In this document: positions 1 through 64,000 of the stretch, piece by piece | Numbering within the stretch: the first letter of the stretch is position 1 | Layout: every line of letters begins with the position of its first letter | Assembly (NCBI RefSeq): GCF_001661915.1 | Contig: NZ_LYWY01000037.1 | Coordinates: forward strand, 310,001 to 374,000 | DNA from: Croceicoccus pelagius | GTDB taxonomy: Bacteria > Pseudomonadota > Alphaproteobacteria > Sphingomonadales > Sphingomonadaceae | Reading direction: 5' to 3' | DNA length: 64,000 nt | Program-made: the position numbers and the translations under genes | Notes under the pieces: generated by a model | The model's database searches: none | The model's input: only the letters and a program-made list of their open reading frames with translations | What the model was told of the DNA's origin: nothing

Positions 1-2
1 GG

Positions 3-812
3 ATGCAGAGCAAGGAAATGGTCCTTGGAGAGATTGCCCGTTCGGCTGCCGAGTATGCGAGCGAGCCGGGACGTAGCTGGCGTTCACTGGTCGATACGAC
101 CAACGACCCGCAAGTCGGCCAGCGCGCGTCGAAGCCTTACTACAGCTACGCCCGCGGCGAGGAATACTACAACGAAGGCGCGCTCGTCTGGCTCGAAGCC
201 GACATGCTGATCCGCAGCGAGACGAATGGCCGCAAGTCGCTCGACGATTTCGCCAAGCTGTTCTTCGGCGGCCACCCCGGCGATTGGGGCGAAATCACGT
301 ATGATTTCGACGACGTGGTCGAGACTCTGAACACCATCCACCCGCACGACTGGGCGACGTTCCTGCGCGAACGCGTATATGCAGCGGGCGCACCGGCTCC
401 GATCAAGGGCATCGAGCTTGGCGGTTACAAGCTGGTCTTCAAGGAAGAGCCGAATCCGTTCGACAAAAGCCTGATGGCCAAGGGCGCCCTTCGCCTGGAA
501 CACTCGCTGGGCATGGTGCTGAGCGAAACGGGCGCGGTAACTTCGGTGATCTGGGACGGCGTCGCCTTCAAGGCGGGCATCGTCAGCGGGGCCGAGATCG
601 TGGCCGTGAACGGCGAGGAATATTCGGCCGACAAGCTGAAGAAAGCGATCACCGCGGCAAAGGCAGGCGGCTCGATCGACCTCCTCGTCAAGCGTGGCGG
701 CCGCTATACGACCGTGCCGGTTGCCTATGACGGGGGCCTGCGCTGGCCGTGGATCGAAAAGGCGGTGAAGGGCAAGGCGCACATCGACCGCTGGCTCGAA
801 CCGCGGCGCTGA
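3..812 (+). CDS. M61 family metallopeptidase, C-terminal part (PDZ domain)
   Basis: C-terminal portion of a family M61 (glycyl aminopeptidase-like) metallopeptidase; the gene begins outside the window, so the first codon here is not a real start. The stretch YYNEGALVWLEADMLIR (about residues 55-71) is the helix that follows the zinc site in this family; the HExxH motif itself would lie upstream and cannot be seen. Residues about 165-245 look like a PDZ domain (for example TSVIWDGVAFKAGI followed by EIVAVNGEEYS), the usual substrate-binding tail of bacterial M61 enzymes. Family members are normally exported and more than 600 residues long, so less than half is present. The assignment to M61 is good; the substrate is unknown. 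Confidence 0.85.
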   Translation: MQSKEMVLGEIARSAAEYASEPGRSWRSLVDTTNDPQVGQRASKPYYSYARGEEYYNEGALVWLEADMLIRSETNGRKSLDDFAKLFFGGHPGDWGEITYDFDDVVETLNTIHPHDWATFLRERVYAAGAPAPIKGIELGGYKLVFKEEPNPFDKSLMAKGALRLEHSLGMVLSETGAVTSVIWDGVAFKAGIVSGAEIVAVNGEEYSADKLKKAITAAKAGGSIDLLVKRGGRYTTVPVAYDGGLRWPWIEKAVKGKAHIDRWLEPRR

Positions 813-964
813 CCGGGTGCGCCTTCGCAGGCGCGATACATCTGGCGCATCAGACCAAAGGAAGCCTTGGCGAAGGGGCGTCGGCGCGCTAGAGGCTCCG
901 GCGTTCCATCTGCTTGCTGCACTGCGGCAAGCTTCACCGATACCGTGATACGACAGGAAATCCG

Positions 965-1504
965 ATGCGCATCGACATGATCCCGACCGGCGACAATCCG
1001 CCCGAAAGCCTCAACGTCATCATCGAGGTCCCGACCGGCGGCGAGCCCGTGAAGTACGAGTTCGACAAGGCCTCTGGCGCTCTTTTCGTCGACCGCATCC
1101 TCCACACGCCGATGCGCTATCCGGCAAACTACGGATTCGTCCCGCATACGCTTTCGCCCGACGGCGACCCGCTCGACGCGCTGGTCGTGGCGCGCAGCCC
1201 CTTCGTCCCCGGTTCGGTCGTGCGTGCGCGCCCGATCGCGGTCCTCAACCTCGAGGACGAACATGGCGGCGATGAAAAGCTGGTCTGCGTGCCGGTGGAT
1301 TCGACGTTCCCGTACTATTCCAATGTCGCGGAAAAGGCCGACCTGCCCGAAATCGTGATGCAGCAGATCGAGCACTTCTTCACCCACTACAAGGATCTCG
1401 AAGCCGAGAAGTGGGTCCGCATCGGCAACTGGGGCGGCGCAGAAGAAGCCCGCCAGATCGTGCTCGAAGCGATCGAACGTGCCAAGGAAGCCGAAAAGGC
1501 CTGA
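965..1504 (+). CDS. ppa: Inorganic pyrophosphatase (family I)
   Basis: Soluble cytoplasmic pyrophosphatase that hydrolyses PPi to two phosphates and so drives biosynthetic reactions. The 179-residue length is normal for bacterial family I enzymes. The metal-binding signature DGDPLDALVV is present, together with PANYGFVPHTL and the C-terminal HYKDLE that carries active-site Lys/Asp-type residues of the family. I chose ATG 965 (MRIDMIPTGDNPP) rather than an in-frame start at 914: the extra 17 residues are not family-like and an AGGAAA ribosome-binding site lies just before 965. It is convergent with the MscS gene 25 bases away. Confidence 0.96.
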   Translation: MRIDMIPTGDNPPESLNVIIEVPTGGEPVKYEFDKASGALFVDRILHTPMRYPANYGFVPHTLSPDGDPLDALVVARSPFVPGSVVRARPIAVLNLEDEHGGDEKLVCVPVDSTFPYYSNVAEKADLPEIVMQQIEHFFTHYKDLEAEKWVRIGNWGGAEEARQIVLEAIERAKEAEKA

Positions 1505-1522
1505 TCCTAAGTCAAGGACCGG

Positions 1523-1548
1523 GAGCCGCTCACTCGACGGGGCGGCTC
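1523..1548. terminator. Short hairpin between convergent ppa and mscS genes
   Basis: GAGCCGC (1523-1529) is the exact reverse complement of GCGGCTC (1542-1548), a 7-bp stem with a 12-base loop. It overlaps the last codons of the minus-strand channel gene. There is no good T-tract on either side, so it is at best a weak bidirectional terminator. Confidence 0.35.
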
Positions 1549-2924
1549 TCGTCCAGCAGGTCCTTTTCGCGAGTGACCTGCCTTTCCCGCGCGACCAGGT
1601 CCGCAACGTGGGTCTCGGGCGCGGTATCCACCTTCTCTTCGACGACTGCGGCGCGCGAAACCTTGGCGGGCTTCGCACCCTCTTCGCTTGTAGCGGGCAG
1701 TGGCATCGGGGCCGAACGCGGATCGATGCGCAGGCGGTAGATCGGTTCGGGAAGGCCGAAGCCTGCACCTTCCAGCGCGCCCTTCGCAGCCTGTATCGCC
1801 AGCGAGCGTGCCTTGTAGAAATCGGTGTCGGTCTGGTCGATCCAGCCGAGGAAGCGCACAACGACGTTCGAATCGCCCACTTCCATCACCCGCGCATTCG
1901 GGGCAGGTTCGTCGATCACGAAATCGAGCGCCGCGATTGCCGCCGTGCCCGTCGCCATCGCCTCGACCGGATCGTCGTCGGCATCGACGCCAAGGTCGAA
2001 TTCGAAGCGGCGCTGCGGGTTGGTGGTGTAGTTCAGGATCACCGCCTTGAAGACGGTGGAGTTCGGGATGCGCAAGTGATTGCCGTCCAGCGTCATCAGC
2101 ACGGTGGCGCGGCTGGTCAGGCGGATGACGCGCCCTTCGTTGCCTTCGATCACCACGTGATCGTTCGCCCGGAACGGCTGACGCAGCGAGAGCATGATCG
2201 ACGAGATGTAGTTGTCGATCGTGTCGCGCACGGCAAAGCCGATGGCGATGCCTATCACGCCGCCGATACCCAGCAACGCCCCCAGCAACGCGGTGGCGCC
2301 AAGGATCTTCAGTGCGATGTAGAGGCCTAGCAACACCCCGAAGAACCTGATCGCGCTGCCCAGCAGTTCGGCGATGAAGGGATTGGGTGTGAGGCGCAGC
2401 CAGAGCGATTCCCGGTCGGCCAGCCAGCGTAGCGCGACCATGACGAACGCTGCGAGCAGCACCGCCACCCCGAACAGCGGCAGCATCCGCCACAGGTTGC
2501 GGGCCTGATCCCCGATGGCAGAAACGGTGGGGGCAAGGTTGCGGTCGACGGCAAGGTCGCGCTCGATCTCGTTGTTTACGGTGACCACGCCCGCGACGCG
2601 GCCCGCGATCGTTTCGGCCTGTTCGGCCTTGGTCGCGCTGGCGACGTTGCCCGACAGGGTGACGACGCCTTCCTGCACTTCGACTTCGACTGCATCGAGC
2701 GCGTCGATGGCCGCGAAGATGGCTTTGATGCGCTCGGCAATGCGGGCGTCGGCATCGTCGGCCCGCTCGGTCTCGATCGCGGCGGGTTCGGGGGCGCTCG
2801 TCCCTTCCGTCGCAGGTTCGCCGGTCAGTTCGGCAATAGCCCCATGGGCCGCGACCGGGGAGACAAGCGCGAAGAGAAGCGCGCAGAGCAGGTGTTGCAG
2901 GGTCTTCAGTTCAGGCACCGGCAA
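1530..2924 (-). CDS. MscS-family mechanosensitive channel with BON domain
   Basis: Inner-membrane small-conductance mechanosensitive channel of 464 residues. Residues 1-28 look like a signal peptide ending VAAHG. Residues about 57-125 form a BON domain (GVVTLSGNVAS is the core), a periplasmic lipid-associated module. Transmembrane segments follow at about 143-168 and 187-240; the last contains the Gly/Ala-rich pore helix (GALLGIGGVIGIAIGFAVRD) and is followed by the MscS beta domain (NDHVVIEGNEGRVIRL, LRIPNSTVFKAVILNYT). The C-terminal 60 residues are low complexity and charged. The start overlaps the end of the upstream pmbA gene by 14 bases, so the two are probably co-transcribed. The BON-MscS combination is known in proteobacteria. 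Confidence 0.9.
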   Translation of the reverse strand: MPVPELKTLQHLLCALLFALVSPVAAHGAIAELTGEPATEGTSAPEPAAIETERADDADARIAERIKAIFAAIDALDAVEVEVQEGVVTLSGNVASATKAEQAETIAGRVAGVVTVNNEIERDLAVDRNLAPTVSAIGDQARNLWRMLPLFGVAVLLAAFVMVALRWLADRESLWLRLTPNPFIAELLGSAIRFFGVLLGLYIALKILGATALLGALLGIGGVIGIAIGFAVRDTIDNYISSIMLSLRQPFRANDHVVIEGNEGRVIRLTSRATVLMTLDGNHLRIPNSTVFKAVILNYTTNPQRRFEFDLGVDADDDPVEAMATGTAAIAALDFVIDEPAPNARVMEVGDSNVVVRFLGWIDQTDTDFYKARSLAIQAAKGALEGAGFGLPEPIYRLRIDPRSAPMPLPATSEEGAKPAKVSRAAVVEEKVDTAPETHVADLVARERQVTREKDLLDESRPVE

Positions 2925-4254
2925 CCATCATCCCGTCGACGCGTAGCGTCGGCACGTTGACTGCGTAGAAGTTTTCCAGATCATTCGCCGCGCGAAGCGA
3001 GCGGAACATTTCCAGCAGGTTGCCAGCGATCGTAATGCCCGAAACTGGACCCATGATCTCGCCCCCGCGAATGCGGAAGCCCGATGCGCCGCGGCTGTAA
3101 TCGCCGGTAACGCCGTTGACGCCCTGTCCGATCAATTCGGTTACCAGAACGCCTTCCTCGATGTCGGCGATCAGTTCCTCGACGCTCTGCTGCCCTGGGG
3201 ACAGCACGACATTCGAACACGAGGCGCTAGGCGATCCGCCGCCGTGACGCACGGCATGTCCGGTCGGCCGACGTCCCAGCTTGTTTGCCGAGGCCGTGTC
3301 GAGCAGCCAGCCCGACAGCACGCCGTTTGCGATGATGGTCGAGGGGCGGGCGGGCAGGCCTTCGCCGTCGAAGGGGTGCGAGCTGAGCCCGCGCGGGCGA
3401 AGCGGATCGTCGACGATCGTCACGGCGCTGTCGAAGACTTGCTTGCCTTCGTGCTCCATCAGGAAACTTGCGCCGCGCGCGATCGATGGACCGGAAATCG
3501 CCCCGACGAGGTGGCCGACTAGGCTACGCCCGACCATCGGGTCGAACACCACCGGCATGGCGCCGCTGCGCATCGTTTCGGGGCCGAGGCGGGCGACCGC
3601 GCGGTCTGCGGCCTTGCGGCCGATCTCGGCAGCGTCGGGAAGTTCGCCGCGATGACGGGCGACGCGCCATTCCGACCCCCGCTCCATCCCGCTGCCCTGT
3701 CCGGCAACGACCGCTGCGGAGATCGAGTGGCGCGACTGGCAGTAGCTGCCGGCAAAGCCGTGGCTGGTGGCGATCGCGATGGTGTTGCCGCCGCTTCCGG
3801 CAGAGGCACCTTCACTATTGGTGATGCCCTGGACCTCACGGGCGCATTCCTCGGCCTCTCGCGCGGATTCGCGCAGGATGTCGGCATCGGGATTGGGTGA
3901 GACGAGGTCGAGATCGGGGATCGGCCCCTTCATCAGCATGTCTTCAGGTGCGAGGCCCGAAAATTCGTCCTGCGGCGCGGCGCGGGCCATGGCGATGGCG
4001 CGGCTGGCCAGTTCGTCCAGGCTTGCCGCGTCCAGTGCGCTCGATCCGATCGTTGCGCTGCGCTTGCCGACGAAGACACGCAGGCCGAAATGCTCGGTCT
4101 CCGACCGGTCGACGGCTTCGAGTTCGCCGAGGCGGACTTCCACGCTTTCCGAATGATTTCCGACATATACCGCATCGGCAGCGTCTGCGCCCAGTTCCTT
4201 TGCGCGGTTGATCAGGTCGGCGCAGCGGCCGAGCGCGCCCTCTTCGTTCAGCAT
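2911..4254 (-). CDS. pmbA: TldD/PmbA family protein, PmbA
   Basis: 447-residue member of the TldD/PmbA (modulator of DNA gyrase) family. PmbA partners TldD in a cytoplasmic metalloprotease complex that trims modified peptides; by family knowledge PmbA lacks the HExxxH of TldD, and none is visible here. Family-typical blocks include VEVRLGELEAVDRSE near the N terminus, HPFDGEGLPARPSTII in the middle and a C-terminal GDYSRGASGFRIRGGEI. A tldD partner is not in the window. It is the first gene of a two-gene unit with the MscS channel. The start at 4254 gives a normal family N terminus. Confidence 0.92.
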   Translation of the reverse strand: MLNEEGALGRCADLINRAKELGADAADAVYVGNHSESVEVRLGELEAVDRSETEHFGLRVFVGKRSATIGSSALDAASLDELASRAIAMARAAPQDEFSGLAPEDMLMKGPIPDLDLVSPNPDADILRESAREAEECAREVQGITNSEGASAGSGGNTIAIATSHGFAGSYCQSRHSISAAVVAGQGSGMERGSEWRVARHRGELPDAAEIGRKAADRAVARLGPETMRSGAMPVVFDPMVGRSLVGHLVGAISGPSIARGASFLMEHEGKQVFDSAVTIVDDPLRPRGLSSHPFDGEGLPARPSTIIANGVLSGWLLDTASANKLGRRPTGHAVRHGGGSPSASCSNVVLSPGQQSVEELIADIEEGVLVTELIGQGVNGVTGDYSRGASGFRIRGGEIMGPVSGITIAGNLLEMFRSLRAANDLENFYAVNVPTLRVDGMMVAGA

Positions 4255-4388
4255 GGGCTCTCGATCGTATGGAGGGGGCTCGTATTCAAGGCTTCAGTCG
4301 CTCGCTTGTCCTGCAGCATATCGGCAAGGGATAGGCGCAGGATCGCAGCGCGGCAAGCCGCGCGACCGGTCTGCCTCTTTTGTGCGCC

Positions 4389-4766
4389 TCAGAACGCAGC
4401 AATCAGGCGTGCGATACCGGCAAGGACAAAAGGCGTGCCGATGGCAAAAGCCCATATGATGATGCGGTCACGCTTGAACCGCGAAGCCTGTGCCGGGTCG
4501 AACGCTTCGGCATCGGTCAGCTCGCTCCAGTGCTTTTCCAGCATGCGGGCGGCGGGGATGATCATGGCGACAAGAACGATGAGCGCGAGATAGGGCAGCG
4601 TCGTGCTGGTCATCTCTTTCAGCTGCTTCATCGTCACGAAGATCTGCAGTGCGGTATAGACCAGCAACGCATAGGCGAGATGGTCGCTGATGCGGCGGCG
4701 CCAGTCCTTCACGACGACCTGTTCATGATCCCGGATCGCGGAATCCTTCCGGCTATTCACCATCAT
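4389..4766 (-). CDS. Small conserved-looking membrane protein, function unknown
   Basis: 125-residue protein with three predicted hydrophobic segments (about 29-47, 55-75 and 99-122) separated by short charged loops (SELTDAEAFDPAQASRFKRD). I do not recognise a family with confidence; composition and codon use are like those of the neighbouring core genes. It is divergent from lptB, with about 200 bases between the starts, and is preceded by nothing obviously co-transcribed. It could be a small sphingomonad-specific inner-membrane protein. Confidence 0.7.
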   Translation of the reverse strand: MMVNSRKDSAIRDHEQVVVKDWRRRISDHLAYALLVYTALQIFVTMKQLKEMTSTTLPYLALIVLVAMIIPAARMLEKHWSELTDAEAFDPAQASRFKRDRIIIWAFAIGTPFVLAGIARLIAAF

Positions 4767-4968
4767 TGCCCCAGTCCCTTCGTCTGCCCGTAGACCATGG
4801 GAGTATTCATCTGCGGCAGATGCGCGTCAAGCGTGGGTATTGCTGGCCACCGATGCCCGGTGGCGGGCCGCCGCATATCCGAAACGGCCCGCCATGCAGG
4901 AATCTTGCCAATTGGCGGTCGAGGGGCTTCAAAGGCGCGGCGCAGATGCTATGTGATGGTGCAAGAGA

Positions 4969-5814
4969 ATGACGCGGGTCTTCCTTTCGCTTCGCACGAC
5001 GGGATGCCTGCCGACGAGGAGCAGTACCATCGACAGCCATACCCTCGATCCGTCCGTGGACCCGGCCGCAACGGCCTCGCCCCCGGTGCCTCAGGGCGGG
5101 CTGGAAGTCGTCTCTATCGCCAAAAGCTACGACAAGCGCGCGGTCCTGACCGATATTTCGCTCTCGGTCGCCAAGGGCGAAGTGCTCGGTCTGCTCGGCC
5201 CGAACGGTGCGGGCAAGACGACGTGTTTCTATTCTATCATGGGGCTCGTCCGCCCCGATTCGGGCCGCATCCTGATGGATGGCGAGGACGTGACGAAGCT
5301 GCCGATGTATCGCCGTGCGATCCTTGGCCTCGGTTATCTGCCGCAGGAAACCTCGATCTTCCGCGGCATGACGGTCGAACAGAACATCAACAGCGTCTTG
5401 GAAATGGTGGAGCCTGACGCCGACGTTCGCGCATCCGAACTGGAACGCCTGCTCGACGAATTCGGCCTGACGCGCCTGCGCGAAAGCCCTGCGATGGCGC
5501 TGTCGGGCGGTGAACGTCGGCGCTGCGAGATTGCCCGCGCGCTGGCGGCAAAACCTTCGATCATGCTGCTCGACGAACCGTTCGCCGGTATCGACCCGCT
5601 TTCGATCGGCGACATCCGCGATCTCGTGATCGAGCTGAAGACGCGCGGTATCGGTGTGCTGATCACCGATCACAACGTGCGCGAGACGCTGGAGATCGTG
5701 GACCGGGCCTGCATCATTTATGGCGGACAGGTCCTGTTTGCCGGTTCTCCGCAAGATCTCGTCGCGAACGAAGACGTGCGCCGCCTCTACCTGGGCGAAG
5801 CCTTCACGCTTTGA
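4969..5814 (+). CDS. lptB: LPS export ABC transporter ATP-binding protein LptB
   Basis: ATPase of the LptB2FGC complex, which extracts lipopolysaccharide from the inner membrane. Walker A GLLGPNGAGKTT, signature LSGGERRRCEIARAL and Walker B IMLLDEPFAGIDPL are all present, as is GYLPQETSIFRGMTVEQNI, a stretch highly typical of LptB rather than other ABC ATPases. The start is uncertain: ATG 4969 gives a 45-residue leader before the ABC core with only a weak ribosome-binding site, while GTG 5056 would be closer to family length. rpoN follows 21 bases downstream, the conserved lptB-rpoN order. lptA and lptC, often just upstream, are absent; a divergent membrane-protein gene takes their place. Confidence 0.93.
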   Translation: MTRVFLSLRTTGCLPTRSSTIDSHTLDPSVDPAATASPPVPQGGLEVVSIAKSYDKRAVLTDISLSVAKGEVLGLLGPNGAGKTTCFYSIMGLVRPDSGRILMDGEDVTKLPMYRRAILGLGYLPQETSIFRGMTVEQNINSVLEMVEPDADVRASELERLLDEFGLTRLRESPAMALSGGERRRCEIARALAAKPSIMLLDEPFAGIDPLSIGDIRDLVIELKTRGIGVLITDHNVRETLEIVDRACIIYGGQVLFAGSPQDLVANEDVRRLYLGEAFTL

Positions 5815-5835
5815 TCGCGCGGTAGCTGCTGACCG

Positions 5836-7290
5836 ATGGCATTGGGCCCCCGCCTCGACCTACGGCAGACGCAATCGCTGGTGATGACGCCGCAGCTGCA
5901 GCAAGCGATCCGCTTGCTTGCGCTGTCCAACCTCGAGCTTGAATCGTTCATTGCCGACGCGGTGGCCGACAATCCTCTGGTCGACCTGGCGAACGGCGAA
6001 GGTGAACGCGCCGCCCCTGCCGAAAGCGGCGAGTTGGCTGAAGCCGTGCCCACTGAGGGGCAGGGCGACGGGGAGTCCGCGCTCGACATAGCGGGCGAGA
6101 TGCTGGACCGCGATTTCGACACCGGCTCCTCGCGCAGCAGCGGTTCGGGCGGAGCGGGCGAGGACATGCCCGACATCGGCGAGCGTGCTTCGGGCGATGA
6201 AACGCTGGCCGAATATCTCCACGCACAACTGGGCGCGGCGGGCGGGACCGAGGCGGAGCAGTTCATCGCGCGCCAAATCATCGACCAGCTGGACGAGGCG
6301 GGGTACCTGACGCTCGACCTTGGAGAGATCGCCGAATTGCTCGGCGTATCGATGCAGCTTGCGGAGGCGGGGCTGGCTCTGGTCCAGTCGCTCGACCCGA
6401 CCGGCGTGGGTGCGCGCTCGCTGTCCGAATGCCTTGCACTGCAGGCGAAGGAGGCGGACCGCTACGACCCGTGCATGCAGGCGCTGATCGCGAACCTCGA
6501 CCTGCTGGCGCGGGGCAATTTCGCGCAGTTGAAGCGCATGTGCCGTGTCGACGACGAGGACCTGACCGACATGATCGCGGAACTGCGCAGTTACGATCCC
6601 AAGCCCGGCTGCCGGATCGGCGGCGATGCCGCCCCGCCGGTCGTGCCAGATGTCTTCGTGAAGCCCGACCGCACAGGCGGCTGGGCAATCGCGCTCAACC
6701 GCGACACGCTTCCCCGACTGGTGATCGACCGGCAGTACTATGCCACGCTGAAGGCCGGATGCGGCAAGGACAAGTCGTCGGGCGGCTGGCTGGGCGAGAA
6801 GCTTGCCGATGCCAACTGGCTGGTTAAAGCGCTGGACCAGCGGCAGAAAACGATCCTGAAAGTGGCGAAGGAAATCGTGCGGCGGCAGGAAGGCTTCTTC
6901 CGGCGCGGCGTCTCCGCGCTCGTCCCGCTGACGCTGCGCGATGTCGCCGAGGCGGTCGAGATGCACGAATCGACGATCAGTCGGGTGACTTCGAACAAGT
7001 TCCTCAACTGCGGGCTCGGCACGTTCGAGCTGAAATACTTCTTCTCCTCCGGCGTCGCGTCGGATGGCGACGAAGGCGCGGCATCGGCAGAGGCGGTGAA
7101 GGCTGCGATCAAGGCGCTGATTGACGACGAAAAGCCCGACGCGATCCTGTCGGACGATACGCTGGTCGATCTGCTCAAGGCCAAGGGATATACGCTGGCC
7201 CGACGGACCGTGGCTAAATACCGCGAGGCGGTCGGGCTTGGCAGTTCGGTCCAGCGCCGCCGCCAGAAAAAGCTTCAGGGCGTGCGTTAG
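5836..7290 (+). CDS. rpoN: RNA polymerase sigma-54 factor RpoN
   Basis: Alternative sigma factor for -24/-12 promoters that need AAA+ activators. All parts of the family layout are visible in 484 residues: the Gln/Leu-rich activator-interacting region I (residues 8-40, SLVMTPQLQQAIRLLALSNL), an acidic variable region II (about 50-115), the core-binding domain, the HTH (about 372-395, LRDVAEAVEMHESTISRVTS) and the RpoN box ARRTVAKYRE (about 454-463). It follows lptB closely and overlaps the end of the convergent phosphodiesterase gene by 4 bases. No sigma-54 activator gene is in the window. Confidence 0.97.
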   Translation: MALGPRLDLRQTQSLVMTPQLQQAIRLLALSNLELESFIADAVADNPLVDLANGEGERAAPAESGELAEAVPTEGQGDGESALDIAGEMLDRDFDTGSSRSSGSGGAGEDMPDIGERASGDETLAEYLHAQLGAAGGTEAEQFIARQIIDQLDEAGYLTLDLGEIAELLGVSMQLAEAGLALVQSLDPTGVGARSLSECLALQAKEADRYDPCMQALIANLDLLARGNFAQLKRMCRVDDEDLTDMIAELRSYDPKPGCRIGGDAAPPVVPDVFVKPDRTGGWAIALNRDTLPRLVIDRQYYATLKAGCGKDKSSGGWLGEKLADANWLVKALDQRQKTILKVAKEIVRRQEGFFRRGVSALVPLTLRDVAEAVEMHESTISRVTSNKFLNCGLGTFELKYFFSSGVASDGDEGAASAEAVKAAIKALIDDEKPDAILSDDTLVDLLKAKGYTLARRTVAKYREAVGLGSSVQRRRQKKLQGVR

Positions 7291-8138
7291 GCGCCGGGGC
7301 GTTCCTCGAACATGTGCGCGATCATCGACTGAAGGTTCTGGTCGTAACGGGCCAGCACGGTACGGTCTTCGGCCGTGTCCCAGTGCGTCACCAGTTCGCG
7401 CCCGTTCCAGAAATGCAGCGCATAGGCCGGCGGGTCGGCGACGATCAGCGGGCGCTGATCCGGCACTTCGGTATCGATCTCGGCGAATTCCAGTGCGACT
7501 TGCGGCGCGGTGGACGGCGTCGTCACCACTTCCAGCCCCTGCCATGTGCTGGCCGAGGCGCGGTGGATATGGCCGCAGACCATAGTGTGCACGTTGTCGC
7601 GGTCTTTCAGGCACGCGCCAAGCCGCTTCACCCACGGCTCTTCCGGCACCGTGTTCATCCACGGGATGCCGCATTCGAATGGCGGGTGATGCTGGACGAT
7701 GATCGTCGGAGTATCCGCGTCCTCGTCCAGCCGCTCTGTCAGCCATCGCGCGCGCGTGTCGCAAAAACCGCCGCCGTGGCGGCCGACTTCCAGCGTGTCG
7801 AGCACCAGCAGCCGCATCGGGTCGGTACGCAACTCATATTGCAGGAAGCCGTCGGCCCATTCGTGTTCGGGGAACACTTCGGCAAAGTTCGCGCGGTCGT
7901 CGTGATTGCCCAGTGCCATGTGCCAGGGGGCGGGGAAATCCTCCAGCGCCTCGCGCAGGCGGCGATAAGAATCGATGTCGCCCCGATCGATCAGGTCGCC
8001 CGTCAAAAGAAGCATCGCGGGCAGGGGATTGAGCGCCGCCAGATGTGCCAGCGTGCGGTCCAGCCGCTGGCGGTTGAACTCGCCGGGCGAGTCCGGCTCG
8101 AAGCCGAGATGGATGTCGGTGATCTGGGCAATCAGCAT
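7287..8138 (-). CDS. Metallophosphoesterase, class III cyclic-nucleotide phosphodiesterase type (CpdA-like)
   Basis: 283-residue calcineurin-like phosphoesterase. The full set of dimetal motifs is seen: DIH (residues 8-10), GDLID, GNHDDR, VQHHPP and CGHIHR. This order and spacing match the CpdA / class III cAMP phosphodiesterase group, so hydrolysis of a 3',5'-cyclic nucleotide is the likely reaction; other phosphodiesters are possible. It lies 4 bases after the stop of the FHA-decaheme cytochrome gene and is the last gene of a four-gene minus-strand operon. The first gene of that operon encodes two cyclic-nucleotide-binding domains, so the context supports a role in lowering the signal sensed there. 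Confidence 0.85.
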   Translation of the reverse strand: MLIAQITDIHLGFEPDSPGEFNRQRLDRTLAHLAALNPLPAMLLLTGDLIDRGDIDSYRRLREALEDFPAPWHMALGNHDDRANFAEVFPEHEWADGFLQYELRTDPMRLLVLDTLEVGRHGGGFCDTRARWLTERLDEDADTPTIIVQHHPPFECGIPWMNTVPEEPWVKRLGACLKDRDNVHTMVCGHIHRASASTWQGLEVVTTPSTAPQVALEFAEIDTEVPDQRPLIVADPPAYALHFWNGRELVTHWDTAEDRTVLARYDQNLQSMIAHMFEERPGA

Positions 8139-8142
8139 CGCA

Positions 8143-9999
8143 TCACCTCATCGACACCTGCTTGCGACGGTTGGCATCGGCTTTGGCGATTGTCTTCGGT
8201 GCCTTCGACATCCAGGGCGGGCCGTCGTCGGCGTGATAGTCGTGGCACATCGCGCAATCGCTCTCGACCGGGTGCTTCACTTCGGTCAGCGAAGCGCCGG
8301 TGCCGCCGACATGGCAGGTCCGGCAACCGCCTTCGCCGCCAAGTCCGGGGATGAGCACGCGGCTGGCATCGTTGCTGCGCGTCGCGTCGACGTGGCATTC
8401 GGTGCACGCGTACTTCGTGTGTGCGTCGTGGGTGAACCAGCCCATCGCGAGATAGCGGTTGTTCTGGACGGCGGGGACGATGTCGAAGCCGTTGGTGACC
8501 GCCGGACCGTCGCGCGTGATGACGTGGCAGTCATAGCAGGCCCCGCCTTTCGAGAAGACACGCGTGACCGCCCCGTCGGCGCGGGTCGGGTAGAACTGCA
8601 CCGCGCGGGCGAAATCGCGGGCGGTGCGCTGCGATGCGCCGTCGCCGGGCGAGCGGCGCGCCATGCCCGACAGGCTGGCGGGACGCGGCGGATTGCCGGA
8701 ACGATAGAAGGCTCGCAGGTCCGCGGCGACCAGTTCGGGCTCACCATGGCGCAGCGTGCGGGTTGTGCCGTCGATCATTTCCAGCCCCAGCGCGTGGCAG
8801 GACTGGCAGCTGTCTTCCATCTTTACCGGCTCGAACCGGACCTTCGTGGAATCGAGCGTATGGCAATCGGCGCACTGCATCGCGTCGCGGCCGTCGTATT
8901 CGCCCGGACGGCGGCGGACCATCTGGGCGACGCCGCCGGTCTTGCTCATGTGTTCGGCATGCGTGAACTTGAGGCCATTGTCCTCACGCGCGGTCTTGGT
9001 CAGCGTCATGCGCTGGAACACCGGCTTGTCACCCGGCTGGACGACGAGCGCGGGGTGGAACTCGGGATGGCCGGTTCCAAAGTCGCTCGCATCTGGCAGT
9101 TTCGTGTCCGGCAATCTCTTGCTCATCCCGTCATGGCAATCGGTACAGAACTTCTGGGGTGTGTCCTCCATAGCGCCAGCGCCGGTATGCTCGATGTGAC
9201 ATTCGACACACCTGCCTGCGGGACGGTTGAAACCTTCGGCCACGGCGCGCTGGAACTGGCCGAACGCGCCGGGTTCGCCGCGCGCCGCGACGAGGCGGGC
9301 GGTGGCGTCGTTGGCGGCGAGCCCCGAGATATGCGCGTGGGCGTCATCCTCGTGGCAGGTCGTGCAGGCATTGTCGCGCACCGCGACGAAGGCATCGACG
9401 TGACAGGCCTGGCAATCGTCCTTGAGTCCGGCGTGCGCGAGCGTCAGGTCGCCCGAGGACCAGATCTCGTCCCCGTGATAGCCCGATCCGCGCTCCTTCT
9501 CGCCCTTGTGCGTCATGTAGGCGCCGATAGGCCACGCAAGGCAGGCAATGAGCACGAGGATCGCAAAGCCCCATGCCGACATGCGCTTGCCGGGCATCAG
9601 GCCCTTCAGTGTATAGACGCTGCCGAGGTCCTTTTCTTCCGAAACGTCGGAGATCGCCTCGACCCGGCGGACGGTGAAGACCGGCACTCCGCCATCGCCA
9701 CGTTCGACGTTTATGCGGTGGCCGCCGAAGGTCAGCTCCGCACCGCGCGAAAGGTCTATGGCGCGGCGGTTCACGCTGCGTCCGTTCATCCCGAACGGCT
9801 GGTCGGCGATGGATTCGACGAAAAGTTCGCCGTCCTTCATCACCGCGCGCGCATGGCGCGGGTCGACGGCAAGGTCGGGCAAGTGAATGTCGCACGACGC
9901 ATCGCGCCCGATGGTGATTGTGTCGCCATCTACGGTCGTGGGGCGGACGATTTCCTCCCCACTGGCCTTGAGCGCGATCTGGCGGATAAGAAAGGTCAT
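8143..9999 (-). CDS. FHA-domain / decaheme c-type cytochrome fusion
   Basis: 618-residue membrane-anchored protein. Residues about 22-110 form an FHA domain (TIGRDASCDIHLPDLAV, then FGMNGRSVN), predicted cytoplasmic. Residues about 142-162 are one transmembrane segment, and the rest is periplasmic with ten CxxCH heme c sites: CQACH (196-200), CTTCH, CVECH, CTDCH, CADCH, CQSCH, CYDCH, CTECH, CRTCH and CAMCH. Many other His residues could be distal ligands. The FHA core has Asp-Pro-Arg-His where the usual phosphothreonine-contacting Ser-x-x-His would be, so phosphopeptide binding may be changed or lost. It starts 10 bases after the cytochrome b gene. No characterised protein with this architecture is known to me. 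Confidence 0.88.
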   Translation of the reverse strand: MTFLIRQIALKASGEEIVRPTTVDGDTITIGRDASCDIHLPDLAVDPRHARAVMKDGELFVESIADQPFGMNGRSVNRRAIDLSRGAELTFGGHRINVERGDGGVPVFTVRRVEAISDVSEEKDLGSVYTLKGLMPGKRMSAWGFAILVLIACLAWPIGAYMTHKGEKERGSGYHGDEIWSSGDLTLAHAGLKDDCQACHVDAFVAVRDNACTTCHEDDAHAHISGLAANDATARLVAARGEPGAFGQFQRAVAEGFNRPAGRCVECHIEHTGAGAMEDTPQKFCTDCHDGMSKRLPDTKLPDASDFGTGHPEFHPALVVQPGDKPVFQRMTLTKTAREDNGLKFTHAEHMSKTGGVAQMVRRRPGEYDGRDAMQCADCHTLDSTKVRFEPVKMEDSCQSCHALGLEMIDGTTRTLRHGEPELVAADLRAFYRSGNPPRPASLSGMARRSPGDGASQRTARDFARAVQFYPTRADGAVTRVFSKGGACYDCHVITRDGPAVTNGFDIVPAVQNNRYLAMGWFTHDAHTKYACTECHVDATRSNDASRVLIPGLGGEGGCRTCHVGGTGASLTEVKHPVESDCAMCHDYHADDGPPWMSKAPKTIAKADANRRKQVSMR

Positions 10000-10009
10000 C
10001 TTGCCGCCC

Positions 10010-10975
10010 TCACCAGTAGAAGAACACGGAAACGATATGGGCGGACAGCGCGGCCAGCAGCGCGAAAGTCACCGGCACATGGACATAGAGCCAAAGCTGC
10101 AAGAGCGACTTCAGCCGCAAGTGACGGCGCAGGCGCGCGAGCATCGCTTCCTTGCGGGTCAGCAGGGCATCGACGCGGTCCAGCGGATCATCGGCCACTC
10201 GCGGGCGGAAGGCGCGCGCCTCGCGCAAGGTCGCCGCGGCGCGGCGGGTGGCGCAGTTCGGATAGCGCGCCGTCACGCGGTTCCAGATCGAACCGTCGAA
10301 GGGGTCCTGCTCTAGGCTCTTTTCGACGACCGCGGCGTCTTCTGCCGTCAGCGGCTGGGCGGCATCGTGGATCTGGCGGTCGAGGCTGCGCAGCTGTTCG
10401 ATCATCTGTTTTTCGGTGACCGCGCCGTCTTCGTCATAGCGGTTTTCGGACAGCGCTTGCGGCAAGGTCCAGTAGAACCAGATGCCGAACATGCCCGATA
10501 CGATGACTATCATCATCAGCGCCCAGGCAAGCGTGTGAACGTTCCAGCCAAGATCGAAGCCGGTGTGCAGCGTGGCGACGACGATCAGCGAGAGGCCGAG
10601 ATAGACGTGCGCGCTGGTCCACGCCTTCAGGCTCCACGTCCCCGGCGTCATTGCACGCTTACGCACGCCCAGCAGCGTCAGCCACACGATCAGCCCCGCG
10701 CTGATGGTGCCAAGCGTATAGCCGAGCCACGTCCCGCCGAAATGCTGTGCGGGCAGGGGCGCGAAAATGTACGCAAGCAGCGAGACGAGGCAGAGCACCC
10801 CTGCAACCTTCCACCAGCGACCGTTCGCATAAGACAGGAAGCTGTCGTGGCTCGTCACTTTGTTGCGGCGGGTGCACCGGCGCAGGCCAAGCTTGCGCTT
10901 GCGCGTGTCGGTGCTCGTCGTGTCCTCGGCAGTTGCCGCGGTTTCGGTCGGTTCAAGTCCCGGAAGGCTCGCCAT
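10010..10975 (-). CDS. Membrane diheme cytochrome b-like protein
   Basis: 321-residue integral membrane protein starting at ATG 10975 (MASLPGLEPT), overlapping the upstream flavoprotein stop by one base (TGATG). It has about five transmembrane helices. One carries HVYLGLSLIVVATLH and the last carries HVPVTFALLAALSAH: in both, two His are 13 residues apart. H-x13-H in two helices is the classical arrangement for two stacked b hemes spanning the membrane. A soluble, charged loop of about 110 residues lies before the last helix. No longer family name is certain. It sits between a cytosolic flavo-iron-sulfur protein and a periplasmic decaheme protein, so it probably carries electrons between them. 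Confidence 0.82.
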   Translation of the reverse strand: MASLPGLEPTETAATAEDTTSTDTRKRKLGLRRCTRRNKVTSHDSFLSYANGRWWKVAGVLCLVSLLAYIFAPLPAQHFGGTWLGYTLGTISAGLIVWLTLLGVRKRAMTPGTWSLKAWTSAHVYLGLSLIVVATLHTGFDLGWNVHTLAWALMMIVIVSGMFGIWFYWTLPQALSENRYDEDGAVTEKQMIEQLRSLDRQIHDAAQPLTAEDAAVVEKSLEQDPFDGSIWNRVTARYPNCATRRAAATLREARAFRPRVADDPLDRVDALLTRKEAMLARLRRHLRLKSLLQLWLYVHVPVTFALLAALSAHIVSVFFYW

Positions 10976-13566
10976 CACGCGCCCTCCGTTTCGGACTTGA
11001 GGCGTGCAACAGTCAGGAACTCGTCCGGCGCGACGCGGATCGCGGCTCCGGTCGGGCAGGCGCGGACGCAGGCCGGGCCGCCGTCGATGCCGGCGCACAT
11101 GTCGCACTTGATCGCCTTCTTGCGGTCCAGCGCCTCGTCATGCGCAGGATCGCCGTTGTAGGGCATGTTCTTCTTCGACCACTTGTAGGGCGGCTCGCCC
11201 GGCCCCGGCCCCTTGCCGAAGAACAGCCACGACAGCAGCGAGGGTTTCTTCGGCGGCACCTTGTCCATGCGGATCACGCCATAAGGGCAATTGCGCTGGC
11301 AATTGCCGCAACCGATGCAGGTATCGTCGATGAAGACTTCGCCGTCCGGCCCGCGGTGGATCGCGTTGGGCGGACAGTCGGCCATGCAGTGCGGATGCTC
11401 GCAGTGGCGGCACGATGTCGGCACGTGGAGATGCGCGAAGCTCTTGCCCGCCTCCCGGTCCAGCCGCGACAGCCCTTCGTGCGCGTCGGCGCAGGCCTTT
11501 TCGCAGTTGTCGCAGCCAACACACAGCTTCTCGTCGATCAGCAGGACGTCGGTCGCTTCGCCAAGGCCTTGCGACACGAGGAACTTTGCCTGTTCGGAAT
11601 AGAGATCGACGACGCCCGAAAAGCTGTCCTTCTTCGATTCGATCAATGCATTGGTGCGGCGGCGCACGTCCATCTCGCGCCGGGCCTTGTCCATCAACGC
11701 GGGCTTTGCGGCGAGGACGCGCTCGAACGCCTCACCGTCGATCTCGATGACCTCGCTCTTGATCGCGGCTCGGACCGTGGCGGTGCGCTGGCCGCCGTCG
11801 ATCAGCGCCATTTCGCCGACATAACTACCGGCAGGAAGGTAGGAGAGAAAGACCGGTTTGCCGCCGACTTCCTTTTCCACAACCATCGATCCGACGCGGA
11901 TGACGAAGATGTTTTTTCCGTCCTCGCCCTCGTTGATGATCGCCTGCCCCGCGAGCACGGTGCGGATCTTCGCGGTTTCGACCACTTCGGCAATGTCGGC
12001 GGGCGTCAGGCCCGATCCGAACATCTGGAGCAGCTGGCGCTCGGTACTGATACGCTCGATCTCGCGCTTGGCGGGCGGGACCTGGCTCATCAGTTTCAAC
12101 GCGGCGTTGCGGCTGATCTCGACGCAGATCGTGGGCTCTGCCGCCACGATCGTCGCGCCGCGACGGCGTCCGGAAATCAGGCCGACTTCGCCGAAGATCG
12201 TTCCGGCAGGGATCGGCACGACTTTCGATGCATCGTTCGGGTCGATCTGCACGTGGACCTTGCCCTCGGCAATCGCGAAGAGCGAGGACCCCGGCGCGTT
12301 CTTCTCGAACACGACTTCGCCCGGCGCATAGCTTCGCACGTCGGAATCGAGCATGAACTCGCGCATCTGCAGCGGGCTCATGTCCTTGAGGATCGAGATG
12401 CTGGTGCGCAGGACTTCGAGCCATTCGTCGACCGAGCGGCCCTTGGGCAGACCTGCGAACTTTTCGGCCAGAAGCGGCTCGTCCGCCGGTTTCAGCTCGG
12501 TATTGCCGTTGATGAACTCGACGACGTCATAGCCCTGGTTCATGCAGTGCTTGATGAGCGGATAGCCGGCCAGCGCGCCGATCACGAAGATGCCGGGGGC
12601 GGTCGTTTCGAACACCGGCGACAGTTGGGGGAAGGCCAGCCGGTCGTCGCTGGTAAAGGCGATGCCGCAGTTTTCGACGAATGCGCGGGGCGGGGCTGAG
12701 CCGATACGCGCGATCACGCGGTCGCAGCGGATCTTCTCCTCGCCGTCGCGGGTCGACAGCGTCGCCCAGCCGGGTTCGAGTTCCTTGACCTCGGTCTCGT
12801 ACCGGATGGTCAGCTTGCCGTCGGCATCGTCCTCGACCAGCGCCTTGGCGTTGGGTTCTTTCGCGTTGGCAAAGCTTTCACGAACGTTCGTGGACTTCGG
12901 TTTGCGGTTGAGGATCGAGACGACGTTGCCCTGCGCCGAATCCTCGGCAAGTCCGCGCGCATTCTCGATACCGGCATCGCCCACGCCGACGACGATAACG
13001 TGTTCGTCCAGAACCTCGGTCGGATCGTCCAGCTGGTAGGTCACGTGCGGCAGATCGCCGCCCGGACAGCGCATCAGGTTGGGGTTGCCCTGCGTGCCGA
13101 TGGCAAGGATCACCGTATCGGCGATCAGCTTCTCGCCACTGGTCAGTTCAAGCTCGTAAGGGCCTTCGTGGCGCTGCAGTTCCTTGACGTCTTTCGTGCC
13201 GTCGCGGTTGCGCTTCACGATCTGCTGCACACTGTCGGGGATGGCGGGACCGGTTCCGCGGATCGCCTTCACCTCGGCGTTGTACTTGACGTTGATGCCC
13301 AGTTCGGACGTGCGCGCGTTCCACTTGGCGAGGATGTCCTCGCGCTTGCCCGCGTCGAATTCCTGGTCGGATCGCAGGATAAGCTGCGACGGCGTGGCCA
13401 TCACGTGCTTGCCCTTCTGGTACTTGTAGATCGTGTCCGACAGGTGGTCGGTCTTTTCCAGCAGGACGTGGCTCAGCCCAAGCGCGGCGGCGCGGCTGGC
13501 CGCGCTCATCCCCGCCGGGCCAGACCCGATTATCGCTACCCGGAACGTGTCGGTCACCGTTCCCAT
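10975..13566 (-). CDS. FAD/NAD(P) oxidoreductase with two cyclic-nucleotide-binding domains and four [4Fe-4S] ferredoxin sites
   Basis: 863-residue cytoplasmic multidomain protein. Residues 10-340 are a pyridine-nucleotide oxidoreductase with an FAD motif (GSGPAGMSAA, 14-23) and a second dinucleotide motif (VGVGDAGIENA); there is no CxxC redox pair. Residues about 395-505 and 515-640 are two cNMP-binding beta-barrels (FGEVGLISGRRRGATI; YVGEMALIDGGQRTATV). From 680 on there are 16 cysteines in four clusters: CVGCDNCEKAC, CRHCEHPHCMADC, CIGCGNCQRNC and CDMCAGIDGGPACVRAC, as in NrfC/DmsB-type subunits. It is the first gene of the operon. The likely role is moving electrons from NAD(P)H to a membrane cytochrome under cyclic-nucleotide control; the direction is not provable from sequence. 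Confidence 0.9.
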   Translation of the reverse strand: MGTVTDTFRVAIIGSGPAGMSAASRAAALGLSHVLLEKTDHLSDTIYKYQKGKHVMATPSQLILRSDQEFDAGKREDILAKWNARTSELGINVKYNAEVKAIRGTGPAIPDSVQQIVKRNRDGTKDVKELQRHEGPYELELTSGEKLIADTVILAIGTQGNPNLMRCPGGDLPHVTYQLDDPTEVLDEHVIVVGVGDAGIENARGLAEDSAQGNVVSILNRKPKSTNVRESFANAKEPNAKALVEDDADGKLTIRYETEVKELEPGWATLSTRDGEEKIRCDRVIARIGSAPPRAFVENCGIAFTSDDRLAFPQLSPVFETTAPGIFVIGALAGYPLIKHCMNQGYDVVEFINGNTELKPADEPLLAEKFAGLPKGRSVDEWLEVLRTSISILKDMSPLQMREFMLDSDVRSYAPGEVVFEKNAPGSSLFAIAEGKVHVQIDPNDASKVVPIPAGTIFGEVGLISGRRRGATIVAAEPTICVEISRNAALKLMSQVPPAKREIERISTERQLLQMFGSGLTPADIAEVVETAKIRTVLAGQAIINEGEDGKNIFVIRVGSMVVEKEVGGKPVFLSYLPAGSYVGEMALIDGGQRTATVRAAIKSEVIEIDGEAFERVLAAKPALMDKARREMDVRRRTNALIESKKDSFSGVVDLYSEQAKFLVSQGLGEATDVLLIDEKLCVGCDNCEKACADAHEGLSRLDREAGKSFAHLHVPTSCRHCEHPHCMADCPPNAIHRGPDGEVFIDDTCIGCGNCQRNCPYGVIRMDKVPPKKPSLLSWLFFGKGPGPGEPPYKWSKKNMPYNGDPAHDEALDRKKAIKCDMCAGIDGGPACVRACPTGAAIRVAPDEFLTVARLKSETEGA

Positions 13567-13751
13567 TCCCCCTGTACAAGGGTGGTGTCGGCGGCCCCTC
13601 AGCCGGATCCCACCCCCTGACGATCCGAAAACGAGCCTATAGAGGGTTTCTGAACGAATAAAGCGCGCGGGTAAAAAAATGCACGGTGCGGGGTTCCCGA
13701 TCGGGGTCTTGCGGGTAAACGAACGACTTCAAGGACTATTGCGGGGATTGC

Positions 13752-14717
13752 GTGGTGACGGGAATGGATGGCGTGGCATCGAGCAAGGGTAGAACGATCG
13801 CGCGCTGGGTGCTGGGCGGCGCGGCGCTGATCGCGGCGGGCGCTGTGGGCTATTCCATCGTGCGCAACGACACCATGCCGGTGCAGCAGGTGGCGGACGA
13901 AGCGGGGGAACAGGCATCCGTCGCCCAGATGATCGCAAAGCTGGAAGCCCGGCTGGCCCAAAGCCCCGACGATGCCGAAGGCTGGCGGATGCTCGGCTGG
14001 TCCTATTTCCAGACCGGCCGCTATGCCGAGGCGGCAACCGCCTTCAAGCGCGCGACCACGCTCGACCCCGACAATGCCGAAAACCATTCGATGTTGGGCG
14101 AAGCGCTGGTTCTGGCCAGCCGCGATGGCAAAGGCCTGCCCGCCGATGCCCGCTCCGCGTTCGATCGCGCGCTTGCGCTGGACCCGGCCGATCCGCGCGC
14201 CCGTTATTTCCGCGCCGTCGCGATCGATCTGGAGGGCAAGCACGAGGAAGCGATCGAAGCCTGGTTCGACCTGCTGGAGGACACCCCCGCCGACGCGCCC
14301 TATGCCGCCGATGTGCGGCAGGTCATCGCCGAAGTCGCGAAGGCCAACAACATCGACGTTGCCGAGCGCCTTGAAAATGCCAGCTTCGCCCCGCCCAGCG
14401 GCGGTCTGAAGACCGACGGCGCGGCAACCGCCACGGCGGGCATTCCGGGGCCGAGCGCATCGGACATCGAAGCGGCGAAGTCGATGTCGGCCAGCCAGCA
14501 GCAGGAAATGATCCGCGGAATGGTCGACCGGCTGGCGGCCAAGCTTGAGGAAGACCCGCTCAACCCCGATGGCTGGATCATGCTGATGCGCAGTCGCGTA
14601 CAGATTGGCGACATAGCCGGTGCACGAGAGGCGCGGGACGAATCGCTTCGTCTTTTCCGCAACGACGGGACGACGACGCGCCGCCTGCGCGAGGCCGCGG
14701 GCGCGCTAGGCCTTTAG
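13752..14717 (+). CDS. TPR protein, CcmI/CycH-like cytochrome c biogenesis factor
   Basis: 321-residue protein with one N-terminal transmembrane helix (about residues 19-38) and tandem TPR units (AEGWRMLGWSYFQTGRYAEAATAFKRA and a second near 130-165; a further unit near the C terminus, NPDGWIMLMRSRVQIGDIAGAREAR). This layout is that of the periplasmic part of CcmI/CycH, which holds apocytochrome c for heme ligation. GTG 13752, GTG 13755 and ATG 13764 are all possible starts. It diverges from the decaheme cytochrome operon, which would need heme c maturation; the rest of the ccm genes are not in the window. A general TPR scaffold is the alternative. Confidence 0.78.
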   Translation: MVTGMDGVASSKGRTIARWVLGGAALIAAGAVGYSIVRNDTMPVQQVADEAGEQASVAQMIAKLEARLAQSPDDAEGWRMLGWSYFQTGRYAEAATAFKRATTLDPDNAENHSMLGEALVLASRDGKGLPADARSAFDRALALDPADPRARYFRAVAIDLEGKHEEAIEAWFDLLEDTPADAPYAADVRQVIAEVAKANNIDVAERLENASFAPPSGGLKTDGAATATAGIPGPSASDIEAAKSMSASQQQEMIRGMVDRLAAKLEEDPLNPDGWIMLMRSRVQIGDIAGAREARDESLRLFRNDGTTTRRLREAAGALGL

Positions 14718-14952
14718 AAAGGTTTGCGAAACTTGGGCGGAAAGTTTGCGAGATTCGCTTTTCCACACCCCGAAAAGCACGAAAATCCGCCCTTAAAGTG
14801 TTGCAATTAAGACTCTATTTGCAATCGTTAACCTTTTTCAGAACTTATTAACCTTTCTAAACGACTCTGCTCATGGTTAATGATTCACGGCACGGACTTC
14901 GGGGGAATTGAGCGAAGCCGGTCGACGGAAACGGACTAAGGGGGCACTTTCA
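14718..14952 (+). promoter_or_regulatory. AT-rich upstream region of ctrA with TTAACC half-sites
   Basis: This 235-base stretch is much richer in A/T than its surroundings. It contains TTAACC at 14828-14833 and 14848-14853, exactly 20 bases apart, and the inverted copy GGTTAA at 14875-14880. CTTAAAG at 14792 and ATTAAG at 14806 are further TTAA cores. CtrA binds TTAA-N7-TTAA in alphaproteobacteria and controls its own gene. No perfect TTAA-N7-TTAA is present, so the site call is an inference from half-sites and position. Confidence 0.5.
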
Positions 14953-15648
14953 ATGCGTATCCTGTTGATCGAAGACGAACCGACCACTGCCAAGGCGATC
15001 GAGCTTATGCTCACGACCGAAGGCTTCAACGTCTACCAGACCGATCTCGGCGAAGAGGGTCTCGATCTGGGCAAGCTCTACGACTACGACATCATCCTTC
15101 TCGACCTCAACCTGCCCGACATGCATGGTTACGACGTCCTGAAGAAGCTGCGCGTCGCCAAGGTGCAGACGCCGGTCCTGATCCTCTCGGGCATCTCGGA
15201 AATGGACTCGAAAGTCCGTTCCTTCGGCTTCGGCGCCGACGACTATGTCACCAAGCCGTTCCACAAGGACGAACTGGTCGCCCGCATCCACGCCGTGGTC
15301 CGTCGTTCGAAGGGCCACTCGCAGTCCGTCATCAAGACGGGCAAGCTCTCGGTCAATCTCGACACCAAGACGGTCGAAGTCGATGGCGCCCGCGTCCACC
15401 TGACCGGCAAGGAATACGCGATGCTGGAGCTGCTTTCGCTTCGCAAGGGCACGACGTTGACCAAGGAAATGTTCCTCAACCATCTCTATAACGGGATGGA
15501 CGAGCCGGAACTGAAGATCATCGACGTCTTCATCTGCAAGCTGCGCAAGAAGCTGGCGACGGCATGCGGCGGCGACAACTACATCGAGACCGTCTGGGGC
15601 CGCGGCTACGTGCTGCGCGATCCGGGCGCGGAGGCCCAGGCGGCCTGA
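14953..15648 (+). CDS. ctrA: Cell-cycle response regulator CtrA
   Basis: OmpR-type response regulator that controls cell cycle, motility and gene-transfer functions in alphaproteobacteria. The receiver domain (1-120) begins [10 protein letters not shown] and has the phospho-acceptor Asp51 in ILLDLNLPD, the Thr/Ser and Lys switch residues ([15 protein letters not shown]) and a C-terminal winged helix ([33 protein letters not shown]). Its 231 residues and Asp51 match CtrA exactly in layout. ATG 14953 is chosen; an in-frame upstream start at 14908 adds 15 residues that no CtrA has. A strong terminator follows. Confidence 0.97.
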
Positions 15649-15696
15649 TCCAGCCGGATTACAAGTCCACCCCCTGTTCGTGGTGGACATTCCCCC

Positions 15697-15731
15697 AAAA
15701 AGGGCAGGCGCCCCACCGCCTGCCCTTTTTT
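15697..15731 (+). terminator. Intrinsic terminator after ctrA
   Basis: AAAAAGGGCAGGCG (15697-15710) pairs perfectly with CGCCTGCCCTTTTT (15717-15730) across a 6-base loop and ends in a T run. With A and T runs on the two sides it can also serve the convergent DUF1275 gene. Confidence 0.93.
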
Positions 15732-15745
15732 CGTCTCCGCAATCT

Positions 15746-16384
15746 TCAGTCGCGCGATCCGAAAAGCGCGATGGCGCCGATGAGCCATGTCGCTGCGACG
15801 GCTGGCCAAAGGGCGTAAAGATCCAGCGCTCCGAAGGCCAGCCCGCCCAGTGTCCCGCCGCCTGCCAGCGCCAGCCAGAGCAGGAGGAGCGCAAGCCAGT
15901 CAGCTCGCGGCGCACCGGCGATGGCGTCGGCCAGCCGCGTGCCCAGCTTGATGAGCGTGCCGGTGATGTAGGTAAGGCCGAAGCGGACCTCGCCCTCGCT
16001 CTCCAGCACGAGATTGATGCCGCCCATGGCGAAGGCGAGGAGCGCGATCGGCACAAGCCCTTCGACAGACTCCGCTGCCAGCGCCGCCACCGTCAGCATG
16101 GCCGCGCAAAAGACGAGGGTGAGGCCGATCCGGCGGCTGCCGGGCACTCTGCGGCGAAGCAGGGAGGTCACTGTGACACCCGCGACGAAGCTGGCGATCA
16201 GGCTGGCGGCGACCAGTGCGGCAGCGCCGTCGCCCGCGATGCCGACGCCGAGGCGCGTCGTATTCCCGCTCATGAAAGAGACGAAGAACTGGCCCGATCC
16301 GAGGAAGCCGACCGCATCCACATAGCCCGCGACCGCCGCAATCGCGAAAGCGAGCAATCTGGCCGGGCGGGAGTGCATGAGCAT
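15746..16384 (-). CDS. DUF1275 (YoaK-type) membrane protein
   Basis: 212-residue protein of the DUF1275 family with about six transmembrane helices. The family-defining N-terminal block AGYVDAVGFL followed by FVSFMSGNTTRLG is intact, as is GGINLVLE with FGLTYITGTLIKLG later on. The function of the family is unknown; a small-molecule transporter has been suggested. I chose ATG 16384 (MLMHSRPARLL); an in-frame upstream start adds 20 residues without family similarity. It is convergent with ctrA, and its start faces trmB. Confidence 0.88.
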   Translation of the reverse strand: MLMHSRPARLLAFAIAAVAGYVDAVGFLGSGQFFVSFMSGNTTRLGVGIAGDGAAALVAASLIASFVAGVTVTSLLRRRVPGSRRIGLTLVFCAAMLTVAALAAESVEGLVPIALLAFAMGGINLVLESEGEVRFGLTYITGTLIKLGTRLADAIAGAPRADWLALLLLWLALAGGGTLGGLAFGALDLYALWPAVAATWLIGAIALFGSRD

Positions 16385-16484
16385 GGAAACCGGGCTAGCG
16401 CCGGGACGCGGGAGCGGCAAGTGGCCCTCTTGACCCGGGGGCATATCCCCGCCATCGGCGCCTCCTTGTTAGGAAGGTAGGGCC

Positions 16485-17183
16485 ATGACGGCACACAAGG
16501 AAGGCGATCCGACAACGCTCAACCGGCTCTACGGCCGCGCCAAGGGCAAGCCCCTGCGCGCGGGCCAGCAGGAGCTGGTCGATACCCTTCTGCCGCAGAT
16601 CGCAGTGCCCGATGAAGGGCCGGTCACGGCTGAGGCGCTGTTCGGATACGACCGCCCGATGCATTTCGAGATCGGCTTCGGCGGGGGCGAACACATGGCC
16701 TTCCGCGCCGACATGCTGCCCGATCACGGCTTCGTCGGAGCAGAGCCTTTCGTGAACGGCGTCGCGCAGGCGCTGGTCCACGTGAAGGAAGGCAAGCTTG
16801 CCAACGTCCGCATCCACCACGGCGATGCGCTGGAAGTGCTGTCGCGCGTGCCCGATGGTTCGCTGTCCTTCGCCTATCTGCTGCATCCCGATCCCTGGCC
16901 CAAGGCGCGCCACGCCAAGCGGCGCATGATGAACGACGGTCCGGTCGAGATTATCGCGGCGAAGCTGAAGCCGGGCGGCGAATTCCGGTTCGGCACCGAT
17001 CACCCGGTCTATGTCCGCCATGCCCTGATGGTCATGCAGCGCCATACCGACAAGTTCGACTGGCTCTGCGAAAAGCCCGACGATTTCCTGATCCGCCCCG
17101 GCGGCTGGCCGGAAACGCGCTACGAGGCCAAGGCCCGCCGGCTGGGTCACGAGGTCTGGTACTTCCGCTACCGCCGCAAGTAA
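16485..17183 (+). CDS. trmB: tRNA (guanine-N7-)-methyltransferase TrmB
   Basis: Makes m7G46 in tRNA using S-adenosylmethionine. The Rossmann methyltransferase core shows FEIGFGGGEHM (SAM binding) and VGAEPF. The catalytic block YLLHPDPWPKARHAKRRM is close to the TrmB family motif, which reads F-x-DPWPKxRHxKRR in most members; here Leu-Leu-His replaces the more common Phe/Asn. The C-terminal TRYEAKARRLGH substrate-binding segment is typical. 232 residues is the normal length, and ATG 16485 follows an AGGAAGGTAGGG ribosome-binding region. Confidence 0.95.
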   Translation: MTAHKEGDPTTLNRLYGRAKGKPLRAGQQELVDTLLPQIAVPDEGPVTAEALFGYDRPMHFEIGFGGGEHMAFRADMLPDHGFVGAEPFVNGVAQALVHVKEGKLANVRIHHGDALEVLSRVPDGSLSFAYLLHPDPWPKARHAKRRMMNDGPVEIIAAKLKPGGEFRFGTDHPVYVRHALMVMQRHTDKFDWLCEKPDDFLIRPGGWPETRYEAKARRLGHEVWYFRYRRK

Positions 17184-17299
17184 GCGGCCAGGCCGCGCGA
17201 AAGCTGGACTTTGCGCGCGCGATGTAAAACTGCCTTCGTTCAGGACCGGCTCCGGTAATACGAGCTTTCACGGCAATTCCGCCCGTGAGATTTCGGCCC

Positions 17300-18058
17300 A
17301 TGGACTACGCGTTCGTCGAACAGCTTCTGCCCTACATCGCGATCGGCTTCGCCGCGCAGCTTGTCGATGGCGCGCTGGGCATGGCTTTCGGGGTCATCTG
17401 CAACACGCTGCTGGTCGGCGTTCTGGGCCTGCCGCCTGCGCTGGCATCGGCGAAAGTCCATGTCGTCGAATGCTTCACGACGGCCAGTTCGGGCATCAGC
17501 CATCTCTTCCACCGCAACATCGACAAAGCGCTGTTCTTCAAGCTGTTGCTACCCGGCATGGCGGGCGGGGTGACGGGGGCGTACCTGTTAACCAACATCG
17601 ACGCCTCGGTCGTGAAGCCCTTCGTGCTGGGCTATCTCGCGCTCATCGGGCTCTACATCTTCGTGCGCGGCGTGTTCTGGCCGCCCAAACCGCGCGAGGC
17701 GAAACATGTCGCACCGCTCGGCCTCTTGGGCGGGTTCCTCGATGCCGCAGGCGGGGGCGGCTGGGGGCCTGTCGTCACCTCGAACCTGCTTGTGCAGGGG
17801 GTGGAGCCGCGCCGCGTGATCGGCACGGTCAACTCGGTCGAATTCTTCCTGACGATCGCGGTCTCGGCGACATTCATCGCGCATCTGGGCATTGCGGACC
17901 TGCTGGGTGCGACGCTGGGCCTCATCATCGGCGGGGTCGCGGCGGCGCCCTTCGGGGCATGGGCGGCAAAGCGCATCCCGTTGAAACCGATGTTGATTTT
18001 CGTGGGCTTCGTACTGGCGGCGACGAGCTCGTTCGGGATCTGGAGCGCGCTGCGCTGA
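17300..18058 (+). CDS. TSUP (TauE/SafE) family permease
   Basis: 252-residue integral membrane protein of the TSUP family (sulfite, sulfonate or related organic anion export/import). The opening block GFAAQLVDGALGMAFGVI and the second-half repeat GGFLDAAGGGGWGPVVTS are the two family-typical inverted-repeat segments. Roughly seven to eight transmembrane helices are visible. ATG 17300 (MDYAFVEQLLP) is preferred to 17285. No sulfur-metabolism genes are close by, so the substrate is open. Confidence 0.88.
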   Translation: MDYAFVEQLLPYIAIGFAAQLVDGALGMAFGVICNTLLVGVLGLPPALASAKVHVVECFTTASSGISHLFHRNIDKALFFKLLLPGMAGGVTGAYLLTNIDASVVKPFVLGYLALIGLYIFVRGVFWPPKPREAKHVAPLGLLGGFLDAAGGGGWGPVVTSNLLVQGVEPRRVIGTVNSVEFFLTIAVSATFIAHLGIADLLGATLGLIIGGVAAAPFGAWAAKRIPLKPMLIFVGFVLAATSSFGIWSALR

Positions 18059-18061
18059 GGT

Positions 18062-18256
18062 TCAGGCGATGATGTCGGGGATCAGCGCGTCCCGGATCAT
18101 CGCGATCTGGTCCTTCAGAACAAGCTTGCGCTTTTTCAGGCGGGCCACCTGAAGCTGGGCCGAGGCGTTTTCCGCCAGCGCGGCAATCGCGGCGTCAAGG
18201 TCGCGGTGCTCGACCTTCAGGATCTCAAGCCGCTTGCGCATCTCGTCTTCGGTCAT
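18062..18256 (-). CDS. YdcH/DUF465 family small protein
   Basis: 64-residue basic, helical protein of the YdcH (DUF465) family, starting at ATG 18256 (MTEDEMRKRLEIL). The family pattern is clear: L-x-x-EHRDLDAAIAAL followed by LQVARLKKRKLVLKDQI. The whole protein is predicted coiled coil. Function is unknown. It is tail-to-tail with the TSUP gene (gap of 3 bases) and diverges from a second YdcH gene, a pairing seen in many alphaproteobacteria. Confidence 0.85.
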   Translation of the reverse strand: MTEDEMRKRLEILKVEHRDLDAAIAALAENASAQLQVARLKKRKLVLKDQIAMIRDALIPDIIA

Positions 18257-18543
18257 GCGAGCGCTGCCCTCAAGGATTGTCGTTCGAACCACCCGCTCCC
18301 GTGCGGGCGAGCGCTCTTTCGCACGAGCTGCCGCCGCGCGCAATCGCCCCGTCGCGGCGCATTTCGGCTCATCCTTTGATCTTGCCCGATTTATCGAAAT
18401 ATTACTCCAACACTCTTCGCATTCGAGAAACTTTGTGTTCCATTATCCGCGTCGGAAGCGAAGGCGACGCGAGTCGCACTGCCGACAGGAATTGGACGAA
18501 AGAAGGTTCAGGGGAACAACGTCAACCAACGCAGGAGAAAGCC

Positions 18544-18699
18544 ATGGAATCGACGCACATCACCGCTCTTCAAACCAAGCACGCCGGTCTCGACCGTGAG
18601 CTTCGTAACGAGCAGGCGCGCCCCGCGCCGGATAGTGCAAGAATCCAGAAGCTGAAGCGGGCCAAGCTGAAGATCAAGGAGGCCATGTCGCTTCACTGA
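18544..18699 (+). CDS. YdcH/DUF465 family very small protein
   Basis: 51-residue protein starting at ATG 18544 after a strong AGGAG site. The family features are an N-terminal LQTKHAGLDRELRNE helix and the C-terminal KLKRAKLKIKEAM helix. It is a second, divergent paralogue of the gene ending at 18062. The 287-base gap between their starts contains an A/T-rich patch (about 18377-18420) that may hold promoters. A strong terminator follows at 18722-18763, so it is probably a single-gene transcript. Confidence 0.85.
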   Translation: MESTHITALQTKHAGLDRELRNEQARPAPDSARIQKLKRAKLKIKEAMSLH

Positions 18700-18721
18700 G
18701 TTCAGCCTGAACTAAAGGAAC

Positions 18722-18763
18722 CGAACGCCCCTGTGCCGCATGGCCGGGGGCGTTTCCTTTTTT
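18722..18763 (+). terminator. Intrinsic terminator after the small YdcH gene
   Basis: AACGCCCC (18724-18731) pairs with GGGGCGTT (18747-18754), followed by TCCTTTTTT. Good stem and T-tract. Confidence 0.88.
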
Positions 18764-18816
18764 GATCGCTTTCCATTTCGCAAAAGCGGCGCGCATGTGC
18801 TTTAACGCAAGGCACG

Positions 18817-21093
18817 ATGGAATCCGCCGTAACAGCAGCCCGCTCGATCCTCACCAACCTGCACGAGGTCATGGCCTCGCGCGCGAACGCGCAGGCCAAG
18901 CTGAACCAGGTCGTCGACATCATCGGCGAAAATCTCGATAGCGAGGTCTGCTCGATCTACCTGCTGCGCGAAGGGATGCTCGAACTCTTCGCGACGCGCG
19001 GCCTTGAACAAAGCGCAGTCCACGTCACCCGCCTTGCCATCGGCGAAGGCCTTGTCGGCACGATCGCGAAGAACGTGGAAATGCTGAACCTGGCCGAAGC
19101 GGCGGCCCACCCGGACTTCCTCTACCGCCCGGAAACGGGCGAAGAAAAGTTCCACTCCTTCGCGGGCGTCCCGATCGTGCGCCGCGAACGCGCGGTGGGC
19201 GCGCTTATCGTCCAGCACGCCGATCCGCGCCGCTATGCCGATGTTGAGATCGAGGCGCTGCAGACGGTGGCGATGGTGCTGGCCGAACTGATCAGTAACG
19301 CGGACCTCATTGACGAACACGATTCGCTGTCGGCCAGCCCGCATTTCGTCGATCCGCAGCAGCTGTCGGGCTTGCCGCTTGTGAAGGGGCTGGCCGCGGG
19401 CCATGCCGTCTTCCACCAGCCGCGGATCAACATCGAACACGTCGTCGCCGAAGATACCGAGGCGGAGCGGCAGCGCGTCTATCTCGCCTTCGACAAGATG
19501 CGCGAACAGATCGACAAGATGGCGAGTCAGGCCGAATTCGGCGTGGGGGGAGAGCACGAGGCCGTGCTCGAGACCTACAAGATGTTCGCCTACGACGAAG
19601 GTTGGGCACGCCGCATCAACGAGGCGATCGATTCCGGCCTGACGGCCGAGGCCGCGATCGAACGCGTGCAGCAGCGCACCCGCATGCGTATGCGCCAGAT
19701 CGACGATCCGCTGCTGGCCGAACGCATGCACGATCTCGAAGACCTGTCGAACCGGCTGCTGCGCATGGTTTCGGGGCAGGTCGGTACGGCGGCGACGATG
19801 GGACTTCGCGGCGATGCCATCCTGATCGCCCGCAACCTAGGCCCTGCGGAACTTCTCGAATATGACCGGCGGCGGCTGAAGGGGGTGATCCTGGAGGAAG
19901 GCTCGCTTACCGCGCACGTCGTCATCGTCGCGCGCGCGATGGGCGTGCCGGTGCTGGGCCGTGTGCATGGTCTTCGCGGGTTCGTGCGCGAAGGCGACGA
20001 AATCCTGCTCGACGCATCGCAGGGCATTGCCAACATCCGTCCCGGTCCCGCCGTGATCGAGGCTTTCGAGGCGCGCTCGGCCAAGAACCGGGAACGGCAG
20101 GCCGCCTATGCCGCGCTGCGCGAGGTCGAGCCGCGCACCAAGGACGGCGAGCGCATCACGATCATGGTCAATGCAGGCCTGCGCGACGACGTACCGATGC
20201 TCAACATGACTGGCGCGGACGGAATCGGCCTGTTCCGGACCGAGTTCCAGTTCCTCGTTTCCGCCACTCTGCCGCAACGCGACCGCCAGACCCGGCTATA
20301 CCGCGACGTGCTGGAGGCGGCGGGCGACAAGCCGGTGGTGTTCCGCACCGTCGACATCGGCGGCGACAAGTCGCTGCCTTACTTGCGCGGCGACGATGAC
20401 GGGCTCGACGACGAAAACCCCGCGATGGGCTGGCGGGCGCTGCGCCTCGCGCTCGAACGCGAAGGGCTGATGAAGGCGCAGGCCCGCTCTTTGTTGGAGG
20501 CGGCGGCAGGCCGCACGCTAAACGTCATGTTCCCGATGGTGTCCGAACCGTGGGAGTTCGACGCGGCGAAGGAGGTCTTCGAAAGCCAGCTCGAATTCCT
20601 GCGCTCGCGCCGCAAGATGCTGCCCGAACAGATCCGCTATGGCGCAATGCTCGAAGTGCCGGCGCTGGCCGAAGTGCTCGACGTGCTCGCGCCCAAGCTG
20701 TCGTTCCTGTCGATCGGCACGAACGACCTCACGCAGTTCCTCTTCGCTGCCGACCGGTCGAACCCGAAGCTTGCCGAACGCTACGACTGGCTCAGCCCGT
20801 CGATCATGCGCTTCATGCGCCGCGTCATCCGCAGCATCGACGTCCACGCCATCGACGTCACCGTATGCGGCGAAATGGGCGGGCGCAGGCTTGAAGCTCT
20901 GGCGCTGATCGGACTTGGCCTCAGGCGCCTGTCGATTACGCCTGCCGCGGTTGGACCGCTCAAGGAAATGGTCTGCAAGATCGACACGCGCGAGATTACC
21001 GCCGCGATGGAGCGGTGGCTGGCCGACCCGGTGCCCGATCTTCGCGGCTCGCTGATATCGTGGGCCGAGGAACGCGGGATCGAGTGGGAGTAA
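18817..21093 (+). CDS. ptsP: Nitrogen-PTS enzyme I, PtsP (GAF domain)
   Basis: 758-residue EI-Ntr, which takes phosphate from phosphoenolpyruvate and passes it to NPr, the first step of the regulatory nitrogen PTS. Residues about 15-155 are a GAF sensor domain (VCSIYLLREGMLELFATRGL). The phospho-accepting His is at about residue 367 in GSLTAHVVIVARAMGVPVLG. The C-terminal PEP-binding barrel shows GLFRTEFQFL, MFPMVSEPWE and VCGEMGGR. Length and order match PtsP, not sugar-PTS EI. It is preceded by a terminator and stands alone. Confidence 0.96.
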   Translation: MESAVTAARSILTNLHEVMASRANAQAKLNQVVDIIGENLDSEVCSIYLLREGMLELFATRGLEQSAVHVTRLAIGEGLVGTIAKNVEMLNLAEAAAHPDFLYRPETGEEKFHSFAGVPIVRRERAVGALIVQHADPRRYADVEIEALQTVAMVLAELISNADLIDEHDSLSASPHFVDPQQLSGLPLVKGLAAGHAVFHQPRINIEHVVAEDTEAERQRVYLAFDKMREQIDKMASQAEFGVGGEHEAVLETYKMFAYDEGWARRINEAIDSGLTAEAAIERVQQRTRMRMRQIDDPLLAERMHDLEDLSNRLLRMVSGQVGTAATMGLRGDAILIARNLGPAELLEYDRRRLKGVILEEGSLTAHVVIVARAMGVPVLGRVHGLRGFVREGDEILLDASQGIANIRPGPAVIEAFEARSAKNRERQAAYAALREVEPRTKDGERITIMVNAGLRDDVPMLNMTGADGIGLFRTEFQFLVSATLPQRDRQTRLYRDVLEAAGDKPVVFRTVDIGGDKSLPYLRGDDDGLDDENPAMGWRALRLALEREGLMKAQARSLLEAAAGRTLNVMFPMVSEPWEFDAAKEVFESQLEFLRSRRKMLPEQIRYGAMLEVPALAEVLDVLAPKLSFLSIGTNDLTQFLFAADRSNPKLAERYDWLSPSIMRFMRRVIRSIDVHAIDVTVCGEMGGRRLEALALIGLGLRRLSITPAAVGPLKEMVCKIDTREITAAMERWLADPVPDLRGSLISWAEERGIEWE

Positions 21094-21245
21094 GACTCTT
21101 TTCCGGTGCGGGAACGCTGCGGCTGTCATCCGGTTGGATAATCGAGGCGAGTAAAGAGGGGAAATCCTCGGGGGTTGCTTGACTTGCGCCCCCCGGCGCG
21201 CTTGCCTCACGCACGGGGCGACACAAGCAAGAGGCGACTAATCGA

Positions 21246-22082
21246 GTGGACGAGATCGAAGACGGACCGGAGCCTGAAATCCAGACGACCGAACCCGAAA
21301 CGGCCGCCCCGATCAATGTCGGCGCCCGCCTGAAGGCGGAGCGTGAGAAACAGGGCCTCTCACGCGAGGAAGTCGGCGAGAAGACCAAGATTGCCGAGCG
21401 CCATCTGACCTCGATCGAAGAGGGACGTTTTTCGGATCTCCCGGGCCGGACTTACGCGATCGGCTTTGCGCGCAGCTATGCCCGCGCACTGGGCCTCGAC
21501 GAAAAGGACGTCGTGGAAGGCGTTCGCGATGAAATGGGCGTCGCCGCGCCGCAAGTGTCCGAACGCAAGCTCGACTACATGGAGCCGGGCGATCCCGCGC
21601 GTGTCCCCTCATCGAAACTGGCCTGGGGCGTTGCCGCCCTTTTGATCGTCCTGCTGGTCATCGGTGCGTTCACCTGGAAGGGCTTTTTCGTGCCCGCCGC
21701 CGACCTGCCGACGATCAAGGATGAAACCGAAGCTGTCGCGACCGCGCCCACCGCCGCGCCGACGACGACGCAAACTGCACTTCCGACGGGCGAGGTTGTC
21801 TTTACCGCGACGGTCGAAGGTGTCTGGGTCAAGTTCTACAACCGCAACGGAAGCCAGCTTTTCCAGAAGCAGATGGCCAAGGGCGAAACCTTCACCATTC
21901 CAGCCGATGCCGACGGTCCGCAGATCTGGACCGGTCGTCCCGATGCCTTCACGATCAGCGTCGGCGGACAGCAGGTCGCCCCGCTCGCCACGGAACAGCG
22001 CACGATCCGCGACGTGCCGGTCGATGCCGCATCTCTCACTTCGCGCCCTGCAGGGCCGGGAATTCCGACGCACGGGAACTGA
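21246..22082 (+). CDS. RodZ-like HTH / DUF4115 membrane protein
   Basis: 278-residue protein beginning at GTG 21246. Residues about 26-90 are a RodZ-type cytoplasmic HTH (NVGARLKAEREKQGLSREEV; LPGRTYAIGFARSYARALG). One transmembrane helix follows (about 120-142), then a Thr/Ala-rich linker and a C-terminal periplasmic DUF4115 domain. RodZ links MreB filaments to the membrane for rod shape. The shape-determining role is inferred from architecture; mre genes are not nearby. Confidence 0.88.
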   Translation: MDEIEDGPEPEIQTTEPETAAPINVGARLKAEREKQGLSREEVGEKTKIAERHLTSIEEGRFSDLPGRTYAIGFARSYARALGLDEKDVVEGVRDEMGVAAPQVSERKLDYMEPGDPARVPSSKLAWGVAALLIVLLVIGAFTWKGFFVPAADLPTIKDETEAVATAPTAAPTTTQTALPTGEVVFTATVEGVWVKFYNRNGSQLFQKQMAKGETFTIPADADGPQIWTGRPDAFTISVGGQQVAPLATEQRTIRDVPVDAASLTSRPAGPGIPTHGN

Positions 22083-22184
22083 ACATTTTTCACGCGATTC
22101 ACCAACGTCGTTAAGCGCCCGTTTGGCATGACCTTGTCACCTAGGCCTGCGACGAACACGAAATACGAAAAGGTCTTTCAGATC

Positions 22185-23117
22185 ATGCTATCCATTCGCC
22201 GCCGCACCTGTCGCTCCTCCGCCCTGCTGATGGGCACGGTCCTGTCCGCCGCGCTGCTGTCGCCGATGCCGGCGATGGCTCAGCAGGACGATGCGAGCCG
22301 TATCAAGAAGCTGGAATCCGAAGTCCGCGCATTGCAGCGCAAGGTGTTCCCCGGTGGCGACGGCAAGTATTTCGAGCCCGAGATCACCGCGCAGCAGCCT
22401 TCGCAGCCCGCGATGACGGCCGGCCCTGCCAGCGGCCCCGTCACCGACCTTCTCGCTCGTATGGACGCAGTCGAATCCGCGCTCGCCAGCCTGACCGCTC
22501 AGGTCGAGGTCCAATCGAACGCGATGCGCCTTATGAATTCGCGCCTGGACGAGATCGAGCGTAAGACGATCACGTCGATGCCCATGCCCGTCGAACCCAA
22601 CGGCGGCATCGGCGACGGTGCAGGTCCGCTTCCGGCAACGCCTGCGCCGCGTCCGGCGACTGGTACGCCAACCCCTGCGCCCGCGCCTTCGGCCGGTGCA
22701 GCATCGGTCGAACGTCCCAGCACGGGTGATGCGGGCGACGATGCCTATGTCTATGGCTACCGCCTCTGGAACGAGGGGTACTATGCCCCTGCGCGCGCCG
22801 CGCTTCAGCAGATGTTGAAGGACTATCCAACTCACAGTCGCGCGTCCTATGCGCGCAACTTGCTGGGCCGCGCCTATCTCGATGACGGCCAGGCGCGTCC
22901 GGCGGCAGAGGCGTTCCTCAAGAACTACCTCGACAACCGCGGCGGCGCGCGTGCGCCCGACAGCCTCGTGTACCTCTCGATCGCCACGCTGCAGCTAGGC
23001 AACAAGGCCAAGGCGTGCGAGGCGCTCGAGGAATTCCGCCTCGTCTATCCCCAGGAAGCCACGGGTCGCCTTTCGTCGCTTTCAGCCGAAACCGCGGCGA
23101 AGGCCGGCTGCAAGTAA
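22185..23117 (+). CDS. CpoB/YbgF-like periplasmic coiled-coil TPR protein
   Basis: 310-residue exported protein. From ATG 22185 (MLSIRRRTCR) there is a signal peptide ending PAMAQQ, a short coiled coil (RIKKLESEVRALQRKVFP), a second coiled coil around residues 95-125, a Pro/Ala/Thr-rich linker, and C-terminal TPR repeats (YGYRLWNEGYYAPARAALQQ; SYARNLLGRAYLDDG). This is the layout of CpoB/YbgF, which coordinates outer-membrane constriction with peptidoglycan synthesis through Tol-Pal. The gene order cpoB-like, tilS, ftsH matches alphaproteobacterial chromosomes, though tol-pal genes are not upstream here. The in-frame upstream ATG at 22128 has no signal-peptide character. Confidence 0.82.
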   Translation: MLSIRRRTCRSSALLMGTVLSAALLSPMPAMAQQDDASRIKKLESEVRALQRKVFPGGDGKYFEPEITAQQPSQPAMTAGPASGPVTDLLARMDAVESALASLTAQVEVQSNAMRLMNSRLDEIERKTITSMPMPVEPNGGIGDGAGPLPATPAPRPATGTPTPAPAPSAGAASVERPSTGDAGDDAYVYGYRLWNEGYYAPARAALQQMLKDYPTHSRASYARNLLGRAYLDDGQARPAAEAFLKNYLDNRGGARAPDSLVYLSIATLQLGNKAKACEALEEFRLVYPQEATGRLSSLSAETAAKAGCK

Positions 23118-23132
23118 CGACACGGAGGGGGC

Positions 23133-24095
23133 ATGAATCTTGCGGTCCACTTTGCGCAGGAATGCGCGCGGTTGGGACTGGGTGAGGGCCAAACGCTAGG
23201 CCTCGCCGTTTCGGGAGGATCGGACAGCCTTGCGCTGCTGGTACTCGCGCAGCAGCTCATGCCGACCTCGATCCACGTCGCGACAGTCGACCACGGGCTG
23301 AGGCCCGAAGCCGCGCAGGAAGCGGCAATGGTGGCCGAGGTCTGCAACGACCTCGGCGTTCCGCACGACACCCTGCCTATCGAACTGGAAGAAGGGGGCA
23401 ATGTCCAGGCCCGCGCCCGCGCCGCGCGCTACAAGGCGCTGGGCAACTGGGCGCAGCGGCGCGAGATCCGCATCGTCGCGACCGCTCACCACGCCGATGA
23501 TATGGCCGAAACGCTGCTTATGCGGCTCAACCGCGGATCGGGTCTGCGGGGGCTGGGTGCCATGCGTGACCGTTCGCCGATGCCCGGCCGCAGCGATATC
23601 GTCCTCATTCGCCCGCTGCTGACACTGCCCCGCGCCGAACTTGCCGAAGTGGTCGAACGGGCAGGGCTGACCGCGGTAGACGATCCTTCCAATTCGGACC
23701 CGGCCTATGACCGCGCCCGCATCCGCATGGGGTTGGCGAGCGCCGAATGGCTGGACCCGATGCGCCTTGCGACCAGCGCGCTGCACTTGCGCGATGCCGC
23801 CGATATCCTAGAATTTGCGGCAAGGCACGAATTCGCCGCACAAGTGACGATGAGCGAGGACGGAACCCAGTTTGCCTACAACCCCGCAGGCCCGCGCGCC
23901 GTCCGTTTCCGGGTGCTGGAGGAACTCGTCGCGCGTCTAGCCACCGAGGGCACACCCCGCGGCGAACAGGTGGCGCGCCTGATGGATGCGCTGGAAAGCG
24001 GGCAGAAAGCCACGCTTTCGGGGGTCATGTGCACCCCGCGCGCCGGATCGTGGCATTTCACCGCCGCGCCGCCCCGCAGCGAGAGCGAAAACTAG
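23133..24095 (+). CDS. tilS: tRNA(Ile)-lysidine synthase TilS
   Basis: Converts C34 of tRNA-Ile(CAU) to lysidine with ATP and lysine, needed to read AUA codons. The PP-loop motif SGGSDS is at residues 27-32; VDHGLRPEA, TAHHADDMAETLLMRLNRGSG and DDPSNSDPAYDRARIRM are classical TilS blocks. At 320 residues it is a short form with only a reduced C-terminal part. It lies 15 bases after the CpoB-like gene and upstream of ftsH. Confidence 0.95.
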   Translation: MNLAVHFAQECARLGLGEGQTLGLAVSGGSDSLALLVLAQQLMPTSIHVATVDHGLRPEAAQEAAMVAEVCNDLGVPHDTLPIELEEGGNVQARARAARYKALGNWAQRREIRIVATAHHADDMAETLLMRLNRGSGLRGLGAMRDRSPMPGRSDIVLIRPLLTLPRAELAEVVERAGLTAVDDPSNSDPAYDRARIRMGLASAEWLDPMRLATSALHLRDAADILEFAARHEFAAQVTMSEDGTQFAYNPAGPRAVRFRVLEELVARLATEGTPRGEQVARLMDALESGQKATLSGVMCTPRAGSWHFTAAPPRSESEN

Positions 24096-24173
24096 CTGGA
24101 AACCCGACTTTCGTTTGCTTGTCATTCACCATGCAGAACCTACATTGGCCGGTGAAAGGACGATTCTTCGCTC

Positions 24174-26117
24174 ATGAACGACAACGACCAGCAGCCCAAC
24201 GGCAATCCTTGGCTCAAGAGCCTCATGATCTGGGGCGGCATCTTCCTTGGCCTGCTTCTCGTGGTTTCCATGATCGGAGACCGCTCGCAACCGGCCGGAA
24301 CGCAGATCGCCTACAGCGATTTCCGCGACAAGGTGGCCGAAGGTTCGGTCGCCGAAGTGCAGATCGCGCCTGACCGGATCACCGGTAAGCTGAAGAACGA
24401 CCAGACGTTCAGCACGATTCCCGTTGGCTCAGACCCGCAGCTCACCACGCTGCTGGCTGAAAACGACGTCCAGTACGAAGGCGTCGCCGCGGAAGAGCCG
24501 AACCTGCTGCTCTATATCCTTGCACAGTCGCTGCCGTTCCTGCTCATCCTCGGCATCGCGTTCTTTGCCCTGCGCCAGGTCCAGAAGGGCGGCGGCGCGG
24601 GCGGTGCGATGGGCTTTGGCAAGTCCAAGGCCAAGATGCTCACTGAAAAGCAGGGCCGCGTGACGTTTGACGATGTCGCCGGCATCGACGAGGCTCGCGA
24701 GGAACTCGAAGAAATCGTTGAGTTCCTGAAGGACCCGTCGCGCTTTTCGAAGCTGGGCGGCCAGATCCCCAAGGGCGCGCTGCTCGTCGGCTCGCCCGGT
24801 ACCGGCAAGACGCTGCTCGCCCGCGCCATCGCGGGTGAGGCTGGCGTTCCGTTCTTCACCATTTCCGGTTCGGACTTCGTTGAAATGTTCGTCGGCGTCG
24901 GTGCAAGCCGCGTGCGCGACATGTTCGAACAGGCCAAGAAGAACGCGCCGTGCATCGTCTTCATCGACGAAATCGACGCCGTCGGCCGCCATCGTGGCCA
25001 CGGCCTCGGCAATTCGAACGACGAGCGCGAGCAGACGCTGAACCAGCTTCTGGTCGAGATGGACGGTTTCGAAGCGAACGAGGGCATCATCATCATCGCG
25101 GCGACCAACCGCCCCGACGTGCTTGACCCCGCGCTGCTGCGTCCGGGCCGGTTCGACCGCCAGGTCGTCGTGCCCGTGCCCGATATCGACGGCCGCGAGA
25201 AAATCCTCTCGGTCCACATGAAGAAGGTGCCGCTGGCGCCCGACGTCAATTCCCGCACGATCGCGCGCGGCACGCCCGGCTTCTCGGGCGCGGACCTTGC
25301 CAACCTCGTGAACGAGGCTGCCCTGCTGGCCGCGCGCCGCAACAAGCGCCTTGTCGCCATGCAGGAGTTCGAGGACGCGAAGGACAAGGTCATGATGGGC
25401 GCGGAACGCCGCTCCATGGTCATGACAGACGATGAAAAGAAGATGACTGCCTATCATGAGGCCGGCCACGCGCTCGTCTCTTTGAACGAGGAAGCGTCGG
25501 ACCCGATCCACAAGGCGACGATCATTCCGCGTGGCCGCGCGCTGGGCATGGTCATGCGTTTGCCGGAACGTGACAACTATTCGTACCACCGCGACAAGAT
25601 GCATGCGAACCTCTCGGTCGCGATGGGCGGCCGCGTGGCCGAGGAAATCATCTTCGGTTACGACAAGGTTTCGTCCGGCGCGTCGAGCGATATTCAGTAC
25701 GCCACCGATCTGGCCCGCAACATGGTCACCAAATGGGGCATGTCCGACAAGCTCGGCCCGCTCCAGTACGAGGCAAGCCAGGAGGGCTATCTCGGCATGG
25801 GGCAGACCAGCCGCACGATGGCCAGCGACGAGACCAACAAGCTTATCGACGCGGAAATCCGCAAGCTGGTGGACGACGCCCACGCGCGGGCGACCGACAT
25901 CCTGAAGACGCAGGAGGACAAGCTCCACCTGCTGGCCCAAGCGATGCTCGAATACGAGACGCTGACCGGCGAGGAGATCAGCCACTTGCTCGAAAACGGT
26001 GCGATCGACCGCCCCGATGAGCCGAAGGGGCCTAGCCGTCCGCTCAGCACGGGCAGCATTGGCGTTCCCAAGGCCGGTCGTCGTTTTGGTGGGGGTGCGG
26101 CGCCCCAAGGCGCCTGA
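24174..26117 (+). CDS. ftsH: ATP-dependent zinc metalloprotease FtsH
   Basis: 647-residue membrane AAA+ protease that degrades unneeded membrane and regulatory proteins. Two transmembrane helices bracket a periplasmic domain (about 15-37 and 108-130). Walker A GSPGTGKT (about 206), Walker [16 protein letters not shown], the second region of homology ([20 protein letters not shown]) and the zinc site HEAGH (about 427) are all intact. It sits 78 bases after tilS, the conserved tilS-ftsH order. Confidence 0.98.
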
Positions 26118-26188
26118 GCCCAAGCGCGGTTTCGGAACCGGTGCGCATCGCCGGTGGTTGCCTAGAAAACAACCACGACGTGACGACG

Positions 26189-26440
26189 ATGCGCACGACC
26201 CTGATTGCCCTTTCCGCCGTAGCCCTGTTGGGCCTTGGCGCCTGTTCGGAAGAAACCGAGCAGAACGCCGCCGAAACGCTAGACCGCGCGGCGGCCGATA
26301 CGGCCGACAATGCAGAAGTGGTCGAGAATGCGGTTCGAGAAAAGACCATCGAGGCAGCCGACAAGATCAGCGCTGAACTGAAGCAGGACGAGCGGACCGA
26401 TCCCGATCAGGGTGACGGCGCCCTCGACGGGACCGACTGA
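26189..26440 (+). CDS. Small predicted lipoprotein
   Basis: 83-residue protein from ATG 26189 (MRTTLIALSAVALLGLGACS). The N terminus is a lipoprotein signal with a LGAC lipobox; the mature part is acidic, Ala/Asp/Glu-rich and helical, without a recognised domain. It follows ftsH by 71 bases and is convergent with another lipoprotein gene. The in-frame ATG at 26141 would bury the signal peptide and is rejected. Confidence 0.68.
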   Translation: MRTTLIALSAVALLGLGACSEETEQNAAETLDRAAADTADNAEVVENAVREKTIEAADKISAELKQDERTDPDQGDGALDGTD

Positions 26441-26444
26441 AACA

Positions 26445-27065
26445 TCAGGTGACGATGATCTCTGGATAGAGGTCATCGACGGCAACACAGTTGTTCGCCG
26501 GATCTGCAACTTTCTCGCGCAGGTCCGCCAGAGTTTCGGCCAGGATATCCGCGCCCATCATTATTTCGTCCTTGGGCAACGCCAGCGAAGCGGTCGCACC
26601 GTCCTTGCCGCGCCGTACCGCATAAAGCGGCGCTGTTTCCCTGGCGAGTGCGACCAGTCGATCCCAGTCCAGCTTCACGTTGCCATCGCCCGGCGCGCCC
26701 GTTTCGATGGCGCTGGCGAATGCCGTTTCGCCTTCGACATGCGACAGGACCACCTGAGTAGCTCCAGACGCACCGAACGTGAAAATGCCCACTTCCGTCG
26801 GTCCGTCCAGGGGAACAGGCTCGCCGCGCCGGTAATGGCCGTCACCGGCATAGGCGCGCAGGGACCAGCCTTGACTGTCATTGCGCCAGTTCCAGTACCA
26901 GCTCGTTTCCAGAAGCTTTCCGTCCAAGGCGACGTTCGCGAACGCTTCGGAGTATTCGCCATATGGCGCCGCGCGGCATTGCCAACCCGGCGTCGGTTCG
27001 TGCGGAAGGGTGATGCACCCGCCGACCGCAAACGACGCGAGCGCCATCAAGACCTTCACCCTCAC
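26445..27065 (-). CDS. Predicted lipoprotein of unknown function
   Basis: 206-residue protein starting at GTG 27065. The N terminus MRVKVLMALASFAVGGCI is a lipoprotein signal peptide with a GGC lipobox, so it should be anchored in the cell envelope. The rest is Trp/Tyr-rich with no domain I recognise. It is convergent with the small lipoprotein gene at 26189 (4-base gap) and downstream of the DUF3667 gene. Confidence 0.72.
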   Translation of the reverse strand: MRVKVLMALASFAVGGCITLPHEPTPGWQCRAAPYGEYSEAFANVALDGKLLETSWYWNWRNDSQGWSLRAYAGDGHYRRGEPVPLDGPTEVGIFTFGASGATQVVLSHVEGETAFASAIETGAPGDGNVKLDWDRLVALARETAPLYAVRRGKDGATASLALPKDEIMMGADILAETLADLREKVADPANNCVAVDDLYPEIIVT

Positions 27066-27133
27066 GCCGATCTCCTTCGCAATCCTGATGCAAGATTAGC
27101 GCCAGGAAAACTGCAGGCAATATCAGATGTTTG

Positions 27134-28210
27134 TCACATCGATCCCAAGAGCACGATAGAGGCCATGAACAACAGGACCGTGAAGTTGACGAAAAGCAAC
27201 AGCACCGCCGTCCGCCACAGGGCCGAAAAGCGCCGCAGCTCATACGCGCCTTTCACATGCCGGTAGAGGTGCAGCACCGGAACCGTCACGGCCAGCAGGA
27301 TGATCAGCGACTCCGGCCCGCCCAGCAGCGCGATCACGCTGACGAGGATGAACCACAACGACATGAACGCGATCGAATAGGTGACGAAGACCGTGTGGTC
27401 GTAAAGCCCGATGCCGCGTTTCCAGAAGAACAGCAGCCACACGAAGGGAAGCGACAAGGGGATCAGCAACCAAGAGAACTTGTACCCGTTCGACTGCAGC
27501 TTGTAGATCATCAGCTTCGGGTTCTGCTGCCACTTCCTGATGATGTGATCGTCGAGCCACGCATTGCCCGATTCGTAAACCGCGACATCCGCGCCGCCGA
27601 CGGAGGTGATCTTTTTCGCGCTCTGCAACGTGACGAGGTCTTCCTCGGCCTTGGCAAGCGCCGCTTCCGCAGCCGCACGGCCCGGTGCATCGGGCGCCAT
27701 GCCCTCAAGCTCTGCGACTGCCGCGTCGCGTTTATTCTCGGTCTCCTCCTGCAGCTTCGCGACCGACGACACGACGTCGATCCGGCCCGGTTCGGCTGCA
27801 TCGCCCGGACCTGACTTGCCCGCTATCTGGACGAGCGCGAACATGATGAAGACCGAGAACAGAAACAGGCCCATCGGCGATACGAACCGCGCACGCTTGC
27901 CGTCGATGTAGTCGCGGGTCAGGCGTCCCGGGCGGAAGGCCAGCATCGGCAGCGTGCGCCAGGTTTTGCCTTCGAAGTGCAGGACGCCGTGGAGCAGGTC
28001 GTGCAGGAAAGCACCCAGCGTGCGGTGCAAATGGGCAGGCTGTCCGCAATGGGCGCAGTAATTGCCTGTCAGCGGGGTGTCGCAGTTGAGGCACGCGGTT
28101 TCGTGGAAATGGCCCTTGCCGCCGCGGCTGACCGCGCCGGTCTCCGGCTCAACCACGCGGCCCAGCGCCGTGCCGGTAACCGCCGTACCCAGACCTTCAA
28201 GGTCGCTCAT
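27134..28210 (-). CDS. DUF3667 family zinc-ribbon membrane protein
   Basis: 358-residue protein. Residues about 38-60 form a zinc ribbon (CLNCDTPLTGNYCAHCGQ). The adjacent block HRTLGAFLHDLLHGVLHFEG, then KTWRTLPMLAFRPGRL, is the DUF3667 hallmark. A first transmembrane helix lies near residue 115, a coiled coil near 165-210, and several helices lie in the C-terminal third. Function is unknown. It is preceded on its strand by rpoZ, with a terminator between, so it has its own promoter. Confidence 0.85.
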   Translation of the reverse strand: MSDLEGLGTAVTGTALGRVVEPETGAVSRGGKGHFHETACLNCDTPLTGNYCAHCGQPAHLHRTLGAFLHDLLHGVLHFEGKTWRTLPMLAFRPGRLTRDYIDGKRARFVSPMGLFLFSVFIMFALVQIAGKSGPGDAAEPGRIDVVSSVAKLQEETENKRDAAVAELEGMAPDAPGRAAAEAALAKAEEDLVTLQSAKKITSVGGADVAVYESGNAWLDDHIIRKWQQNPKLMIYKLQSNGYKFSWLLIPLSLPFVWLLFFWKRGIGLYDHTVFVTYSIAFMSLWFILVSVIALLGGPESLIILLAVTVPVLHLYRHVKGAYELRRFSALWRTAVLLLFVNFTVLLFMASIVLLGSM

Positions 28211-28265
28211 GCCCTAAACCCCCGTGTTCGCCCCGGGGGGTATCCTATGCTGCAATCGCGCAATG

Positions 28266-28301
28266 AAAAAGGGCCGCCCCGCGTTGAGGCAGCCCCTTTT
28301 T
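28266..28301 (-). terminator. Bidirectional-looking terminator after rpoZ
   Basis: AAAAAGGG (28266-28273) pairs with the CCCCTTTTT segment (28293-28301) with one bulge, extended by CCGCC/GGC pairs. Read on the minus strand it ends rpoZ transcription with a T-rich tail. Confidence 0.75.
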
Positions 28302-28335
28302 CACAAGCCGTGAGCCCCTTCAGGCCCGAAGGCGA

Positions 28336-28683
28336 TCAGCCGGCGTCGTAATCGCCGCCAAGCGAGGTGTTGCGCGTCGGCGCAGCGGCCGTGAGGCGAA
28401 GTGCCTCTGCCGAACGGGACAGCGAGCCGATTTCATCGACTTCGTCGTCATCGTCGACGGCAACCTTCTGAAGACCCTGAATGAGGGTTTCCTTCAGGTC
28501 CTTGGGCTTTACATTCTCTTCCGCGATCTCGCGCAGGGCAACGACCGGGTTCTTGTCGCGGTCGCGGTCGACGGTCAGTTCCGCGCCGGCGGAAATCTCG
28601 CGCGCACGCTGGGCAGCCAGCAGGACGAGATCGAAGCGGTTCGGGATCTTGTCGACGCAATCTTCGACGGTAACGCGCGCCAT
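28336..28683 (-). CDS. rpoZ: RNA polymerase omega subunit RpoZ
   Basis: 115-residue omega subunit, which helps assemble RNA polymerase. The N-terminal block [29 protein letters not shown] is the family signature, followed by [13 protein letters not shown] 28683 is chosen over an upstream start that adds five residues. The C terminus is Asp-rich and longer than in enterobacteria, as usual for alphaproteobacteria. No spoT/rel gene is next to it here. Confidence 0.95.
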
Positions 28684-28792
28684 GGGGCACTCCCACAAGA
28701 AACTAAGTTGACGGGAAAGGGCCGCAATTAGGGCGTGACTGCCCGAGAGTCAAGGATTGCGGCGCGCCCCGCTTGCCCCCAAATGGTAGCCG

Positions 28793-29986
28793 ATGGACAA
28801 GCCGGCAAACCTCGAACCCGCAAAGATGGATGAGCCGGACTACCGCGATCCGCCCCCCTTCACGGTCGAGGCGCAGGGCCAGACCCTGACGTTCTATCCT
28901 TCCGGGCAGGACCGTCTGGACGCGCTGGTCGAGCTTATCGATTCGGCGACGAACAGCCTGTCGGTCTGCTTTTACATCTTCGCCGAGGATGCCGCCTCCG
29001 TGCGCGTTCGCGACGCGATGGCGAATGCGGCGCGCCGCGGCGTTACCGTGAAGCTTGTGGTGGACGGGTTTGGCGCTGCGGCGACCGATGCGTTCTTCGA
29101 ACCGCTGGCGGCGGCTGGCGGGCAGTACTGGCGCTTTTCCGCGCGCTGGTCGCAGCGATACCTCATCCGCAACCACCAGAAGATGGTGATCGTCGATGAA
29201 GAGCGGGCGATGATCGGCGGCTTCAACGTCGAGGACAGCTATTTCGATCCGCCGCAGAAGAACGGGTGGAACGACCTGGGCCTGATCGTCACCGGATCGG
29301 TCGTCGGCGATCTCGTGCGCTGGTTCGAGAAGATGGAAGGCTGGGTGTCGGATCCCAAGGCCAACTGGCGTGCGATCCGGCGGATCCTGCGTGAATGGGA
29401 TCCGGGCAAGGGGCCCGTGCGCCTGCTGGTGGGCGGGCCGACGCGGGGCCTGTCGTCATGGTCGCGATGCGTGTCGGAGGACCTGATCCACGGCACCCGC
29501 CTCGACATGATGATGGCCTATTTCTCGCCGCCCAAGCGGCTGGTGCGGCGTATCGGGCGCATCGCGCAGAAAGGCAGTGCGCGGCTGGTGATGGCGGGCA
29601 AGTCCGACAACGGCGCGACCATCGGAGCGACCCGCGCGCTCTATCGCTATTTGCTGAAGCGCGGCGCGAAGATCTGGGAATTCGTGCCCTGCAAGCTGCA
29701 CACCAAGCTGATCGTGCTGGACGATCGCACCTATGTCGGCAGCGCGAACTTCGACATGCGCAGCCTTTACCTCAATCTCGAGCTCATGCTGGTGATCGAC
29801 GATGAAGGTCTTGCCGAAAAGATGCGCGATTTCGTTGGGCAGCATCTGCCCGCCTCGCTAGCAATCACGCCCGCAGTGCACAAGCAGCGTGCGACGATAT
29901 GGAACCGGGTGCGGTGGCGCGCATCATGGTTCCTCGTCGCCGTGCTCGACTACACCGTCAGCCGCAGGCTGAACCTCGGACTCTAG
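28793..29986 (+). CDS. Phospholipase D-like (cardiolipin synthase type) protein
   Basis: 397-residue member of the PLD superfamily with two HKD half-sites: HQKMVIVDEERAMIGGFN and HTKLIVLDDRTYVGSANFD. Two such motifs in one chain, with this spacing, fit cardiolipin synthases and related phosphatidyltransferases. There is no N-terminal transmembrane pair, but the C terminus has a hydrophobic patch (WFLVAVLDYTV). Substrates cannot be set from sequence. It is a lone gene; a lower-GC, repeat-bearing gap follows. Confidence 0.87.
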   Translation: MDKPANLEPAKMDEPDYRDPPPFTVEAQGQTLTFYPSGQDRLDALVELIDSATNSLSVCFYIFAEDAASVRVRDAMANAARRGVTVKLVVDGFGAAATDAFFEPLAAAGGQYWRFSARWSQRYLIRNHQKMVIVDEERAMIGGFNVEDSYFDPPQKNGWNDLGLIVTGSVVGDLVRWFEKMEGWVSDPKANWRAIRRILREWDPGKGPVRLLVGGPTRGLSSWSRCVSEDLIHGTRLDMMMAYFSPPKRLVRRIGRIAQKGSARLVMAGKSDNGATIGATRALYRYLLKRGAKIWEFVPCKLHTKLIVLDDRTYVGSANFDMRSLYLNLELMLVIDDEGLAEKMRDFVGQHLPASLAITPAVHKQRATIWNRVRWRASWFLVAVLDYTVSRRLNLGL

Positions 29987-30255
29987 TAATAGTGCCGCGG
30001 GTGACAAAGGTGACACCCTGTCACCCACTGCATTCACGGGCAAAGGCCGCGGGAAAGCTGGTATTTTGCCGGCCGGTCACAGGGTGACAGATCAGCGGAC
30101 AAAGACGACGATGGCAAAGATCGGGCGCATGATGACGCCGTGCTGCGGTGTAGGAAAACGGTTTCTTCGGCAGGGTCCGGGCGTCCGCTTTTGAGAGCGT
30201 CCGGCGAAAGAGCGAATGGCCGGAATGGGGTGGATAGCGGACATTAGCTTGGCGG
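29987..30255. repeat. Non-coding stretch with repeated GTGACA elements
   Basis: No convincing gene. GGGTGACA (29999-30006) is the exact inverse of TGTCACCC (30019-30026), and a nearly palindromic GGTGACACC lies between them. A further GGTCACAGGGTGACAG follows around 30075-30090. The rest includes a GTCCGCTTTT-type segment (about 30182) and TGGATAGCGGACATTAG (about 30230), which resemble the degenerate repeat described at 30665 and 31364. It marks the left edge of a lower-GC islet. Confidence 0.5.
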
Positions 30256-30636
30256 CTAAACTCTAACGTTCTCCGTAAAAGTTCCAGCTATCCCAATCAA
30301 AACCGACATGACGAAGGTGCCAACGGCCATCCCGCTCATCGTGAACTCAACCCCAAATACGGCATCTATGACCATCATGAATGGAAAGATGATCCATCCG
30401 AGAAAAAAATACAGAATACCGCGCTTGGGATTGAAGTCCCAAACCTTCTCGGGAAAGTTTTTCCGGTCGTAGAAGACCATGATTAACGCGACGCATAAAC
30501 CCAAGACATAAGCGAAGCTCCACAAAGGGTTCCATGCATCTTGGGGAATGTCCGCCATGTAGCGGACGGCGAACGCCAATAGCAGGAGGAGGCTCAGCGC
30601 GACGGCCCCAATCAACTTACGTGGGTTCAAGCTCAT
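30256..30636 (-). CDS. Small membrane protein of unknown function
   Basis: 126-residue protein from ATG 30636 (MSLNPRKLIGAVALSLLLLL). Four hydrophobic segments are visible (about 8-24, 40-56, 70-90 and 95-118). No family is recognised. Codon use and base composition are clearly lower in GC than in the core genes on either side, which suggests acquired DNA. The in-frame upstream start at 30747 adds 37 residues unlike the rest and is rejected. Confidence 0.6.
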   Translation of the reverse strand: MSLNPRKLIGAVALSLLLLLAFAVRYMADIPQDAWNPLWSFAYVLGLCVALIMVFYDRKNFPEKVWDFNPKRGILYFFLGWIIFPFMMVIDAVFGVEFTMSGMAVGTFVMSVLIGIAGTFTENVRV

Positions 30637-30664
30637 GTGATCCAGTTGAGCCGATTGTCGTAAT

Positions 30665-30700
30665 GTCCGCAACCGGGTCGTTTGCAGAAAGTCGGCTCGT
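30665..30700. repeat. Degenerate dispersed repeat, copy 1
   Basis: GTCCGCAACCGGGTCG (30665-30680) matches GTCCGCAATCGGGTCG at 31364-31379 in 15 of 16 bases, and similarity continues for about 20 more bases (GCAGAAAGTCGGCT against GCTGAAAAGTCCGCT). It is intergenic in both places. Confidence 0.5.
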
Positions 30701-30780
30701 GGATCAGAAGGCGCGAAAGCTGCCTGACGGCTTCCGGCGAGCGCCAAGTCATGAGCGAATCACCGGCTATGGGGTGGAAA

Positions 30781-31305
30781 TCAGTCGTAGGCCAACTTGA
30801 CATCGGATGGTGGTCCAGACCCCACATTGATTGCTGGATAGAGTTGGTTGTCGTCAAAGTCTGGCACGACCTTACACCATTCCCAACGAGCTTCGCTTGA
30901 GATGGCATATCCGTTGATCGTCATAAGATCGACTATGTTCTCACCGTCAGAACGGACCAAATTACCCTCCAATCTTCCTGAACGGTCGTCGACGTCACGA
31001 AGCTCCCAAACAGTTTCACCGAAGTTGTGAAGTTCACCCGCCAGATGCTGCATCGCCAAGCCACCTAGGGCAGCCTCCGCAAGACACGACGCGTTTGTTC
31101 CAACTTCTGGGGCATCCAGGCCCCTAATCTTTATGATTTGGCCATCGATTAGGATTGTATCGCCATCCAGAGCTTTTTCTATCGCGGGTTTAGGCGCCTC
31201 GCGGTAGAGCACATCCGAAGTTGGGCTGCTCCCGACCCCGACTAGAAACCCTCCAAAGGCGCAAAGAGTTGCGACGGGCAAGAGCCAGTAAATCCCTATC
31301 CTCAT
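30781..31305 (-). CDS. Staphylococcal-nuclease-like (thermonuclease) exported protein
   Basis: 174-residue protein with a signal/anchor helix (residues about 5-25) and an SNase-like fold: DGDTILIDGQIIKIRGLDAPE contains the family DGDT and the R-x-x-D-x-x-E catalytic stretch, and DRSGRLEGNLV holds the third catalytic Arg. It should cut nucleic acids outside the cytoplasm if active. The sequence is diverged from typical members and lower in GC than the core genes. A second, better-conserved SNase gene lies in the mobile element at 44998. Confidence 0.72.
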   Translation of the reverse strand: MRIGIYWLLPVATLCAFGGFLVGVGSSPTSDVLYREAPKPAIEKALDGDTILIDGQIIKIRGLDAPEVGTNASCLAEAALGGLAMQHLAGELHNFGETVWELRDVDDRSGRLEGNLVRSDGENIVDLMTINGYAISSEARWEWCKVVPDFDDNQLYPAINVGSGPPSDVKLAYD

Positions 31306-31363
31306 CCTCCGCTCCCCACCCTCAAACTAGCGCTTCGCGGCAACGTAACGAAATAAGTCCACG

Positions 31364-31401
31364 GTCCGCAATCGGGTCGAAAGCTGAAAAGTCCGCTTTC
31401 G
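31364..31401. repeat. Degenerate dispersed repeat, copy 2
   Basis: Second copy of the element at 30665 (15 of 16 matching bases at its start), with GTCCGCTTTCGG at its right end. It lies in the gap between the nuclease gene and the broken gene. Confidence 0.5.
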
Positions 31402-31444
31402 GTCGGGAATGGCGCAAAGCAGCCCGTCCTTGTACGGCAAAGCG

Positions 31445-31741
31445 TCATTCGCGGAAGATCACCACCTCGTCATGGTCCAGGGTCGCCAGCGATTCCTGCC
31501 AGGGAACGCCGGCTGCAACGTCGCGGCGCGAGGCAGGGAATTCCTCGGTTTAGACATCTCCGCGATAGACCCTGACGAGCAGCCCGGCGTAGGGAAGGTT
31601 CAACTCGCTCCGCAGGTCATGCAGAACCGCATGCCATAATTCGAGACTGTCCGGGCCGGGTCTGTCGGGCTTGGCATAGGACTTGCGCTTATCGCCCATG
31701 GCCCGCGCGATCTTGGCGTCGGACCAGCCTTTGCGCCTCAT
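31445..31741 (-). pseudogene. Small gene interrupted by an in-frame TAA stop
   Basis: From ATG 31741 the frame reads MRRKGWSDAKIARAMGDKRK and on to VYRGDV, then meets TAA at 31550-31552. The same frame then continues open for 34 residues (TEEFPASRRDVAAG, then DHDEVVIFRE) to a TGA at 31445-31447. The second half has protein-like composition and joins the first without a shift, so one base change in a sense codon (for example AAA or CAA) explains the break. A sequencing error is the alternative. The intact product would be about 98 residues; I do not recognise its family. Confidence 0.6.
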
Positions 31742-31842
31742 TCGGCGGTCGCATCATCGGTTGGCACGATCAGGATGATGAAGTGACACATAGCAGCAGT
31801 CTGGCGCGCCGGCGGTGGGATCGCCACGGGTCACTCACCACC

Positions 31843-31870
31843 CCGGCATCCACAGGCCGGCATCCACAGG
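31843..31870. repeat. Two tandem copies of a 14-base repeat
   Basis: CCGGCATCCACAGG occurs twice head to tail (31843-31856 and 31857-31870) in the gap upstream of the CNNM gene. It is perfect but only two units long. Confidence 0.7.
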
Positions 31871-31940
31871 CCCGATCTATGCCTGCGCTCCATACCCCGC
31901 TAAAGCGTGACGTTCGAATTATTCGGATGATTGCAAACTC

Positions 31941-32996
31941 ATGGCCTTGCTGGTCTTTTACGTCGCGCTTGCACTTTGCGTCTCGTTCCTGTGCTCGCTT
32001 CTTGAATCCTCTCTGCTGACGATCACCCCGTCGCAGGTTCGCACCGCGCAGGAACAGGGCGCGGGCTGGGCAAAGTCGATGAAGCGGTTGAAGGACGACA
32101 TCGAACGGCCATTGGCCGCGATCCTCACACTCAACACGATTGCCCATACGATGGGCGCGGCAGGGGCGGGCGCGCAGTATGCCGCGCTTTACGGCGACGG
32201 CGGCGAGGCGGTCTTTGCCGCGGTGCTGACGTTGGCCATCCTCGTGGTGACGGAGATCATTCCCAAGACGCTGGGCGCGCGATACGCGCTGGCGCTCTCG
32301 CCGTTCAGTGCACGTCTGCTGCCATTCCTGATTTCCGCGCTGGCCCCACTCGTCTGGGCATCGCGGCAGGTCACGAAGCTGATCACCTTCGGCAAGACGT
32401 CGCACGTGCCGCAGCACCGTGAGGAACTGCTGGCAGTCGCCAGTCTCGGGCAGGCGTCGGGCCAGCTCGACAGCAGCGAGGTCCGCTTCGTGAAGAACAT
32501 GCTTCAGCTGAACGCGATCAAGACCGGCGACGTGATGACGCCGCGCACGGTTGCCTTCTGCCTGTCGCTGGACACTGCGTTCGAGGAGTTCGCCCGCGCG
32601 GTCCGCGAAAGTTCGCACACGCGCATTCCGGTCTATCGCGGCCATGTCGACCAGATCACCGGCTTTGTCCTGAAAAGCGAGGTGCTGGCGATGATGACGC
32701 AGGAGGATGCGGCGGATAAGTCGCTGGAAAGCCTGGTAAGGCCGCTACCCAGCGTACTCGACGAATTTTCGGTCGACCGCCTGTTCCACCGCCTGATCGC
32801 CGAACGCCATCACATCATGGCGGTCGTCGACGAATACGGCACGTTTCTCGGCCTCGTCACGCTGGAGGACGTGCTGGAGACGATCTTCGGGTTCGAGATC
32901 GTCGACGAATTCGACAAGGTCGCCGACATGCAGGCCTATGCCCGCGAACTGTCGCGCAAGCGGACCGCATCGGCGGGGCGCAGCGCAGAGCAGTAG
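31941..32996 (+). CDS. CNNM/CBS-domain membrane protein (CorC/hemolysin-like family)
   Basis: 351-residue protein with an N-terminal CNNM (DUF21) membrane domain of three to four helices (VTEIIPKTLGARYA is a family hallmark) and a pair of CBS domains (GDVMTPRTVAFCLSLD; MAVVDEYGTFLGLVTLEDVLE). The family is tied to Mg2+ or cobalt homeostasis; the old name hemolysin is misleading. The C-terminal CorC-HlyC domain is missing, so this is the short form. It is convergent with dnaB, 16 bases apart. Confidence 0.9.
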   Translation: MALLVFYVALALCVSFLCSLLESSLLTITPSQVRTAQEQGAGWAKSMKRLKDDIERPLAAILTLNTIAHTMGAAGAGAQYAALYGDGGEAVFAAVLTLAILVVTEIIPKTLGARYALALSPFSARLLPFLISALAPLVWASRQVTKLITFGKTSHVPQHREELLAVASLGQASGQLDSSEVRFVKNMLQLNAIKTGDVMTPRTVAFCLSLDTAFEEFARAVRESSHTRIPVYRGHVDQITGFVLKSEVLAMMTQEDAADKSLESLVRPLPSVLDEFSVDRLFHRLIAERHHIMAVVDEYGTFLGLVTLEDVLETIFGFEIVDEFDKVADMQAYARELSRKRTASAGRSAEQ

Positions 32997-33012
32997 AGGA
33001 AGTCTCGGGCGC

Positions 33013-34524
33013 TTATTCCGGATTGTATCCGTAGTCGTCGTCGACGAGGTCCGAGAACTTCGTGATCCGCGATTCGAAGCGCATGCGCACGCGGCCGGTG
33101 GAGCCGTGGCGCTGCTTGGCGACGATCAGCTCGGCAATGCCGGTCACCTGCTCCATCTTGGCGCGCCAAGCTTCCCACTTTTCGTGGACGTCGGCGGGAT
33201 CATTCTCGTCCGGCAGCTTGGGTTCTACCGCCTTCACGTAGTAGTCCTCGCGGTAGACGAAGAGCACGATGTCGGCGTCCTGTTCGATCGAGCCGGATTC
33301 GCGAAGGTCGGACAGCATCGGTTTCTTGTCTTCGCGCTGTTCGACGGCACGCGACAGCTGCGACAGGGCCAGCACCGGCAGGTCGAGTTCCTTGGCCAGC
33401 GTTTTCAGACCGCGCGAAATTTCCGAAATTTCGTTCACGCGGTTGTCGTTGGCGCGGCCCGAGCCTTGCAGCAGCTGCAGGTAGTCGACCACGATGAAGC
33501 CGATATTGTGGCGGCGTTTCAACCGGCGCGCACGCGCACGCAGCGCCGCGATGGTGAGCGCGGGCGTGTCGTCGATGTAGAGCGGCAGTTCGGCCAGTTC
33601 CTGCGAAGCGCGCGACAAGGCCTGGAAATCCTCGCGGCTGATCTTGCCGGTACGCAAGTCGCCCGATGAAATGCCCGACTGTTCGGCAAGGATACGCGTG
33701 GCCAGCTGGTCCGCGCTCATTTCGAGGGAAAAGAACGCGGTCGCCGCGCCCACCGATTCCTCTTCGCTGATGCCGTCGGCAAGGTCGCGGCGCAGGCGGT
33801 TCGCCGCGTTGAACGCGAAGTTGGTGGCAAGCGATGTCTTGCCCATGCCCGGACGGCCGGCAAGGATGAGAAGGTCCGAATTCTTGAGGCCGCCCAGCTT
33901 CTGGTTGACCGAGGAAAGGCCGGTCGTGACGCCCGCGACGTGGCCGCCCGAATTCAGCGCCTGTTCGATCAGCTTGATCGAGGTGCGCGTGGCCTGCGCA
34001 AAGCTTTGCGTTTCGGTGCCGGTCGTGGTCCCTTCGGCGACCTTGTAGAGCGCGGATTCCGCATGCTCGATCTGCTGCATCGGGTCGACCGCTTCGGACG
34101 TATCCATCGCGTCGGTGACGAGCTGACGACCGACCGAGACAAGCTGGCGCAGCAGGGCAAGGTCGTAGATCTGTTCGGCCAGTTCGCGCGGGGCGATAAG
34201 GCCTTGGCTATCGGCGGTCAGGCGGGCGAGGTAGTTGATCCCGCCCAGTTCCTTCATCGCCTCGTCCGTTTCGAAGTACGGCTTGAGCGTAACCGGCGTG
34301 ACCACGGCCTTGCGATCGATCAGGGTCAGGATCTTTTCGTAGATCCGCTTGTGCAGCGGTTCGAAGAAGTGATCGGGCGAGAGGTGGGTGTTCAGTTCCT
34401 CGATCACCCGGTTGTCGATCAGGATCGCGCCGAGAAACGCTGCCTCCGCCTCTACGTTGGCGGGCAGTTTCTGACCTTCGTCGTCGTTAGAAGGGTGGAG
34501 CGGAATCGGATCGTTGAGTGCCAT
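33013..34524 (-). CDS. dnaB: Replicative DNA helicase DnaB
   Basis: 503-residue hexameric helicase that unwinds the fork and recruits primase. The N-terminal domain (about 20-120, NVEAEAAFLGAILIDNRVIE) and the RecA-like motor (Walker A AGRPGMGKTS near 224; FFSLEMSADQLATRI; DYLQLLQGSGR; SQLSRAVEQREDKKPMLSDL) are complete. There is no intein. It is a chromosomal-type DnaB, not a phage form, and is preceded by metX-metW on the same strand. Confidence 0.98.
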   Translation of the reverse strand: MALNDPIPLHPSNDDEGQKLPANVEAEAAFLGAILIDNRVIEELNTHLSPDHFFEPLHKRIYEKILTLIDRKAVVTPVTLKPYFETDEAMKELGGINYLARLTADSQGLIAPRELAEQIYDLALLRQLVSVGRQLVTDAMDTSEAVDPMQQIEHAESALYKVAEGTTTGTETQSFAQATRTSIKLIEQALNSGGHVAGVTTGLSSVNQKLGGLKNSDLLILAGRPGMGKTSLATNFAFNAANRLRRDLADGISEEESVGAATAFFSLEMSADQLATRILAEQSGISSGDLRTGKISREDFQALSRASQELAELPLYIDDTPALTIAALRARARRLKRRHNIGFIVVDYLQLLQGSGRANDNRVNEISEISRGLKTLAKELDLPVLALSQLSRAVEQREDKKPMLSDLRESGSIEQDADIVLFVYREDYYVKAVEPKLPDENDPADVHEKWEAWRAKMEQVTGIAELIVAKQRHGSTGRVRMRFESRITKFSDLVDDDYGYNPE

Positions 34525-34597
34525 GGGGCAGCGTAATGCTCCCCCGTGTGCCGCCTATCAAGCGGCGAATTTTTCCACACCCTGTGGGTAGCGGGTA

Positions 34598-35218
34598 TCA
34601 GTCCCGCGTGACGAGAAAGACCGCGTGTTCGGCGGTCAGATTCGCGAACCGCTGGCGCGAGGGCTGGCCACCTGTGAAGTACCATGACCGTTCGGCCCGG
34701 ATGCCCCGTTCGGCCAGCAATGCGCGGAAGTCCGCGATCGTCAGGTGGTGGATGTTGGGCGTTTCGTACCATGCCACGGGAATCAGCTTCGTCACCGGCA
34801 TCTTCCCGCCCAGCATCAGCGACGCGCGTACGCGCCAGTGGGCGAAGTTGGGAAACGATACGAACCCGCGTGGTGCGATGCGGAGCAGGTTTTCAAGGAT
34901 CAGGTCGGGCCGCCGCGTCGTCTGCAGCGTCTGCGACAGGACAGCGTAGTCGACGGATTTGTCGGGATAATAGGCAAGGTCGGTGTCGGCATCGCCCTGC
35001 ATCACCGAAAGTCCGCGCCCGACGCAGGCCGCGACGTTCGTGGGATCGATTTCCAGCCCGCGTGCATCACATCCCTTGGCGGTCAGCGCGGCCAAAAGCT
35101 CGCCGTCGCCGCACCCGATGTCGAGCACGCGCGCGCCAGGTTCGACATGGTCCGCGATCACGGCAAGATCGGGGCGCAGCTGGCCGGGCGTTGCTTCCAC
35201 TGTTGCGGGGGGACTCAT
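34598..35218 (-). CDS. metW: Methionine biosynthesis protein MetW
   Basis: 206-residue class I methyltransferase-like protein with the SAM site [14 protein letters not shown]. It is paired with metX, which it overlaps by 4 bases (ATGA), the standard MetX-MetW arrangement in proteobacteria. MetW is known to bind and stimulate MetX-type acyltransferases; a direct methyl transfer has not been shown for the family. [20 protein letters not shown]-like text ([20 protein letters not shown]) is family-typical. Confidence 0.93.
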
Positions 35219-36342
35219 CGGATGAAGCCTTTCACCACGCGGTCGAGATCGTCGTTGTCGAGCAGGAAGGAATCGTGCCCGAAAGGCGAGGACAATTCCA
35301 TGAAGCTGACCGGATGGCCCGCCGCGTTCAGCGCGTGCGCGATCGTGCGCGATTCGCTTGTGGGGTACAGCCAGTCGGTATCGAAGCTGACGAGGCAGAA
35401 ACGCGCCTTCGTGCCCCGGAACGCATCGGCCAGCTTGCCACCGTGTTCTTCGGCGAGGTCGAAGTAGTCCATTGCCCGCGTGATGTAGAGGTACGAGTTC
35501 GCGTCGAACCGGTCGGTGAACGACAGGCCCTGGTACCTGAGGTACGATTCGATCTGGAAGTCTGCGTCGAAGCCGAAAGTCTTGGCATCACGGTCCTGCA
35601 ACCGGCGGCCGAACTTTTCGGTCAGGCCCTGTTCCGACAGGTACGTGATGTGGGCGGCCATGCGCGCCACGGCGAGGCCGGATTCAGGGCCGCCCTTGCG
35701 CGGATCTTCGCCGCCTTCGCTGTAATAGTCGCCGCCGTTCCACTTGGGATCGGCCATGATCGCCTGGCGCCCCACTTCGTGGAACGCGATGTTCTGGGCC
35801 GAATGACGTGAGGTGCTGGCGATGATCAACGCTGCATCGATGCGGTCGCCGAAATTGGCGGCCCAGCTAAGCGCCTGCATCCCGCCCATCGACCCGCCGA
35901 CGACGGCGTGAAGTTTCCCGATGCCCAGCGCGTCGACGAGCGCGACTTGCGCGCGGACCATGTCGCGAATCGTGATGACTGGAAACGTCATGCCATAGGG
36001 CGCACCGCTTTCGGCCATGCTGGCAGGGCCGGACGAGCCCATGCACGAGCCGATGACGTTGGAACAGATGACGAAGAAGCGGTCGGTGTCGATCGGCATG
36101 CCGGGGCCGACCATGCGAATCCACCAGCCCGGCTTTCCCGTGATGGGGTGGGGCGATGCGACGTGCTGATCGCCTGTAAGGGCGTGGCAGATCAGGATCG
36201 CGTTAGACTTGTCGGCGTTCAAATTGCCGTAAGTTTCATAGGCGATTTGCACGCCCGCAAGGCTGCGCCCGCTGTCCAGCGGCAGCGGCTGCGCCAGTTT
36301 CAGAACGGGGCCGGCAGGGGTATTTTCGGGCGTCGGTGCCAT
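35215..36342 (-). CDS. metX: Homoserine O-acyltransferase MetX
   Basis: 375-residue alpha/beta hydrolase that acylates homoserine (acetyl- or succinyl-CoA) as the first committed step to methionine. The nucleophile Ser lies in [44 protein letters not shown] and [10 protein letters not shown] are hallmark stretches; the other triad members sit in DTDWLYP and FGHDSFL. The true start is ATG 36342 ([12 protein letters not shown]); the open frame continues far upstream as Arg/Pro-rich text that is antisense to hisC and is not protein. It is divergent from hisC. Confidence 0.96.
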
Positions 36343-36476
36343 GGGGCGCCGGGATTGGGACCAAGCGGCATCCGTGTCAACGATTGTGAGCGCTGAGAAG
36401 ATCGCCCCAATACCCGAAACGATGGTTGCAAAAGTTACATTTGATATTGGCTGCACTGGGGTTAGAGCGCCGTTGC

Positions 36477-37586
36477 ATGACCGGTCGCCGCACTGCTCCG
36501 AGCCCGAAGCCCTGGATTGAGGGTATTCACGCCTACGTTCCGGGCAAGTCCGCTGGCGCCGATGGGCGCCCGCTGGTGAAGCTGTCCGCCAACGAAAACC
36601 CGCTGGGGTCGAGCACGCTGGCAATCGCCGCGCGGCGTGAGGCGAACCGCCCCGCGGTCTATCCCGACCCCGACAGCCGCGCGCTGCGCGAGGCGCTGGG
36701 CGAACTGCACGGCATCGATCCGGCGCGCATCGTGTGCGGCACGGGCAGCGACGAACTGCTGAATCTGGCCGCGCAAGGCTATGCAGGGCCTGGCGATGAC
36801 GTGATCTACGTCCGTTACGGCTTTGCGGTCTACGATATCGCGGCGCGCCGCTGCGGGGCCGTGCCCGTCGTCGCGCCCGACAAGGATTACGGCACCGACG
36901 TCGATGCGCTGCTGGCCTGCGTGACCGACAAGACCCGCGTCGTGTTCGTCGCAAACCCCAACAACCCGACCGGAAGCTATATCCCCGCATCCGAACTGGC
37001 GCGGCTTCACGCGGGGCTGCCCGATGGCGTCTTGCTGGTCGTCGATCAGGCTTATGGCGAATACCTGACGGCCGAAGAGGACGATGGCGGCATGGCGCTG
37101 GCCGCTGCACACGACAATGTCTTCGTCACGCGCACGTTCAGCAAGATCTACGGCCTTGCCGGTGACCGGATCGGCTGGGGCACGGGTTCGCCTACGATCA
37201 TCAACGTGATGAACCGCATCCGCGGCCCCTTCAACGTCGGGCTGACCGGACAGGCCGCCGCGCTTGCCGCCGTGCGCGATGAAGACTTCGTGCGCGCCAG
37301 CCGCGAACACAACCTTGCCGAACGCACCCGTTTCGAGGGTGCGATCGCCAACCTCGGCAATTATGGCATTCGCGCCGTGCCCAGCAAGGCGAACTTCGTG
37401 CTCGTCCTGTTCGAAGGCGCGCTCTCGGCAGAGCGCGCGCTGAACGCCATTGGCGAGGCGGGCTATGCCGTGCGGCACTTGCCGGGCCAGGGGCTGCCCG
37501 ATGCCCTGCGGATCACCATCGGCACGGCGTCGCAGATGGACGACATCGCCACCGTCATCGCGCGCGAGGCGGAGGCCGCATCGTGA
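36477..37586 (+). CDS. hisC: Histidinol-phosphate aminotransferase (HisC-type)
   Basis: 369-residue PLP enzyme, fold type I. ATG 36477 ([20 protein letters not shown]) is chosen over an upstream start. Family marks are [24 protein letters not shown], the PLP Schiff-base Lys in [15 protein letters not shown] and the C-terminal PDALRITIG. It overlaps the next gene, a prephenate/arogenate dehydrogenase, by 4 bases (GTGA). In this context it may also work as an aromatic aminotransferase for phenylalanine/tyrosine, a known double role of HisC homologues. Confidence 0.93.
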
Positions 37587-38545
37587 ACGAGCCCGAAGCA
37601 CCTTTCGCAAACGTCGCGATCATCGGCCTTGGCCTCATCGGCGGGTCGGTCGGGCTTGCCGTGCATGAAACGATGCCGAAGGTGCGCACTTACGGCTGGG
37701 ACGCCGACGCGCATGTCCGCGAAGTCGCGGCGGAGCGGAACCTTGCCCACGCGATCCCGGCGAACATCGACGACGCGGTGGCCGATGCCGACCTTGTCGT
37801 CCTGTGCGTTCCCGTCCGCGCAATGGAAAGCGTCGCTGCGCAACTTAAGGGAAAGCTGAAGCCCACTTGCGTCATCAGCGACGTGGGTTCGTGCAAGAAG
37901 TCGGTGGCCGATGCCATCGCCCGCCAGCTTCCCGGCCAGCCCATCGTTCCCGCACACCCCGTGGCAGGGACCGAACATTCGGGGCCGGAGGCAGGTTTTG
38001 CCTCGCTGTTCCAGAACCGCTGGTGCATCGTGACCCCGGCTGAGGGTGTGGATCAGGCCCATGTCGACAAGGTCATCGCCTTCTGGCGCGCGATGGGCGC
38101 GACGGTGGAAACGATGGCGCCCGATCACCACGACCGCGTTCTCGCCGTGACCAGCCACGTGCCCCACCTCATTGCCTATACTATCGTCGGCACGGCCTCT
38201 GACCTTGAGGAAGTGACCCGCAGCGAAGTCATCAAGTATTCGGCTGGCGGTTTCCGCGACTTTACCCGCATCGCCGCATCCGACCCGACGATGTGGCGCG
38301 ATGTCTTCCTGTCGAACAAGGACGCGGTGCTCGAAATCCTTCAGCGGTTTTCGGAGGACCTGACCGCGCTGCAGCGGGCGATCCGCTGGGGCGACGGCGA
38401 TGCGCTGTTCGACCGTTTCAGCAAGACCCGCGAAGTGCGCCGCTCGATCATCGAGGAGGGGCAGGACGACGCGCGACCCGATTTCGGCCGCCACGATCAT
38501 GGCGATGCCCCGGGCGCAGGAATGCCCGGGGATGATTCGGACTGA
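37583..38545 (+). CDS. Prephenate/arogenate dehydrogenase (TyrA/TyrC type)
   Basis: 320-residue NAD(P)-dependent dehydrogenase of tyrosine synthesis, starting at GTG 37583 inside the hisC stop. The Rossmann motif is [29 protein letters not shown] and [14 protein letters not shown] are the catalytic and substrate blocks. The hisC-tyrA/C pair is a common operon that turns prephenate into tyrosine. Whether prephenate or arogenate is used cannot be read from sequence. The gene ends against the convergent acyltransferase with no spacer. Confidence 0.93.
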
Positions 38546-39232
38546 TTATTCCTGCGGGTTGAGCGCGTTGATCGCCTCGAACACGCGGGCCTCGACTTCA
38601 TCGCGCGACAGACCCGGCGGGATCGTTTCGCCCACCTTGTAGGTGATCGTGCCGCGCCGCTTGGGGCTGGGCTGATACAGCGGCCCGCTGTTCACCGCGA
38701 TCGGCACGATGGGCAGGCCCAGCAACTTGTAGATGCCGTAAAGCCCGCTCTGGATCTTGCCGCGCTCGCCATGGCCGACGCGCGTGCCTTCGGGGAAGAG
38801 CAGGAAGTCGCGGCCTTCCTTTTTCAGGCCCGCCGCCTGCCTGCCCATCGAACGCAGCGCCTTGGCCCCGGCCTCACGGTCCACCCCGATGACGCCGTAA
38901 TGCCGCGCCGCCTGACCCCAGAGCGGGATCGACAGAAGCTGGATCTTTCCGAAGGGCACGATCGGTCCGCCAGACAAGTGCGGACTGTCGATGGCCTCGA
39001 AAAAGCTCTCGTGTTTGACGGCATAAAGCTTTTGTCCGGCGGGGATCTCGCCATCGACGACGATCTTGATGCCAAGGATGCCGGTGACGCACCAGCGGTG
39101 CCACGTCGACCACCACTGCGGCGGATACTTGACCCCGCCGGGGAATATAAGCGCCGGAAAGCACAGCAGCACGAGGAACAGCGAGCCGACATAGAAGAAG
39201 ACATTGAAGACGAGCGTACGCAGCCAGGCCAT
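38546..39232 (-). CDS. 1-acyl-glycerol-3-phosphate acyltransferase (PlsC family)
   Basis: 228-residue membrane-bound acyltransferase with an N-terminal transmembrane helix (about 6-30). The second family motif FPEGTRVGHGE is perfect. The first, normally H-x4-D, reads H-ESFF-E (KHESFFEAID), so Glu stands in for the catalytic-dyad Asp. It should add a second acyl chain to lysophosphatidate or a related lipid. It is followed in the minus direction by the tyrosine gene end and preceded by YdcF, ftsX and ftsE with short gaps, perhaps one envelope-gene operon. Confidence 0.87.
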   Translation of the reverse strand: MAWLRTLVFNVFFYVGSLFLVLLCFPALIFPGGVKYPPQWWSTWHRWCVTGILGIKIVVDGEIPAGQKLYAVKHESFFEAIDSPHLSGGPIVPFGKIQLLSIPLWGQAARHYGVIGVDREAGAKALRSMGRQAAGLKKEGRDFLLFPEGTRVGHGERGKIQSGLYGIYKLLGLPIVPIAVNSGPLYQPSPKRRGTITYKVGETIPPGLSRDEVEARVFEAINALNPQE

Positions 39233-39243
39233 CGTCGCGCCTT

Positions 39244-39813
39244 TTACAGGTCAAGCCAGCGGGCGACGTGGCCCAGCAGGAACTTGTGATATTCAAGGAA
39301 AAGCATCGCAAACGAAGGCTCGCTCGTTACCGCGTCGCGCAGGATCTCGATGTCAGGGTCGATCGACGTTTCCAGCTCGAACGCGGCGCGGCGCATATGC
39401 CAGTCGCTGGTGACGAGGCGGACGGTCTTCATCTTGTTGTTGATCGCCCATTGCGCGGTTTCCGCCGCATTCGTGCGCGTGTCGACCGCGTCGTAACCCA
39501 GCGTTATGCAGCATTCCATGAGAGACGCGGGAATGTCGTATTCGACCGCCAGTTCCTCAGGTCTAACCTCGCGGTCGACGCCCGACACCAGCATCTTGCG
39601 CGACCAGCCTTCGCGCACGGCCTCTATCCCCCGCTCGATCCGGCCGCCCGCACCGGTCAACACCACGACCCCGTCCGTCTTGGTGGCGTCGGCAGGCTGC
39701 GGCAACAACACGGCGAACCATGCGAAGCCGAGTAGCCATGCAAGCAGGAGAAAGGCGAATATCCGTCGGAACATCTGTAGTGTCTTGTTAGGCGCAGCAA
39801 TCGCGCGCCGCAA
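39244..39813 (-). CDS. YdcF family (DUF218) membrane protein
   Basis: 189 residues from TTG 39813, which has a GAGGA site overlapping the ftsX stop; ATG 39774 (MFRRIFAFLLLAWLLG) is the alternative and would give 176 residues. There is one N-terminal transmembrane helix and a YdcF-like domain: DGVVVLTGAGGRIERGIEA, NAAETAQWA and LVTSDWHMRRAAFE are the conserved blocks. YdcF proteins act in envelope or polysaccharide metabolism; the exact reaction is unknown. Confidence 0.85.
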   Translation of the reverse strand: MRRAIAAPNKTLQMFRRIFAFLLLAWLLGFAWFAVLLPQPADATKTDGVVVLTGAGGRIERGIEAVREGWSRKMLVSGVDREVRPEELAVEYDIPASLMECCITLGYDAVDTRTNAAETAQWAINNKMKTVRLVTSDWHMRRAAFELETSIDPDIEILRDAVTSEPSFAMLFLEYHKFLLGHVARWLDL

Positions 39814-39819
39814 CGATCC

Positions 39820-40791
39820 TCACGGCATTCTGCGCAACGTTGCGAGCACGGTGATGCGCGCCGTGAAGGCCGCCAGCGCCACGCCCGCGATCGGGATCAG
39901 CGCCAGCGCGATCCAGTCGTACCAGTGCAGCCCCGCCGCCGTATTGCCGGGGCCAAGATCGGCAAACCGGCGGCCCAGCGCGATGATCGTCGCCTGCGCC
40001 ACCGCAAAGCCTGCCGCGCCGCCTGCCGCCGCGCTCAATCCCGCGGCCTTCTGAAACATCTGCGCCACCTGCCGGTCGTGCGCGCCAAGCAGGTGCATGA
40101 TCTCGATCGTATCGTGATTGGCAGCTAGGGCGCTGCGGCTTGCCAGAAGGACCGAAGCCGCCGTTGCCGTCACCAGCAGCGCGACGAGCGCCACCGCGAG
40201 CCACTGCAACGCCGAAATCGCGCCTTCCAGCGGGGCGAGCCACTCCATATCCGCGCTGACCGTCGCATCGGGCGCGGGTTCGGCCAGCGCCTCGCGAATG
40301 CTTTCTATCCCTGTATCCTGCGCATCCGCGGCAAGGCGCAGTTCGATCAGTTCGGGCAGGACGAGAAGGCTGTCCTCGCCCGGCTCGCCATCCTCCATCG
40401 CCGCATCGCCCAGCCACGGGCGCAACAGCGCCTCACGCTCGGCATCGGGCAACCGGCGCACATCGGTAACCCCCGGAAGGTTACGCAGCGCATCGACGGC
40501 CGCGCTCGCCTGTTTGCGCGTCTCTGCCTGTGCCGGCCCCGCGATCTGCACGGTGACGCCGCCTGCAAGATCCGCCTCTGCCGTGCGCGCGATGGAGCCC
40601 AGCGCCAGCCCGCCCGCTGCCGCCACGACGGTCAGCGCGGTCATGATCGCGATCACCCATGGCACGGGGCCCGCAACCGCTTTCTGGCTAAGCAGCGGCG
40701 CGCTGGCCGGTTCGGGGAACCAGCGGTCGCGCAGCGCGCCTGCGCCGCGCTTCACCGCGATCCACGCCCTTTCGCGGCGGGTCATGATCAT
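39820..40791 (-). CDS. ftsX: Cell division protein FtsX
   Basis: 323-residue membrane partner of FtsE. There are four transmembrane helices (about 43-67, 195-218, 240-268 and 290-315) with a large periplasmic domain between the first two, which in FtsX contacts peptidoglycan hydrolase activators. It overlaps the ftsE stop by 4 bases (ATGA). EIMHLLGAHDRQVAQMFQ is the typical FtsX cytoplasmic block. Confidence 0.92.
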   Translation of the reverse strand: MIMTRRERAWIAVKRGAGALRDRWFPEPASAPLLSQKAVAGPVPWVIAIMTALTVVAAAGGLALGSIARTAEADLAGGVTVQIAGPAQAETRKQASAAVDALRNLPGVTDVRRLPDAEREALLRPWLGDAAMEDGEPGEDSLLVLPELIELRLAADAQDTGIESIREALAEPAPDATVSADMEWLAPLEGAISALQWLAVALVALLVTATAASVLLASRSALAANHDTIEIMHLLGAHDRQVAQMFQKAAGLSAAAGGAAGFAVAQATIIALGRRFADLGPGNTAAGLHWYDWIALALIPIAGVALAAFTARITVLATLRRMP

Positions 40792-41552
40792 CGCATGCCC
40801 TTCCGGTCGGGCGGATTGCGCAACACGCCGGTCGGATCGTCGAGGCGGCCCTTTTCAAGCCGCATCACGGCCGCATCACCCTGCCGGTGCATCAGCGTGG
40901 AATCGTGCGTGGCCAGCACGACGGTCGTGCCCATCTTGTTCATCGCCGTGAACAGATGAAGCAGGCGCAGCGCCATCTGCGGATCGACGTTGCCGGTCGG
41001 CTCGTCCGCAACCAGCAGGTCGGGGCGGGTAATAACGGCACGGGCAATGGCAACTCGCTGCTGCTCACCACCAGAAAGCGTGGAGGGCCGCTGGTTTGTC
41101 GCGCGGCTCAGGCCCACCCATTCGATCATGTCGGTAACGGGTCCGACCAGTTCTTCCTCTGCCGTACCCGCCAACCGCAAGGGCAGGGCGACATTGTCGA
41201 AAACGGTCAGGTGCGGGACCAGCCTGAAGTTTTGAAACACCACCCCGATGCGGCGACGCAGTTCGGTCCGCCTTTCGCGCGACAGCACGCTGGCATCCTC
41301 GCCAAACATCGAAATCGCGCCGCGCGACGGGCTCTGCGCCAAATAGAGCAGCTTCAGCAGCGTCGTCTTGCCCGCGCCCGACGGGCCGGTCAGGAAATAG
41401 AAACGCCCCGGATGCAGCTTGAACGTAATGTCGGACAGCACCTCGCGCCCCGCGCCATAGCGCAGGCCCACGTTCTCGAACCGCACGATCGGGCCGGTCG
41501 GATTGCCGAAACCGGGGGCGGCAAGGTCAAGGGGAGAAGGGTCGAGGCTCAC
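40788..41552 (-). CDS. ftsE: Cell division ATP-binding protein FtsE
   Basis: 254-residue ABC ATPase of the FtsEX complex. Walker A is [13 protein letters not shown], the signature is [15 protein letters not shown], Walker B is [13 protein letters not shown], and the H-loop is [10 protein letters not shown]. About 20 extra N-terminal residues precede the ABC core, so a later start is possible. It is the first gene of the ftsE-ftsX unit and divergent from the zinc-ribbon gene. Confidence 0.94.
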
Positions 41553-41724
41553 AAGTCCAGCGCATCACCTGCCGGGAAAACCGGCGCGAATAGGGGCCGG
41601 ATCGCTTCTAGCGCCCGCCAAGGCGTTATTTCCAGCCCTATTGATGTGGATAAACAGCCTTTGATCGGGGTGCGGGGGCACCAAGGTATTGCTCCCGATT
41701 CGCCGCCGTTGTTTAGTCCTGCCC

Positions 41725-42783
41725 ATGCAAATAGCCTGCCCTGCCTGCCAGACGCGCTATTCTCTCCCGGACGGAGCGATCGGACCGGAAGGGCGCACGG
41801 TTCGCTGTGCCAAGTGCCGCCATAGCTGGTTCGAAGCGGGGCCGGGGGCAGAGGAAGCACCTGCCGCTCCCGAAGCGCCGCAACCGGAAGTGCCTGCCCG
41901 CGAAGCTCCACCGGTACCGCCCGCGCCGACGACCGGCGGCTGGGACGACGCGCCCGAACAGCCGGTTTCCGCGTCGGCGCCGCCCTCTTACGACGCACCG
42001 CCGACGTACGACGCGCCTGCCTATGATGCTCGGGCCTACGATGCGCCGGACTATGCCAGGCCGCCCGAACCTCCGGTGCCGCCTGCGCCCAGCTTCGACG
42101 GCGGAATGCGCTACGAGCCTGCGGCCGAGGCGACTTTCGAGCGGCCCGAAACGCCCCCGCAACCGATGCCCGGTACGCCCGAGCCTTATGCGGAGAATGC
42201 GGACGAGGCATGGTCCGACGTCCCCGAATTCGACGGCCCTGCCGACACACCGATGCCCGCAACGGCGGAACATGTTCCTTCGCCGCCCGCACCGGAAATG
42301 CCCGCCGCCGCCTATGAAGAGAGCGAGTGGAGCGAGTATCAGGAGCCTGCTTCGCGCAAATCGAAGCTGCGGCTGATCCTCGTGATCCTGCTGGTTCTGG
42401 CCGCTGTGGCTGCCGCTGCCTTCTTCGCCGTGCGTCACTACGGCGCGCCTGCGTGGCTGCCGATGGGGCAGGTGGCGTTCGCGCCGGCGTCAAAGGATCT
42501 GCAGCTCGAATTTCCGGTCGAAGACCAGGATCGCCGCAAGCTCGAAAACGGGCTTCAGTACTTTGCCGCCAGCGGCACGGTCACGAATACGGGCCGCCAG
42601 ACCCAATATGTTCCCGACGTGCAGGTCGTGCTGCGCGACGCGCAGGAACGCGTCGTTTATTCGTGGGAACTCGAACCGCCCAAGCGCAAGCTTGCCCCTG
42701 GCGAGACGCTGACCATCAATGAAGCCGTGACTGACGTTCCCGCCTCTGCCCGCGTGGTCGAGATCGGCTGGAAGGCGGGCTGA
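41725..42783 (+). CDS. MJ0042-type zinc-ribbon, proline-rich membrane protein (DUF3426-like)
   Basis: 352-residue protein from ATG 41725. The N terminus is an MJ0042 zinc finger (CPACQTRYSLPDGAIG; CAKCRHSWF). A long Pro/Ala/Tyr-rich low-complexity region follows (about 45-205; repeated Y-D-A-P units), then one transmembrane helix near 214-238 and a C-terminal beta-rich DUF3426-like domain (GTVTNTGRQTQYVPDVQVVL). This layout is common next to ftsEX in alphaproteobacteria; function is unknown. Confidence 0.85.
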   Translation: MQIACPACQTRYSLPDGAIGPEGRTVRCAKCRHSWFEAGPGAEEAPAAPEAPQPEVPAREAPPVPPAPTTGGWDDAPEQPVSASAPPSYDAPPTYDAPAYDARAYDAPDYARPPEPPVPPAPSFDGGMRYEPAAEATFERPETPPQPMPGTPEPYAENADEAWSDVPEFDGPADTPMPATAEHVPSPPAPEMPAAAYEESEWSEYQEPASRKSKLRLILVILLVLAAVAAAAFFAVRHYGAPAWLPMGQVAFAPASKDLQLEFPVEDQDRRKLENGLQYFAASGTVTNTGRQTQYVPDVQVVLRDAQERVVYSWELEPPKRKLAPGETLTINEAVTDVPASARVVEIGWKAG

Positions 42784-42785
42784 TC

Positions 42786-42805
42786 CGAACCTTTTTACAG
42801 GTTCG
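42786..42805 (+). terminator. Hairpin after the zinc-ribbon gene
   Basis: CGAACCT (42786-42792) pairs with AGGTTCG (42799-42805) around a TTTTAC loop, 2 bases after the stop codon. There is no T-tract after it, so it may only slow or end transcription weakly. Confidence 0.5.
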
Positions 42806-42913
42806 TGAAATTTCCTTTCATAGCCTGTTGCGCGGTGTCGCAACCGTTGCTAATGGCTCGCCCCTACCCGGCGGCGGTACCCGATTCCGATCGGTCCGCC
42901 GCTTGCTACAGGT

Positions 42914-43000
42914 GCGGTCGTGGCGGAATTGGTAGACGCGCAACGTTGAGGTCGTTGTGGACGAAAGTCCGTGGAAGTTCGAGTCTTCTCGACCGCACCA
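42914..43000 (+). tRNA. tRNA-Leu(GAG)
   Basis: 87-base class II tRNA with acceptor stem GCGGTCG/CGACCGC, D-arm TGGCGGAATTGGTAGACGC, anticodon loop TTGAGGT (anticodon GAG), a long variable arm, T-arm GTTCGAGTC and an encoded CCA end. It reads CUC/CUU leucine codons. Confidence 0.96.
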
Positions 43001-43200
43001 GAAGTAGCCCGACCCATGCATCACCGGGCATCGTGATCATCCGCCGCGCGGATGGCCTGATGTGGTGATCGTGAACGGGCTGCGCCGGACAGGACAGGCG
43101 ATTTTTCGTTTGTGCGATTTCCGGTTATTGACAAGACAAGGCAACGCTCGCTATCGGCGCTGCCCTACCCGCACGATGCAACATGGCATCGCGCATGTGT

Positions 43201-43287
43201 GCCCAGATGGCGGAATTGGTAGACGCACCGTCTTCAGGTGGCGGCGCTGGCAACGGCGTGGAGGTTCGAGTCCTCTTCTGGGCACCA
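43201..43287 (+). tRNA. tRNA-Leu(CAG)
   Basis: 87-base class II tRNA: acceptor stem GCCCAGA/TCTGGGC, anticodon loop TTCAGGT (anticodon CAG), long variable arm, T-arm GGTTCGAGTCC and encoded CCA. It reads CUG. Its 3' end is the likely insertion site of the mobile element that follows. Confidence 0.96.
43261..43287 (+). other. Probable attachment site (attL) in the tRNA-Leu 3' end
   Basis: The integrase gene starts 165 bases after this tRNA and points away from it, as in tRNA-targeting integrative elements. These enzymes usually recombine within the T-arm/acceptor part of the tRNA. The matching attR repeat is not found in the window, so the exact core is not defined. Confidence 0.5.
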
Positions 43288-43452
43288 TTTGTTCTTCTCA
43301 CGTTCTCCCAAATAATCTATAAAACCCGCAGAAATCCTAGGGATTTGGCCCTTGGATCGTTCCGGATCGTCCCGCCTGTTCTCGGGGGTTCCAGACACTT
43401 TTGTGGGCCTTTTGAGGCCATTTCGCAAAGGCCCAGATGAAAAGGCCCCCAC

Positions 43453-44676
43453 GTGCCGCTGACAGATACTCGCCTCCGCGCACTCAAGCCCAAGGATAAG
43501 CCGTACAAGGTAACCGATGAGCGCGGCCTATATGTTGAGGTCACGCCGACCGGCGGCAAACTTTGGCGATTCCGATACCGGATCGGCGGAGCGCAAAAGA
43601 AGCTCTGCATCGGCAGCTATCCCGACATCAGCCTCAAGCAAGCGCGAGACGCGGCCTACGAGGCACGACGAGCTGTTGCTTCTGGGGGCGACCCGGCCTT
43701 TGAGAAGCGGAAGCGGAAAATCCGCGCAGAGTTCCTTTCTGCACAGACGTTCGAGGCAGTCGCACGTGAGTATATTGAACAGATGATGGTCCAGAATGGC
43801 CGCGCCGATGGCACGATCGTCAAGGCCAATTATTTCCTCGACAAGCTTGCGCCTGCCATCGGGAACCGACCCATCGACGAGATCGAGCCGTTCGAAGTCC
43901 TGGCTCCCCTCAAACGACTGGAAGCCACTGGTAAGCACGAGACTGCGAAGAAATGCCGCTCGTTCGCAGGCCGCGTGTTTCGCTACGGTGTTGCTACCAC
44001 CCGCTGCAAATCCGATCCGACCAGTATGCTGAAGGGCGCTCTCGTAACGCCGAGAGTCACGCATTATGCAGCAATCCTCGAGCCCACCGAGCTAGGCGGG
44101 CTGCTGCGCGCAATCGACGACTTCACTGGCTACATGGTGACGAAGTTGGCTTTGCAGATAGCGCCGCACGTGTTCGTACGCCCCGGCGAACTCCGGCACG
44201 CCGAATGGCATGAGATCGACCTCGTCGATGGGGTCTGGAAGATCCCTGCCGGTAAAATGAAAGCGCGCCGAGCGCATGCCGTCCCGCTTTCCAAGCAGGT
44301 TAGAGGCTATCTCACTGATCTGGCCGAGATGCTCGGCCGCGAAGGATATGTTTTCCCATCTGCGCGCAGCTCCAAGCGTCCCATGAGTGAAAACACGCTC
44401 AATGCCGCATTCCGTCGCATGGGATACTCGAAGGAAGAAGTCACCGCGCATGGACTCCGGGCGACAGCATCGACATTCCTCAACGAGTCGGGCCTTTGGA
44501 ATCCCGATGCGATCGAGCGTGCCCTGGCACATGGCGACAGCAATGTTGTGCGTGGCATCTACCATCGCGGCAAACATTGGGAAGAGCGCGTGCGCATGGC
44601 TCAATGGTGGAGCGACTACCTCGATGAGCTCCGGACAGGAGGAAAGGTCATCATGGGAAAGTTTGCGAATGGTTGA
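43453..44676 (+). CDS. Tyrosine-type site-specific integrase
   Basis: 407-residue phage P4-like integrase starting at GTG 43453. Residues 1-90 are an arm-type DNA-binding domain (DUF4102; LYVEVTPTGGKLWRFRYRI), about 100-190 a core-binding domain, and 205-395 the catalytic domain with Arg in VRPGELRHAEW, HGLR in TAHGLRATAST and the nucleophile Tyr in VVRGIYHRGKHWEER. It inserts and excises the element at tRNA-Leu(CAG). Downstream the region turns to convergent minus-strand genes. Confidence 0.95.
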   Translation: MPLTDTRLRALKPKDKPYKVTDERGLYVEVTPTGGKLWRFRYRIGGAQKKLCIGSYPDISLKQARDAAYEARRAVASGGDPAFEKRKRKIRAEFLSAQTFEAVAREYIEQMMVQNGRADGTIVKANYFLDKLAPAIGNRPIDEIEPFEVLAPLKRLEATGKHETAKKCRSFAGRVFRYGVATTRCKSDPTSMLKGALVTPRVTHYAAILEPTELGGLLRAIDDFTGYMVTKLALQIAPHVFVRPGELRHAEWHEIDLVDGVWKIPAGKMKARRAHAVPLSKQVRGYLTDLAEMLGREGYVFPSARSSKRPMSENTLNAAFRRMGYSKEEVTAHGLRATASTFLNESGLWNPDAIERALAHGDSNVVRGIYHRGKHWEERVRMAQWWSDYLDELRTGGKVIMGKFANG

Positions 44677-44696
44677 TCGGAAGAACGAATTTCTTC

Positions 44697-44801
44697 TCAG
44701 CCAGTGCAGGATTGAAGGCTCAGGACCAGCCCTGTCAGGAACACTGACGCGAGCAGGGCGAACTCAATTCTGATGCCCCATACCTTAAGCCACTTCCGCA
44801 T
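44697..44801 (-). CDS. 34-residue predicted membrane peptide
   Basis: A short open frame from ATG 44801 to TGA 44697-44699. It begins MRKWLKVWGIRIEFALLASV and continues as one hydrophobic helix, ending with a Cys three residues from the C terminus. A TGAGG ribosome-binding sequence sits at the stop codon of the upstream DUF6961 gene, 11 bases before the ATG, so coupling is likely. It would be the last gene of a minus-strand unit (lytic transglycosylase, nuclease, DUF6961). No homologue is known to me; it could be a chance frame. Confidence 0.4.
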   Translation of the reverse strand: MRKWLKVWGIRIEFALLASVFLTGLVLSLQSCTG

Positions 44802-44812
44802 CGTGCCGAGCC

Positions 44813-45007
44813 TCAGTTCGTAGAGCTTTGGCAGCTAAGCTGATCGAAGCGCTCAGCAACAGTCTTCCACGTTGCTATGCCTGCCTCGTCCCCTTCGTTG
44901 GATAGCCGCTGGATTTGCTGCGCGATATACGCGGTTCCCTTTTTGCCATGGTTCTTTTCGACCCAGAGTGCGACGGCCCACAATTCCTGATCGCGGTTCA
45001 GCACCAT
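44813..45007 (-). CDS. DUF6961-like small protein
   Basis: 64-residue helical protein: RDQELWAVALWVEKNHG, then YIAQQIQRLSNEGDEAGIATW. I recognise this as the DUF6961 type that recurs on sphingomonad mobile elements and chromosomes; no function is known. It overlaps the end of the nuclease gene by 10 bases, so the two are coupled. Confidence 0.75.
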   Translation of the reverse strand: MVLNRDQELWAVALWVEKNHGKKGTAYIAQQIQRLSNEGDEAGIATWKTVAERFDQLSCQSSTN

Positions 45008-45549
45008 GGTTCACGCCTCCCGGTCCAGGTTCGCGCCAGGCCTTCGCTGACCAGCTGATCGCCAAGCGAGCGGCCGCCGCGCGTTACAACCCGCAATTTG
45101 CGACCGTACTGATCCTCATCTCTGCTCCCGATAGTCCTCAGTTCAAAGGGCCCGTCATTGAGCAATTCGACAAGGCGGTGCGTCGCGCGCATGCCGAGCT
45201 GGTATTCATAGTCGCAACGAGGCTCGCTGATCTCGGGAGTGTCGATGTCGGCAATCCGGATCTTCACGCCATCAAGCCACAAAGTATCTCCATCCACGAC
45301 GCATGTGCGTCGGATGGATCCGCAGATGTTGAATTGTGGGGAGCTTGCTTGCTGGAATAAAGCCTGAGGCTGCTGATCGTCGTTAGCAAGGCTGGCATCA
45401 TGGACTGGCCAGTTGAGTGCCAGCATCCCTCCAGCAAATACGATCGCGAATGCTCCCAAACCCAACGCGATCTCCTTTCTCAGCTTCCGGCGCTTCTGTG
45501 TCTTCAACGCCTTGCGAAAGTCGAACGGCTCACCGGGGGTCTCATTCAC
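44998..45549 (-). CDS. Thermonuclease (SNase) family protein, membrane anchored
   Basis: 183-residue protein with a basic N-terminal tail, one transmembrane helix (about 27-46) and an SNase domain: CVVDGDTLWLDGVKIRIADI and DTPEISEP contain the DGDT and R-x-x-D-x-x-E residues, and DQYGRKLRVV carries the third catalytic Arg. The domain would be periplasmic. It lies between a lytic transglycosylase and a DUF6961 gene in the element. SNase genes of this type often accompany conjugation genes; whether it processes DNA during transfer is unknown. Confidence 0.87.
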   Translation of the reverse strand: MNETPGEPFDFRKALKTQKRRKLRKEIALGLGAFAIVFAGGMLALNWPVHDASLANDDQQPQALFQQASSPQFNICGSIRRTCVVDGDTLWLDGVKIRIADIDTPEISEPRCDYEYQLGMRATHRLVELLNDGPFELRTIGSRDEDQYGRKLRVVTRGGRSLGDQLVSEGLARTWTGRREPWC

Positions 45550-45613
45550 TGGCGTTGTCCGTCTTCATTCCGGCACATGATTTCAGACAATAGCCGGAAA
45601 TCAGGTAGTTTCG

Positions 45614-46198
45614 TCAATTGTACGTACCAATTGCTTGCCAACGTCCCAACACAGACCGGACATATTGCGGCGTTTCACCATTGTTGGGAATGCCGCGTGA
45701 TCGGGAGACGGCACCTGGGCCAGCATTGTAAGCAGCCAAGGCCAGGTGGACCGCGTCGAACCGGTCCAACATATCGCGAAGGTACCTGGCGCCACCGTCG
45801 ATCGATGCAAGAGGGTCATGACGGTTCCGGACGCCCAGTTCTCTCGCCGTGGCCGGCATAAGCTGAGCCAGCCCGGCAGCACCGGCCGGACTCACAGCCA
45901 TCGGATTGAAGCGGGACTCAGCCCAGATAAGAGCACGAAGCAGGTTGGTCGGAAGCCCGTAACGGCGTTCAGCCTCGGCTATCGCCGCCATATACAAGCC
46001 TTCCCGGTAGGATACGTTTGCTGGCTCGGCCTGGTAGATTGCAGGAAGATATTCCCTTGCCGGCTGCTGGTCCGCCTTCGGCGGAACGATCGCGTGCTCG
46101 AACAAGGTGAAATCCTGGGCGCGAACTTGCTGTGAGGAGGTCGCGATCATCCCCAGACAGGCGACCGCTAGCGCGGTCAGACAATTGAGGCAGGTCAT
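45614..46198 (-). CDS. Lytic transglycosylase (SLT domain), VirB1-like
   Basis: 194-residue exported muramidase-type enzyme starting at ATG 46198 (MTCLNCLTALAVACLG), with a signal peptide ending QVRAQ. The SLT fold shows the catalytic Glu in ALIWAESRFNPMAVS, then GAAGLAQLMPATARELG and LALAAYNAGPGAV. It probably opens peptidoglycan for a type IV secretion channel, as VirB1 does; the channel genes are not in the window. It is the first gene of a short minus-strand unit. Confidence 0.9.
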   Translation of the reverse strand: MTCLNCLTALAVACLGMIATSSQQVRAQDFTLFEHAIVPPKADQQPAREYLPAIYQAEPANVSYREGLYMAAIAEAERRYGLPTNLLRALIWAESRFNPMAVSPAGAAGLAQLMPATARELGVRNRHDPLASIDGGARYLRDMLDRFDAVHLALAAYNAGPGAVSRSRGIPNNGETPQYVRSVLGRWQAIGTYN

Positions 46199-46336
46199 CT
46201 CGACTTGTGCTCCATTGATTCGAATCGAAAGAGAACATAAAAAGAACATGTGCCTGTAGGAAAGCCGCGAATGCCTGCCTTTGGGAGAGGAGAGGAACGC
46301 TGATGAGGGGGCCATTTTGCATGCTGAGGAGCTCGC

Positions 46337-47245
46337 ATGTCCCTGTCAGTCCAAACTCATCCCAACCGGTCGCTTGCCGAGACCGCCCGTCGTATCTGCG
46401 AAGCGCGAGGGGGCAAATGGTCCGGCACAAAGGGCATGGCTTGTTGCCCCGCGCATGATGACCGCACGCCGTCCCTTGGTGTGACGCTCGGCCAAAAGGC
46501 CATCCTCTTCCACTGTTTCGCGGGATGCGATCAGCAGAGCGTGCTGGCTGCTTTGGCGCGTGAAGGTTTCGAAGCACCGGCGCTTTTTTCAGCTTCTGCG
46601 ACCACCAACGAACCCGAATCGACCAGCACCCGCAAACCCTCGGCGGCAGCGCTGAGGATCTGGCGCGATGCGCAGCCACTGCGTGCCAGTCCGGCAAAGG
46701 CATATCTTGAGAGCCGCGGCATCCTCGCCGTATCGCCGGCGCTCCGCTTCCACCCACGAACGCCGCTTGGTCCGAAGGGACGCACTCGCTTTTTGCCCGC
46801 CATGATTGCGGCAGTCAGCCTCGACGAGGGGCCGATCGCCATCCATCGCACATTCCTTTCGGGCGACGCCAAGGCCGACTTCGAAAAACCGAAGCGCGCG
46901 CTCGGCGCGCTCGATGAAGCTGCTGCCCGTCTCTTCGCTCCGGTTTCCGGCAAGCTCGGCCTTGCTGAGGGAATCGAGAGCGCGATGTCGGCCTATGCTC
47001 TCACCGGTATTCCCGTCTGGGCGACCCTGGGCAATGAGCGCTTCGGCCTCGTCAGCGTGCCCGAGAGTGTGGCCGAGCTTCATCTCTTCGTCGATCATGA
47101 TGCTGGCGGCGAGCTGGCCGCGTCGCGTGGCCTGGCCGCTTATGCCCGCGATGGGCGAACGATCCACGTTCGCAAACCCTCATCACACGACACCGACTGG
47201 AACGATGAACTGACAGCATGGCTGCGCCGCAAAGCGGCGCGGTAG
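46337..47245 (+). CDS. CHC2 zinc-finger / Toprim primase-like protein
   Basis: 302-residue primase-like protein. Residues about 35-72 look like a DnaG-type CHC2 zinc domain (CCPAHDDRTPSLGV; HCFAGCDQQS). Residues about 208-290 are a Toprim domain with Glu in GLAEGIESAMSAYALTG and the acidic pair in LFVDHDAGGE. It lacks a DnaB-binding tail. It likely primes or processes element DNA after entry. The plus-strand gene run starts here; the next gene follows after a 75-base structured leader. Confidence 0.87.
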   Translation: MSLSVQTHPNRSLAETARRICEARGGKWSGTKGMACCPAHDDRTPSLGVTLGQKAILFHCFAGCDQQSVLAALAREGFEAPALFSASATTNEPESTSTRKPSAAALRIWRDAQPLRASPAKAYLESRGILAVSPALRFHPRTPLGPKGRTRFLPAMIAAVSLDEGPIAIHRTFLSGDAKADFEKPKRALGALDEAAARLFAPVSGKLGLAEGIESAMSAYALTGIPVWATLGNERFGLVSVPESVAELHLFVDHDAGGELAASRGLAAYARDGRTIHVRKPSSHDTDWNDELTAWLRRKAAR

Positions 47246-47320
47246 AGGAGAGAGAGCTTCTCGAATTCCTGATCCGGCAGAGGGCGTGTCCCAATGCCCC
47301 CATCAGGAGGACGAATTGCC
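47246..47320 (+). promoter_or_regulatory. Structured leader of the strawberry-notch gene
   Basis: TCCTGAT (47267-47273) is the exact reverse complement of ATCAGGA (47302-47308), which is part of the ribosome-binding site ATCAGGAGG. A small hairpin GAGA-GCT-TCTC (47252-47262) lies before it. The start ATG is at 47321. The same layout is seen before ardC, the DUF2493 gene and the gene at 63278. Confidence 0.55.
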
Positions 47321-50300
47321 ATGTTTCAATCAGACCTGTTTCCAGCTGGCGAGCAGTTGTCGTCAGTGCCATTGGCCTACGCCATCGGCACCAGGATTGC
47401 CGAGCTTCTTGCTTCGGGACGTCATCTTGCCCGTGCGGACATTTCCGGCTTGTTTGCCCAAGAGACTGGCGTCTTAGACTGGGGAAGCGCCTGGACGATC
47501 GACGACTACAACAACGCGGTCGAGATCGGCGCGCTGCTCTGGCTTCGAGAGTCCTCACGGATCGATCTGGCGACGAATGTACACGAAGCCGAAGCGCGGT
47601 TCGACTGGCTCGAAGCAGCCTTGCCGCCGCGGCACGTTCGCAGCGAAGCACAGGTCGAGCTCCAGCAGTTCTCGACCCCGCCAATGCTGGCCTGGCTGAT
47701 GGCGAAGGCCGCAGCTGTCTCGGCGCAAGACACGCTCCTCGAACCGTCCGCAGGCAATGGTGCCCTTGCTCTCTGGAGTTGCCTCCAGAACGCTTCGCTG
47801 CTCCTCAACGAGATCGATCCGGCAAGACGAGACGGTCTGGCCCACGTCTTCCCTTCGGCCACCATCGCTGCGCATGACGGGGAACTTATCGCCGACCTGC
47901 TTCGCGGCCCTGTTCCGTCTGCCGTGCTGATGAACCCGCCGTTCGCTCACAGCCTGGAACGCGGCAAGGACGGCGGCACGGCGCAGCGCCACCTGCGCAG
48001 CGCGATCCGGGCCGCTGCCGATGGGGCGAGGATTGTCGCCATCATGCCCGAAGGCTTCGATGCTTCCACCTTCGCCGAGGCACAGGACGAAGCGTCGCTT
48101 CTCCTCGATGTGCGGCTGCAGCAGATGTTTCGCCGAACTGGGACAGGTATCGCCGTTCGCCTGGTCGTGTTCGACAAGACGCCGACTGCGCCTGCGTCAG
48201 CGATCACCGGAGATACCGCCGACCTGATCGGACTCCACGAGCTTATCACTGCGCTTCGGCCCCGCGCGCAGACATCAGGCAACATTCATCGTCTGCCAGT
48301 CGGCAAACCTATGCGCCTTGTGGGCAAGGCTTCGACCCAACGCACGCCGGTCCGGCCGGTGGCGCCGTTCGCAGCGACACCAGAAGCCACAACAAATACA
48401 ATCGATCTTGCCTATTCGGTCCTCGCCGACCCCGCACCGGTGCCTGAACAGGCAGGCATCTACCTGCCTTACCGGCCCAGCCGCATCGCGTTCGAGGATG
48501 CGCCGGTCCATCCTACCCCGCTCGTGGAATCGGTCGCCATGGGTTCGGTCACGGCACCGCAGCCCGAAGTGCGGCCGCTTCTCCCTGCAGGCTGGCAAGC
48601 CGATGGCCTTTTATCCGAGGCTCAGTGCGAGACACTGGTCTACGCTGCCCAGGCATTTGCGCGCGATCTTCCGGGCCTGTTCAAGGTCAGCCAGGAAGGT
48701 ACCGCGCTCCAACTGTCCGAAGACGGGCACGCATACCGCCAAGGCTTCTTCCTTGGCGACGGAACCGGAGCGGGCAAGGGACGACAGATCGCCGCGGTCA
48801 TCATGGACCGCTGGCTCGCAGGTGAGCGCCGCCATATCTGGATCACCAAGAACGAGGCGCTGCTCGAAGATGCGCGCCGCGATTGGGAAGCGCTTGGCGG
48901 GCTGCCGCTCGATCTCCAGCCACTCTCACGCTGGAAACTTGGCCACCCTGCAACGATGTCCGAAGGCATTCTCTTCGTCACCTATCCGACGCTGCGCTCG
49001 TGCCGCGCCGAGGATACGCGGCTCGACCAGATCCTTGCCTGGGCGGGCGAGGATTACGATGGCGTGATCGCTTTCGACGAAGCCCACGCCATGGCCAATG
49101 CGCTCGGGGGCTCTTCAATCCGCGGCAAGGTCAAGGGCTCCGAACAAGGAATGGCGGGCCTCAGGCTGCAGAACCATCTCCCGCGCGCCCGCGTGCTCTA
49201 CGCGTCTGCCACTGGCGCTTCGGATATCGCCAACCTCGGTTACACCTCACGGCTTGGTCTCTGGGGACCCGAGACCGCTTTTCCGACCCACGAGGCGTTC
49301 ATGACCGAGATCCGCGCTGGCGGCGTCGCGGCGATGGAGCTTGTCGCCCGCGACCTAAAGGCTCAGGGTCTCTATCTCGCCCGTGCGCTGTCCTTCGCCG
49401 GGATAGAGTACGAGATCCTCGAACACAGCCTGACCGACGCGCAGGTGAAAATCTATGATGCCTATGCCGAGGCCTGGGCAATCATTCACCGCAACCTCGA
49501 AGCTGCACTCGAAGCAACCCGCGTGGTCGACGAGGACAGCGGCGATACACTCAATCGCAACGCCAAGGCTGCGGCGCTCTCAATCTTCGAAGGTACCAAG
49601 CAGCGCTTCTTTGCCCAGCTCCTGCTCTCGATGAAATTGCCTAGCCTGATCCCTGCAATGGAAGCGGCGCTTGGCGAGGATCATTCGGTTGTCGTGCAGC
49701 TGGTCTCGACCGCAGAGGCCATGCTCGACCGGCGCCTTGCCGACCTTACCGTGGAAGAACGCGAAGCGCTCGATATCGATCTCTCACCGCGTGAATATGT
49801 CATCGACTACCTCACGAAGAGCTTCCCGGTACGATTGATGCAGGTCTTCGCCGACGAGGACGGCAATCTTCGCTCCGAGGCGATGAGCGACGGAGAGGGC
49901 AATCCCGTTTTCTGCCCGCGCGCCATTGCTGCGCGCGATGCGCTGATCGAACAGCTTTGCGCACTGCCGCCCATCGCCACTGCGCTCGATGCGATTATTG
50001 AACATTTCGGAACCGACGCCGTGGCCGAAGTCACGGGCCGGACCCGCAGGCTTGTCCTGGGCCGCGATGGTGAGCAGCGCCTCGAACGGCGTAGCCCCAG
50101 CGCCAATGTTGCCGAAGCCCAAAGCTTCATGGAAGGGACCAAGCGCATCCTGGTCTTCTCGGATGCGGGCGGCACCGGGCGTTCCTATCATGCCGACTTG
50201 GGCGCCAGGAACCAGCAGCGCCGGGTTCACTTCCTGCTTGAACCGGGATGGCGCGCCGACAACGCCATCCAGGGTCTTGGTCGCACGAACCGCACCAATC

Positions 50301-51568
50301 AGGCCTCGGCCCCGCTGTTCCGCCCGGTCACCACAGATGTGAAGGGCGAGCGCCGGTTCATCTCGACTATTGCGCGAAGGCTCGACGCTTTGGGCGCGCT
50401 TACGCGCGGCCAGCGCCAGACGGGCGGACAGAACCTGTTCGACCCGGCAGACAATCTCGAAAGCGATTACGCGCGCGATGCGCTCAGCCGCTGGTTCCAG
50501 CTGCTCTATGACGGCAAGCTCGAGGCCACGAGCTTCAGTAACTTTGTCGAGCGCACCGGCCTCCGGCTCGAAAACCCCGATGGCGGGCTGACCGACAATC
50601 TCCCCACGATCCAGCGCTGGCTCAACCGCATCCTCGCCCTGCCGATCGCGCTCCAGAACGGAATCTTCGACGAATATCTCGGGTTGGTAGAGGCGCGGAT
50701 CGAAGCCGCACGCGAAGCCGGAACGCTCGACCAGGGACTGGAAACCGTCAGGGTCGATCGCTTCACGGTCCTTGCCGACGAACTTCTCCGCACGGACCCC
50801 GTGACCGGAGCCGAGACCCGCCTCGTCTCGCTCGAAGTAACGAGGCACCTTCGGCCTCTACGCTTGCAGCGCCTCGTACGCATGCACGAGATCGGCGGCC
50901 CGCGCGCGATCCCGATGCGCAATGCGCGCTCTGGCATGGTCGCACTGTCGGTTCCGGCCCGACGCCTCATTGCTGACGACGGGGCCGTGATCGAACGCCG
51001 CCGCCTGCTGCGCCCGCTCAAGTCCGCGAACTGGACACTTGAGGCACTCGGTGAGAGCCACTGGGAAGAAATTGGCGTCACCGCGTTCACGAGCGCTTGG
51101 CGGGCCGAGGAAGAGGAAGCGGCCAAGTCGCCGGTGACCGAGCGCGTCCATCTCGCCACCGGGCTGCTACTGCCAGTGTGGAAGCGCCTGTCTGGCGATC
51201 ATGTCCGCGTCACTCGGCTCGTTGCCGAGGACGGCCAGTCGATCATTGGGCGTGAAGTGCTCGATATCGATCTCGCCGCAATCGCCGAGACCTTTGGCCT
51301 CTCCAGAGTTACCGCTCCGGCGCCGGACCAGATCGGCGACCTAGTCCTGGCCAGCGGCAAACCGCTGGGCCTTGCCAGCCACGATCCACTCACGGTGAAA
51401 CGCTCGCTGGTCGGCGGCGAACAGCGCCTTGAACTGACCGGGTTCTCGCCCGATCGGCTCGACTGGTACAAGAACAAGGGCTGCTTCACCGAGATCATCC
51501 GCTACCGCACGCGGCTGTTCGTGCCGGTGTCGAGAGCCTCGTCGGTCCTCCCCGCGCTTGCCGCCTGA
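47321..51568 (+). CDS. Strawberry-notch-type helicase with N-terminal DNA methyltransferase-like domain
   Basis: 1415-residue protein from ATG 47321 (MFQSDLFPAGEQ) after a strong AGGAGG. Residues about 90-300 are a methyltransferase-like module with SAM motif LLEPSAGNGALAL (about 140) and NPPF (about 205). The SNO-type superfamily 2 helicase follows: nucleotide loop GDGTGAGKGRQIA (about 483), DEAH box FDEAHAMAN (about 585) and the C-terminal helicase block FSDAGGTGRSYHADLGA (about 949) with GRTNRTNQ. It is a conserved large gene of sphingomonad and other alphaproteobacterial mobile elements. A role in handling incoming DNA or escaping restriction is inferred. Confidence 0.93.
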   Translation: MFQSDLFPAGEQLSSVPLAYAIGTRIAELLASGRHLARADISGLFAQETGVLDWGSAWTIDDYNNAVEIGALLWLRESSRIDLATNVHEAEARFDWLEAALPPRHVRSEAQVELQQFSTPPMLAWLMAKAAAVSAQDTLLEPSAGNGALALWSCLQNASLLLNEIDPARRDGLAHVFPSATIAAHDGELIADLLRGPVPSAVLMNPPFAHSLERGKDGGTAQRHLRSAIRAAADGARIVAIMPEGFDASTFAEAQDEASLLLDVRLQQMFRRTGTGIAVRLVVFDKTPTAPASAITGDTADLIGLHELITALRPRAQTSGNIHRLPVGKPMRLVGKASTQRTPVRPVAPFAATPEATTNTIDLAYSVLADPAPVPEQAGIYLPYRPSRIAFEDAPVHPTPLVESVAMGSVTAPQPEVRPLLPAGWQADGLLSEAQCETLVYAAQAFARDLPGLFKVSQEGTALQLSEDGHAYRQGFFLGDGTGAGKGRQIAAVIMDRWLAGERRHIWITKNEALLEDARRDWEALGGLPLDLQPLSRWKLGHPATMSEGILFVTYPTLRSCRAEDTRLDQILAWAGEDYDGVIAFDEAHAMANALGGSSIRGKVKGSEQGMAGLRLQNHLPRARVLYASATGASDIANLGYTSRLGLWGPETAFPTHEAFMTEIRAGGVAAMELVARDLKAQGLYLARALSFAGIEYEILEHSLTDAQVKIYDAYAEAWAIIHRNLEAALEATRVVDEDSGDTLNRNAKAAALSIFEGTKQRFFAQLLLSMKLPSLIPAMEAALGEDHSVVVQLVSTAEAMLDRRLADLTVEEREALDIDLSPREYVIDYLTKSFPVRLMQVFADEDGNLRSEAMSDGEGNPVFCPRAIAARDALIEQLCALPPIATALDAIIEHFGTDAVAEVTGRTRRLVLGRDGEQRLERRSPSANVAEAQSFMEGTKRILVFSDAGGTGRSYHADLGARNQQRRVHFLLEPGWRADNAIQGLGRTNRTNQASAPLFRPVTTDVKGERRFISTIARRLDALGALTRGQRQTGGQNLFDPADNLESDYARDALSRWFQLLYDGKLEATSFSNFVERTGLRLENPDGGLTDNLPTIQRWLNRILALPIALQNGIFDEYLGLVEARIEAAREAGTLDQGLETVRVDRFTVLADELLRTDPVTGAETRLVSLEVTRHLRPLRLQRLVRMHEIGGPRAIPMRNARSGMVALSVPARRLIADDGAVIERRRLLRPLKSANWTLEALGESHWEEIGVTAFTSAWRAEEEEAAKSPVTERVHLATGLLLPVWKRLSGDHVRVTRLVAEDGQSIIGREVLDIDLAAIAETFGLSRVTAPAPDQIGDLVLASGKPLGLASHDPLTVKRSLVGGEQRLELTGFSPDRLDWYKNKGCFTEIIRYRTRLFVPVSRASSVLPALAA

Positions 51569-51672
51569 TCCTTAGGGCAGACCCCAATCTCAGAATGAGA
51601 GTGGAGGGAGCCCTTTGGGCTTGTGGGCCTCGTGATCCTCACCTGCGCCTTCCTTCCATCAGGAGAACACCC
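51569..51672 (+). promoter_or_regulatory. Structured leader of the parB-like gene
   Basis: Two small perfect hairpins are seen: TCTCA-GAA-TGAGA (51588-51600) and AGCCC-TTT-GGGCT (51609-51621). The leader ends with CATCAGGAGAACACCC before ATG 51673, almost the same as the ardC leader (CATCAGGAGAACTCCC). The strong anti-Shine-Dalgarno arm of the other leaders is missing here; only a 4-base CCTG/CAGG match is seen. Confidence 0.45.
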
Positions 51673-53646
51673 ATGATCCAGTCGATTCCCTTGAAGAAGC
51701 TCGTCCCGAGCCCGCGCAACGTTCGCAAGTCGAACGACGTGCTGGCCGACCTCCAGCTGCGGGCAGACATTGCTGCGCGCGGTCTGCTGCAGAACCTCGT
51801 CGTGCGCAAAGGAAAGCGCGGCAAGTTCGAGGTCGAGGCCGGCGGTCGCCGCCTCGCCGCGCTGCAGGCGCTGGCCGAAGAGGGCACCTTGCCGGAGAAC
51901 CAAGAGGTTACCTGCCTCGTCATCGAAGGCGAGGAAAGCGAAGTGCGCGAAGCCAGCCTTGCCGAGAACTTCCAGCGTCTCGCGATGAACCCGGCCGACG
52001 AGGCGCAGGCTTTCGCGGCGATCATCGAGGCAGGCGCTACCGCCGAAGACGTGGCACGCCGCTTCGGCCTCACCGTCCGTTTCGTCGAAGGGCGCCTGCG
52101 TTTGGCAAGTCTTGCACCCTGTGTCTTCGAAGCGCTCGCCGAAGGCACGATCACGCTCGACATGGCCAAGGCCTATGGCGCGATTTCGGACGTCGAGCGC
52201 CAGGCGCATGTCTATGCCGAGCTGCAGGACGCCTGGTACCAGATCACGCCCGACACGATCCGCCGCATGGTGCTTGATGCCACGGTGCGTGGTTCCGATC
52301 CGCGAGCTGTGCTCGTCGGACGCGATACCTATCTCGACGCAGGTGGCCGGATCGAGCGCGAACTGTTCGACGACGATGCCAGCGAGAGCTGGATCGATGT
52401 CGCGCTGCTCGAAGACCTCGCGCACAAGACCATGGAAGAATCCGCAGAAAAGGTCGCGCTTGAATATGGCCTTGCCTGGGTGCGCGCGACGCTTGGCACC
52501 TATGTCAGCCATGACCTTGTCGAAGGTCTGAGCCGTCTGCCCTGCGAGCCTGCACCAATGACCGAACAGGAAGTGCAGGAGCTCGGCGAGCTCGAGGCCG
52601 ACTATGACCGCGTCGCCGCTGTGCTAGAAGATGAAGACAGCGACGAAGATGAGGTCGCTAAGGCCGAGAAGGAACTGGTGGTGATCGACCGCGCCATGCG
52701 CGCGCTCAATGATCGTCCCCCCGTGCTTGCCGACGAGCTGAAATCGGGGGCAGGTGCCTTCCTCGTCCTCTCGCGCAATGGCGAGCCAACACTGGTCCCG
52801 CAGTACTACACCCAGACCGAGGTCATCACCGACGAAGGCGTGGTCGAACCCATTGAAGAGAGTGGTGCGGCGAAGCCCAAGGGAAGCTCATTGTCGCAGC
52901 GCCTACTCGACGAGCTCGCGATGCAACGCCGCGATATCCTGGCGATCCATCTCGCCAACGATCCGGCACTGGCGCTCGACTTTATGGTCTTCACGCTTGC
53001 CGATGCCGATGGGCACGATTGGCGCGCGAAGAAAGCGTCTACGCTTGTCGGCTCTGTCGCGACCGGCCCCGCCGCCGGGTTCGAGGCCAAGGATGCACCG
53101 GCGAGCGCTGCCTTGGCCGAGTTTGCCGGGTCGCTCGATGAAAGCTGGCGTGCTGGGACAAGCGAGGTCGAGCGGTTCGCCAACTTCCAGGCGCTTTCCG
53201 ACGAGGCGCGCTCGGCCTGGCTTGGTCATGTCGTCTCGCGCACACTCATTGCCAGTCTTGCCTGCGAACGCGAGCGTTCGGTGCCACTGCACGAGATCCT
53301 CGGGTCGCTGCTCGAGATCGAGACGGCGCATTGGTGGCGGCCAACGGCGGCGAACTACTTCGACCGAGTGGCTAAGGCCCGCACGCTCGAGGCGCTCGAT
53401 GCCGCCGGAGGTCCCGAACTGGTCAGTCGGTACGCTGCTTCGAAGAAGGCTGAGCTTTCGAGCGCTGCCGAACGCATCTTCTCGGGCAACTTCATTGGCG
53501 AGCCCGAGGTCAAGGAACGGGCGCAGGCTTGGGTTCCGCCGATCATGCGTTTCGCCGGTTCTGAAGGAGCCGAACTGGCGGATCACGGAGGCGACGAGGC
53601 GGTCAACGCCGAAGCAACTGGCGAAATTGCCGAGCAGGCTGCCTGA
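51673..53646 (+). CDS. ParB/RepB/Spo0J family nuclease-fold protein (element ParB)
   Basis: 657-residue protein from ATG 51673 (MIQSIPLKKLVPSPRNVRK). The ParB N-terminal domain covers residues 1-105, with EAGGRRLAALQAL and ASLAENFQRLAMNPADEAQAF, followed by a KorB-like HTH region (EDVARRFGLTVRFVEGRLRL). The rest (about 250-657) is a long, acidic C-terminal extension of unknown fold. Such large ParB-like proteins lie in the leading regions of conjugative elements, apart from parA, and are not simple partition proteins. No parA is in the window. Confidence 0.9.
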   Translation: MIQSIPLKKLVPSPRNVRKSNDVLADLQLRADIAARGLLQNLVVRKGKRGKFEVEAGGRRLAALQALAEEGTLPENQEVTCLVIEGEESEVREASLAENFQRLAMNPADEAQAFAAIIEAGATAEDVARRFGLTVRFVEGRLRLASLAPCVFEALAEGTITLDMAKAYGAISDVERQAHVYAELQDAWYQITPDTIRRMVLDATVRGSDPRAVLVGRDTYLDAGGRIERELFDDDASESWIDVALLEDLAHKTMEESAEKVALEYGLAWVRATLGTYVSHDLVEGLSRLPCEPAPMTEQEVQELGELEADYDRVAAVLEDEDSDEDEVAKAEKELVVIDRAMRALNDRPPVLADELKSGAGAFLVLSRNGEPTLVPQYYTQTEVITDEGVVEPIEESGAAKPKGSSLSQRLLDELAMQRRDILAIHLANDPALALDFMVFTLADADGHDWRAKKASTLVGSVATGPAAGFEAKDAPASAALAEFAGSLDESWRAGTSEVERFANFQALSDEARSAWLGHVVSRTLIASLACERERSVPLHEILGSLLEIETAHWWRPTAANYFDRVAKARTLEALDAAGGPELVSRYAASKKAELSSAAERIFSGNFIGEPEVKERAQAWVPPIMRFAGSEGAELADHGGDEAVNAEATGEIAEQAA

Positions 53647-53676
53647 CCCCTCCTGACAGGTCCAGATCACTCGGCG

Positions 53677-53710
53677 GGCGGTCCGTCCCAATCGGGACGG
53701 GCCGCCTTTT
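53677..53710 (+). terminator. Intrinsic terminator after the parB-like gene
   Basis: GGCGG-T-CCGTCCC (53677-53689) pairs with GGGACGG-G-CCGCC (53694-53706) with an AATC loop and one T/G wobble, followed by TTTT. It closes the first plus-strand block before the cargo. Confidence 0.9.
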
Positions 53711-53823
53711 CCGTGTCAAATTGTGGGCCGCAAGCCGACTGTCCGATGTTAGCGGCGTGAGCGCACAAGGCTGCCATTCAGCTAATGACCCAACCGAAAT
53801 TCGACGGGCTCGCCGACCACGGC

Positions 53824-55344
53824 TTAATAAAACCAGGGCGCTATCGCCATGATCACGGCGCCTGAGACGATTGCAGCTGCAACCCAGCGAATGTCGGCAC
53901 TCGCGCGGCTGCGATCCGAAGGCGATGAAGCCGGCGGCGTTCTGTCTTGCTCCAACCGGCGGATCGCTGTCCGGATCAGGCGCGGCGCATCATCTCCGAT
54001 CTTGAGCAATTCCCAGGCGACGCCCTGTAGAACGGGAGCCCAGTGCTCGGGCGACAACCGCGCTTGCGCGATTCGAAACGAAGAGCGTCGCATGGCATGC
54101 GTCAGGTCGAAATCCGGTTCAATTTTCGACAACACGCCGTCCATCGTGATCAGCGCCTTGAAGATCAGGAGAAGATCGGGTGGTAACGTCATGCGCTCGT
54201 CGCGCATCAGCCCCAGAAAGTCGGTTACCATGGCGCCCAGAACCAATCGACCGCTGCCATGGCGCGCGATCAGCCGTTCGGATGCGGAGAGCACGCGGTC
54301 GGCCGGAACGTCGTCGCCCACTGACCACCGCGTCAGCACGTCGGCGAGCTGCGCGGGGCTGCCAGTGCTGAGCGCCTGCACGAAGCTGACGAATTCCTCT
54401 CTCCTGCGCGGAGATACATAACCAACCATGCCCAGGTCCAGCAGAGCTATATGGTTGCCCGGCAGGCAGAGAAGGTTCCCCGGGTGCGGATCGCCGTGGA
54501 ACCGGCCGTTCACCAATATCATGTCGAGCACCATGTCGGCGCCCAGCGCTGCTACTCTGGTCGGATCGAGCCCTGCAGCGACCAGAGCCTGCGCATTGCT
54601 CGGCGGCACACCGTTTATGTAATCCATGACGAGCAACGTCTCGGACGTCCATTCCCAGTGGATTTCGGGCACAACGACGCTCGGCTCGTTCGCGAAATCC
54701 GTCCGCAGACGATCAGCATTGCGCGCTTCATTCGTGAAGTCGAGTTCCTCGACCATCGCGTCCGCAAGCTGCCGCATCATCCGGCTCGGTCCGAAGCGCT
54801 TGGCTTCGGTGCTGCCGCGTTCCGCAAGGGTCGCAATATGCGCAAGGAGCCGGATATCAGCCTCCACCCTCGGACGAATGCCGGGCCGGCGGATTTTGAT
54901 CACCACCGCGCGCCCGTCGTGCAGCGTCGCACGATGGACCTGCGCCATGGAGGCCGCCGCCAGCGGTTCTGTATCGAATTCCGCAAAGGTGCATTCGGGC
55001 GCCTCACCAAGCGCCTCCTCGACAATCGGTCGCAACTCCTCGAAGGGAAGCGTCGGCGCCTTGCTATGCAATTGCTCGAGTTCGGCGATCCATTCCGGAG
55101 ATAGAAGATCGGCGCGTGTCGCCAGGATCTGGCCGAGCTTCACGAAGGTTGGCCCAAGCTCTTCCATGGCAAGGCGGGTGCGCCGAGGCAGGCTATGTGA
55201 CGACCCGTCGCCGGCATCGTCGCTGCCCGTCCGGTCCAGTCCTATCCGCGCCAGCAGAAGGCCGAGTCCATAGCGGGAAGTGACGCTGAATATTTCCTCC
55301 AGGCGCTTCCGGTCCCGGCGTGCGATACGAAGGGTCTTTAACAT
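53824..55344 (-). CDS. ABC1/UbiB-family atypical kinase
   Basis: 506-residue protein of the ABC1 (UbiB/AarF/COQ8) atypical kinase family. The N-terminal KxGQ motif is present in FVKLGQILATRADLLSPEW; catalytic-loop GRFHGDPHPGNLL and metal-binding LLDLGMVGYV are intact. A C-terminal hydrophobic helix (about 485-504) anchors it in the membrane. Housekeeping members support ubiquinone synthesis. Its place as cargo beside metal-resistance genes suggests an accessory copy; the benefit is unclear. Confidence 0.9.
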   Translation of the reverse strand: MLKTLRIARRDRKRLEEIFSVTSRYGLGLLLARIGLDRTGSDDAGDGSSHSLPRRTRLAMEELGPTFVKLGQILATRADLLSPEWIAELEQLHSKAPTLPFEELRPIVEEALGEAPECTFAEFDTEPLAAASMAQVHRATLHDGRAVVIKIRRPGIRPRVEADIRLLAHIATLAERGSTEAKRFGPSRMMRQLADAMVEELDFTNEARNADRLRTDFANEPSVVVPEIHWEWTSETLLVMDYINGVPPSNAQALVAAGLDPTRVAALGADMVLDMILVNGRFHGDPHPGNLLCLPGNHIALLDLGMVGYVSPRRREEFVSFVQALSTGSPAQLADVLTRWSVGDDVPADRVLSASERLIARHGSGRLVLGAMVTDFLGLMRDERMTLPPDLLLIFKALITMDGVLSKIEPDFDLTHAMRRSSFRIAQARLSPEHWAPVLQGVAWELLKIGDDAPRLIRTAIRRLEQDRTPPASSPSDRSRASADIRWVAAAIVSGAVIMAIAPWFY

Positions 55345-55764
55345 GGCTTAGCATATGGGCACGCTGCAGCTTCTGTTCCACAGCTAACTTGCTTGGGTGA
55401 TCGCGCCCAATTGTCCAAGCGGAGAAAATCTGGCGTAGCTTATCCCACGTGGGGGTTGCGTTGCGGCCATGTTGTCCGCTGCACTGAAAGGCTATTTAAG
55501 GTCCAGCGACGTCGGCTTTCCACGCTAATTTTCGGGCGTCATCAATACGATATTGACTTCCCGAGTTCGACCGTCAGCACGCCTGCACTCGATGACAAAT
55601 CATGGGCCGTTAGCTGCCAGTCTGAAATGGAGCGACTCCAGGCGATAGCCGACGGTCCGCTTCGCGTCCCGCTAACATCGCGCTCGCCTCATCATTAGCG
55701 AGGACGTTGTCAGTTTCCGGCATTCCAGCCCGCGTTTTGCCTCCTCTACCTCAAGCGGCACATG
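55345..55764. other. Intergenic gap without a supported gene
   Basis: 420 bases between two minus-strand genes. It is lower in GC than the genes around it. One open frame of 101 codons exists on the plus strand (55393-55698), but it has no ribosome-binding site or family-like text. I see no strong hairpin or repeat. It may be a scar of cargo insertion. Confidence 0.5.
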
Positions 55765-57696
55765 CTAGGCTGCCCTCGCTGTCTGCGCTGCCCGCCAATT
55801 CAGCCAGAACCCGGCTGCAAGGGCGGCGGCCGTGAGTATTTGCGCAATCACCGTTTCCCTCGTCGGGATCAGGCCAAGCATGTCGACGTGTGGAACGGCG
55901 AGGAACGGGGTGACATCGATGATCCCGCCTTCCTGCAGTCCCCCGATGCCCTTCCCGGCGAGCACCACGGCGAGGATCGCAATGAGGATCGAGCTGTAGG
56001 TGAAGAACGTCGAGATCGGCAGCTGCCGGCTGTAGCGCAGCATGGCGACCGCAATGATGGCCAGAAGAACGGTCGCCGCCACCGCGCCGCCGGCAACGGC
56101 GCCGCCGTTTCCGTCTGTCCAGAGCGCGGTGTAGAAGAGGATGGTCTCAAACACCTCGCGATAGACCACGACGAACGTCAGGCCGAACAGGAACCACAAT
56201 GACCGCTGGGATAGGGCGGCGCTCATGCGTTCGGCAATGTAGCGCTGCCATGCACCCGCCTGTGCCTTGCCGTGCATCCAGATGCCCACCGAGAGGAGGA
56301 CAATGGCCGCGAACAGGGAGCCGAACCCTTCCGTGAGCTCCCGGCTCGCCCCGCTGATGCTGATCAGGTAGGTCGCTGCGAGCCAGGTGGCGGCGCCCGC
56401 CAAGAGAGCAGCGATCCACCCGCCATGAACGTAGCGCATGGCGTCCTGCCGCTCGGCCTTCCTGAGGAAGGCCATCATGGCGATGACGATGAGCAAGGCC
56501 TCGAGACCTTCGCGAAGCAAAACCGTGAAGGCCCCGATGAAGGACGACGCCGAACTGGCGTTTTCCGGCGCCATTTCCGTCTCGGCGTCGTCTAGCAGCC
56601 GCAGGACTTCGTCCACCTGCTGACGCACATTGCTCACCGGCTGCTGATCGTCGATCCTCGAGCGCAGCTCGGCCATTGCGGCTTCGATCGAGCGCATCAG
56701 TGCCCCGTTGCGCGCGGTCAGGATCGGCTCCACCGGCTCGAAGCCGTCGAGATACGCGGCGAGGGCGAGATCCTCGGCGCTGGAGAAATGACCCACTTCG
56801 TATGCAGCCAAGGTCTCTTGCAGCCGGTCCCGCGCAATACCGAGTGAGCGTTCCGCGCCGCTGCCAAGGACTTGCGGCTTTCCGCGAAGGAATGCCGTGA
56901 GGGCAGTGCCCTCAGCCGAACCGAGGCTTTGCTCGAGTTGCGCTGTTGTGAGGCTGACGAGCGCTCGCATGTCAGGCACGGCCGCTTGCGCCCGAGGGTT
57001 GGCCCAGACCTGCTGGCCACGGGCGGCGAGTTGCTCGGGGTAGGCATACCGCCCCACGTGGAAGGCCAAAGCCCAGCGGTCCTCCACCGGAAGATGGGCA
57101 AAGGACTCCATGGCGGTGCCCTCAAGCCCCTGTTCGATCACCTGGTAGAGCGCGAACACGCTCCGCTCTCGCGCCCGCGCCCGATCTGTAAAGTCGATCG
57201 GCGGCGGGTCCATGCCTGCCGACTCCAGCCCGCGGCCGTTCCCGCTTGCACCATGGCAACTCGAGCAGTGCTCCGCATAAAGGGCCGCGCCCCGGGCGAG
57301 ATCTGGCGCCCCGGGAGGGGCAAGGGGCACCGGATAAGCTGCGAGGAGATCGCGCCCGAGCGCGCGTGCCGAGATGGCCACCTGAAGTGGAGGCGCTTTG
57401 GCGGCGATGATGTCCTGTAGTGTCTCGGCCTCGCTGACGAGCGACGCACGTGCTGTCGTGGGCGGGAGTTGCGCCAGCCGCTGCCGCACACTGGCCGAGA
57501 ACTCGACCATCTCGACATACTCGGCCTCGTTGATGACACGGCCCTGCGCAACGGCTCCGGAGTAATCGACCGCGATGTAGTCGAGCAGCCGCCAGATGGT
57601 TTGCGCAGGGGCGGTCTGTGCATGGGCCGGCGAGACTGCGGCAAACGCAAGCAGAACCATCAGGAACGCCTGGCGCAGGAAGCTCGCCGGCTTCAT
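55765..57696 (-). CDS. FTR1-family metal permease fused to a cytochrome c domain (PbrT-like)
   Basis: 643-residue inner-membrane protein. A signal peptide (1-26, ending PAHAQ) leads to a periplasmic part with a cytochrome c domain (CSSCH at 144-148, with a downstream Met as likely sixth ligand). The C-terminal half (about 385-640) is an FTR1 permease of seven helices with both REx-x-E metal motifs: REGLE (395-399) and REVFE (513-517). Cytochrome-FTR1 fusions of this kind include the lead-uptake protein PbrT and iron permeases. It overlaps the CDF gene by 4 bases. The MerR gene next door favours a heavy-metal (lead or cadmium/zinc-like) role. Confidence 0.9.
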   Translation of the reverse strand: MKPASFLRQAFLMVLLAFAAVSPAHAQTAPAQTIWRLLDYIAVDYSGAVAQGRVINEAEYVEMVEFSASVRQRLAQLPPTTARASLVSEAETLQDIIAAKAPPLQVAISARALGRDLLAAYPVPLAPPGAPDLARGAALYAEHCSSCHGASGNGRGLESAGMDPPPIDFTDRARARERSVFALYQVIEQGLEGTAMESFAHLPVEDRWALAFHVGRYAYPEQLAARGQQVWANPRAQAAVPDMRALVSLTTAQLEQSLGSAEGTALTAFLRGKPQVLGSGAERSLGIARDRLQETLAAYEVGHFSSAEDLALAAYLDGFEPVEPILTARNGALMRSIEAAMAELRSRIDDQQPVSNVRQQVDEVLRLLDDAETEMAPENASSASSFIGAFTVLLREGLEALLIVIAMMAFLRKAERQDAMRYVHGGWIAALLAGAATWLAATYLISISGASRELTEGFGSLFAAIVLLSVGIWMHGKAQAGAWQRYIAERMSAALSQRSLWFLFGLTFVVVYREVFETILFYTALWTDGNGGAVAGGAVAATVLLAIIAVAMLRYSRQLPISTFFTYSSILIAILAVVLAGKGIGGLQEGGIIDVTPFLAVPHVDMLGLIPTRETVIAQILTAAALAAGFWLNWRAAQTARAA

Positions 57697-58331
57697 CGCG
57701 GCTCGCTCAGCTCCTTGCGAGCATCGCCGATGATCTCCCAGGCCGAATGGAGGAACACGACCGCGATCGCGGCCGCAACGAGGAGGTCCGGCCAGGCGCT
57801 TTCGAGCCAGAACACCAGCCCGGCCGCGATGATCACGGCCACGTTGTTGATCGCGTCATTGCGCGAGAACAGCCAGATCGCCCGCGCCTGTGCGTCGCCG
57901 CCTTCACGAAACTTCGCGAGGACCAGCGCCGCTGTGACGTTCACGGCCAGAGCCGCGATGCCGATGCCCCCCATCAGTTCGGCTTCCGGCGGCACCGCGT
58001 TCATCGCCCGCCACACGGCCATGCCAAGCACCCACACGCCGAGTAGCGCCAGGAAGATGCCCTGGGTGAGCGCGACCTTGGCCCGGGTCCTTTCAGCCCA
58101 CGAGAGCGCGAGCAGACCGACGAAGGTGATCGAGCCGTCGCCGAGGAAGTCGAGGGAATCTGCCTTCAGCGCCTGACTGTCGGCGAGGAAGCCGCCGACC
58201 AGCTCGATCAGGCCGAAGCCCACATTGAGGATGACGACGATCCATAGCGCCCGGCGATAGGCCGGATCTTTCGCTGCTTTCTGCGTGTCGCCATGACAGC
58301 CGCAGCCGGATTCCTGGTTCGAATCACTCAT
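57693..58331 (-). CDS. Cation diffusion facilitator-type metal transporter
   Basis: 212-residue CDF-family membrane protein from ATG 58331 (MSDSNQESGCGCHGD). The N terminus has a possible metal-binding CGCH. Six transmembrane helices are seen; the TM2 metal site lies in LKADSLDFLGDGS and the TM5 site in RNDAINNVAVI. The cytoplasmic C-terminal domain of CzcD-type proteins is missing, so it is a short CDF. It should export a divalent metal against protons. It is the first gene after the MerR-type promoter. Confidence 0.9.
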   Translation of the reverse strand: MSDSNQESGCGCHGDTQKAAKDPAYRRALWIVVILNVGFGLIELVGGFLADSQALKADSLDFLGDGSITFVGLLALSWAERTRAKVALTQGIFLALLGVWVLGMAVWRAMNAVPPEAELMGGIGIAALAVNVTAALVLAKFREGGDAQARAIWLFSRNDAINNVAVIIAAGLVFWLESAWPDLLVAAAIAVVFLHSAWEIIGDARKELSEPR

Positions 58332-58338
58332 GCGGGAG

Positions 58339-58369
58339 CCTATAGAACCTCCAGTCACTGGAGGATCAA
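58339..58369 (-). promoter_or_regulatory. MerR-type promoter and operator of the metal genes
   Basis: Read on the minus strand, -35 TTGATC (58369 to 58364) and -10 TATAGG (58344 to 58339) are 19 bases apart, the long spacer typical of MerR-controlled promoters. The spacer holds a perfect dyad CCTCCAGT-C-ACTGGAGG (58348-58364 on the plus strand). The CDF start is 7 bases beyond the -10, so the transcript would be nearly leaderless. Confidence 0.85.
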
Positions 58370-58379
58370 GGGCGAGGCG

Positions 58380-58787
58380 ATGGCGAGGCTGATGATTGGG
58401 GACCTGGCACGGCGGACGGGGACCAAGATCAACACGATCCGTTTCTACGAAGAGATTGCGCTGATGCCTCGGGCAACCCGGACCGATTCTGGCCGCCGCA
58501 CCTATGATGAAGACGATGTCCGGCGGCTCGGCTTCATTCGCAATGGGCGGGAGCTCGGCTTCTCGACCGACGAGCTGCGGTCCCTGATCTCACTATCCGA
58601 GCAACCGGAGAGGGACTGCGGCGCCGCTGCTGCGATCGCTCGAAACCACCTCGCCGACGTCGACGCGCGGATTGCAAGGCTCCTCCGACTGCGGGAGGAG
58701 CTGCAGCAAGTCGCGACCACCTGCGAGGGGGGCCGAATGGCCGATTGCCGTGTTATCGATGGGATCGCTGATGGTGGCGTCTCTTGA
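58380..58787 (+). CDS. MerR-family heavy-metal regulator (CadR/PbrR-like)
   Basis: 135-residue regulator from ATG 58380. The N-terminal winged HTH (IGDLARRTGTKINTIRFYEE, RRTYDEDDVRRLGFIRNGRE) is followed by a dimerisation helix and a metal-binding loop with Cys in ERDCGAAAA and the pair in TCEGGRMADCRVID (seven residues between). This Cys pattern fits divalent or soft metals such as Pb, Cd or Zn. It is divergent from the transporter operon and shares its operator. It would twist the 19-base-spacer promoter on metal binding. Confidence 0.92.
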   Translation: MARLMIGDLARRTGTKINTIRFYEEIALMPRATRTDSGRRTYDEDDVRRLGFIRNGRELGFSTDELRSLISLSEQPERDCGAAAAIARNHLADVDARIARLLRLREELQQVATTCEGGRMADCRVIDGIADGGVS

Positions 58788-58969
58788 GCTCGCCGCGGGT
58801 TCAGGAGAACGGGCGAGTATGATCGTTCTGCTGCGACTGGGCGCAGACCTGCCTCAACGGGACGACCACTTACCCACAGCAGACACTCACAGCTTTCGTT
58901 GTCGGCTGCTTCTGAACCGCGCGATTTAGCGACCGAATGTCGCACTTTAAGGCGCATAACGGTCATCAT

Positions 58970-59041
58970 TGAACGAGAGGAGAGGGAGCTTTGCTCTTCC
59001 TGAGCCGGGACATTTTCGCCCCGGTCATCAGGAGAACTCCC
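58970..59041 (+). promoter_or_regulatory. Structured leader of the ardC-like gene
   Basis: TCCTGA (58998-59003) pairs with TCAGGA (59028-59033), part of the ribosome-binding site; inside it CCGGG (59005-59009) pairs with CCCGG (59020-59024). A separate hairpin GAGC-TTT-GCTC (58986-58996) lies just before. The block GAGAGGAGAGGGAGC is close to that of the strawberry-notch leader. Confidence 0.6.
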
Positions 59042-59971
59042 ATGACCAAGTCCCGCCGCATTGCTTCGACATCGCCAGCCCAGCGAATTACCGCCGCAAT
59101 TATCGAGAAACTCGAGCACGGCACAAAGCCCTGGGTCAAGCCATGGCGCGGTGTGCCCGTCTCGCGGCCGTTGCGCTCTTGCGGGACGCCCTATCGCGGC
59201 ATGAACACCTTCTGGTTGTGGATGGTGGCCGATGGCTGTGGCTACGCCTCGCCCTACTGGATGACGTACCGTCAGTGTCAGCAGCTCGGCGGACAGGTCC
59301 GCAAGGGTGAGAAATCGACCATCGCGATCTTCTACAAGAGCTACACCAAGGAGGTCGAGAACGCCGAAGGCGAGGCCGAGACCGAGAACCGGCGCGTGCT
59401 CAAGGCCTATGCCGTGTTCAACGCCGACCAGTGCGATGGCCTCCCCGAGTTCTATCATCCCAAGCCGCTGGTTGCCGCGCTGGAGCCCGAAGGGCGCGAA
59501 GAGCGGCTTGATGTCTTCTTTGCCCAAGTGGGCGCCAACCTGCGCCATCATGGTGCGCAGGCCTATTACGAACCGCTGCCCGACCGCGTCACCATGCCGC
59601 CAGCCGAACTCTTCGAAGCCTACGACCACTACTACGCGACACTCGCGCACGAGCTGTCGCACTGGACGGGGCATTCCTCGCGGCTCGACCGCGATCTCAA
59701 GAACCGCTTCGGCAGCGAGGCCTATGCTGCCGAGGAGTTGATCGCCGAACTGTCCTCGGCTATTCTCGGCGCTGAACTGGGGCTTCCGGTCACCCACCTC
59801 GACCATCACGCCAGCTACATCGCGTCCTGGCTCAAGATCCTCAAATCGGACGAGCGCGCGATCCTCACCGCCGCGGCCAAGGCCGAAGAAGCGGCCAGCC
59901 TGCTGCTCGGACTGGGCGGATACCAATCAAGCGAAAGCGAGGCCGACATCGATCTCGCTGATGCAGCCTGA
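59042..59971 (+). CDS. ArdC-like antirestriction protein with zincin metallopeptidase domain
   Basis: 309-residue protein from ATG 59042 (MTKSRRIASTSPAQRITAAI). Residues about 10-130 are an ArdC N-terminal ssDNA-binding domain (KPWVKPWRG; GTPYRGMNTFWLW; GGQVRKGEKSTIAIFY). The C-terminal zincin domain has HELSHWTGH (zinc ligands), and EELIAELSSAILGAELG provides the third ligand Glu. Proteins of this type protect incoming conjugative DNA from restriction. It lies first in the plus-strand block after the metal cargo, followed by an unknown gene 11 bases on. Confidence 0.93.
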   Translation: MTKSRRIASTSPAQRITAAIIEKLEHGTKPWVKPWRGVPVSRPLRSCGTPYRGMNTFWLWMVADGCGYASPYWMTYRQCQQLGGQVRKGEKSTIAIFYKSYTKEVENAEGEAETENRRVLKAYAVFNADQCDGLPEFYHPKPLVAALEPEGREERLDVFFAQVGANLRHHGAQAYYEPLPDRVTMPPAELFEAYDHYYATLAHELSHWTGHSSRLDRDLKNRFGSEAYAAEELIAELSSAILGAELGLPVTHLDHHASYIASWLKILKSDERAILTAAAKAEEAASLLLGLGGYQSSESEADIDLADAA

Positions 59972-59982
59972 GGAGCAGTGAG

Positions 59983-60423
59983 ATGGGACGTTCCGTCAGC
60001 TATCCGACCGGCTCCACGGTGGCGTTTCGCCTGCTTGATGAGAGCGAAGACGAAGATATTGACTGGGCCTACGAATGCCTCGTCGAAGAGGTCATCGATA
60101 CCACGAAGGCGGCCTTTCCTTCCTTTGAACGCATCGAAGGATGGCGCGGCCGCGAGGACCGCATCCTCCTTCGAAATGCCTTCGCTGATTGCGGCATATC
60201 GACCTATTGCGGGCTCGCCGCGATCTGGCTCGCCGAACGCGACGATGCCCGATACTGGGAGGCGGATTTCTACATCCCACGAACGGCAAGGGCACGGCAC
60301 TGGCTCGCCCAGGTGTCAGGAACGTTCATCGACCTGTTCGGCGAGCTGCGCATGGTCGGTCGCTTCTCGAATGGTGAAGCGATCTTCGAGCGCTCCCGAT
60401 CCGCCTGCGACACCGGGTGCTGA
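59983..60423 (+). CDS. Unknown element protein, 146 residues
   Basis: Starts at ATG 59983 after GGAG, 11 bases behind the ardC-like gene, so it is probably co-transcribed. The acidic N terminus (LLDESEDEDIDWAYECLVEE) is followed by a mixed alpha/beta sequence with several Trp and Cys; the tail (SACDTGC) holds two more Cys. No family is recognised. Being coupled to an antirestriction gene, it is a candidate anti-defence or establishment protein. Confidence 0.7.
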   Translation: MGRSVSYPTGSTVAFRLLDESEDEDIDWAYECLVEEVIDTTKAAFPSFERIEGWRGREDRILLRNAFADCGISTYCGLAAIWLAERDDARYWEADFYIPRTARARHWLAQVSGTFIDLFGELRMVGRFSNGEAIFERSRSACDTGC

Positions 60424-60467
60424 TCCTGCCTCATCCCTGACCGCCGGCAGAGGCCCTTGGGCCGGTC

Positions 60468-60557
60468 GGGGCGTGCCGCAACCTGCGGCCCGTCGGCCCG
60501 TGTTGCCCGCGCCAGCCTAGGGCCGCAGGTTTCCCGCTACGCGGTGCGGCACGCCCC
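60468..60557. repeat. Long two-part inverted repeat (24-bp stem)
   Basis: GGGGCGTGCCGCA (60468-60480) is the perfect inverse of TGCGGCACGCCCC (60545-60557), and the adjoining ACCTGCGGCCC (60481-60491) is the perfect inverse of GGGCCGCAGGT (60520-60530). Only a 14-base insert (60531-60544) interrupts one side. The structure is in the gap before the DUF2493 gene and far too long for chance. Confidence 0.85.
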
Positions 60558-60560
60558 TTG

Positions 60561-60642
60561 TCCCGGCCCTGATCGGGCTCCGGCGGACAAGGCCGAGGCA
60601 ATGGTGCCTCCTCTCCTTGTCCCAGCGATCAGGAGACACCCC
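60561..60642 (+). promoter_or_regulatory. Leader of the DUF2493 gene
   Basis: CCTGATC (60568-60574) pairs with GATCAGG (60627-60633), again covering the ribosome-binding site GATCAGGAGACACCCC before ATG 60643. GCCC-TGATC-GGGC forms a smaller hairpin around the first arm. Confidence 0.5.
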
Positions 60643-61578
60643 ATGTACGACAGCTTCATCGACCAATTGAACGGTCTCGATCTCTCAGGCCTCAGCATCA
60701 GGCCAGCCCCATTCAACTCAACCGACTTTCCCTGCGAGGATGCAATCGACCAGACGCTTGGCGCCGTCTGGTCCGACCTTTTCGCGATGTATTCCGACAC
60801 GGCCCTGGAGGCTGATGCCGAGGACATAGCCTGGGGCGTGGTCAATCTCTTCCACCGCGCTGCAAGCCGCAAGTCAGCTCAGCTTGATCGGGCCGGCGAC
60901 GAGATCCGGGCCCTCCTCGCATCCGCCGATGGATCCGAGGTACATTCGAGCAATCTGGAAGAACAGATCGAGCGCGCGCAGGCTGCCGAAGCCAGCATGC
61001 TGGCCTTTGAGCAGATGCGCGAGGCGGCGGCAGCACTCTACCGCGACGAGACCGGGTCTTCGTGGAAGCCTGTTTCTGGCTCGCGCACGAGCCATTCGCG
61101 CCACCTTACCTCGGCTGTGATTGATGCCCGCGATTTCCTCCGCGCACGCGCCGAGAACCGGCGTCATGCCCTCATCCCGGAGGGAACTCCAATCGTCTTC
61201 GCCGGTGGTCGCCAGAGCTTCGAGAGCGCCGAGGACGCGCGCACCTATGCGGACAACATCTGGGCGACGCTGGACAAGGTTCGCGATGTGGTTCCCGATC
61301 TCTTTCTGGTCCATGGCGGCGACGGCAAGGGAGCTGATCGCCTGGCAGCGAGTTGGGCTGAACGTCGCGAAGTGCAGCAACTGACCTACTCGCTTGATCG
61401 TCGGCTTGGTGCCCGCGCCGGGTTCAAGCGCAACGAGCAGATGCTCTCACTCAATCCGCGTTATGTCGTCGCCTTTCCGGGCAATGGCGTCACCGAACGA
61501 CTGGTGATCGATGCCAAGACGCGCCGGATCACCGTGGTCGATCGTCGCGGCCTCTTGGGCACTTCTCCCGGGTCCTGA
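60643..61578 (+). CDS. DUF2493 (YpsA-related SLOG-fold) protein
   Basis: 311-residue protein from ATG 60643 (MYDSFIDQLNGLDLSG). The C-terminal part (about 180-300) is a DUF2493 domain of the SLOG superfamily: PIVFAGGRQSFESAEDA, FLVHGGDGKGADRLAASWAE and PRYVVAFPGNGVTERLV. SLOG domains bind nucleotides or nucleotide-derived signals. The N-terminal 170 residues are helical and unassigned. It is common on alphaproteobacterial mobile elements; its role is unknown and could be in sensing or blocking host defence. Confidence 0.87.
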   Translation: MYDSFIDQLNGLDLSGLSIRPAPFNSTDFPCEDAIDQTLGAVWSDLFAMYSDTALEADAEDIAWGVVNLFHRAASRKSAQLDRAGDEIRALLASADGSEVHSSNLEEQIERAQAAEASMLAFEQMREAAAALYRDETGSSWKPVSGSRTSHSRHLTSAVIDARDFLRARAENRRHALIPEGTPIVFAGGRQSFESAEDARTYADNIWATLDKVRDVVPDLFLVHGGDGKGADRLAASWAERREVQQLTYSLDRRLGARAGFKRNEQMLSLNPRYVVAFPGNGVTERLVIDAKTRRITVVDRRGLLGTSPGS

Positions 61579-61648
61579 GGGGCCCTTCATCATCTGCATC
61601 TGAATTGCCTGGATGTGCATTCGGCGCCGACCCGACTATGGACCGGTC

Positions 61649-61918
61649 ATGCAACTTGACGATCTGCTGCAGCGCTACTTTGCCACAACCGACCTCTCCG
61701 GGGTTTCTCCCGACACCTTTGCAGCCGGCATCGAGTATTGCCGGGTCGATCTCGGCCTTGAGGAGGACCGGGGCAAGCGCTTTGCGCTGTGGTCGTTCCT
61801 GCACATGTTCGGGTCCGCCCCCGATCTCGATGTGGCGTTCGAGAACGAGGAGGATCGGGAAGCAGCCCGCAACTTCATGGATCTCCTGGCAGCATCGGAG
61901 GGTGATGGGGCAGGCTGA
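61649..61918 (+). CDS. Small unknown element protein, about 89 residues
   Basis: From ATG 61649 (MQLDDLLQRYFATTDLSGVS); an in-frame ATG at 61613 would add 12 residues, and neither has a strong ribosome-binding site. The protein is acidic and helical (YCRVDLGLEEDRGKRFALWS) with no recognised domain. It lies 70 bases after the DUF2493 gene in the same direction. Confidence 0.65.
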   Translation: MQLDDLLQRYFATTDLSGVSPDTFAAGIEYCRVDLGLEEDRGKRFALWSFLHMFGSAPDLDVAFENEEDREAARNFMDLLAASEGDGAG

Positions 61919-62186
61919 TTGCATCAGGGTCTTGGCACCTTCAGACCCACACCCGACACCCATCCGGCTTTCTTCGCGAACAGTCCTGAACCAGGTCAGC
62001 TGAGGACAGCAACCCGTTCCTTTCCGGCCGTGTGGTCGCGCTTCGCGCGCCTGCCCGCACCACCCGTCATGAACAGGTTTCCCTTGGAGCTTCGCTCCTG
62101 CGGTGCAGTCCTCCCATGCCCTGCTTCTTAGGCAAGTTCGCAAGCCGGAGATGGTCTCCGGTTTGAGGAACCGAAGGACTTACACC
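61919..62186 (+). promoter_or_regulatory. Structured 268-base region upstream of ssb
   Basis: No gene is seen. Perfect hairpins are GGAGC-TTC-GCTCC (62086-62098) and CCGGAGA-TGG-TCTCCGG (62145-62161), and a GCGCTTCGCGC element lies near 62038-62048. The long structured gap directly before ssb resembles in layout the single-strand promoter regions of conjugative-plasmid leading regions. The start codon ATG 62187 has a GAAGGA site. Confidence 0.5.
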
Positions 62187-62597
62187 ATGACCAATATCGC
62201 AATCCTCACCGGCCGCATCGCTCGCGATCCCGACACCCGCGAGACCAAGGGCGGCACCAATGTCACCGGGATTACCGTCGTCACCGATCGCCCCGCACGC
62301 GACAAGGATGGCAAGACCTACAAGGACGAGAACGGCTACACCGCCAAGGAAAGCGAGTTCCACCGGGTGACCTGCTTCAACGGCCTCGCCAAGACCGTCG
62401 GCCAGTATTGCTCCAAGGGCCAGCTGGTCAGCGTCCAGGGCCGCATCCACTACACCCAGTGGGAGGACAAGGACGGGGTCACGCGTTACGGCACCGAGAT
62501 CCTCGCCGACAAGATCGACTTCCTCTCCCGCGGTAACGGCCAAGGAGACGACACCGGCGACGACAACGACAACACCGACGCTCCCGATATCGACTGA
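62187..62597 (+). CDS. ssb: Single-stranded DNA-binding protein (element-encoded SSB)
   Basis: 136-residue SSB from ATG 62187 (MTNIAILTGRIARDPDTRET). The OB fold is recognisable (EFHRVTCFNGLAKTVGQYCSKGQLVSVQGR, and YGTEILADKIDFLSRG). The C terminus is Asp-rich (DDTGDDNDNTDAPDID) but lacks the usual Asp-Ile-Pro-Phe tip by which SSB recruits host repair and replication proteins. It probably coats the element strand on entry. It is preceded by a long structured gap. Confidence 0.93.
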   Translation: MTNIAILTGRIARDPDTRETKGGTNVTGITVVTDRPARDKDGKTYKDENGYTAKESEFHRVTCFNGLAKTVGQYCSKGQLVSVQGRIHYTQWEDKDGVTRYGTEILADKIDFLSRGNGQGDDTGDDNDNTDAPDID

Positions 62598-62664
62598 CAT
62601 CGATCCCGGCCGTGCCCCCTACGAAGAGGCTCTGCCGCAAGCGGCAGGGCCTCTTCTTCTGTGC

Positions 62665-62931
62665 TTACTGGGTTCCCGGCTCTGCATTCGAGGCACGGGT
62701 TGAACCGCGCCCCGTCAGTTTCTCGATCGCGGCATCCTCGCCGAGTTTCCCGAGTTCTTCGGCAACCTTCCTCAGGCCCTTCTTCGAGAAGCTTTCAAGG
62801 CCGCTTCCCAGGATGATTTCGCCGAGTTCTCTCGCCGCTTGCACTTCGAGCTCGCGTTGTTTGGCGTCGAGCGCCTCGCGGTCTGCTTCGAGCTTTTGCA
62901 GGGCTGCAATCGCGCTCCTGTTTCGGGGCAT
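62665..62931 (-). CDS. Small coiled-coil protein (DUF6437/mobilization-accessory like)
   Basis: 88-residue protein from ATG 62931 (MPRNRSAIAALQKLEADREAL). It is mostly one coiled-coil helix (REALDAKQRELEVQAARELGE) with a second segment LESFSKKGLRKVAEELGKLG. It resembles the TraC/DUF6437-type small proteins found next to relaxase genes in alphaproteobacteria, a recognition by style rather than by firm motif. It is the only minus-strand gene in this block and lies close to the candidate oriT. Confidence 0.68.
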   Translation of the reverse strand: MPRNRSAIAALQKLEADREALDAKQRELEVQAARELGEIILGSGLESFSKKGLRKVAEELGKLGEDAAIEKLTGRGSTRASNAEPGTQ

Positions 62932-63121
62932 GTTACCTGTCCTTTTGTCCCCCTCGGATTTGCTCCCTGGTTGTCTCCATGCCTGCGTCATCGGGGTGTA
63001 GGAAAGGCAATTCGCATGCAGCAGGCGTTCGATATTGGGGCGGAGGTGGTGGGTCCTGGCTCACGGTTCTCCAAGCATGATGGCCTTGCGCCTCCCGCCT
63101 CAAGGACGGCGGGGCCCCACC

Positions 63122-63162
63122 ATTTTGTTCGCCACCGGATTGCATCCGGCAGCGAACAAAAT
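63122..63162. repeat. Long near-perfect hairpin
   Basis: ATTTTGTTCGC (63122-63132) pairs with GCGAACAAAAT (63152-63162), and inside it CCGGAT (63135-63140) pairs with ATCCGG (63144-63149) around a TGC loop; only a CA/CA mismatch separates the two stems. 17 of 19 stem positions pair. Confidence 0.85.
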
Positions 63163-63239
63163 CGTTACCCCCACCGCCGCTATCGCGGTCGCCCATTCGG
63201 GCGATCCCTGACCCGGGATGCACAAGACCATCGCGCGCA

Positions 63240-63271
63240 CCTCCTGTCGTCTCACGACAGAAATCAGGAGG
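63240..63271 (+). promoter_or_regulatory. Leader hairpins covering the ribosome-binding site of the 63278 gene
   Basis: CCTCCTG (63240-63246) is the inverse of CAGGAGG (63265-63271), the ribosome-binding site. A competing perfect hairpin CTGTCGT-CTC-ACGACAG (63244-63260) shares bases with the first arm, so the two folds exclude each other in part: a possible on/off switch. Confidence 0.6.
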
Positions 63272-63277
63272 ATTATC

Positions 63278-63499
63278 ATGGCTTATTCGATGCATTGCGC
63301 CGTTGCGTCCCGGAGCTATTTCGAGGCTCTGGAAACAGCCGAGAAGAGAGCGTTGCACAGCTTCTTCGATCAGCACGTTATCGAGGATGACGAGCTCGGG
63401 TATTTTGCCCTCGACGAGGGTGACTACAACATATTGCCAGCACATCTCGCAGCGCGGGTGGTCCACACGGTCCACGGCGGCATGCTCGACGAGTTCTGA
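63278..63499 (+). CDS. Unknown 73-residue element protein
   Basis: Starts at ATG 63278 (MAYSMHCAVASRSYFEALET) after AGGAGG. It is acidic and mostly helical (EDDELGYFALDEGDYNILPA) with no recognised family. A strong terminator follows. It is the plus-strand gene nearest the candidate oriT, so on entry it would be among the first expressed; a small protein in that place is a candidate defence inhibitor. Confidence 0.7.
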   Translation: MAYSMHCAVASRSYFEALETAEKRALHSFFDQHVIEDDELGYFALDEGDYNILPAHLAARVVHTVHGGMLDEF

Positions 63500-63509
63500 G
63501 ACTACCGAC

Positions 63510-63543
63510 AGGGCGGGAACCGGGAACGGTTCCTGCCCTTTTT
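63510..63543 (+). terminator. Intrinsic terminator after the 73-residue gene
   Basis: AGGGCGGGAACCG (63510-63522) pairs with CGGTTCCTGCCCT (63527-63539) with one mismatch and a GGAA loop, followed by a run of T. Confidence 0.92.
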
Positions 63544-64000
63544 TCTCGTTCGCCGGCTAGTCCAATCAAGCACAAAACCCGGTTCGGTCGGTTGCTCTGA
63601 CGGTCGCCCACCGCAATGCGGCGGCGCCCGATAAATGGAGCGGGGCTGTGGACGCACTCTGTCCCGCGCATCTTGCGATGCGCTCCTGAGGGTGCGGCGT
63701 AATTGGTTCTTGGGCCCCGCGCGCACTTGCGAACCGGCACCGGGTCGGGCGGCGGGAAGCTGGGCACGCGACATGCCCCGCTTGCCTTGCTTCCCACGCG
63801 CCCTTAGCCGCTGCCTCTTTCGCAGGTGCTTTCTTTGGCTGGAGGCGTCGAAATGCTCTCGATCTGCATCCGAGGAGGTACCAGGCCTGGTTGCTCGCGC
63901 TCCAACATGGAGATCGGGAAAGGTCGTCCTTGATCAATCCCGCTTATTGCCTGGACCACCTCGCGCACCTGGGAACGAGGGAGCACACCCTACCCCGCGA
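63544..64000. other. Gap at the window end; candidate oriT region
   Basis: No gene can be supported in these 457 bases; open frames on the minus strand (63502-63774, 63566-63937, 63804-63986) are Arg/Pro-rich or short. A perfect hairpin GCGCATC-TTGC-GATGCGC (63666-63683) is followed by a segment that on the minus strand reads AATTACGCCGCACCCTCAGG (63704 down to 63685), which has the feel of a MOBQ-type nick region (CCCT then C). GGTTC (63705-63709) and GAACC (63731-63735) add a weak inverted repeat. The relaxase gene would be expected just beyond the window. Confidence 0.35.

Follow-up and report, generated by a model that had tools for sequence, protein, structure and literature searches.

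The window analysed here is a stretch of 64,000 nucleotides of the Croceicoccus pelagius genome (contig NZ_LYWY01000037.1). Four genes form a cluster on its minus strand at positions 7287-13566; the domains and motifs of these genes given below by position lie on this strand too. Gene 1 (10975-13566, 863 amino acids) encodes a protein with a flavin/NAD(P) domain, two cNMP-binding domains and a ferredoxin-like domain with 16 Cys residues. Gene 2 (10010-10975, 321 amino acids) encodes a five-helix membrane protein predicted to hold two b hemes, gene 3 (8143-9999, 618 amino acids) a decaheme cytochrome c which carries an FHA domain and a transmembrane anchor, and gene 4 (7287-8138, 283 amino acids) a CpdA-like class III phosphodiesterase. 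The ATG start codon of gene 2 shares 1 base with the stop codon of gene 1, while the gaps between genes 2 and 3 and between genes 3 and 4 are 10 and 4 bases. The coordinates and spacings listed in an earlier, sequence-only reading of this DNA are correct, and the domains and motifs were confirmed by Pfam and by residue conservation.

Gene 1 was assigned by Pfam (PF00027 twice with 117 bits, Pyr_redox_2/3, Fer4 domains) and by residues which are invariant in 25 close and 26 distant homologues. Its FAD/NAD(P) oxidoreductase domain (residues 8-345, 12532..13545; PF07992, 80.7 bits) resembles YpdA and thioredoxin reductase and has no redox CxxC, such motifs being confined to the Fe-S part of the protein. 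YpdA structures are the nearest solved relatives in a profile search (E 4.5e-30). The two cNMP-binding domains (PF00027) are placed between the flavin and Fe-S domains. The first (residues 411-495, 12082..12336) has the pocket residues E460 and R469, the second (about residues 535-620, 11707..11964; the second stretch matched by PF00027) E585 and R594. Both have the phosphate-binding cassette GE...R and pockets of the PKA/PKG type, and each pocket keeps its Glu and Arg in 25/25 close and 26/26 distant homologues. We consider both pockets intact and predict from these residues that they bind ligand; the presence of the binding residues had been named beforehand as a point on which the idea of cyclic nucleotide control could fail. 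The carboxy-terminal part is a four-cluster 4Fe-4S domain of HycB/DmsB type (residues 675-841, 11044..11544; PF13247, 47.5 bits with a cut-off of 26.2). Its 16 Cys residues form four 4Fe-4S-type motifs and are invariant in all 51 homologues. In the structure model of gene 1, which is without cofactors, the Fe-S part has low confidence.

AlphaFold2 models the gene 2 protein (mean pLDDT 82) with five membrane helices, all of them long. The motif WxxxHx13H occurs twice, on helix 3 (W119, H123, H137; 10565..10621) and on helix 5 (W295, H299, H313; 10037..10093), and helix 4 has the motif SGxxG. Both WxxxHx13H motifs, and with them the four predicted heme b His ligands, are invariant in 25/25 close and 27/27 more distant homologues. 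A profile search of PDB sequences gave no relative of gene 2, and Foldseek gave no match to the model at E 0.001. The VIA-align hits are helical bundles, among which cytochrome b561 (Z 7.2) and STEAP4 (Z 6.6) are within background.

The FHA domain of gene 3 (residues 28-92, 9724..9918; PF00498, 28.7 bits with a cut-off of 20.7) is predicted to be on the cytoplasmic side. Of the contacts expected of a phosphothreonine reader (GR, SxxH and N), GR is invariant; in SxxH, Ser is mostly replaced by E, N, D or M, and the Asn contact is present in only 11 of 25 homologues. Beyond the single membrane anchor follow ten CxxCH heme sites, present in 25/25 homologues, and ten further invariant His residues which are candidate distal ligands (8224..9435). 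Gene 4 matches PF00149 (69.4 bits, cut-off 21.5), and its metal-binding residues D-x-H, D, NH, H and H-x-H are invariant in 24 homologues. It is the only match of its family's profile in the genome. The invariance of cofactor and ligand residues throughout the cluster supports the original proposal that it encodes an electron conduit.

Conservation of the gene cluster in other genomes had been set beforehand as a test. Gene order 1-2-3 was kept in all 24 other genomes of the family which we examined, with gene 4 next in 23 of them, and at 71 of 80 named loci all four genes are found in order. At eight of the remaining nine loci the contig breaks off within the cluster or close to it. Carriers include the type-culture strains Novosphingobium subterraneum DSM 12447 (L067) and Erythrobacter tepidarius DSM 10594 (L092). 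Genes 1-3, the core, are kept together across the Alphaproteobacteria and in some other Proteobacteria. Core genes stand together in 28 other genomes, gene 1 being included in 26 of these, and two genomes have natural fusions of genes 1 and 2 (1120-1125 amino acids). A marginal match to gene 2 in genome G835 (E 2.4e-4 over 39 residues) did not qualify this genome as a carrier. The membership of gene 4 could be upheld in part: it adjoins the core in Sphingomonadales, but among the genomes examined only there. Four further neighbour families (c7, c10, c24 and c14) turned out to be mostly artefacts of antisense open reading frames.

The core has a second partner, which is an outer-envelope module consisting of an HbpS-like protein, an outer-membrane barrel and an LVIVD-decaheme cytochrome with ten CxxCH. 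This module adjoins the core in at least 16 other genomes, and in other families it stands directly beside the core. The cluster in the window has no barrel gene. In C. pelagius the module is found on another contig (G000:C32:485143-494943), where a tetraheme cytochrome accompanies the HbpS-like lipoprotein, the barrel and the LVIVD-decaheme cytochrome. In a set of 139 family genomes we counted the core in 46, and the LVIVD decaheme cytochrome and HbpS (strong matches; weak ones with E around 1e-4 to 1e-7 were left out) in 47 each. All 46 core carriers have the module, and the single mismatch is an extra outer module in a genome which is 67% complete. Because this module belongs with the core, the four-gene operon is not the whole machine. 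The core genes do stay together as first proposed, but the system extends to a separately encoded outer part.

The same 139 genomes were searched for the enzymes of cyclic nucleotide metabolism. A class III cyclase is present in 46/46 core carriers versus 10/93 non-carriers, and the phosphodiesterase in 46/46 versus 4/93, in counts which ignore kinship; presence and absence of the core are both found within four genera. The cyclase lies within 30 kb of the core or the outer module in 37 of the 46 carriers (3.1 expected). A single stretch of genome G798 contains the cyclase, the outer module, the phosphodiesterase and the core, and in G105 and G849 the phosphodiesterase adjoins a cyclase. The CHASE2 class III cyclase of C. 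pelagius itself has the K and T residues which we take to mark adenylyl cyclases of class IIIb. In carriers that do not belong to the Sphingomonadales, the region up to about 8 kb from the core yielded no cyclase, and a relative of the phosphodiesterase turned up near the core only at locus L210, at a distance of about 5 kb. Taken with the invariant pockets, this co-occurrence across genomes lends support to control by a cyclic nucleotide, as the sequence-only reading had suggested.

Gene 4 shares fold family and metal residues with the class III phosphodiesterases CpdA and SpdA, and Rv0805 and related solved structures match it; however, it scores below the curated level of both equivalogs (SpdA 141.5 of 400, CpdA 78.7 of 225). 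A role in 2',3'-cNMP hydrolysis, suggested by SpdA as the nearest curated model, was ranked lower because relatives of gene 4 adjoin class III cyclases.

That no system of this make-up had been described could not be maintained. Hallmarks of the putative porin-cytochrome systems PCC3 and PCC4 (He et al., 2017; PMC5566968) recur in the membrane subunit and in part of the gene set, and Gallionellaceae have already been listed as having FHA-decaheme cytochromes (PMC10734462). Gene 2 corresponds to the PCC4 membrane subunit in having five helices, SGxxG and two WxxxHx13H motifs, and is homologous to it by profile comparison (hhalign 98.9%), as it is to the PCC3 membrane subunit (98.0%). As in PCC4 subgroup II, a pfam13247 Fe-S gene is located upstream of the membrane protein gene, and a decaheme cytochrome is common to both systems. 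Furthermore, core homologues at loci L196, L203 and L205 (the last without gene 1) have PCC4-like genes for a pentaheme cytochrome and a barrel next to them, with those of L196 being 59% and 47% identical to those of L216.

There are also differences from PCC4. In gene 1 a flavin/NAD(P) domain is fused onto the Fe-S subunit, the decaheme cytochrome bears an FHA domain, and phosphodiesterase and cyclase are linked to the system. PCC4 has three MHCs, with 4, 5 and 10 hemes, encoded together in a single cluster, whereas the cluster in the window has the decaheme cytochrome only. The second locus has a tetraheme cytochrome, and at this locus the LVIVD-decaheme cytochrome stands in for the PCC4 pentaheme protein. 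The outer module of this genome (LVIVD decaheme, HbpS, barrel) is another one than that of PCC4; a BLASTP comparison at 1e-3, which may miss distant homology, did not match its barrel to PCC4-like barrels. In their main text, He et al. (2017; PMC5566968) mention neither cNMP nor FHA domains. PCC3-like loci have a separate 4Fe-4S flavoprotein gene near the membrane subunit, but PCC3 is characterized by a porin and MHCs with about 21 and 34 hemes; PCC3-like cytochromes have about 20 to 49 hemes, compared with ten CxxCH in gene 3 and in the LVIVD protein, and no cNMP domain was found there.

Other known families were compared as well. For the DmsE/MtrA-type decaheme family TIGR03508, which would indicate an MtrAB/MtoAB/PioAB system, the score is 23.3 bits (cut-off 192.2). 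NADPH oxidases and ferric reductases (PF01794) also have a path across the membrane from NAD(P)H via FAD to a pair of b hemes, for which two Hx13H motifs provide the ligands, but they lack an Fe-S relay and a multiheme c acceptor, both of which are present here, and gene 2 has no PF01794 match in Pfam. The bacillithiol disulfide reductase YpdA, although closest to the flavin domain of gene 1 among solved structures, differs by the absence of fused cNMP and Fe-S domains, and gene 1 scores 109.5 bits against its model (cut-off 339.9). The Forkhead-associated decaheme protein of Gallionellaceae (cluster 403) is an unanalysed table entry from 27 genomes with no link to a cNMP flavoprotein or to a function (PMC10734462). 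By description these proteins combine an FHA domain with ten hemes, as gene 3 does, and are therefore probably gene 3 homologues. The best reading is a conduit related to the putative PCC4 systems, with an entry subunit of flavin type which would be controlled by cAMP.

The domains, the invariant cofactor and ligand residues, the operon, the linkage of core and outer module and the co-occurrence with cyclase and phosphodiesterase are read from sequence. From these onwards we infer cofactor loading, electron direction, cAMP as the ligand and gating of transfer by its binding. We propose, with a probability of roughly 0.55, that these genes account for the inner-membrane half of an electron conduit spanning the envelope, and that cAMP sets the activity of this conduit. 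Gene 1 would oxidize NAD(P)H at its FAD domain, and its four Fe-S clusters would hand the electrons to a stacked pair of b hemes in gene 2, via which the inner membrane would be crossed. The ten periplasmic c hemes of gene 3 would receive them and pass them on to the tetraheme cytochrome, HbpS-like lipoprotein, barrel and LVIVD-decaheme cytochrome of the outer module. Quinone may be involved. By binding at the two cNMP domains, cAMP would open or close the step from flavin to Fe-S clusters; the signal would be made by the CHASE2 class III cyclase upon something sensed outside the cytoplasm, and degraded by gene 4. As cyclase and phosphodiesterase accompany the wire between genomes, cAMP is probably the switch which turns it on or off.

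Outward flow is favoured solely by thermodynamic reasoning, because redox potentials and membrane potential both push outward. The same conduit could run in reverse, carrying electrons from an extracellular or periplasmic donor such as Fe(II) or Mn(II) via the outer module to quinone or NAD(P)+. This agrees with the origin of the related PCC3/PCC4 clusters in iron oxidizers, where they are modelled as electron uptake systems (He et al., 2017; PMC5566968), and with the occurrence of the FHA-decaheme cytochrome cluster in 27 Gallionellaceae genomes (PMC10734462). However, with a flavin/NAD(P) domain at the cytoplasmic end, uptake to NAD(P)+ would be uphill twice, against redox potential and membrane potential. 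Moreover, the named carriers are mostly Sphingomonadales genera which are not known to be lithotrophic, and we regard reversed flow as unlikely.

The neighbourhood of the core raises another possibility, namely that genes 1-3 supply reductant for cytochrome c maturation or for periplasmic thiol or heme chemistry and form no trans-envelope conduit. The divergent neighbour of gene 1 is ccmI; 19 of the 24 family loci have this gene in the vicinity of the core, and ccmF lies close by at some loci. Yet genomes of the same taxonomic order which lack the core also have ccmI, beside PCC3-like genes (L057, L060, L061), and the perfect partner of the core is an outer-membrane module, which makes this explanation highly improbable. 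It is also conceivable that the cNMP domains have a structural role or are vestigial, with cAMP acting solely via a CRP-type transcription factor controlling the genes. Ligand binding is sometimes lost in cNMP domains, and linkage to cyclase and phosphodiesterase would be equally compatible with transcriptional control. We consider this quite unlikely, as none of the 51 homologues, other families included, deviates at the Glu and Arg positions of either pocket, and the related PCC4-like Fe-S subunit has three cNMP domains too.

In open-licence full texts we found nothing that combines a cNMP domain, a multiheme cytochrome and FHA, and nothing on Novosphingobium multiheme cytochromes or LVIVD multiheme proteins. 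Open-licence literature on a Sphingomonas CHASE2 adenylate cyclase yielded unrelated work only, and a broader search of titles and abstract starts gave none on a cNMP-flavoprotein conduit. To our knowledge, the control of extracellular or trans-envelope electron transfer known so far is mostly transcriptional. If our proposal is true, outward electron flow would be switched on and off directly at a redox enzyme, one which has both cAMP pockets intact and is served by a cyclase and a phosphodiesterase of its own, and gene 1 would supply conduits of PCC3/PCC4 type with a cytoplasmic electron entry. We put forward tentatively that the second messenger gates the conduit allosterically, the CHASE2 adenylyl cyclase, the dedicated phosphodiesterase and the cAMP-binding flavo-iron-sulphur protein forming a closed loop on electron export which may be the main reason for class III cAMP signalling in the family. 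The conduit genes occur in many ordinary aerobic Sphingomonadales, which are not usually regarded as electron exporters, and the conduit would give their cAMP system, which is puzzling otherwise, a single physical target.

The cluster organization proposed by the sequence-only reading was confirmed in every detail. The four genes lie on the minus strand at 7287–13566; genes 1 and 2 overlap by one base (TGATG at 10973–10977), followed by gaps of 10 and 4 bases. According to Pfam, gene 1 combines FAD/NAD(P) and 4Fe-4S domains with two for cNMP binding, gene 3 joins FHA to cytochrome c3/c7, and gene 4, which encodes a CpdA-like phosphodiesterase, has a Metallophos domain. The membrane protein gene 2 gave only a sub-threshold match of b561 type. 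A ccmI-like gene (13752–14717, plus strand) diverges from gene 1; of the 24 family loci, 19 have ccmI near the core (genes 1–3) and a few have ccmF. Elsewhere in the window (43201–53646), a tRNA-Leu (cag) gene with an integrase-like ORF (43453–44676) and large plasmid-like ORFs after it looks by eye like a tRNA-borne genomic island. An iron-permease-like ORF with one CxxCH beside a CDF-type cation transporter ORF (55765–58358, also assigned by eye) falls within this presumed island.

Of 147 genomes of the order, 24 from the same family (not counting C. pelagius itself) have a gene 2 homologue with 50–73% identity. The genes stay together as had been expected: all 24 have genes 1, 2 and 3 in this order, and gene 4 follows directly in 23. 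In the one exception, G105 (locus L049), gene 4 is at another site, where its neighbours are a class III cyclase gene and the outer module described below. Named carriers in the public collection include Novosphingobium, Blastomonas, Sphingobium, Erythrobacter, Sphingorhabdus, Sandarakinorhabdus and relatives; the full set of four is in order at 71 of 80 loci, and in eight of the other nine the contig runs out within the cluster or close to it. A search of class- and phylum-level genome samples with the gene 2 profile added 28 genomes from outside the family that have genes 2 and 3 together; gene 1 is also present in 26. Among these 28, a gene 4 relative is on the same stretch only in L210, and is not adjacent. 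Genes 1 and 2 are naturally fused in one frame of 1120–1125 codons at L213:3046–6420 and L214:5344–8703; the accompanying decaheme homologue has nine CxxCH.

The 16 Cys of gene 1, the two WxxxHx13H motifs of gene 2 and the Glu and Arg in each of the two cNMP phosphate cassettes (GEVGLISGRRRGAT and GEMALIDGGQRTAT), the binding residues in question, are invariant in 25 aligned homologues and 26–27 distant ones from other families. The flavin domain lacks the thioredoxin-reductase CxxC. Every family member has ten CxxCH in gene 3 and exactly ten more invariant His outside these motifs and the FHA domain, which would fit bis-His electron-transfer hemes. Of the FHA motif residues, GR is retained and the SxxH Ser is not, which makes phosphothreonine reading doubtful. 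The AlphaFold2 model of gene 2 shows five long helices in the membrane, the third and fifth of which bear the motif His; for gene 1, the flavin and cNMP domains are modelled well and the Fe-S part poorly.

The four-gene operon is thus real and conserved, but the system is larger, as an outer module is linked to the core. At most loci outside the family, the core is followed by genes for an HbpS-like protein, an outer-membrane barrel and an LVIVD-repeat cytochrome, and the LVIVD decaheme gene adjoins the core in 13 of 24 family loci. In C. pelagius itself, a tetraheme c554-type cytochrome, an HbpS-like lipoprotein, a barrel and an LVIVD-decaheme cytochrome are encoded on another contig (G000:C32:485143–494943; L224:3144–12944), which we regard as the outer half of the system. 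At three loci (L196, L203 and L205, the last without gene 1) the place of this module is taken by pentaheme and barrel genes resembling those of PCC4-like clusters; the L196 pair shows 59% and 47% identity to the PCC4-like locus L216. That one core occurs with two alternative outer modules argues for its delivering electrons to, or receiving them from, an electron-handling device of the outer membrane.

Phylogenetic profiles were compared as raw counts, which ignore kinship, across the same 139 family genomes with five queries. The core is present in 46, the LVIVD cytochrome in 47 and strong HbpS-like matches in 47, the sole mismatch being G801, a 67%-complete genome. Class III cyclase (PF00211, the only cyclase class queried) occurs in 56 genomes, among them all 46 carriers, and the gene 4 profile in 50, again with all 46; the remaining 10 and 4 genomes are non-carriers, and each of the 4 has a cyclase. 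In the genera containing both carriers and non-carriers (g1, g485, g487, g492), all components move together. Of the 46 carriers, 37 have a cyclase no more than 30 kb from the core or outer module, against about 3 expected by chance, kinship again being ignored. G798 combines cyclase, tetraheme, HbpS, barrel, LVIVD decaheme, phosphodiesterase and the three core genes in one stretch. The cyclases examined contain CHASE2, an extracytoplasmic sensor domain. The only PF00211 protein of C. pelagius, a CHASE2 class III cyclase (L227:4658–6769; G000:C32:467657–469768), is encoded about 15 kb from the outer module. Its motifs DKFVGD and YTALGD contain the Lys/Thr pair that marks class IIIb adenylyl cyclases. 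The gene after it (roughly 250 aa) has no Pfam match and is conserved in five of the loci examined.

Gene 2 shows every hallmark published by He et al. (2017; PMC5566968) for the inner membrane protein of the putative conduits PCC3 and PCC4. Profile comparison of the gene 2 family gave 98.9% with a PCC4-like and 98.0% with a PCC3-like set, and 96.6% between these two sets, which were named by gene content alone and not by the reference sequences of PMC5566968; that paper reports no significant overall homology between PCC3 and PCC4 proteins. PCC4-like Fe-S subunits at L216 and L217 contain three cNMP domains, of which the main text of PMC5566968 makes no mention. Elsewhere in the order, PCC3-like clusters (L057:7598–13326, L056, L058–L064) comprise two adjacent ORFs, with as many as 24 and 49 CxxCH, and a 4Fe-4S flavoprotein gene; in L058 an ankyrin-repeat gene separates the flavoprotein and membrane protein genes. 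He et al. also describe porin-less clusters in which periplasmic multiheme cytochromes accompany an Hx13H membrane protein and a further redox protein, and consider an extracellular role less likely for them. The core may be among these; its linkage to the outer module argues against that judgement for the core family. A cluster of decaheme forkhead-associated proteins from 27 Gallionellaceae genomes appears in PMC10734462 as a table entry, without discussion.

Electrons would pass from NAD(P)H via FAD, four Fe-S clusters, two b hemes and ten c hemes to the outer module and an acceptor, a chain assembled from the parts. The cNMP domains, placed between the flavin and Fe-S domains, could alter the electron step between those two. 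Outward flow is favoured, since it is downhill in redox potential and the membrane potential pushes the same way. The main rival is electron uptake to quinone, as modelled for the related PCC3 and PCC4 (He et al., 2017). While the linkage of the components is well supported, we infer the gating by cAMP, the direction and the acceptor. The claim that no such system had been described stands for a cAMP-controlled conduit, of which no description was found in the literature searched, but not for the conduit itself: the system represents a new form of these putative porin-cytochrome conduits, set apart by its flavin entry and by an apparently dedicated loop of cAMP control.

Follow-up and report, generated by a model that had tools for sequence, protein, structure and literature searches.

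The window analyzed here, a 64,000-nucleotide stretch of Croceicoccus pelagius DNA (GCF_001661915.1, contig NZ_LYWY01000037.1, positions 310,001-374,000, forward strand), encodes a protein with an FHA fold, one transmembrane helix, and ten heme sites. Its gene belongs to a conserved set that looks like a means of moving electrons between cytoplasm and cell surface. We lean modestly toward a view in which this FHA-decaheme protein serves as the hub, in the inner membrane, of an electron conduit across the envelope; a flavoprotein and a cytochrome b would work with it, its FHA domain would be the dock, cyclic nucleotide (cNMP) would gate the flow, and an outer module would continue the path.

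FHA fold, membrane helix, and heme sites of the 618-aa protein

The protein and its parts were located as follows.

8143-9999, minus strand: FHA domain, one transmembrane helix, and decaheme cytochrome c, 618 aa (ORF, Pfam, AlphaFold, Foldseek, hydropathy)
9661-9999, minus strand: FHA domain, residues 1-113, with Gly31-Arg32 kept, Asp46 replacing Ser, and the ligand Asn loop lost (Pfam, alignment, AlphaFold, Foldseek); predicted to lie on the cytoplasmic side
9520-9576, minus strand: single transmembrane helix, residues 142-160 (hydropathy; helix 140-163 in the AlphaFold model)
8233-9435, minus strand: heme region, residues 189-589, with ten CXXCH and nine other invariant His (motif count, alignment)

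The sequence-only reading had described an FHA domain joined through one membrane helix to ten heme c sites, and had proposed a domain search and modeling of the FHA ligand pocket among its checks. The observation was confirmed. PF00498 (FHA) matched residues 28-92 at 28.7 bits (Pfam cut-off 20.7), which places this region in the FHA family, and Cytochrome_C7 matched the protein at E=8.7e-17 (61.2 bits; Pfam cut-off 24.8). The AlphaFold model contained eleven strands within residues 2-112 and was confident for residues 21-110 (pLDDT ~88-95), with a value of only 54 for the whole protein; the run, made without hemes, gave no usable model of the heme domain. A Foldseek search against the PDB returned 16 matches at E<=0.001, which were FHA-domain entries with OdhI as the best. 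Residues 142-160 were the only segment above the hydropathy threshold. The ten CXXCH motifs compared with a mean of 0.03 and a maximum of 2 in 5000 shuffles of the same sequence.

To describe conservation, we counted residues in 90 sequences, comprising the window, 79 of the 80 loci kept from a scan of genome contigs of 235 relatives, and 10 fetched loci; the remaining locus, L076, was left out because its N-terminus lies beyond the contig end. The FHA and decaheme parts formed one protein in 90/90, and none of the homologues examined lacked the FHA domain; an absent FHA region was one of the outcomes by which the sequence-only reading would have been refuted. The His residues of all ten CXXCH motifs were aligned and invariant, and nine more His (189, 271, 311, 347, 350, 418, 524, 527, and 589) were invariant as well, with His221 present in 74 and His223 in 77 of the sequences; one heme site of L109 reads CX4CH. 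Several CXXCH motifs with distal His make the protein a multiheme cytochrome c, and because about ten distal His accompany the ten hemes, the pattern suggests bis-His electron-transfer hemes. Searches of the heme part against solved structures gave weak matches only (best E=0.017; best profile match E=0.02). The heme part may be exported to the periplasm and loaded with heme, in keeping with the predicted helix and with contig C25, where genes for cytochrome c assembly are located. The Cytochrome_C7 model matched three places in the window's genome, namely the FHA-decaheme gene and the giant and tetraheme cytochromes described below.

The pocket of the FHA domain has diverged. In the HMMER alignment to Rad53 FHA1, the Gly-Arg pair aligned and the Ser of S-x-x-H corresponded to Asp46 (D-P-R-H), both as read earlier. 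The ligand loop T-N-G paired with Q67-P68-F69, and Asn72-Gly73 fell on a second, later turn (LNG). Gly31, Arg32, and Asp42 were invariant across the 90 homologues and His49 was present in 87, position 46 was Ser in three, and at position 72 there were 47 sequences with Asn and 40 with Asp. The earlier statement that Asn-Gly is kept as ligand chemistry thus found no support, since this Asn belongs to the LNG turn. The ligand residues of phosphothreonine-binding FHA domains are Arg, Ser, and Asn, of which the homologues retain Arg32; as far as the alignment tells, the fold and its face are retained and the usual phosphothreonine chemistry is gone. A domain that read phosphothreonine on a partner, with a kinase switching the electron chain on and off, would agree with the FHA fold, the invariant Arg32, and the conserved neighboring face, yet it has a slim chance given the near-absence of Ser46 and the replacement of the ligand Asn loop by Q-P-F; nor did any protein kinase gene catch the eye among the conserved neighbors. 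The structural or docking role that the sequence-only reading had also considered fits, because the Ser and Asn contacts are lost, and constitutive docking appears likelier than phosphopeptide reading for so degenerate a domain.

Operon partners and their distribution

The neighboring genes in the window were assigned as follows.

7287-8138, minus strand: metallophosphoesterase (phosphodiesterase), SpdA/cAMP phosphodiesterase-like (model matches below cut-offs)
10010-10975, minus strand: membrane cytochrome b-like protein with invariant His123/His137 and His299/His313 (Pfam, alignment, hydropathy)
10975-13566, minus strand: flavoprotein, a pyridine nucleotide oxidoreductase with two cNMP-binding domains, ferredoxin domains, and 16 Cys for four [4Fe-4S] clusters (Pfam, alignment)
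13752-14717, plus strand: CcmH/CycH-type TPR protein of the cytochrome c biogenesis type, a divergent neighbor (Pfam)

The flavoprotein and cytochrome b genes lie upstream of the FHA-decaheme gene and the phosphodiesterase gene downstream. The flavoprotein stop and the cytochrome b start overlap by one base, and the other gaps in the operon are ~10 and ~4 bases. The 16 Cys of the flavoprotein fall into four groups and were invariant in 22 sequences. PF00027 matched two stretches of it at 117.4 bits (cut-off 27.5), and in each of its two cNMP domains the G-E and R-x-A positions were invariant (22/22), so the protein would belong among cyclic-nucleotide-binding regulators; we take the conserved Glu and Arg to be the residues of the phosphate cassette. 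The two His pairs of cytochrome b were invariant in 34 sequences and presumably represent the diheme pattern of NarI/FdnI-type subunits. A profile search with this protein gave chance-level ATP synthase b matches only (E 0.13 or worse). In two loci, L109 and L110, the flavoprotein and cytochrome b form a single ORF of 1118 and 1123 aa, respectively, with no internal stop. The phosphodiesterase matched the SpdA and cAMP phosphodiesterase models, each below its cut-off.

Homologues of the CcmH/CycH-type gene were found in 58 of the 80 loci, a set that includes several short contigs. In the window, this CycH-like gene is the only such gene upstream of the flavoprotein, and Cytochrom_C_asm matches occur on contig C25 of the same genome; in L108 (G298), apparent ccm genes (CcmI/H/G/F, by eye) occupy 1683-5874, directly 5' of the flavoprotein gene. 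A glutamate dehydrogenase-like gene, recognized by eye, was seen near the FHA operon or the outer module in six genomes and could perhaps serve as a source of NAD(P)H:

L107, 5837-7171: glutamate dehydrogenase-like gene
L108, 11283-12638: glutamate dehydrogenase-like gene
L116, 15637-16989: glutamate dehydrogenase-like gene
L122, 5099-5434: glutamate dehydrogenase-like gene
L124, 1-342: glutamate dehydrogenase-like gene
L141, 709-2061: glutamate dehydrogenase-like gene

Of the 80 loci of relatives, 78 are titled within Sphingomonadales and the other two carry broader names (A2 comprised 57 of these 80 plus the window). Genes in fetched loci were called with a purpose-made codon scorer rather than a standard predictor. 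The FHA-cytochrome had cytochrome b beside it in 79 loci, the flavoprotein in 78, and the phosphodiesterase in all 80, and the two exceptions to the gene order, L025 and L076, both start at contig ends. Among 398 Pseudomonadota genomes, the FHA-cytochrome occurred in 15 from seven families, eight of them belonging to one family, and the flavoprotein was found in exactly the same 15, in line with the partnership that the sequence-only reading had suggested. A match in G031 (E=5e-4, residues 24-92) covers the FHA domain only and was not counted. In seven distant loci, the flavoprotein and cytochrome b again adjoin the FHA-cytochrome, which shares 25-34% identity with that of the window. The phosphodiesterase was not found in six of these and lies several genes away in L108, which counts against our preferred reading, as does a second flavoprotein gene in G040 (L164, 8497-10962) that has neither cytochrome b nor the FHA-cytochrome adjoining it. 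Hypergeometric P values for co-occurrence with the FHA-cytochrome, which ignore relatedness, were 1.7e-27 for the flavoprotein, 1.6e-20 for the 631-aa family, and 1.6e-18 for the giant cytochrome (see the next section). A search of 72,556 plasmid records gave 12 FHA-cytochrome homologues, all from Sphingobium, at 46-48% identity; the plasmids that carry them are ~0.9-1.3 Mb in size.

Further features of the window were noted by eye. The only other gene with a CXXCH motif among its 57 gene calls (55765-57696, minus strand) encodes 643 aa with several membrane segments; its one CXXCH lies close to the N-terminus, and the protein looks like an FTR1-type iron permease fused to a monoheme cytochrome. 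An apparent integrated mobile element spans 43453-53646 on the plus strand:

43453-44676, plus strand: integrase-like gene
47294-51568, plus strand: helicase/methylase-like gene, 1424 aa
51595-53646, plus strand: ParB-like gene

Putative outer-membrane module

The family of a 631-aa, putatively outer-membrane protein was found in 12 of the 398 genomes, all among the 15 with the FHA-cytochrome, and in none of the other 383. A giant cytochrome with LVIVD repeats was found in 11, likewise without exception among the 15; in G193, the remaining one of the 12, the contig stops directly behind the 631-aa homologue. In a set of 40 relatives, 7 had the giant cytochrome, and the full FHA-cytochrome was present in these 7 and no others. 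Match coordinates put the two modules no more than 10 kb from each other in 8 of the 12 genomes and apart in 4. The outer module is absent from three of the 15 genomes (G040, G073, and G192) and is therefore not obligatory.

The window's genome carries the outer module on another contig (C32), in the order tetraheme c554-like cytochrome, HbpS-like protein, 631-aa protein, and giant cytochrome, and the same four-gene order was seen in L139, L141, L165, L166, and L167. The HbpS-like protein has a lipoprotein-type signal and four stretches resembling HbpS, of the haem-degrading type. The giant protein, located near the operon in L107, L112, L114, L115, and L116, has ~1500 aa and ten hemes where complete (the L107 copy is cut by the locus end), with LVIVD repeats in both members scanned. 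It matched the ExtM model at E 1e-17 with 63.6 bits, which falls short of the equivalog cut-off of 800, and 6/6 members matched this model.

The 631-aa protein is putatively an outer-membrane barrel. Its family ends in Phe or Tyr in 8/8 sequences, with mostly hydrophobic residues at positions 3, 5, 7, and 9 from the end; 4/8 gave a weak NCBIfam porin match (best E=7e-4), and amphipathic segments were clearly above shuffles in 4/8 only. A PDB search gave no match, and a barrel model built from four sequences only had a mean pLDDT of 28. Beside the outer module of the window's genome (L139, 3942-7056) we noted, by eye, an acetolactate synthase-like and an aldehyde dehydrogenase-like gene; the same pair, 75-77% identical, lies beside the FHA operon of G298 (L108, 12823-15915).

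Proposed electron route and comparison with known systems

From the observed gene order, domains, conserved ligands, co-occurrence, and flavoprotein-cytochrome b fusion, we propose a route; its heme content, the docking and gating steps, the direction of flow, the barrel, and the acceptor are all putative. The cytoplasmic flavoprotein would oxidize NAD(P)H through FAD and pass electrons to its four [4Fe-4S] clusters, from which they would reach the membrane diheme cytochrome b and then the ten periplasmic hemes c. This order is favored because it uses every conserved cofactor site, and the natural fusion fits it. The degenerate FHA domain may act as a constitutive dock that needs no phosphorylation and keeps the decaheme together with the flavoprotein and cytochrome b. 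Gating of electron flow by cyclic nucleotide bound to the flavoprotein is suggested by its conserved cNMP sites and by the neighboring phosphodiesterase, which would reset the signal. In most carriers, electrons could travel onward through the tetraheme cytochrome, the barrel-like protein, the HbpS-like lipoprotein, and the giant decaheme LVIVD protein. Metalloids, iron, and heme are candidate acceptors because of the ExtM resemblance of the giant and the HbpS-like stretches. The complete scheme, in which a cyclic nucleotide opens an NAD(P)H-flavin-ferredoxin gate to cytochrome b, the FHA-anchored decaheme, and the LVIVD outer module for regulated extracellular electron exchange in Sphingomonadales and relatives, is offered tentatively. 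The sequence-only reading had foreseen the FHA-decaheme unity, the flavoprotein partner, and a structural or docking FHA domain; it did not include the passage through cytochrome b, the tie to cNMP and the phosphodiesterase, or the outer-membrane module elsewhere in the genome.

Other functions of the same genes were weighed against this conduit. They might form no respiratory wire but a reductase at the cell surface, used to acquire nutrients or to detoxify (ferric iron, heme, selenite, or tellurite); this reading would draw on the four HbpS-like stretches of the lipoprotein and on the likeness of the giant to ExtM of the Geobacter selenite/tellurite cluster. We consider it unlikely, since the ExtM score lies far under its cut-off, the outer module showed no gene for iron uptake, and the selenite/tellurite test, in the accessible part of that report, concerned ExtI only (PMC5877670). 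The heme chain might instead sense redox conditions in the periplasm and relay them by way of the FHA domain to cytoplasmic partners, with little electron flux, as the receptor-like one-helix topology and the cNMP domains and phosphodiesterase in the operon would allow; this transmembrane sensor has the slimmest chance of all, because the full electron-transfer chain is always alongside and the outer-membrane module mostly is too.

The conduit could also run inwards, with extracellular donors such as Fe(II) feeding the decaheme, cytochrome b, and finally NAD(P)+ under the pull of the membrane potential. We judge such a direction distinctly improbable: the carriers in this analysis are mostly Sphingomonadales, which are mainly aerobic heterotrophs, and Fe(II)-driven reduction of NAD(P)+ is uphill. 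What speaks for it is that Mto/Mtr multiheme wires can be reversible, according to the part of the source available (PMC10734462), and that a ten-heme 'Forkhead-associated protein' (cluster 403) is listed there for 27 of 87 genomes of iron-oxidizing Gallionellaceae (PMC10734462 Table 1), likened here by name and heme number alone. This cluster would fit inward flow if it belongs to the same family as the FHA-decaheme protein.

Multiheme conduits as such are already known. In the open-licence literature searched, a protein like the one studied here appeared only as that table row (PMC10734462, as far as accessible), and no description was found of an FHA domain together with a multiheme or decaheme cytochrome, of a cyclic nucleotide-binding domain with a c-type cytochrome and FHA, or of such a domain with a pyridine nucleotide-disulfide oxidoreductase and a multiheme protein. 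No description of the FHA-anchored, cNMP-linked, NAD(P)H-side module or of the LVIVD outer module was met in this literature, in which one search on extracellular electron transfer and multiheme proteins in Sphingomonadales gave a single paper. Our analysis defines about eight genes as one deletable and assayable set, and offers a context for the unexplained ten-heme cluster of iron oxidizers.

Several family assignments were tried and set aside: the DmsE/MtrA decaheme family (TIGR03508; 23.3 bits against an NCBIfam cut-off of 192.2), the YscD/PrgH cytoplasmic domain of type III secretion (PF16697; 30.1 against a Pfam cut-off of 33.2 bits), TagH of type VI secretion (28.9 against 120.25 bits), and NapC/NirT-type quinol dehydrogenases, a family absent from the Pfam list at E<=1.

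The closest FHA folds are those of OdhI/GarA, soluble regulators that bind metabolic enzymes without phosphorylation and are controlled by their own phosphorylation site; unlike the FHA-decaheme protein, they have no membrane or heme part. Type III secretion proteins of the YscD/PrgH type share a cytoplasmic FHA-like domain, one helix, and a periplasmic part, but the last is not known to contain heme. The likeness to cluster 403 lies in name, heme-motif number, and a Pseudomonadota host and was drawn without sequence comparison; its table entry gives no sequence, partners, or function (PMC10734462). The Geobacter extHIJKLMNOPQS cluster resembles the present system in its porin-like protein, to which the putative barrel would correspond, its multiheme cytochromes, including the ExtM relative, and its inner-membrane cytochrome b, whereas ExtM carries 12 hemes in 68 kDa and the giant described here ten in ~1500 aa with LVIVD repeats; the inner-membrane side of Ext consists of a Rieske protein and cytochrome b, and a flavoprotein, a cNMP domain, and FHA go unmentioned in the accessible text (PMC5877670). 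In MtrCAB and MtoAB, decaheme cytochromes and an outer-membrane partner are proposed to form the electron path through the envelope (PMC13322032, PMC10734462, from the parts available), as would the genes described here. According to the available part of one of these sources, conduits of the Shewanella type draw electrons from the quinol pool, which enter through the quinol dehydrogenase CymA (PMC13322032), whereas the partner of the FHA-decaheme protein is a cytoplasmic flavoprotein. The FHA conduit seems to take its electrons from NAD(P)H in the cytoplasm, to be linked with a cyclic-nucleotide signal, and to have its parts joined by an FHA scaffold.
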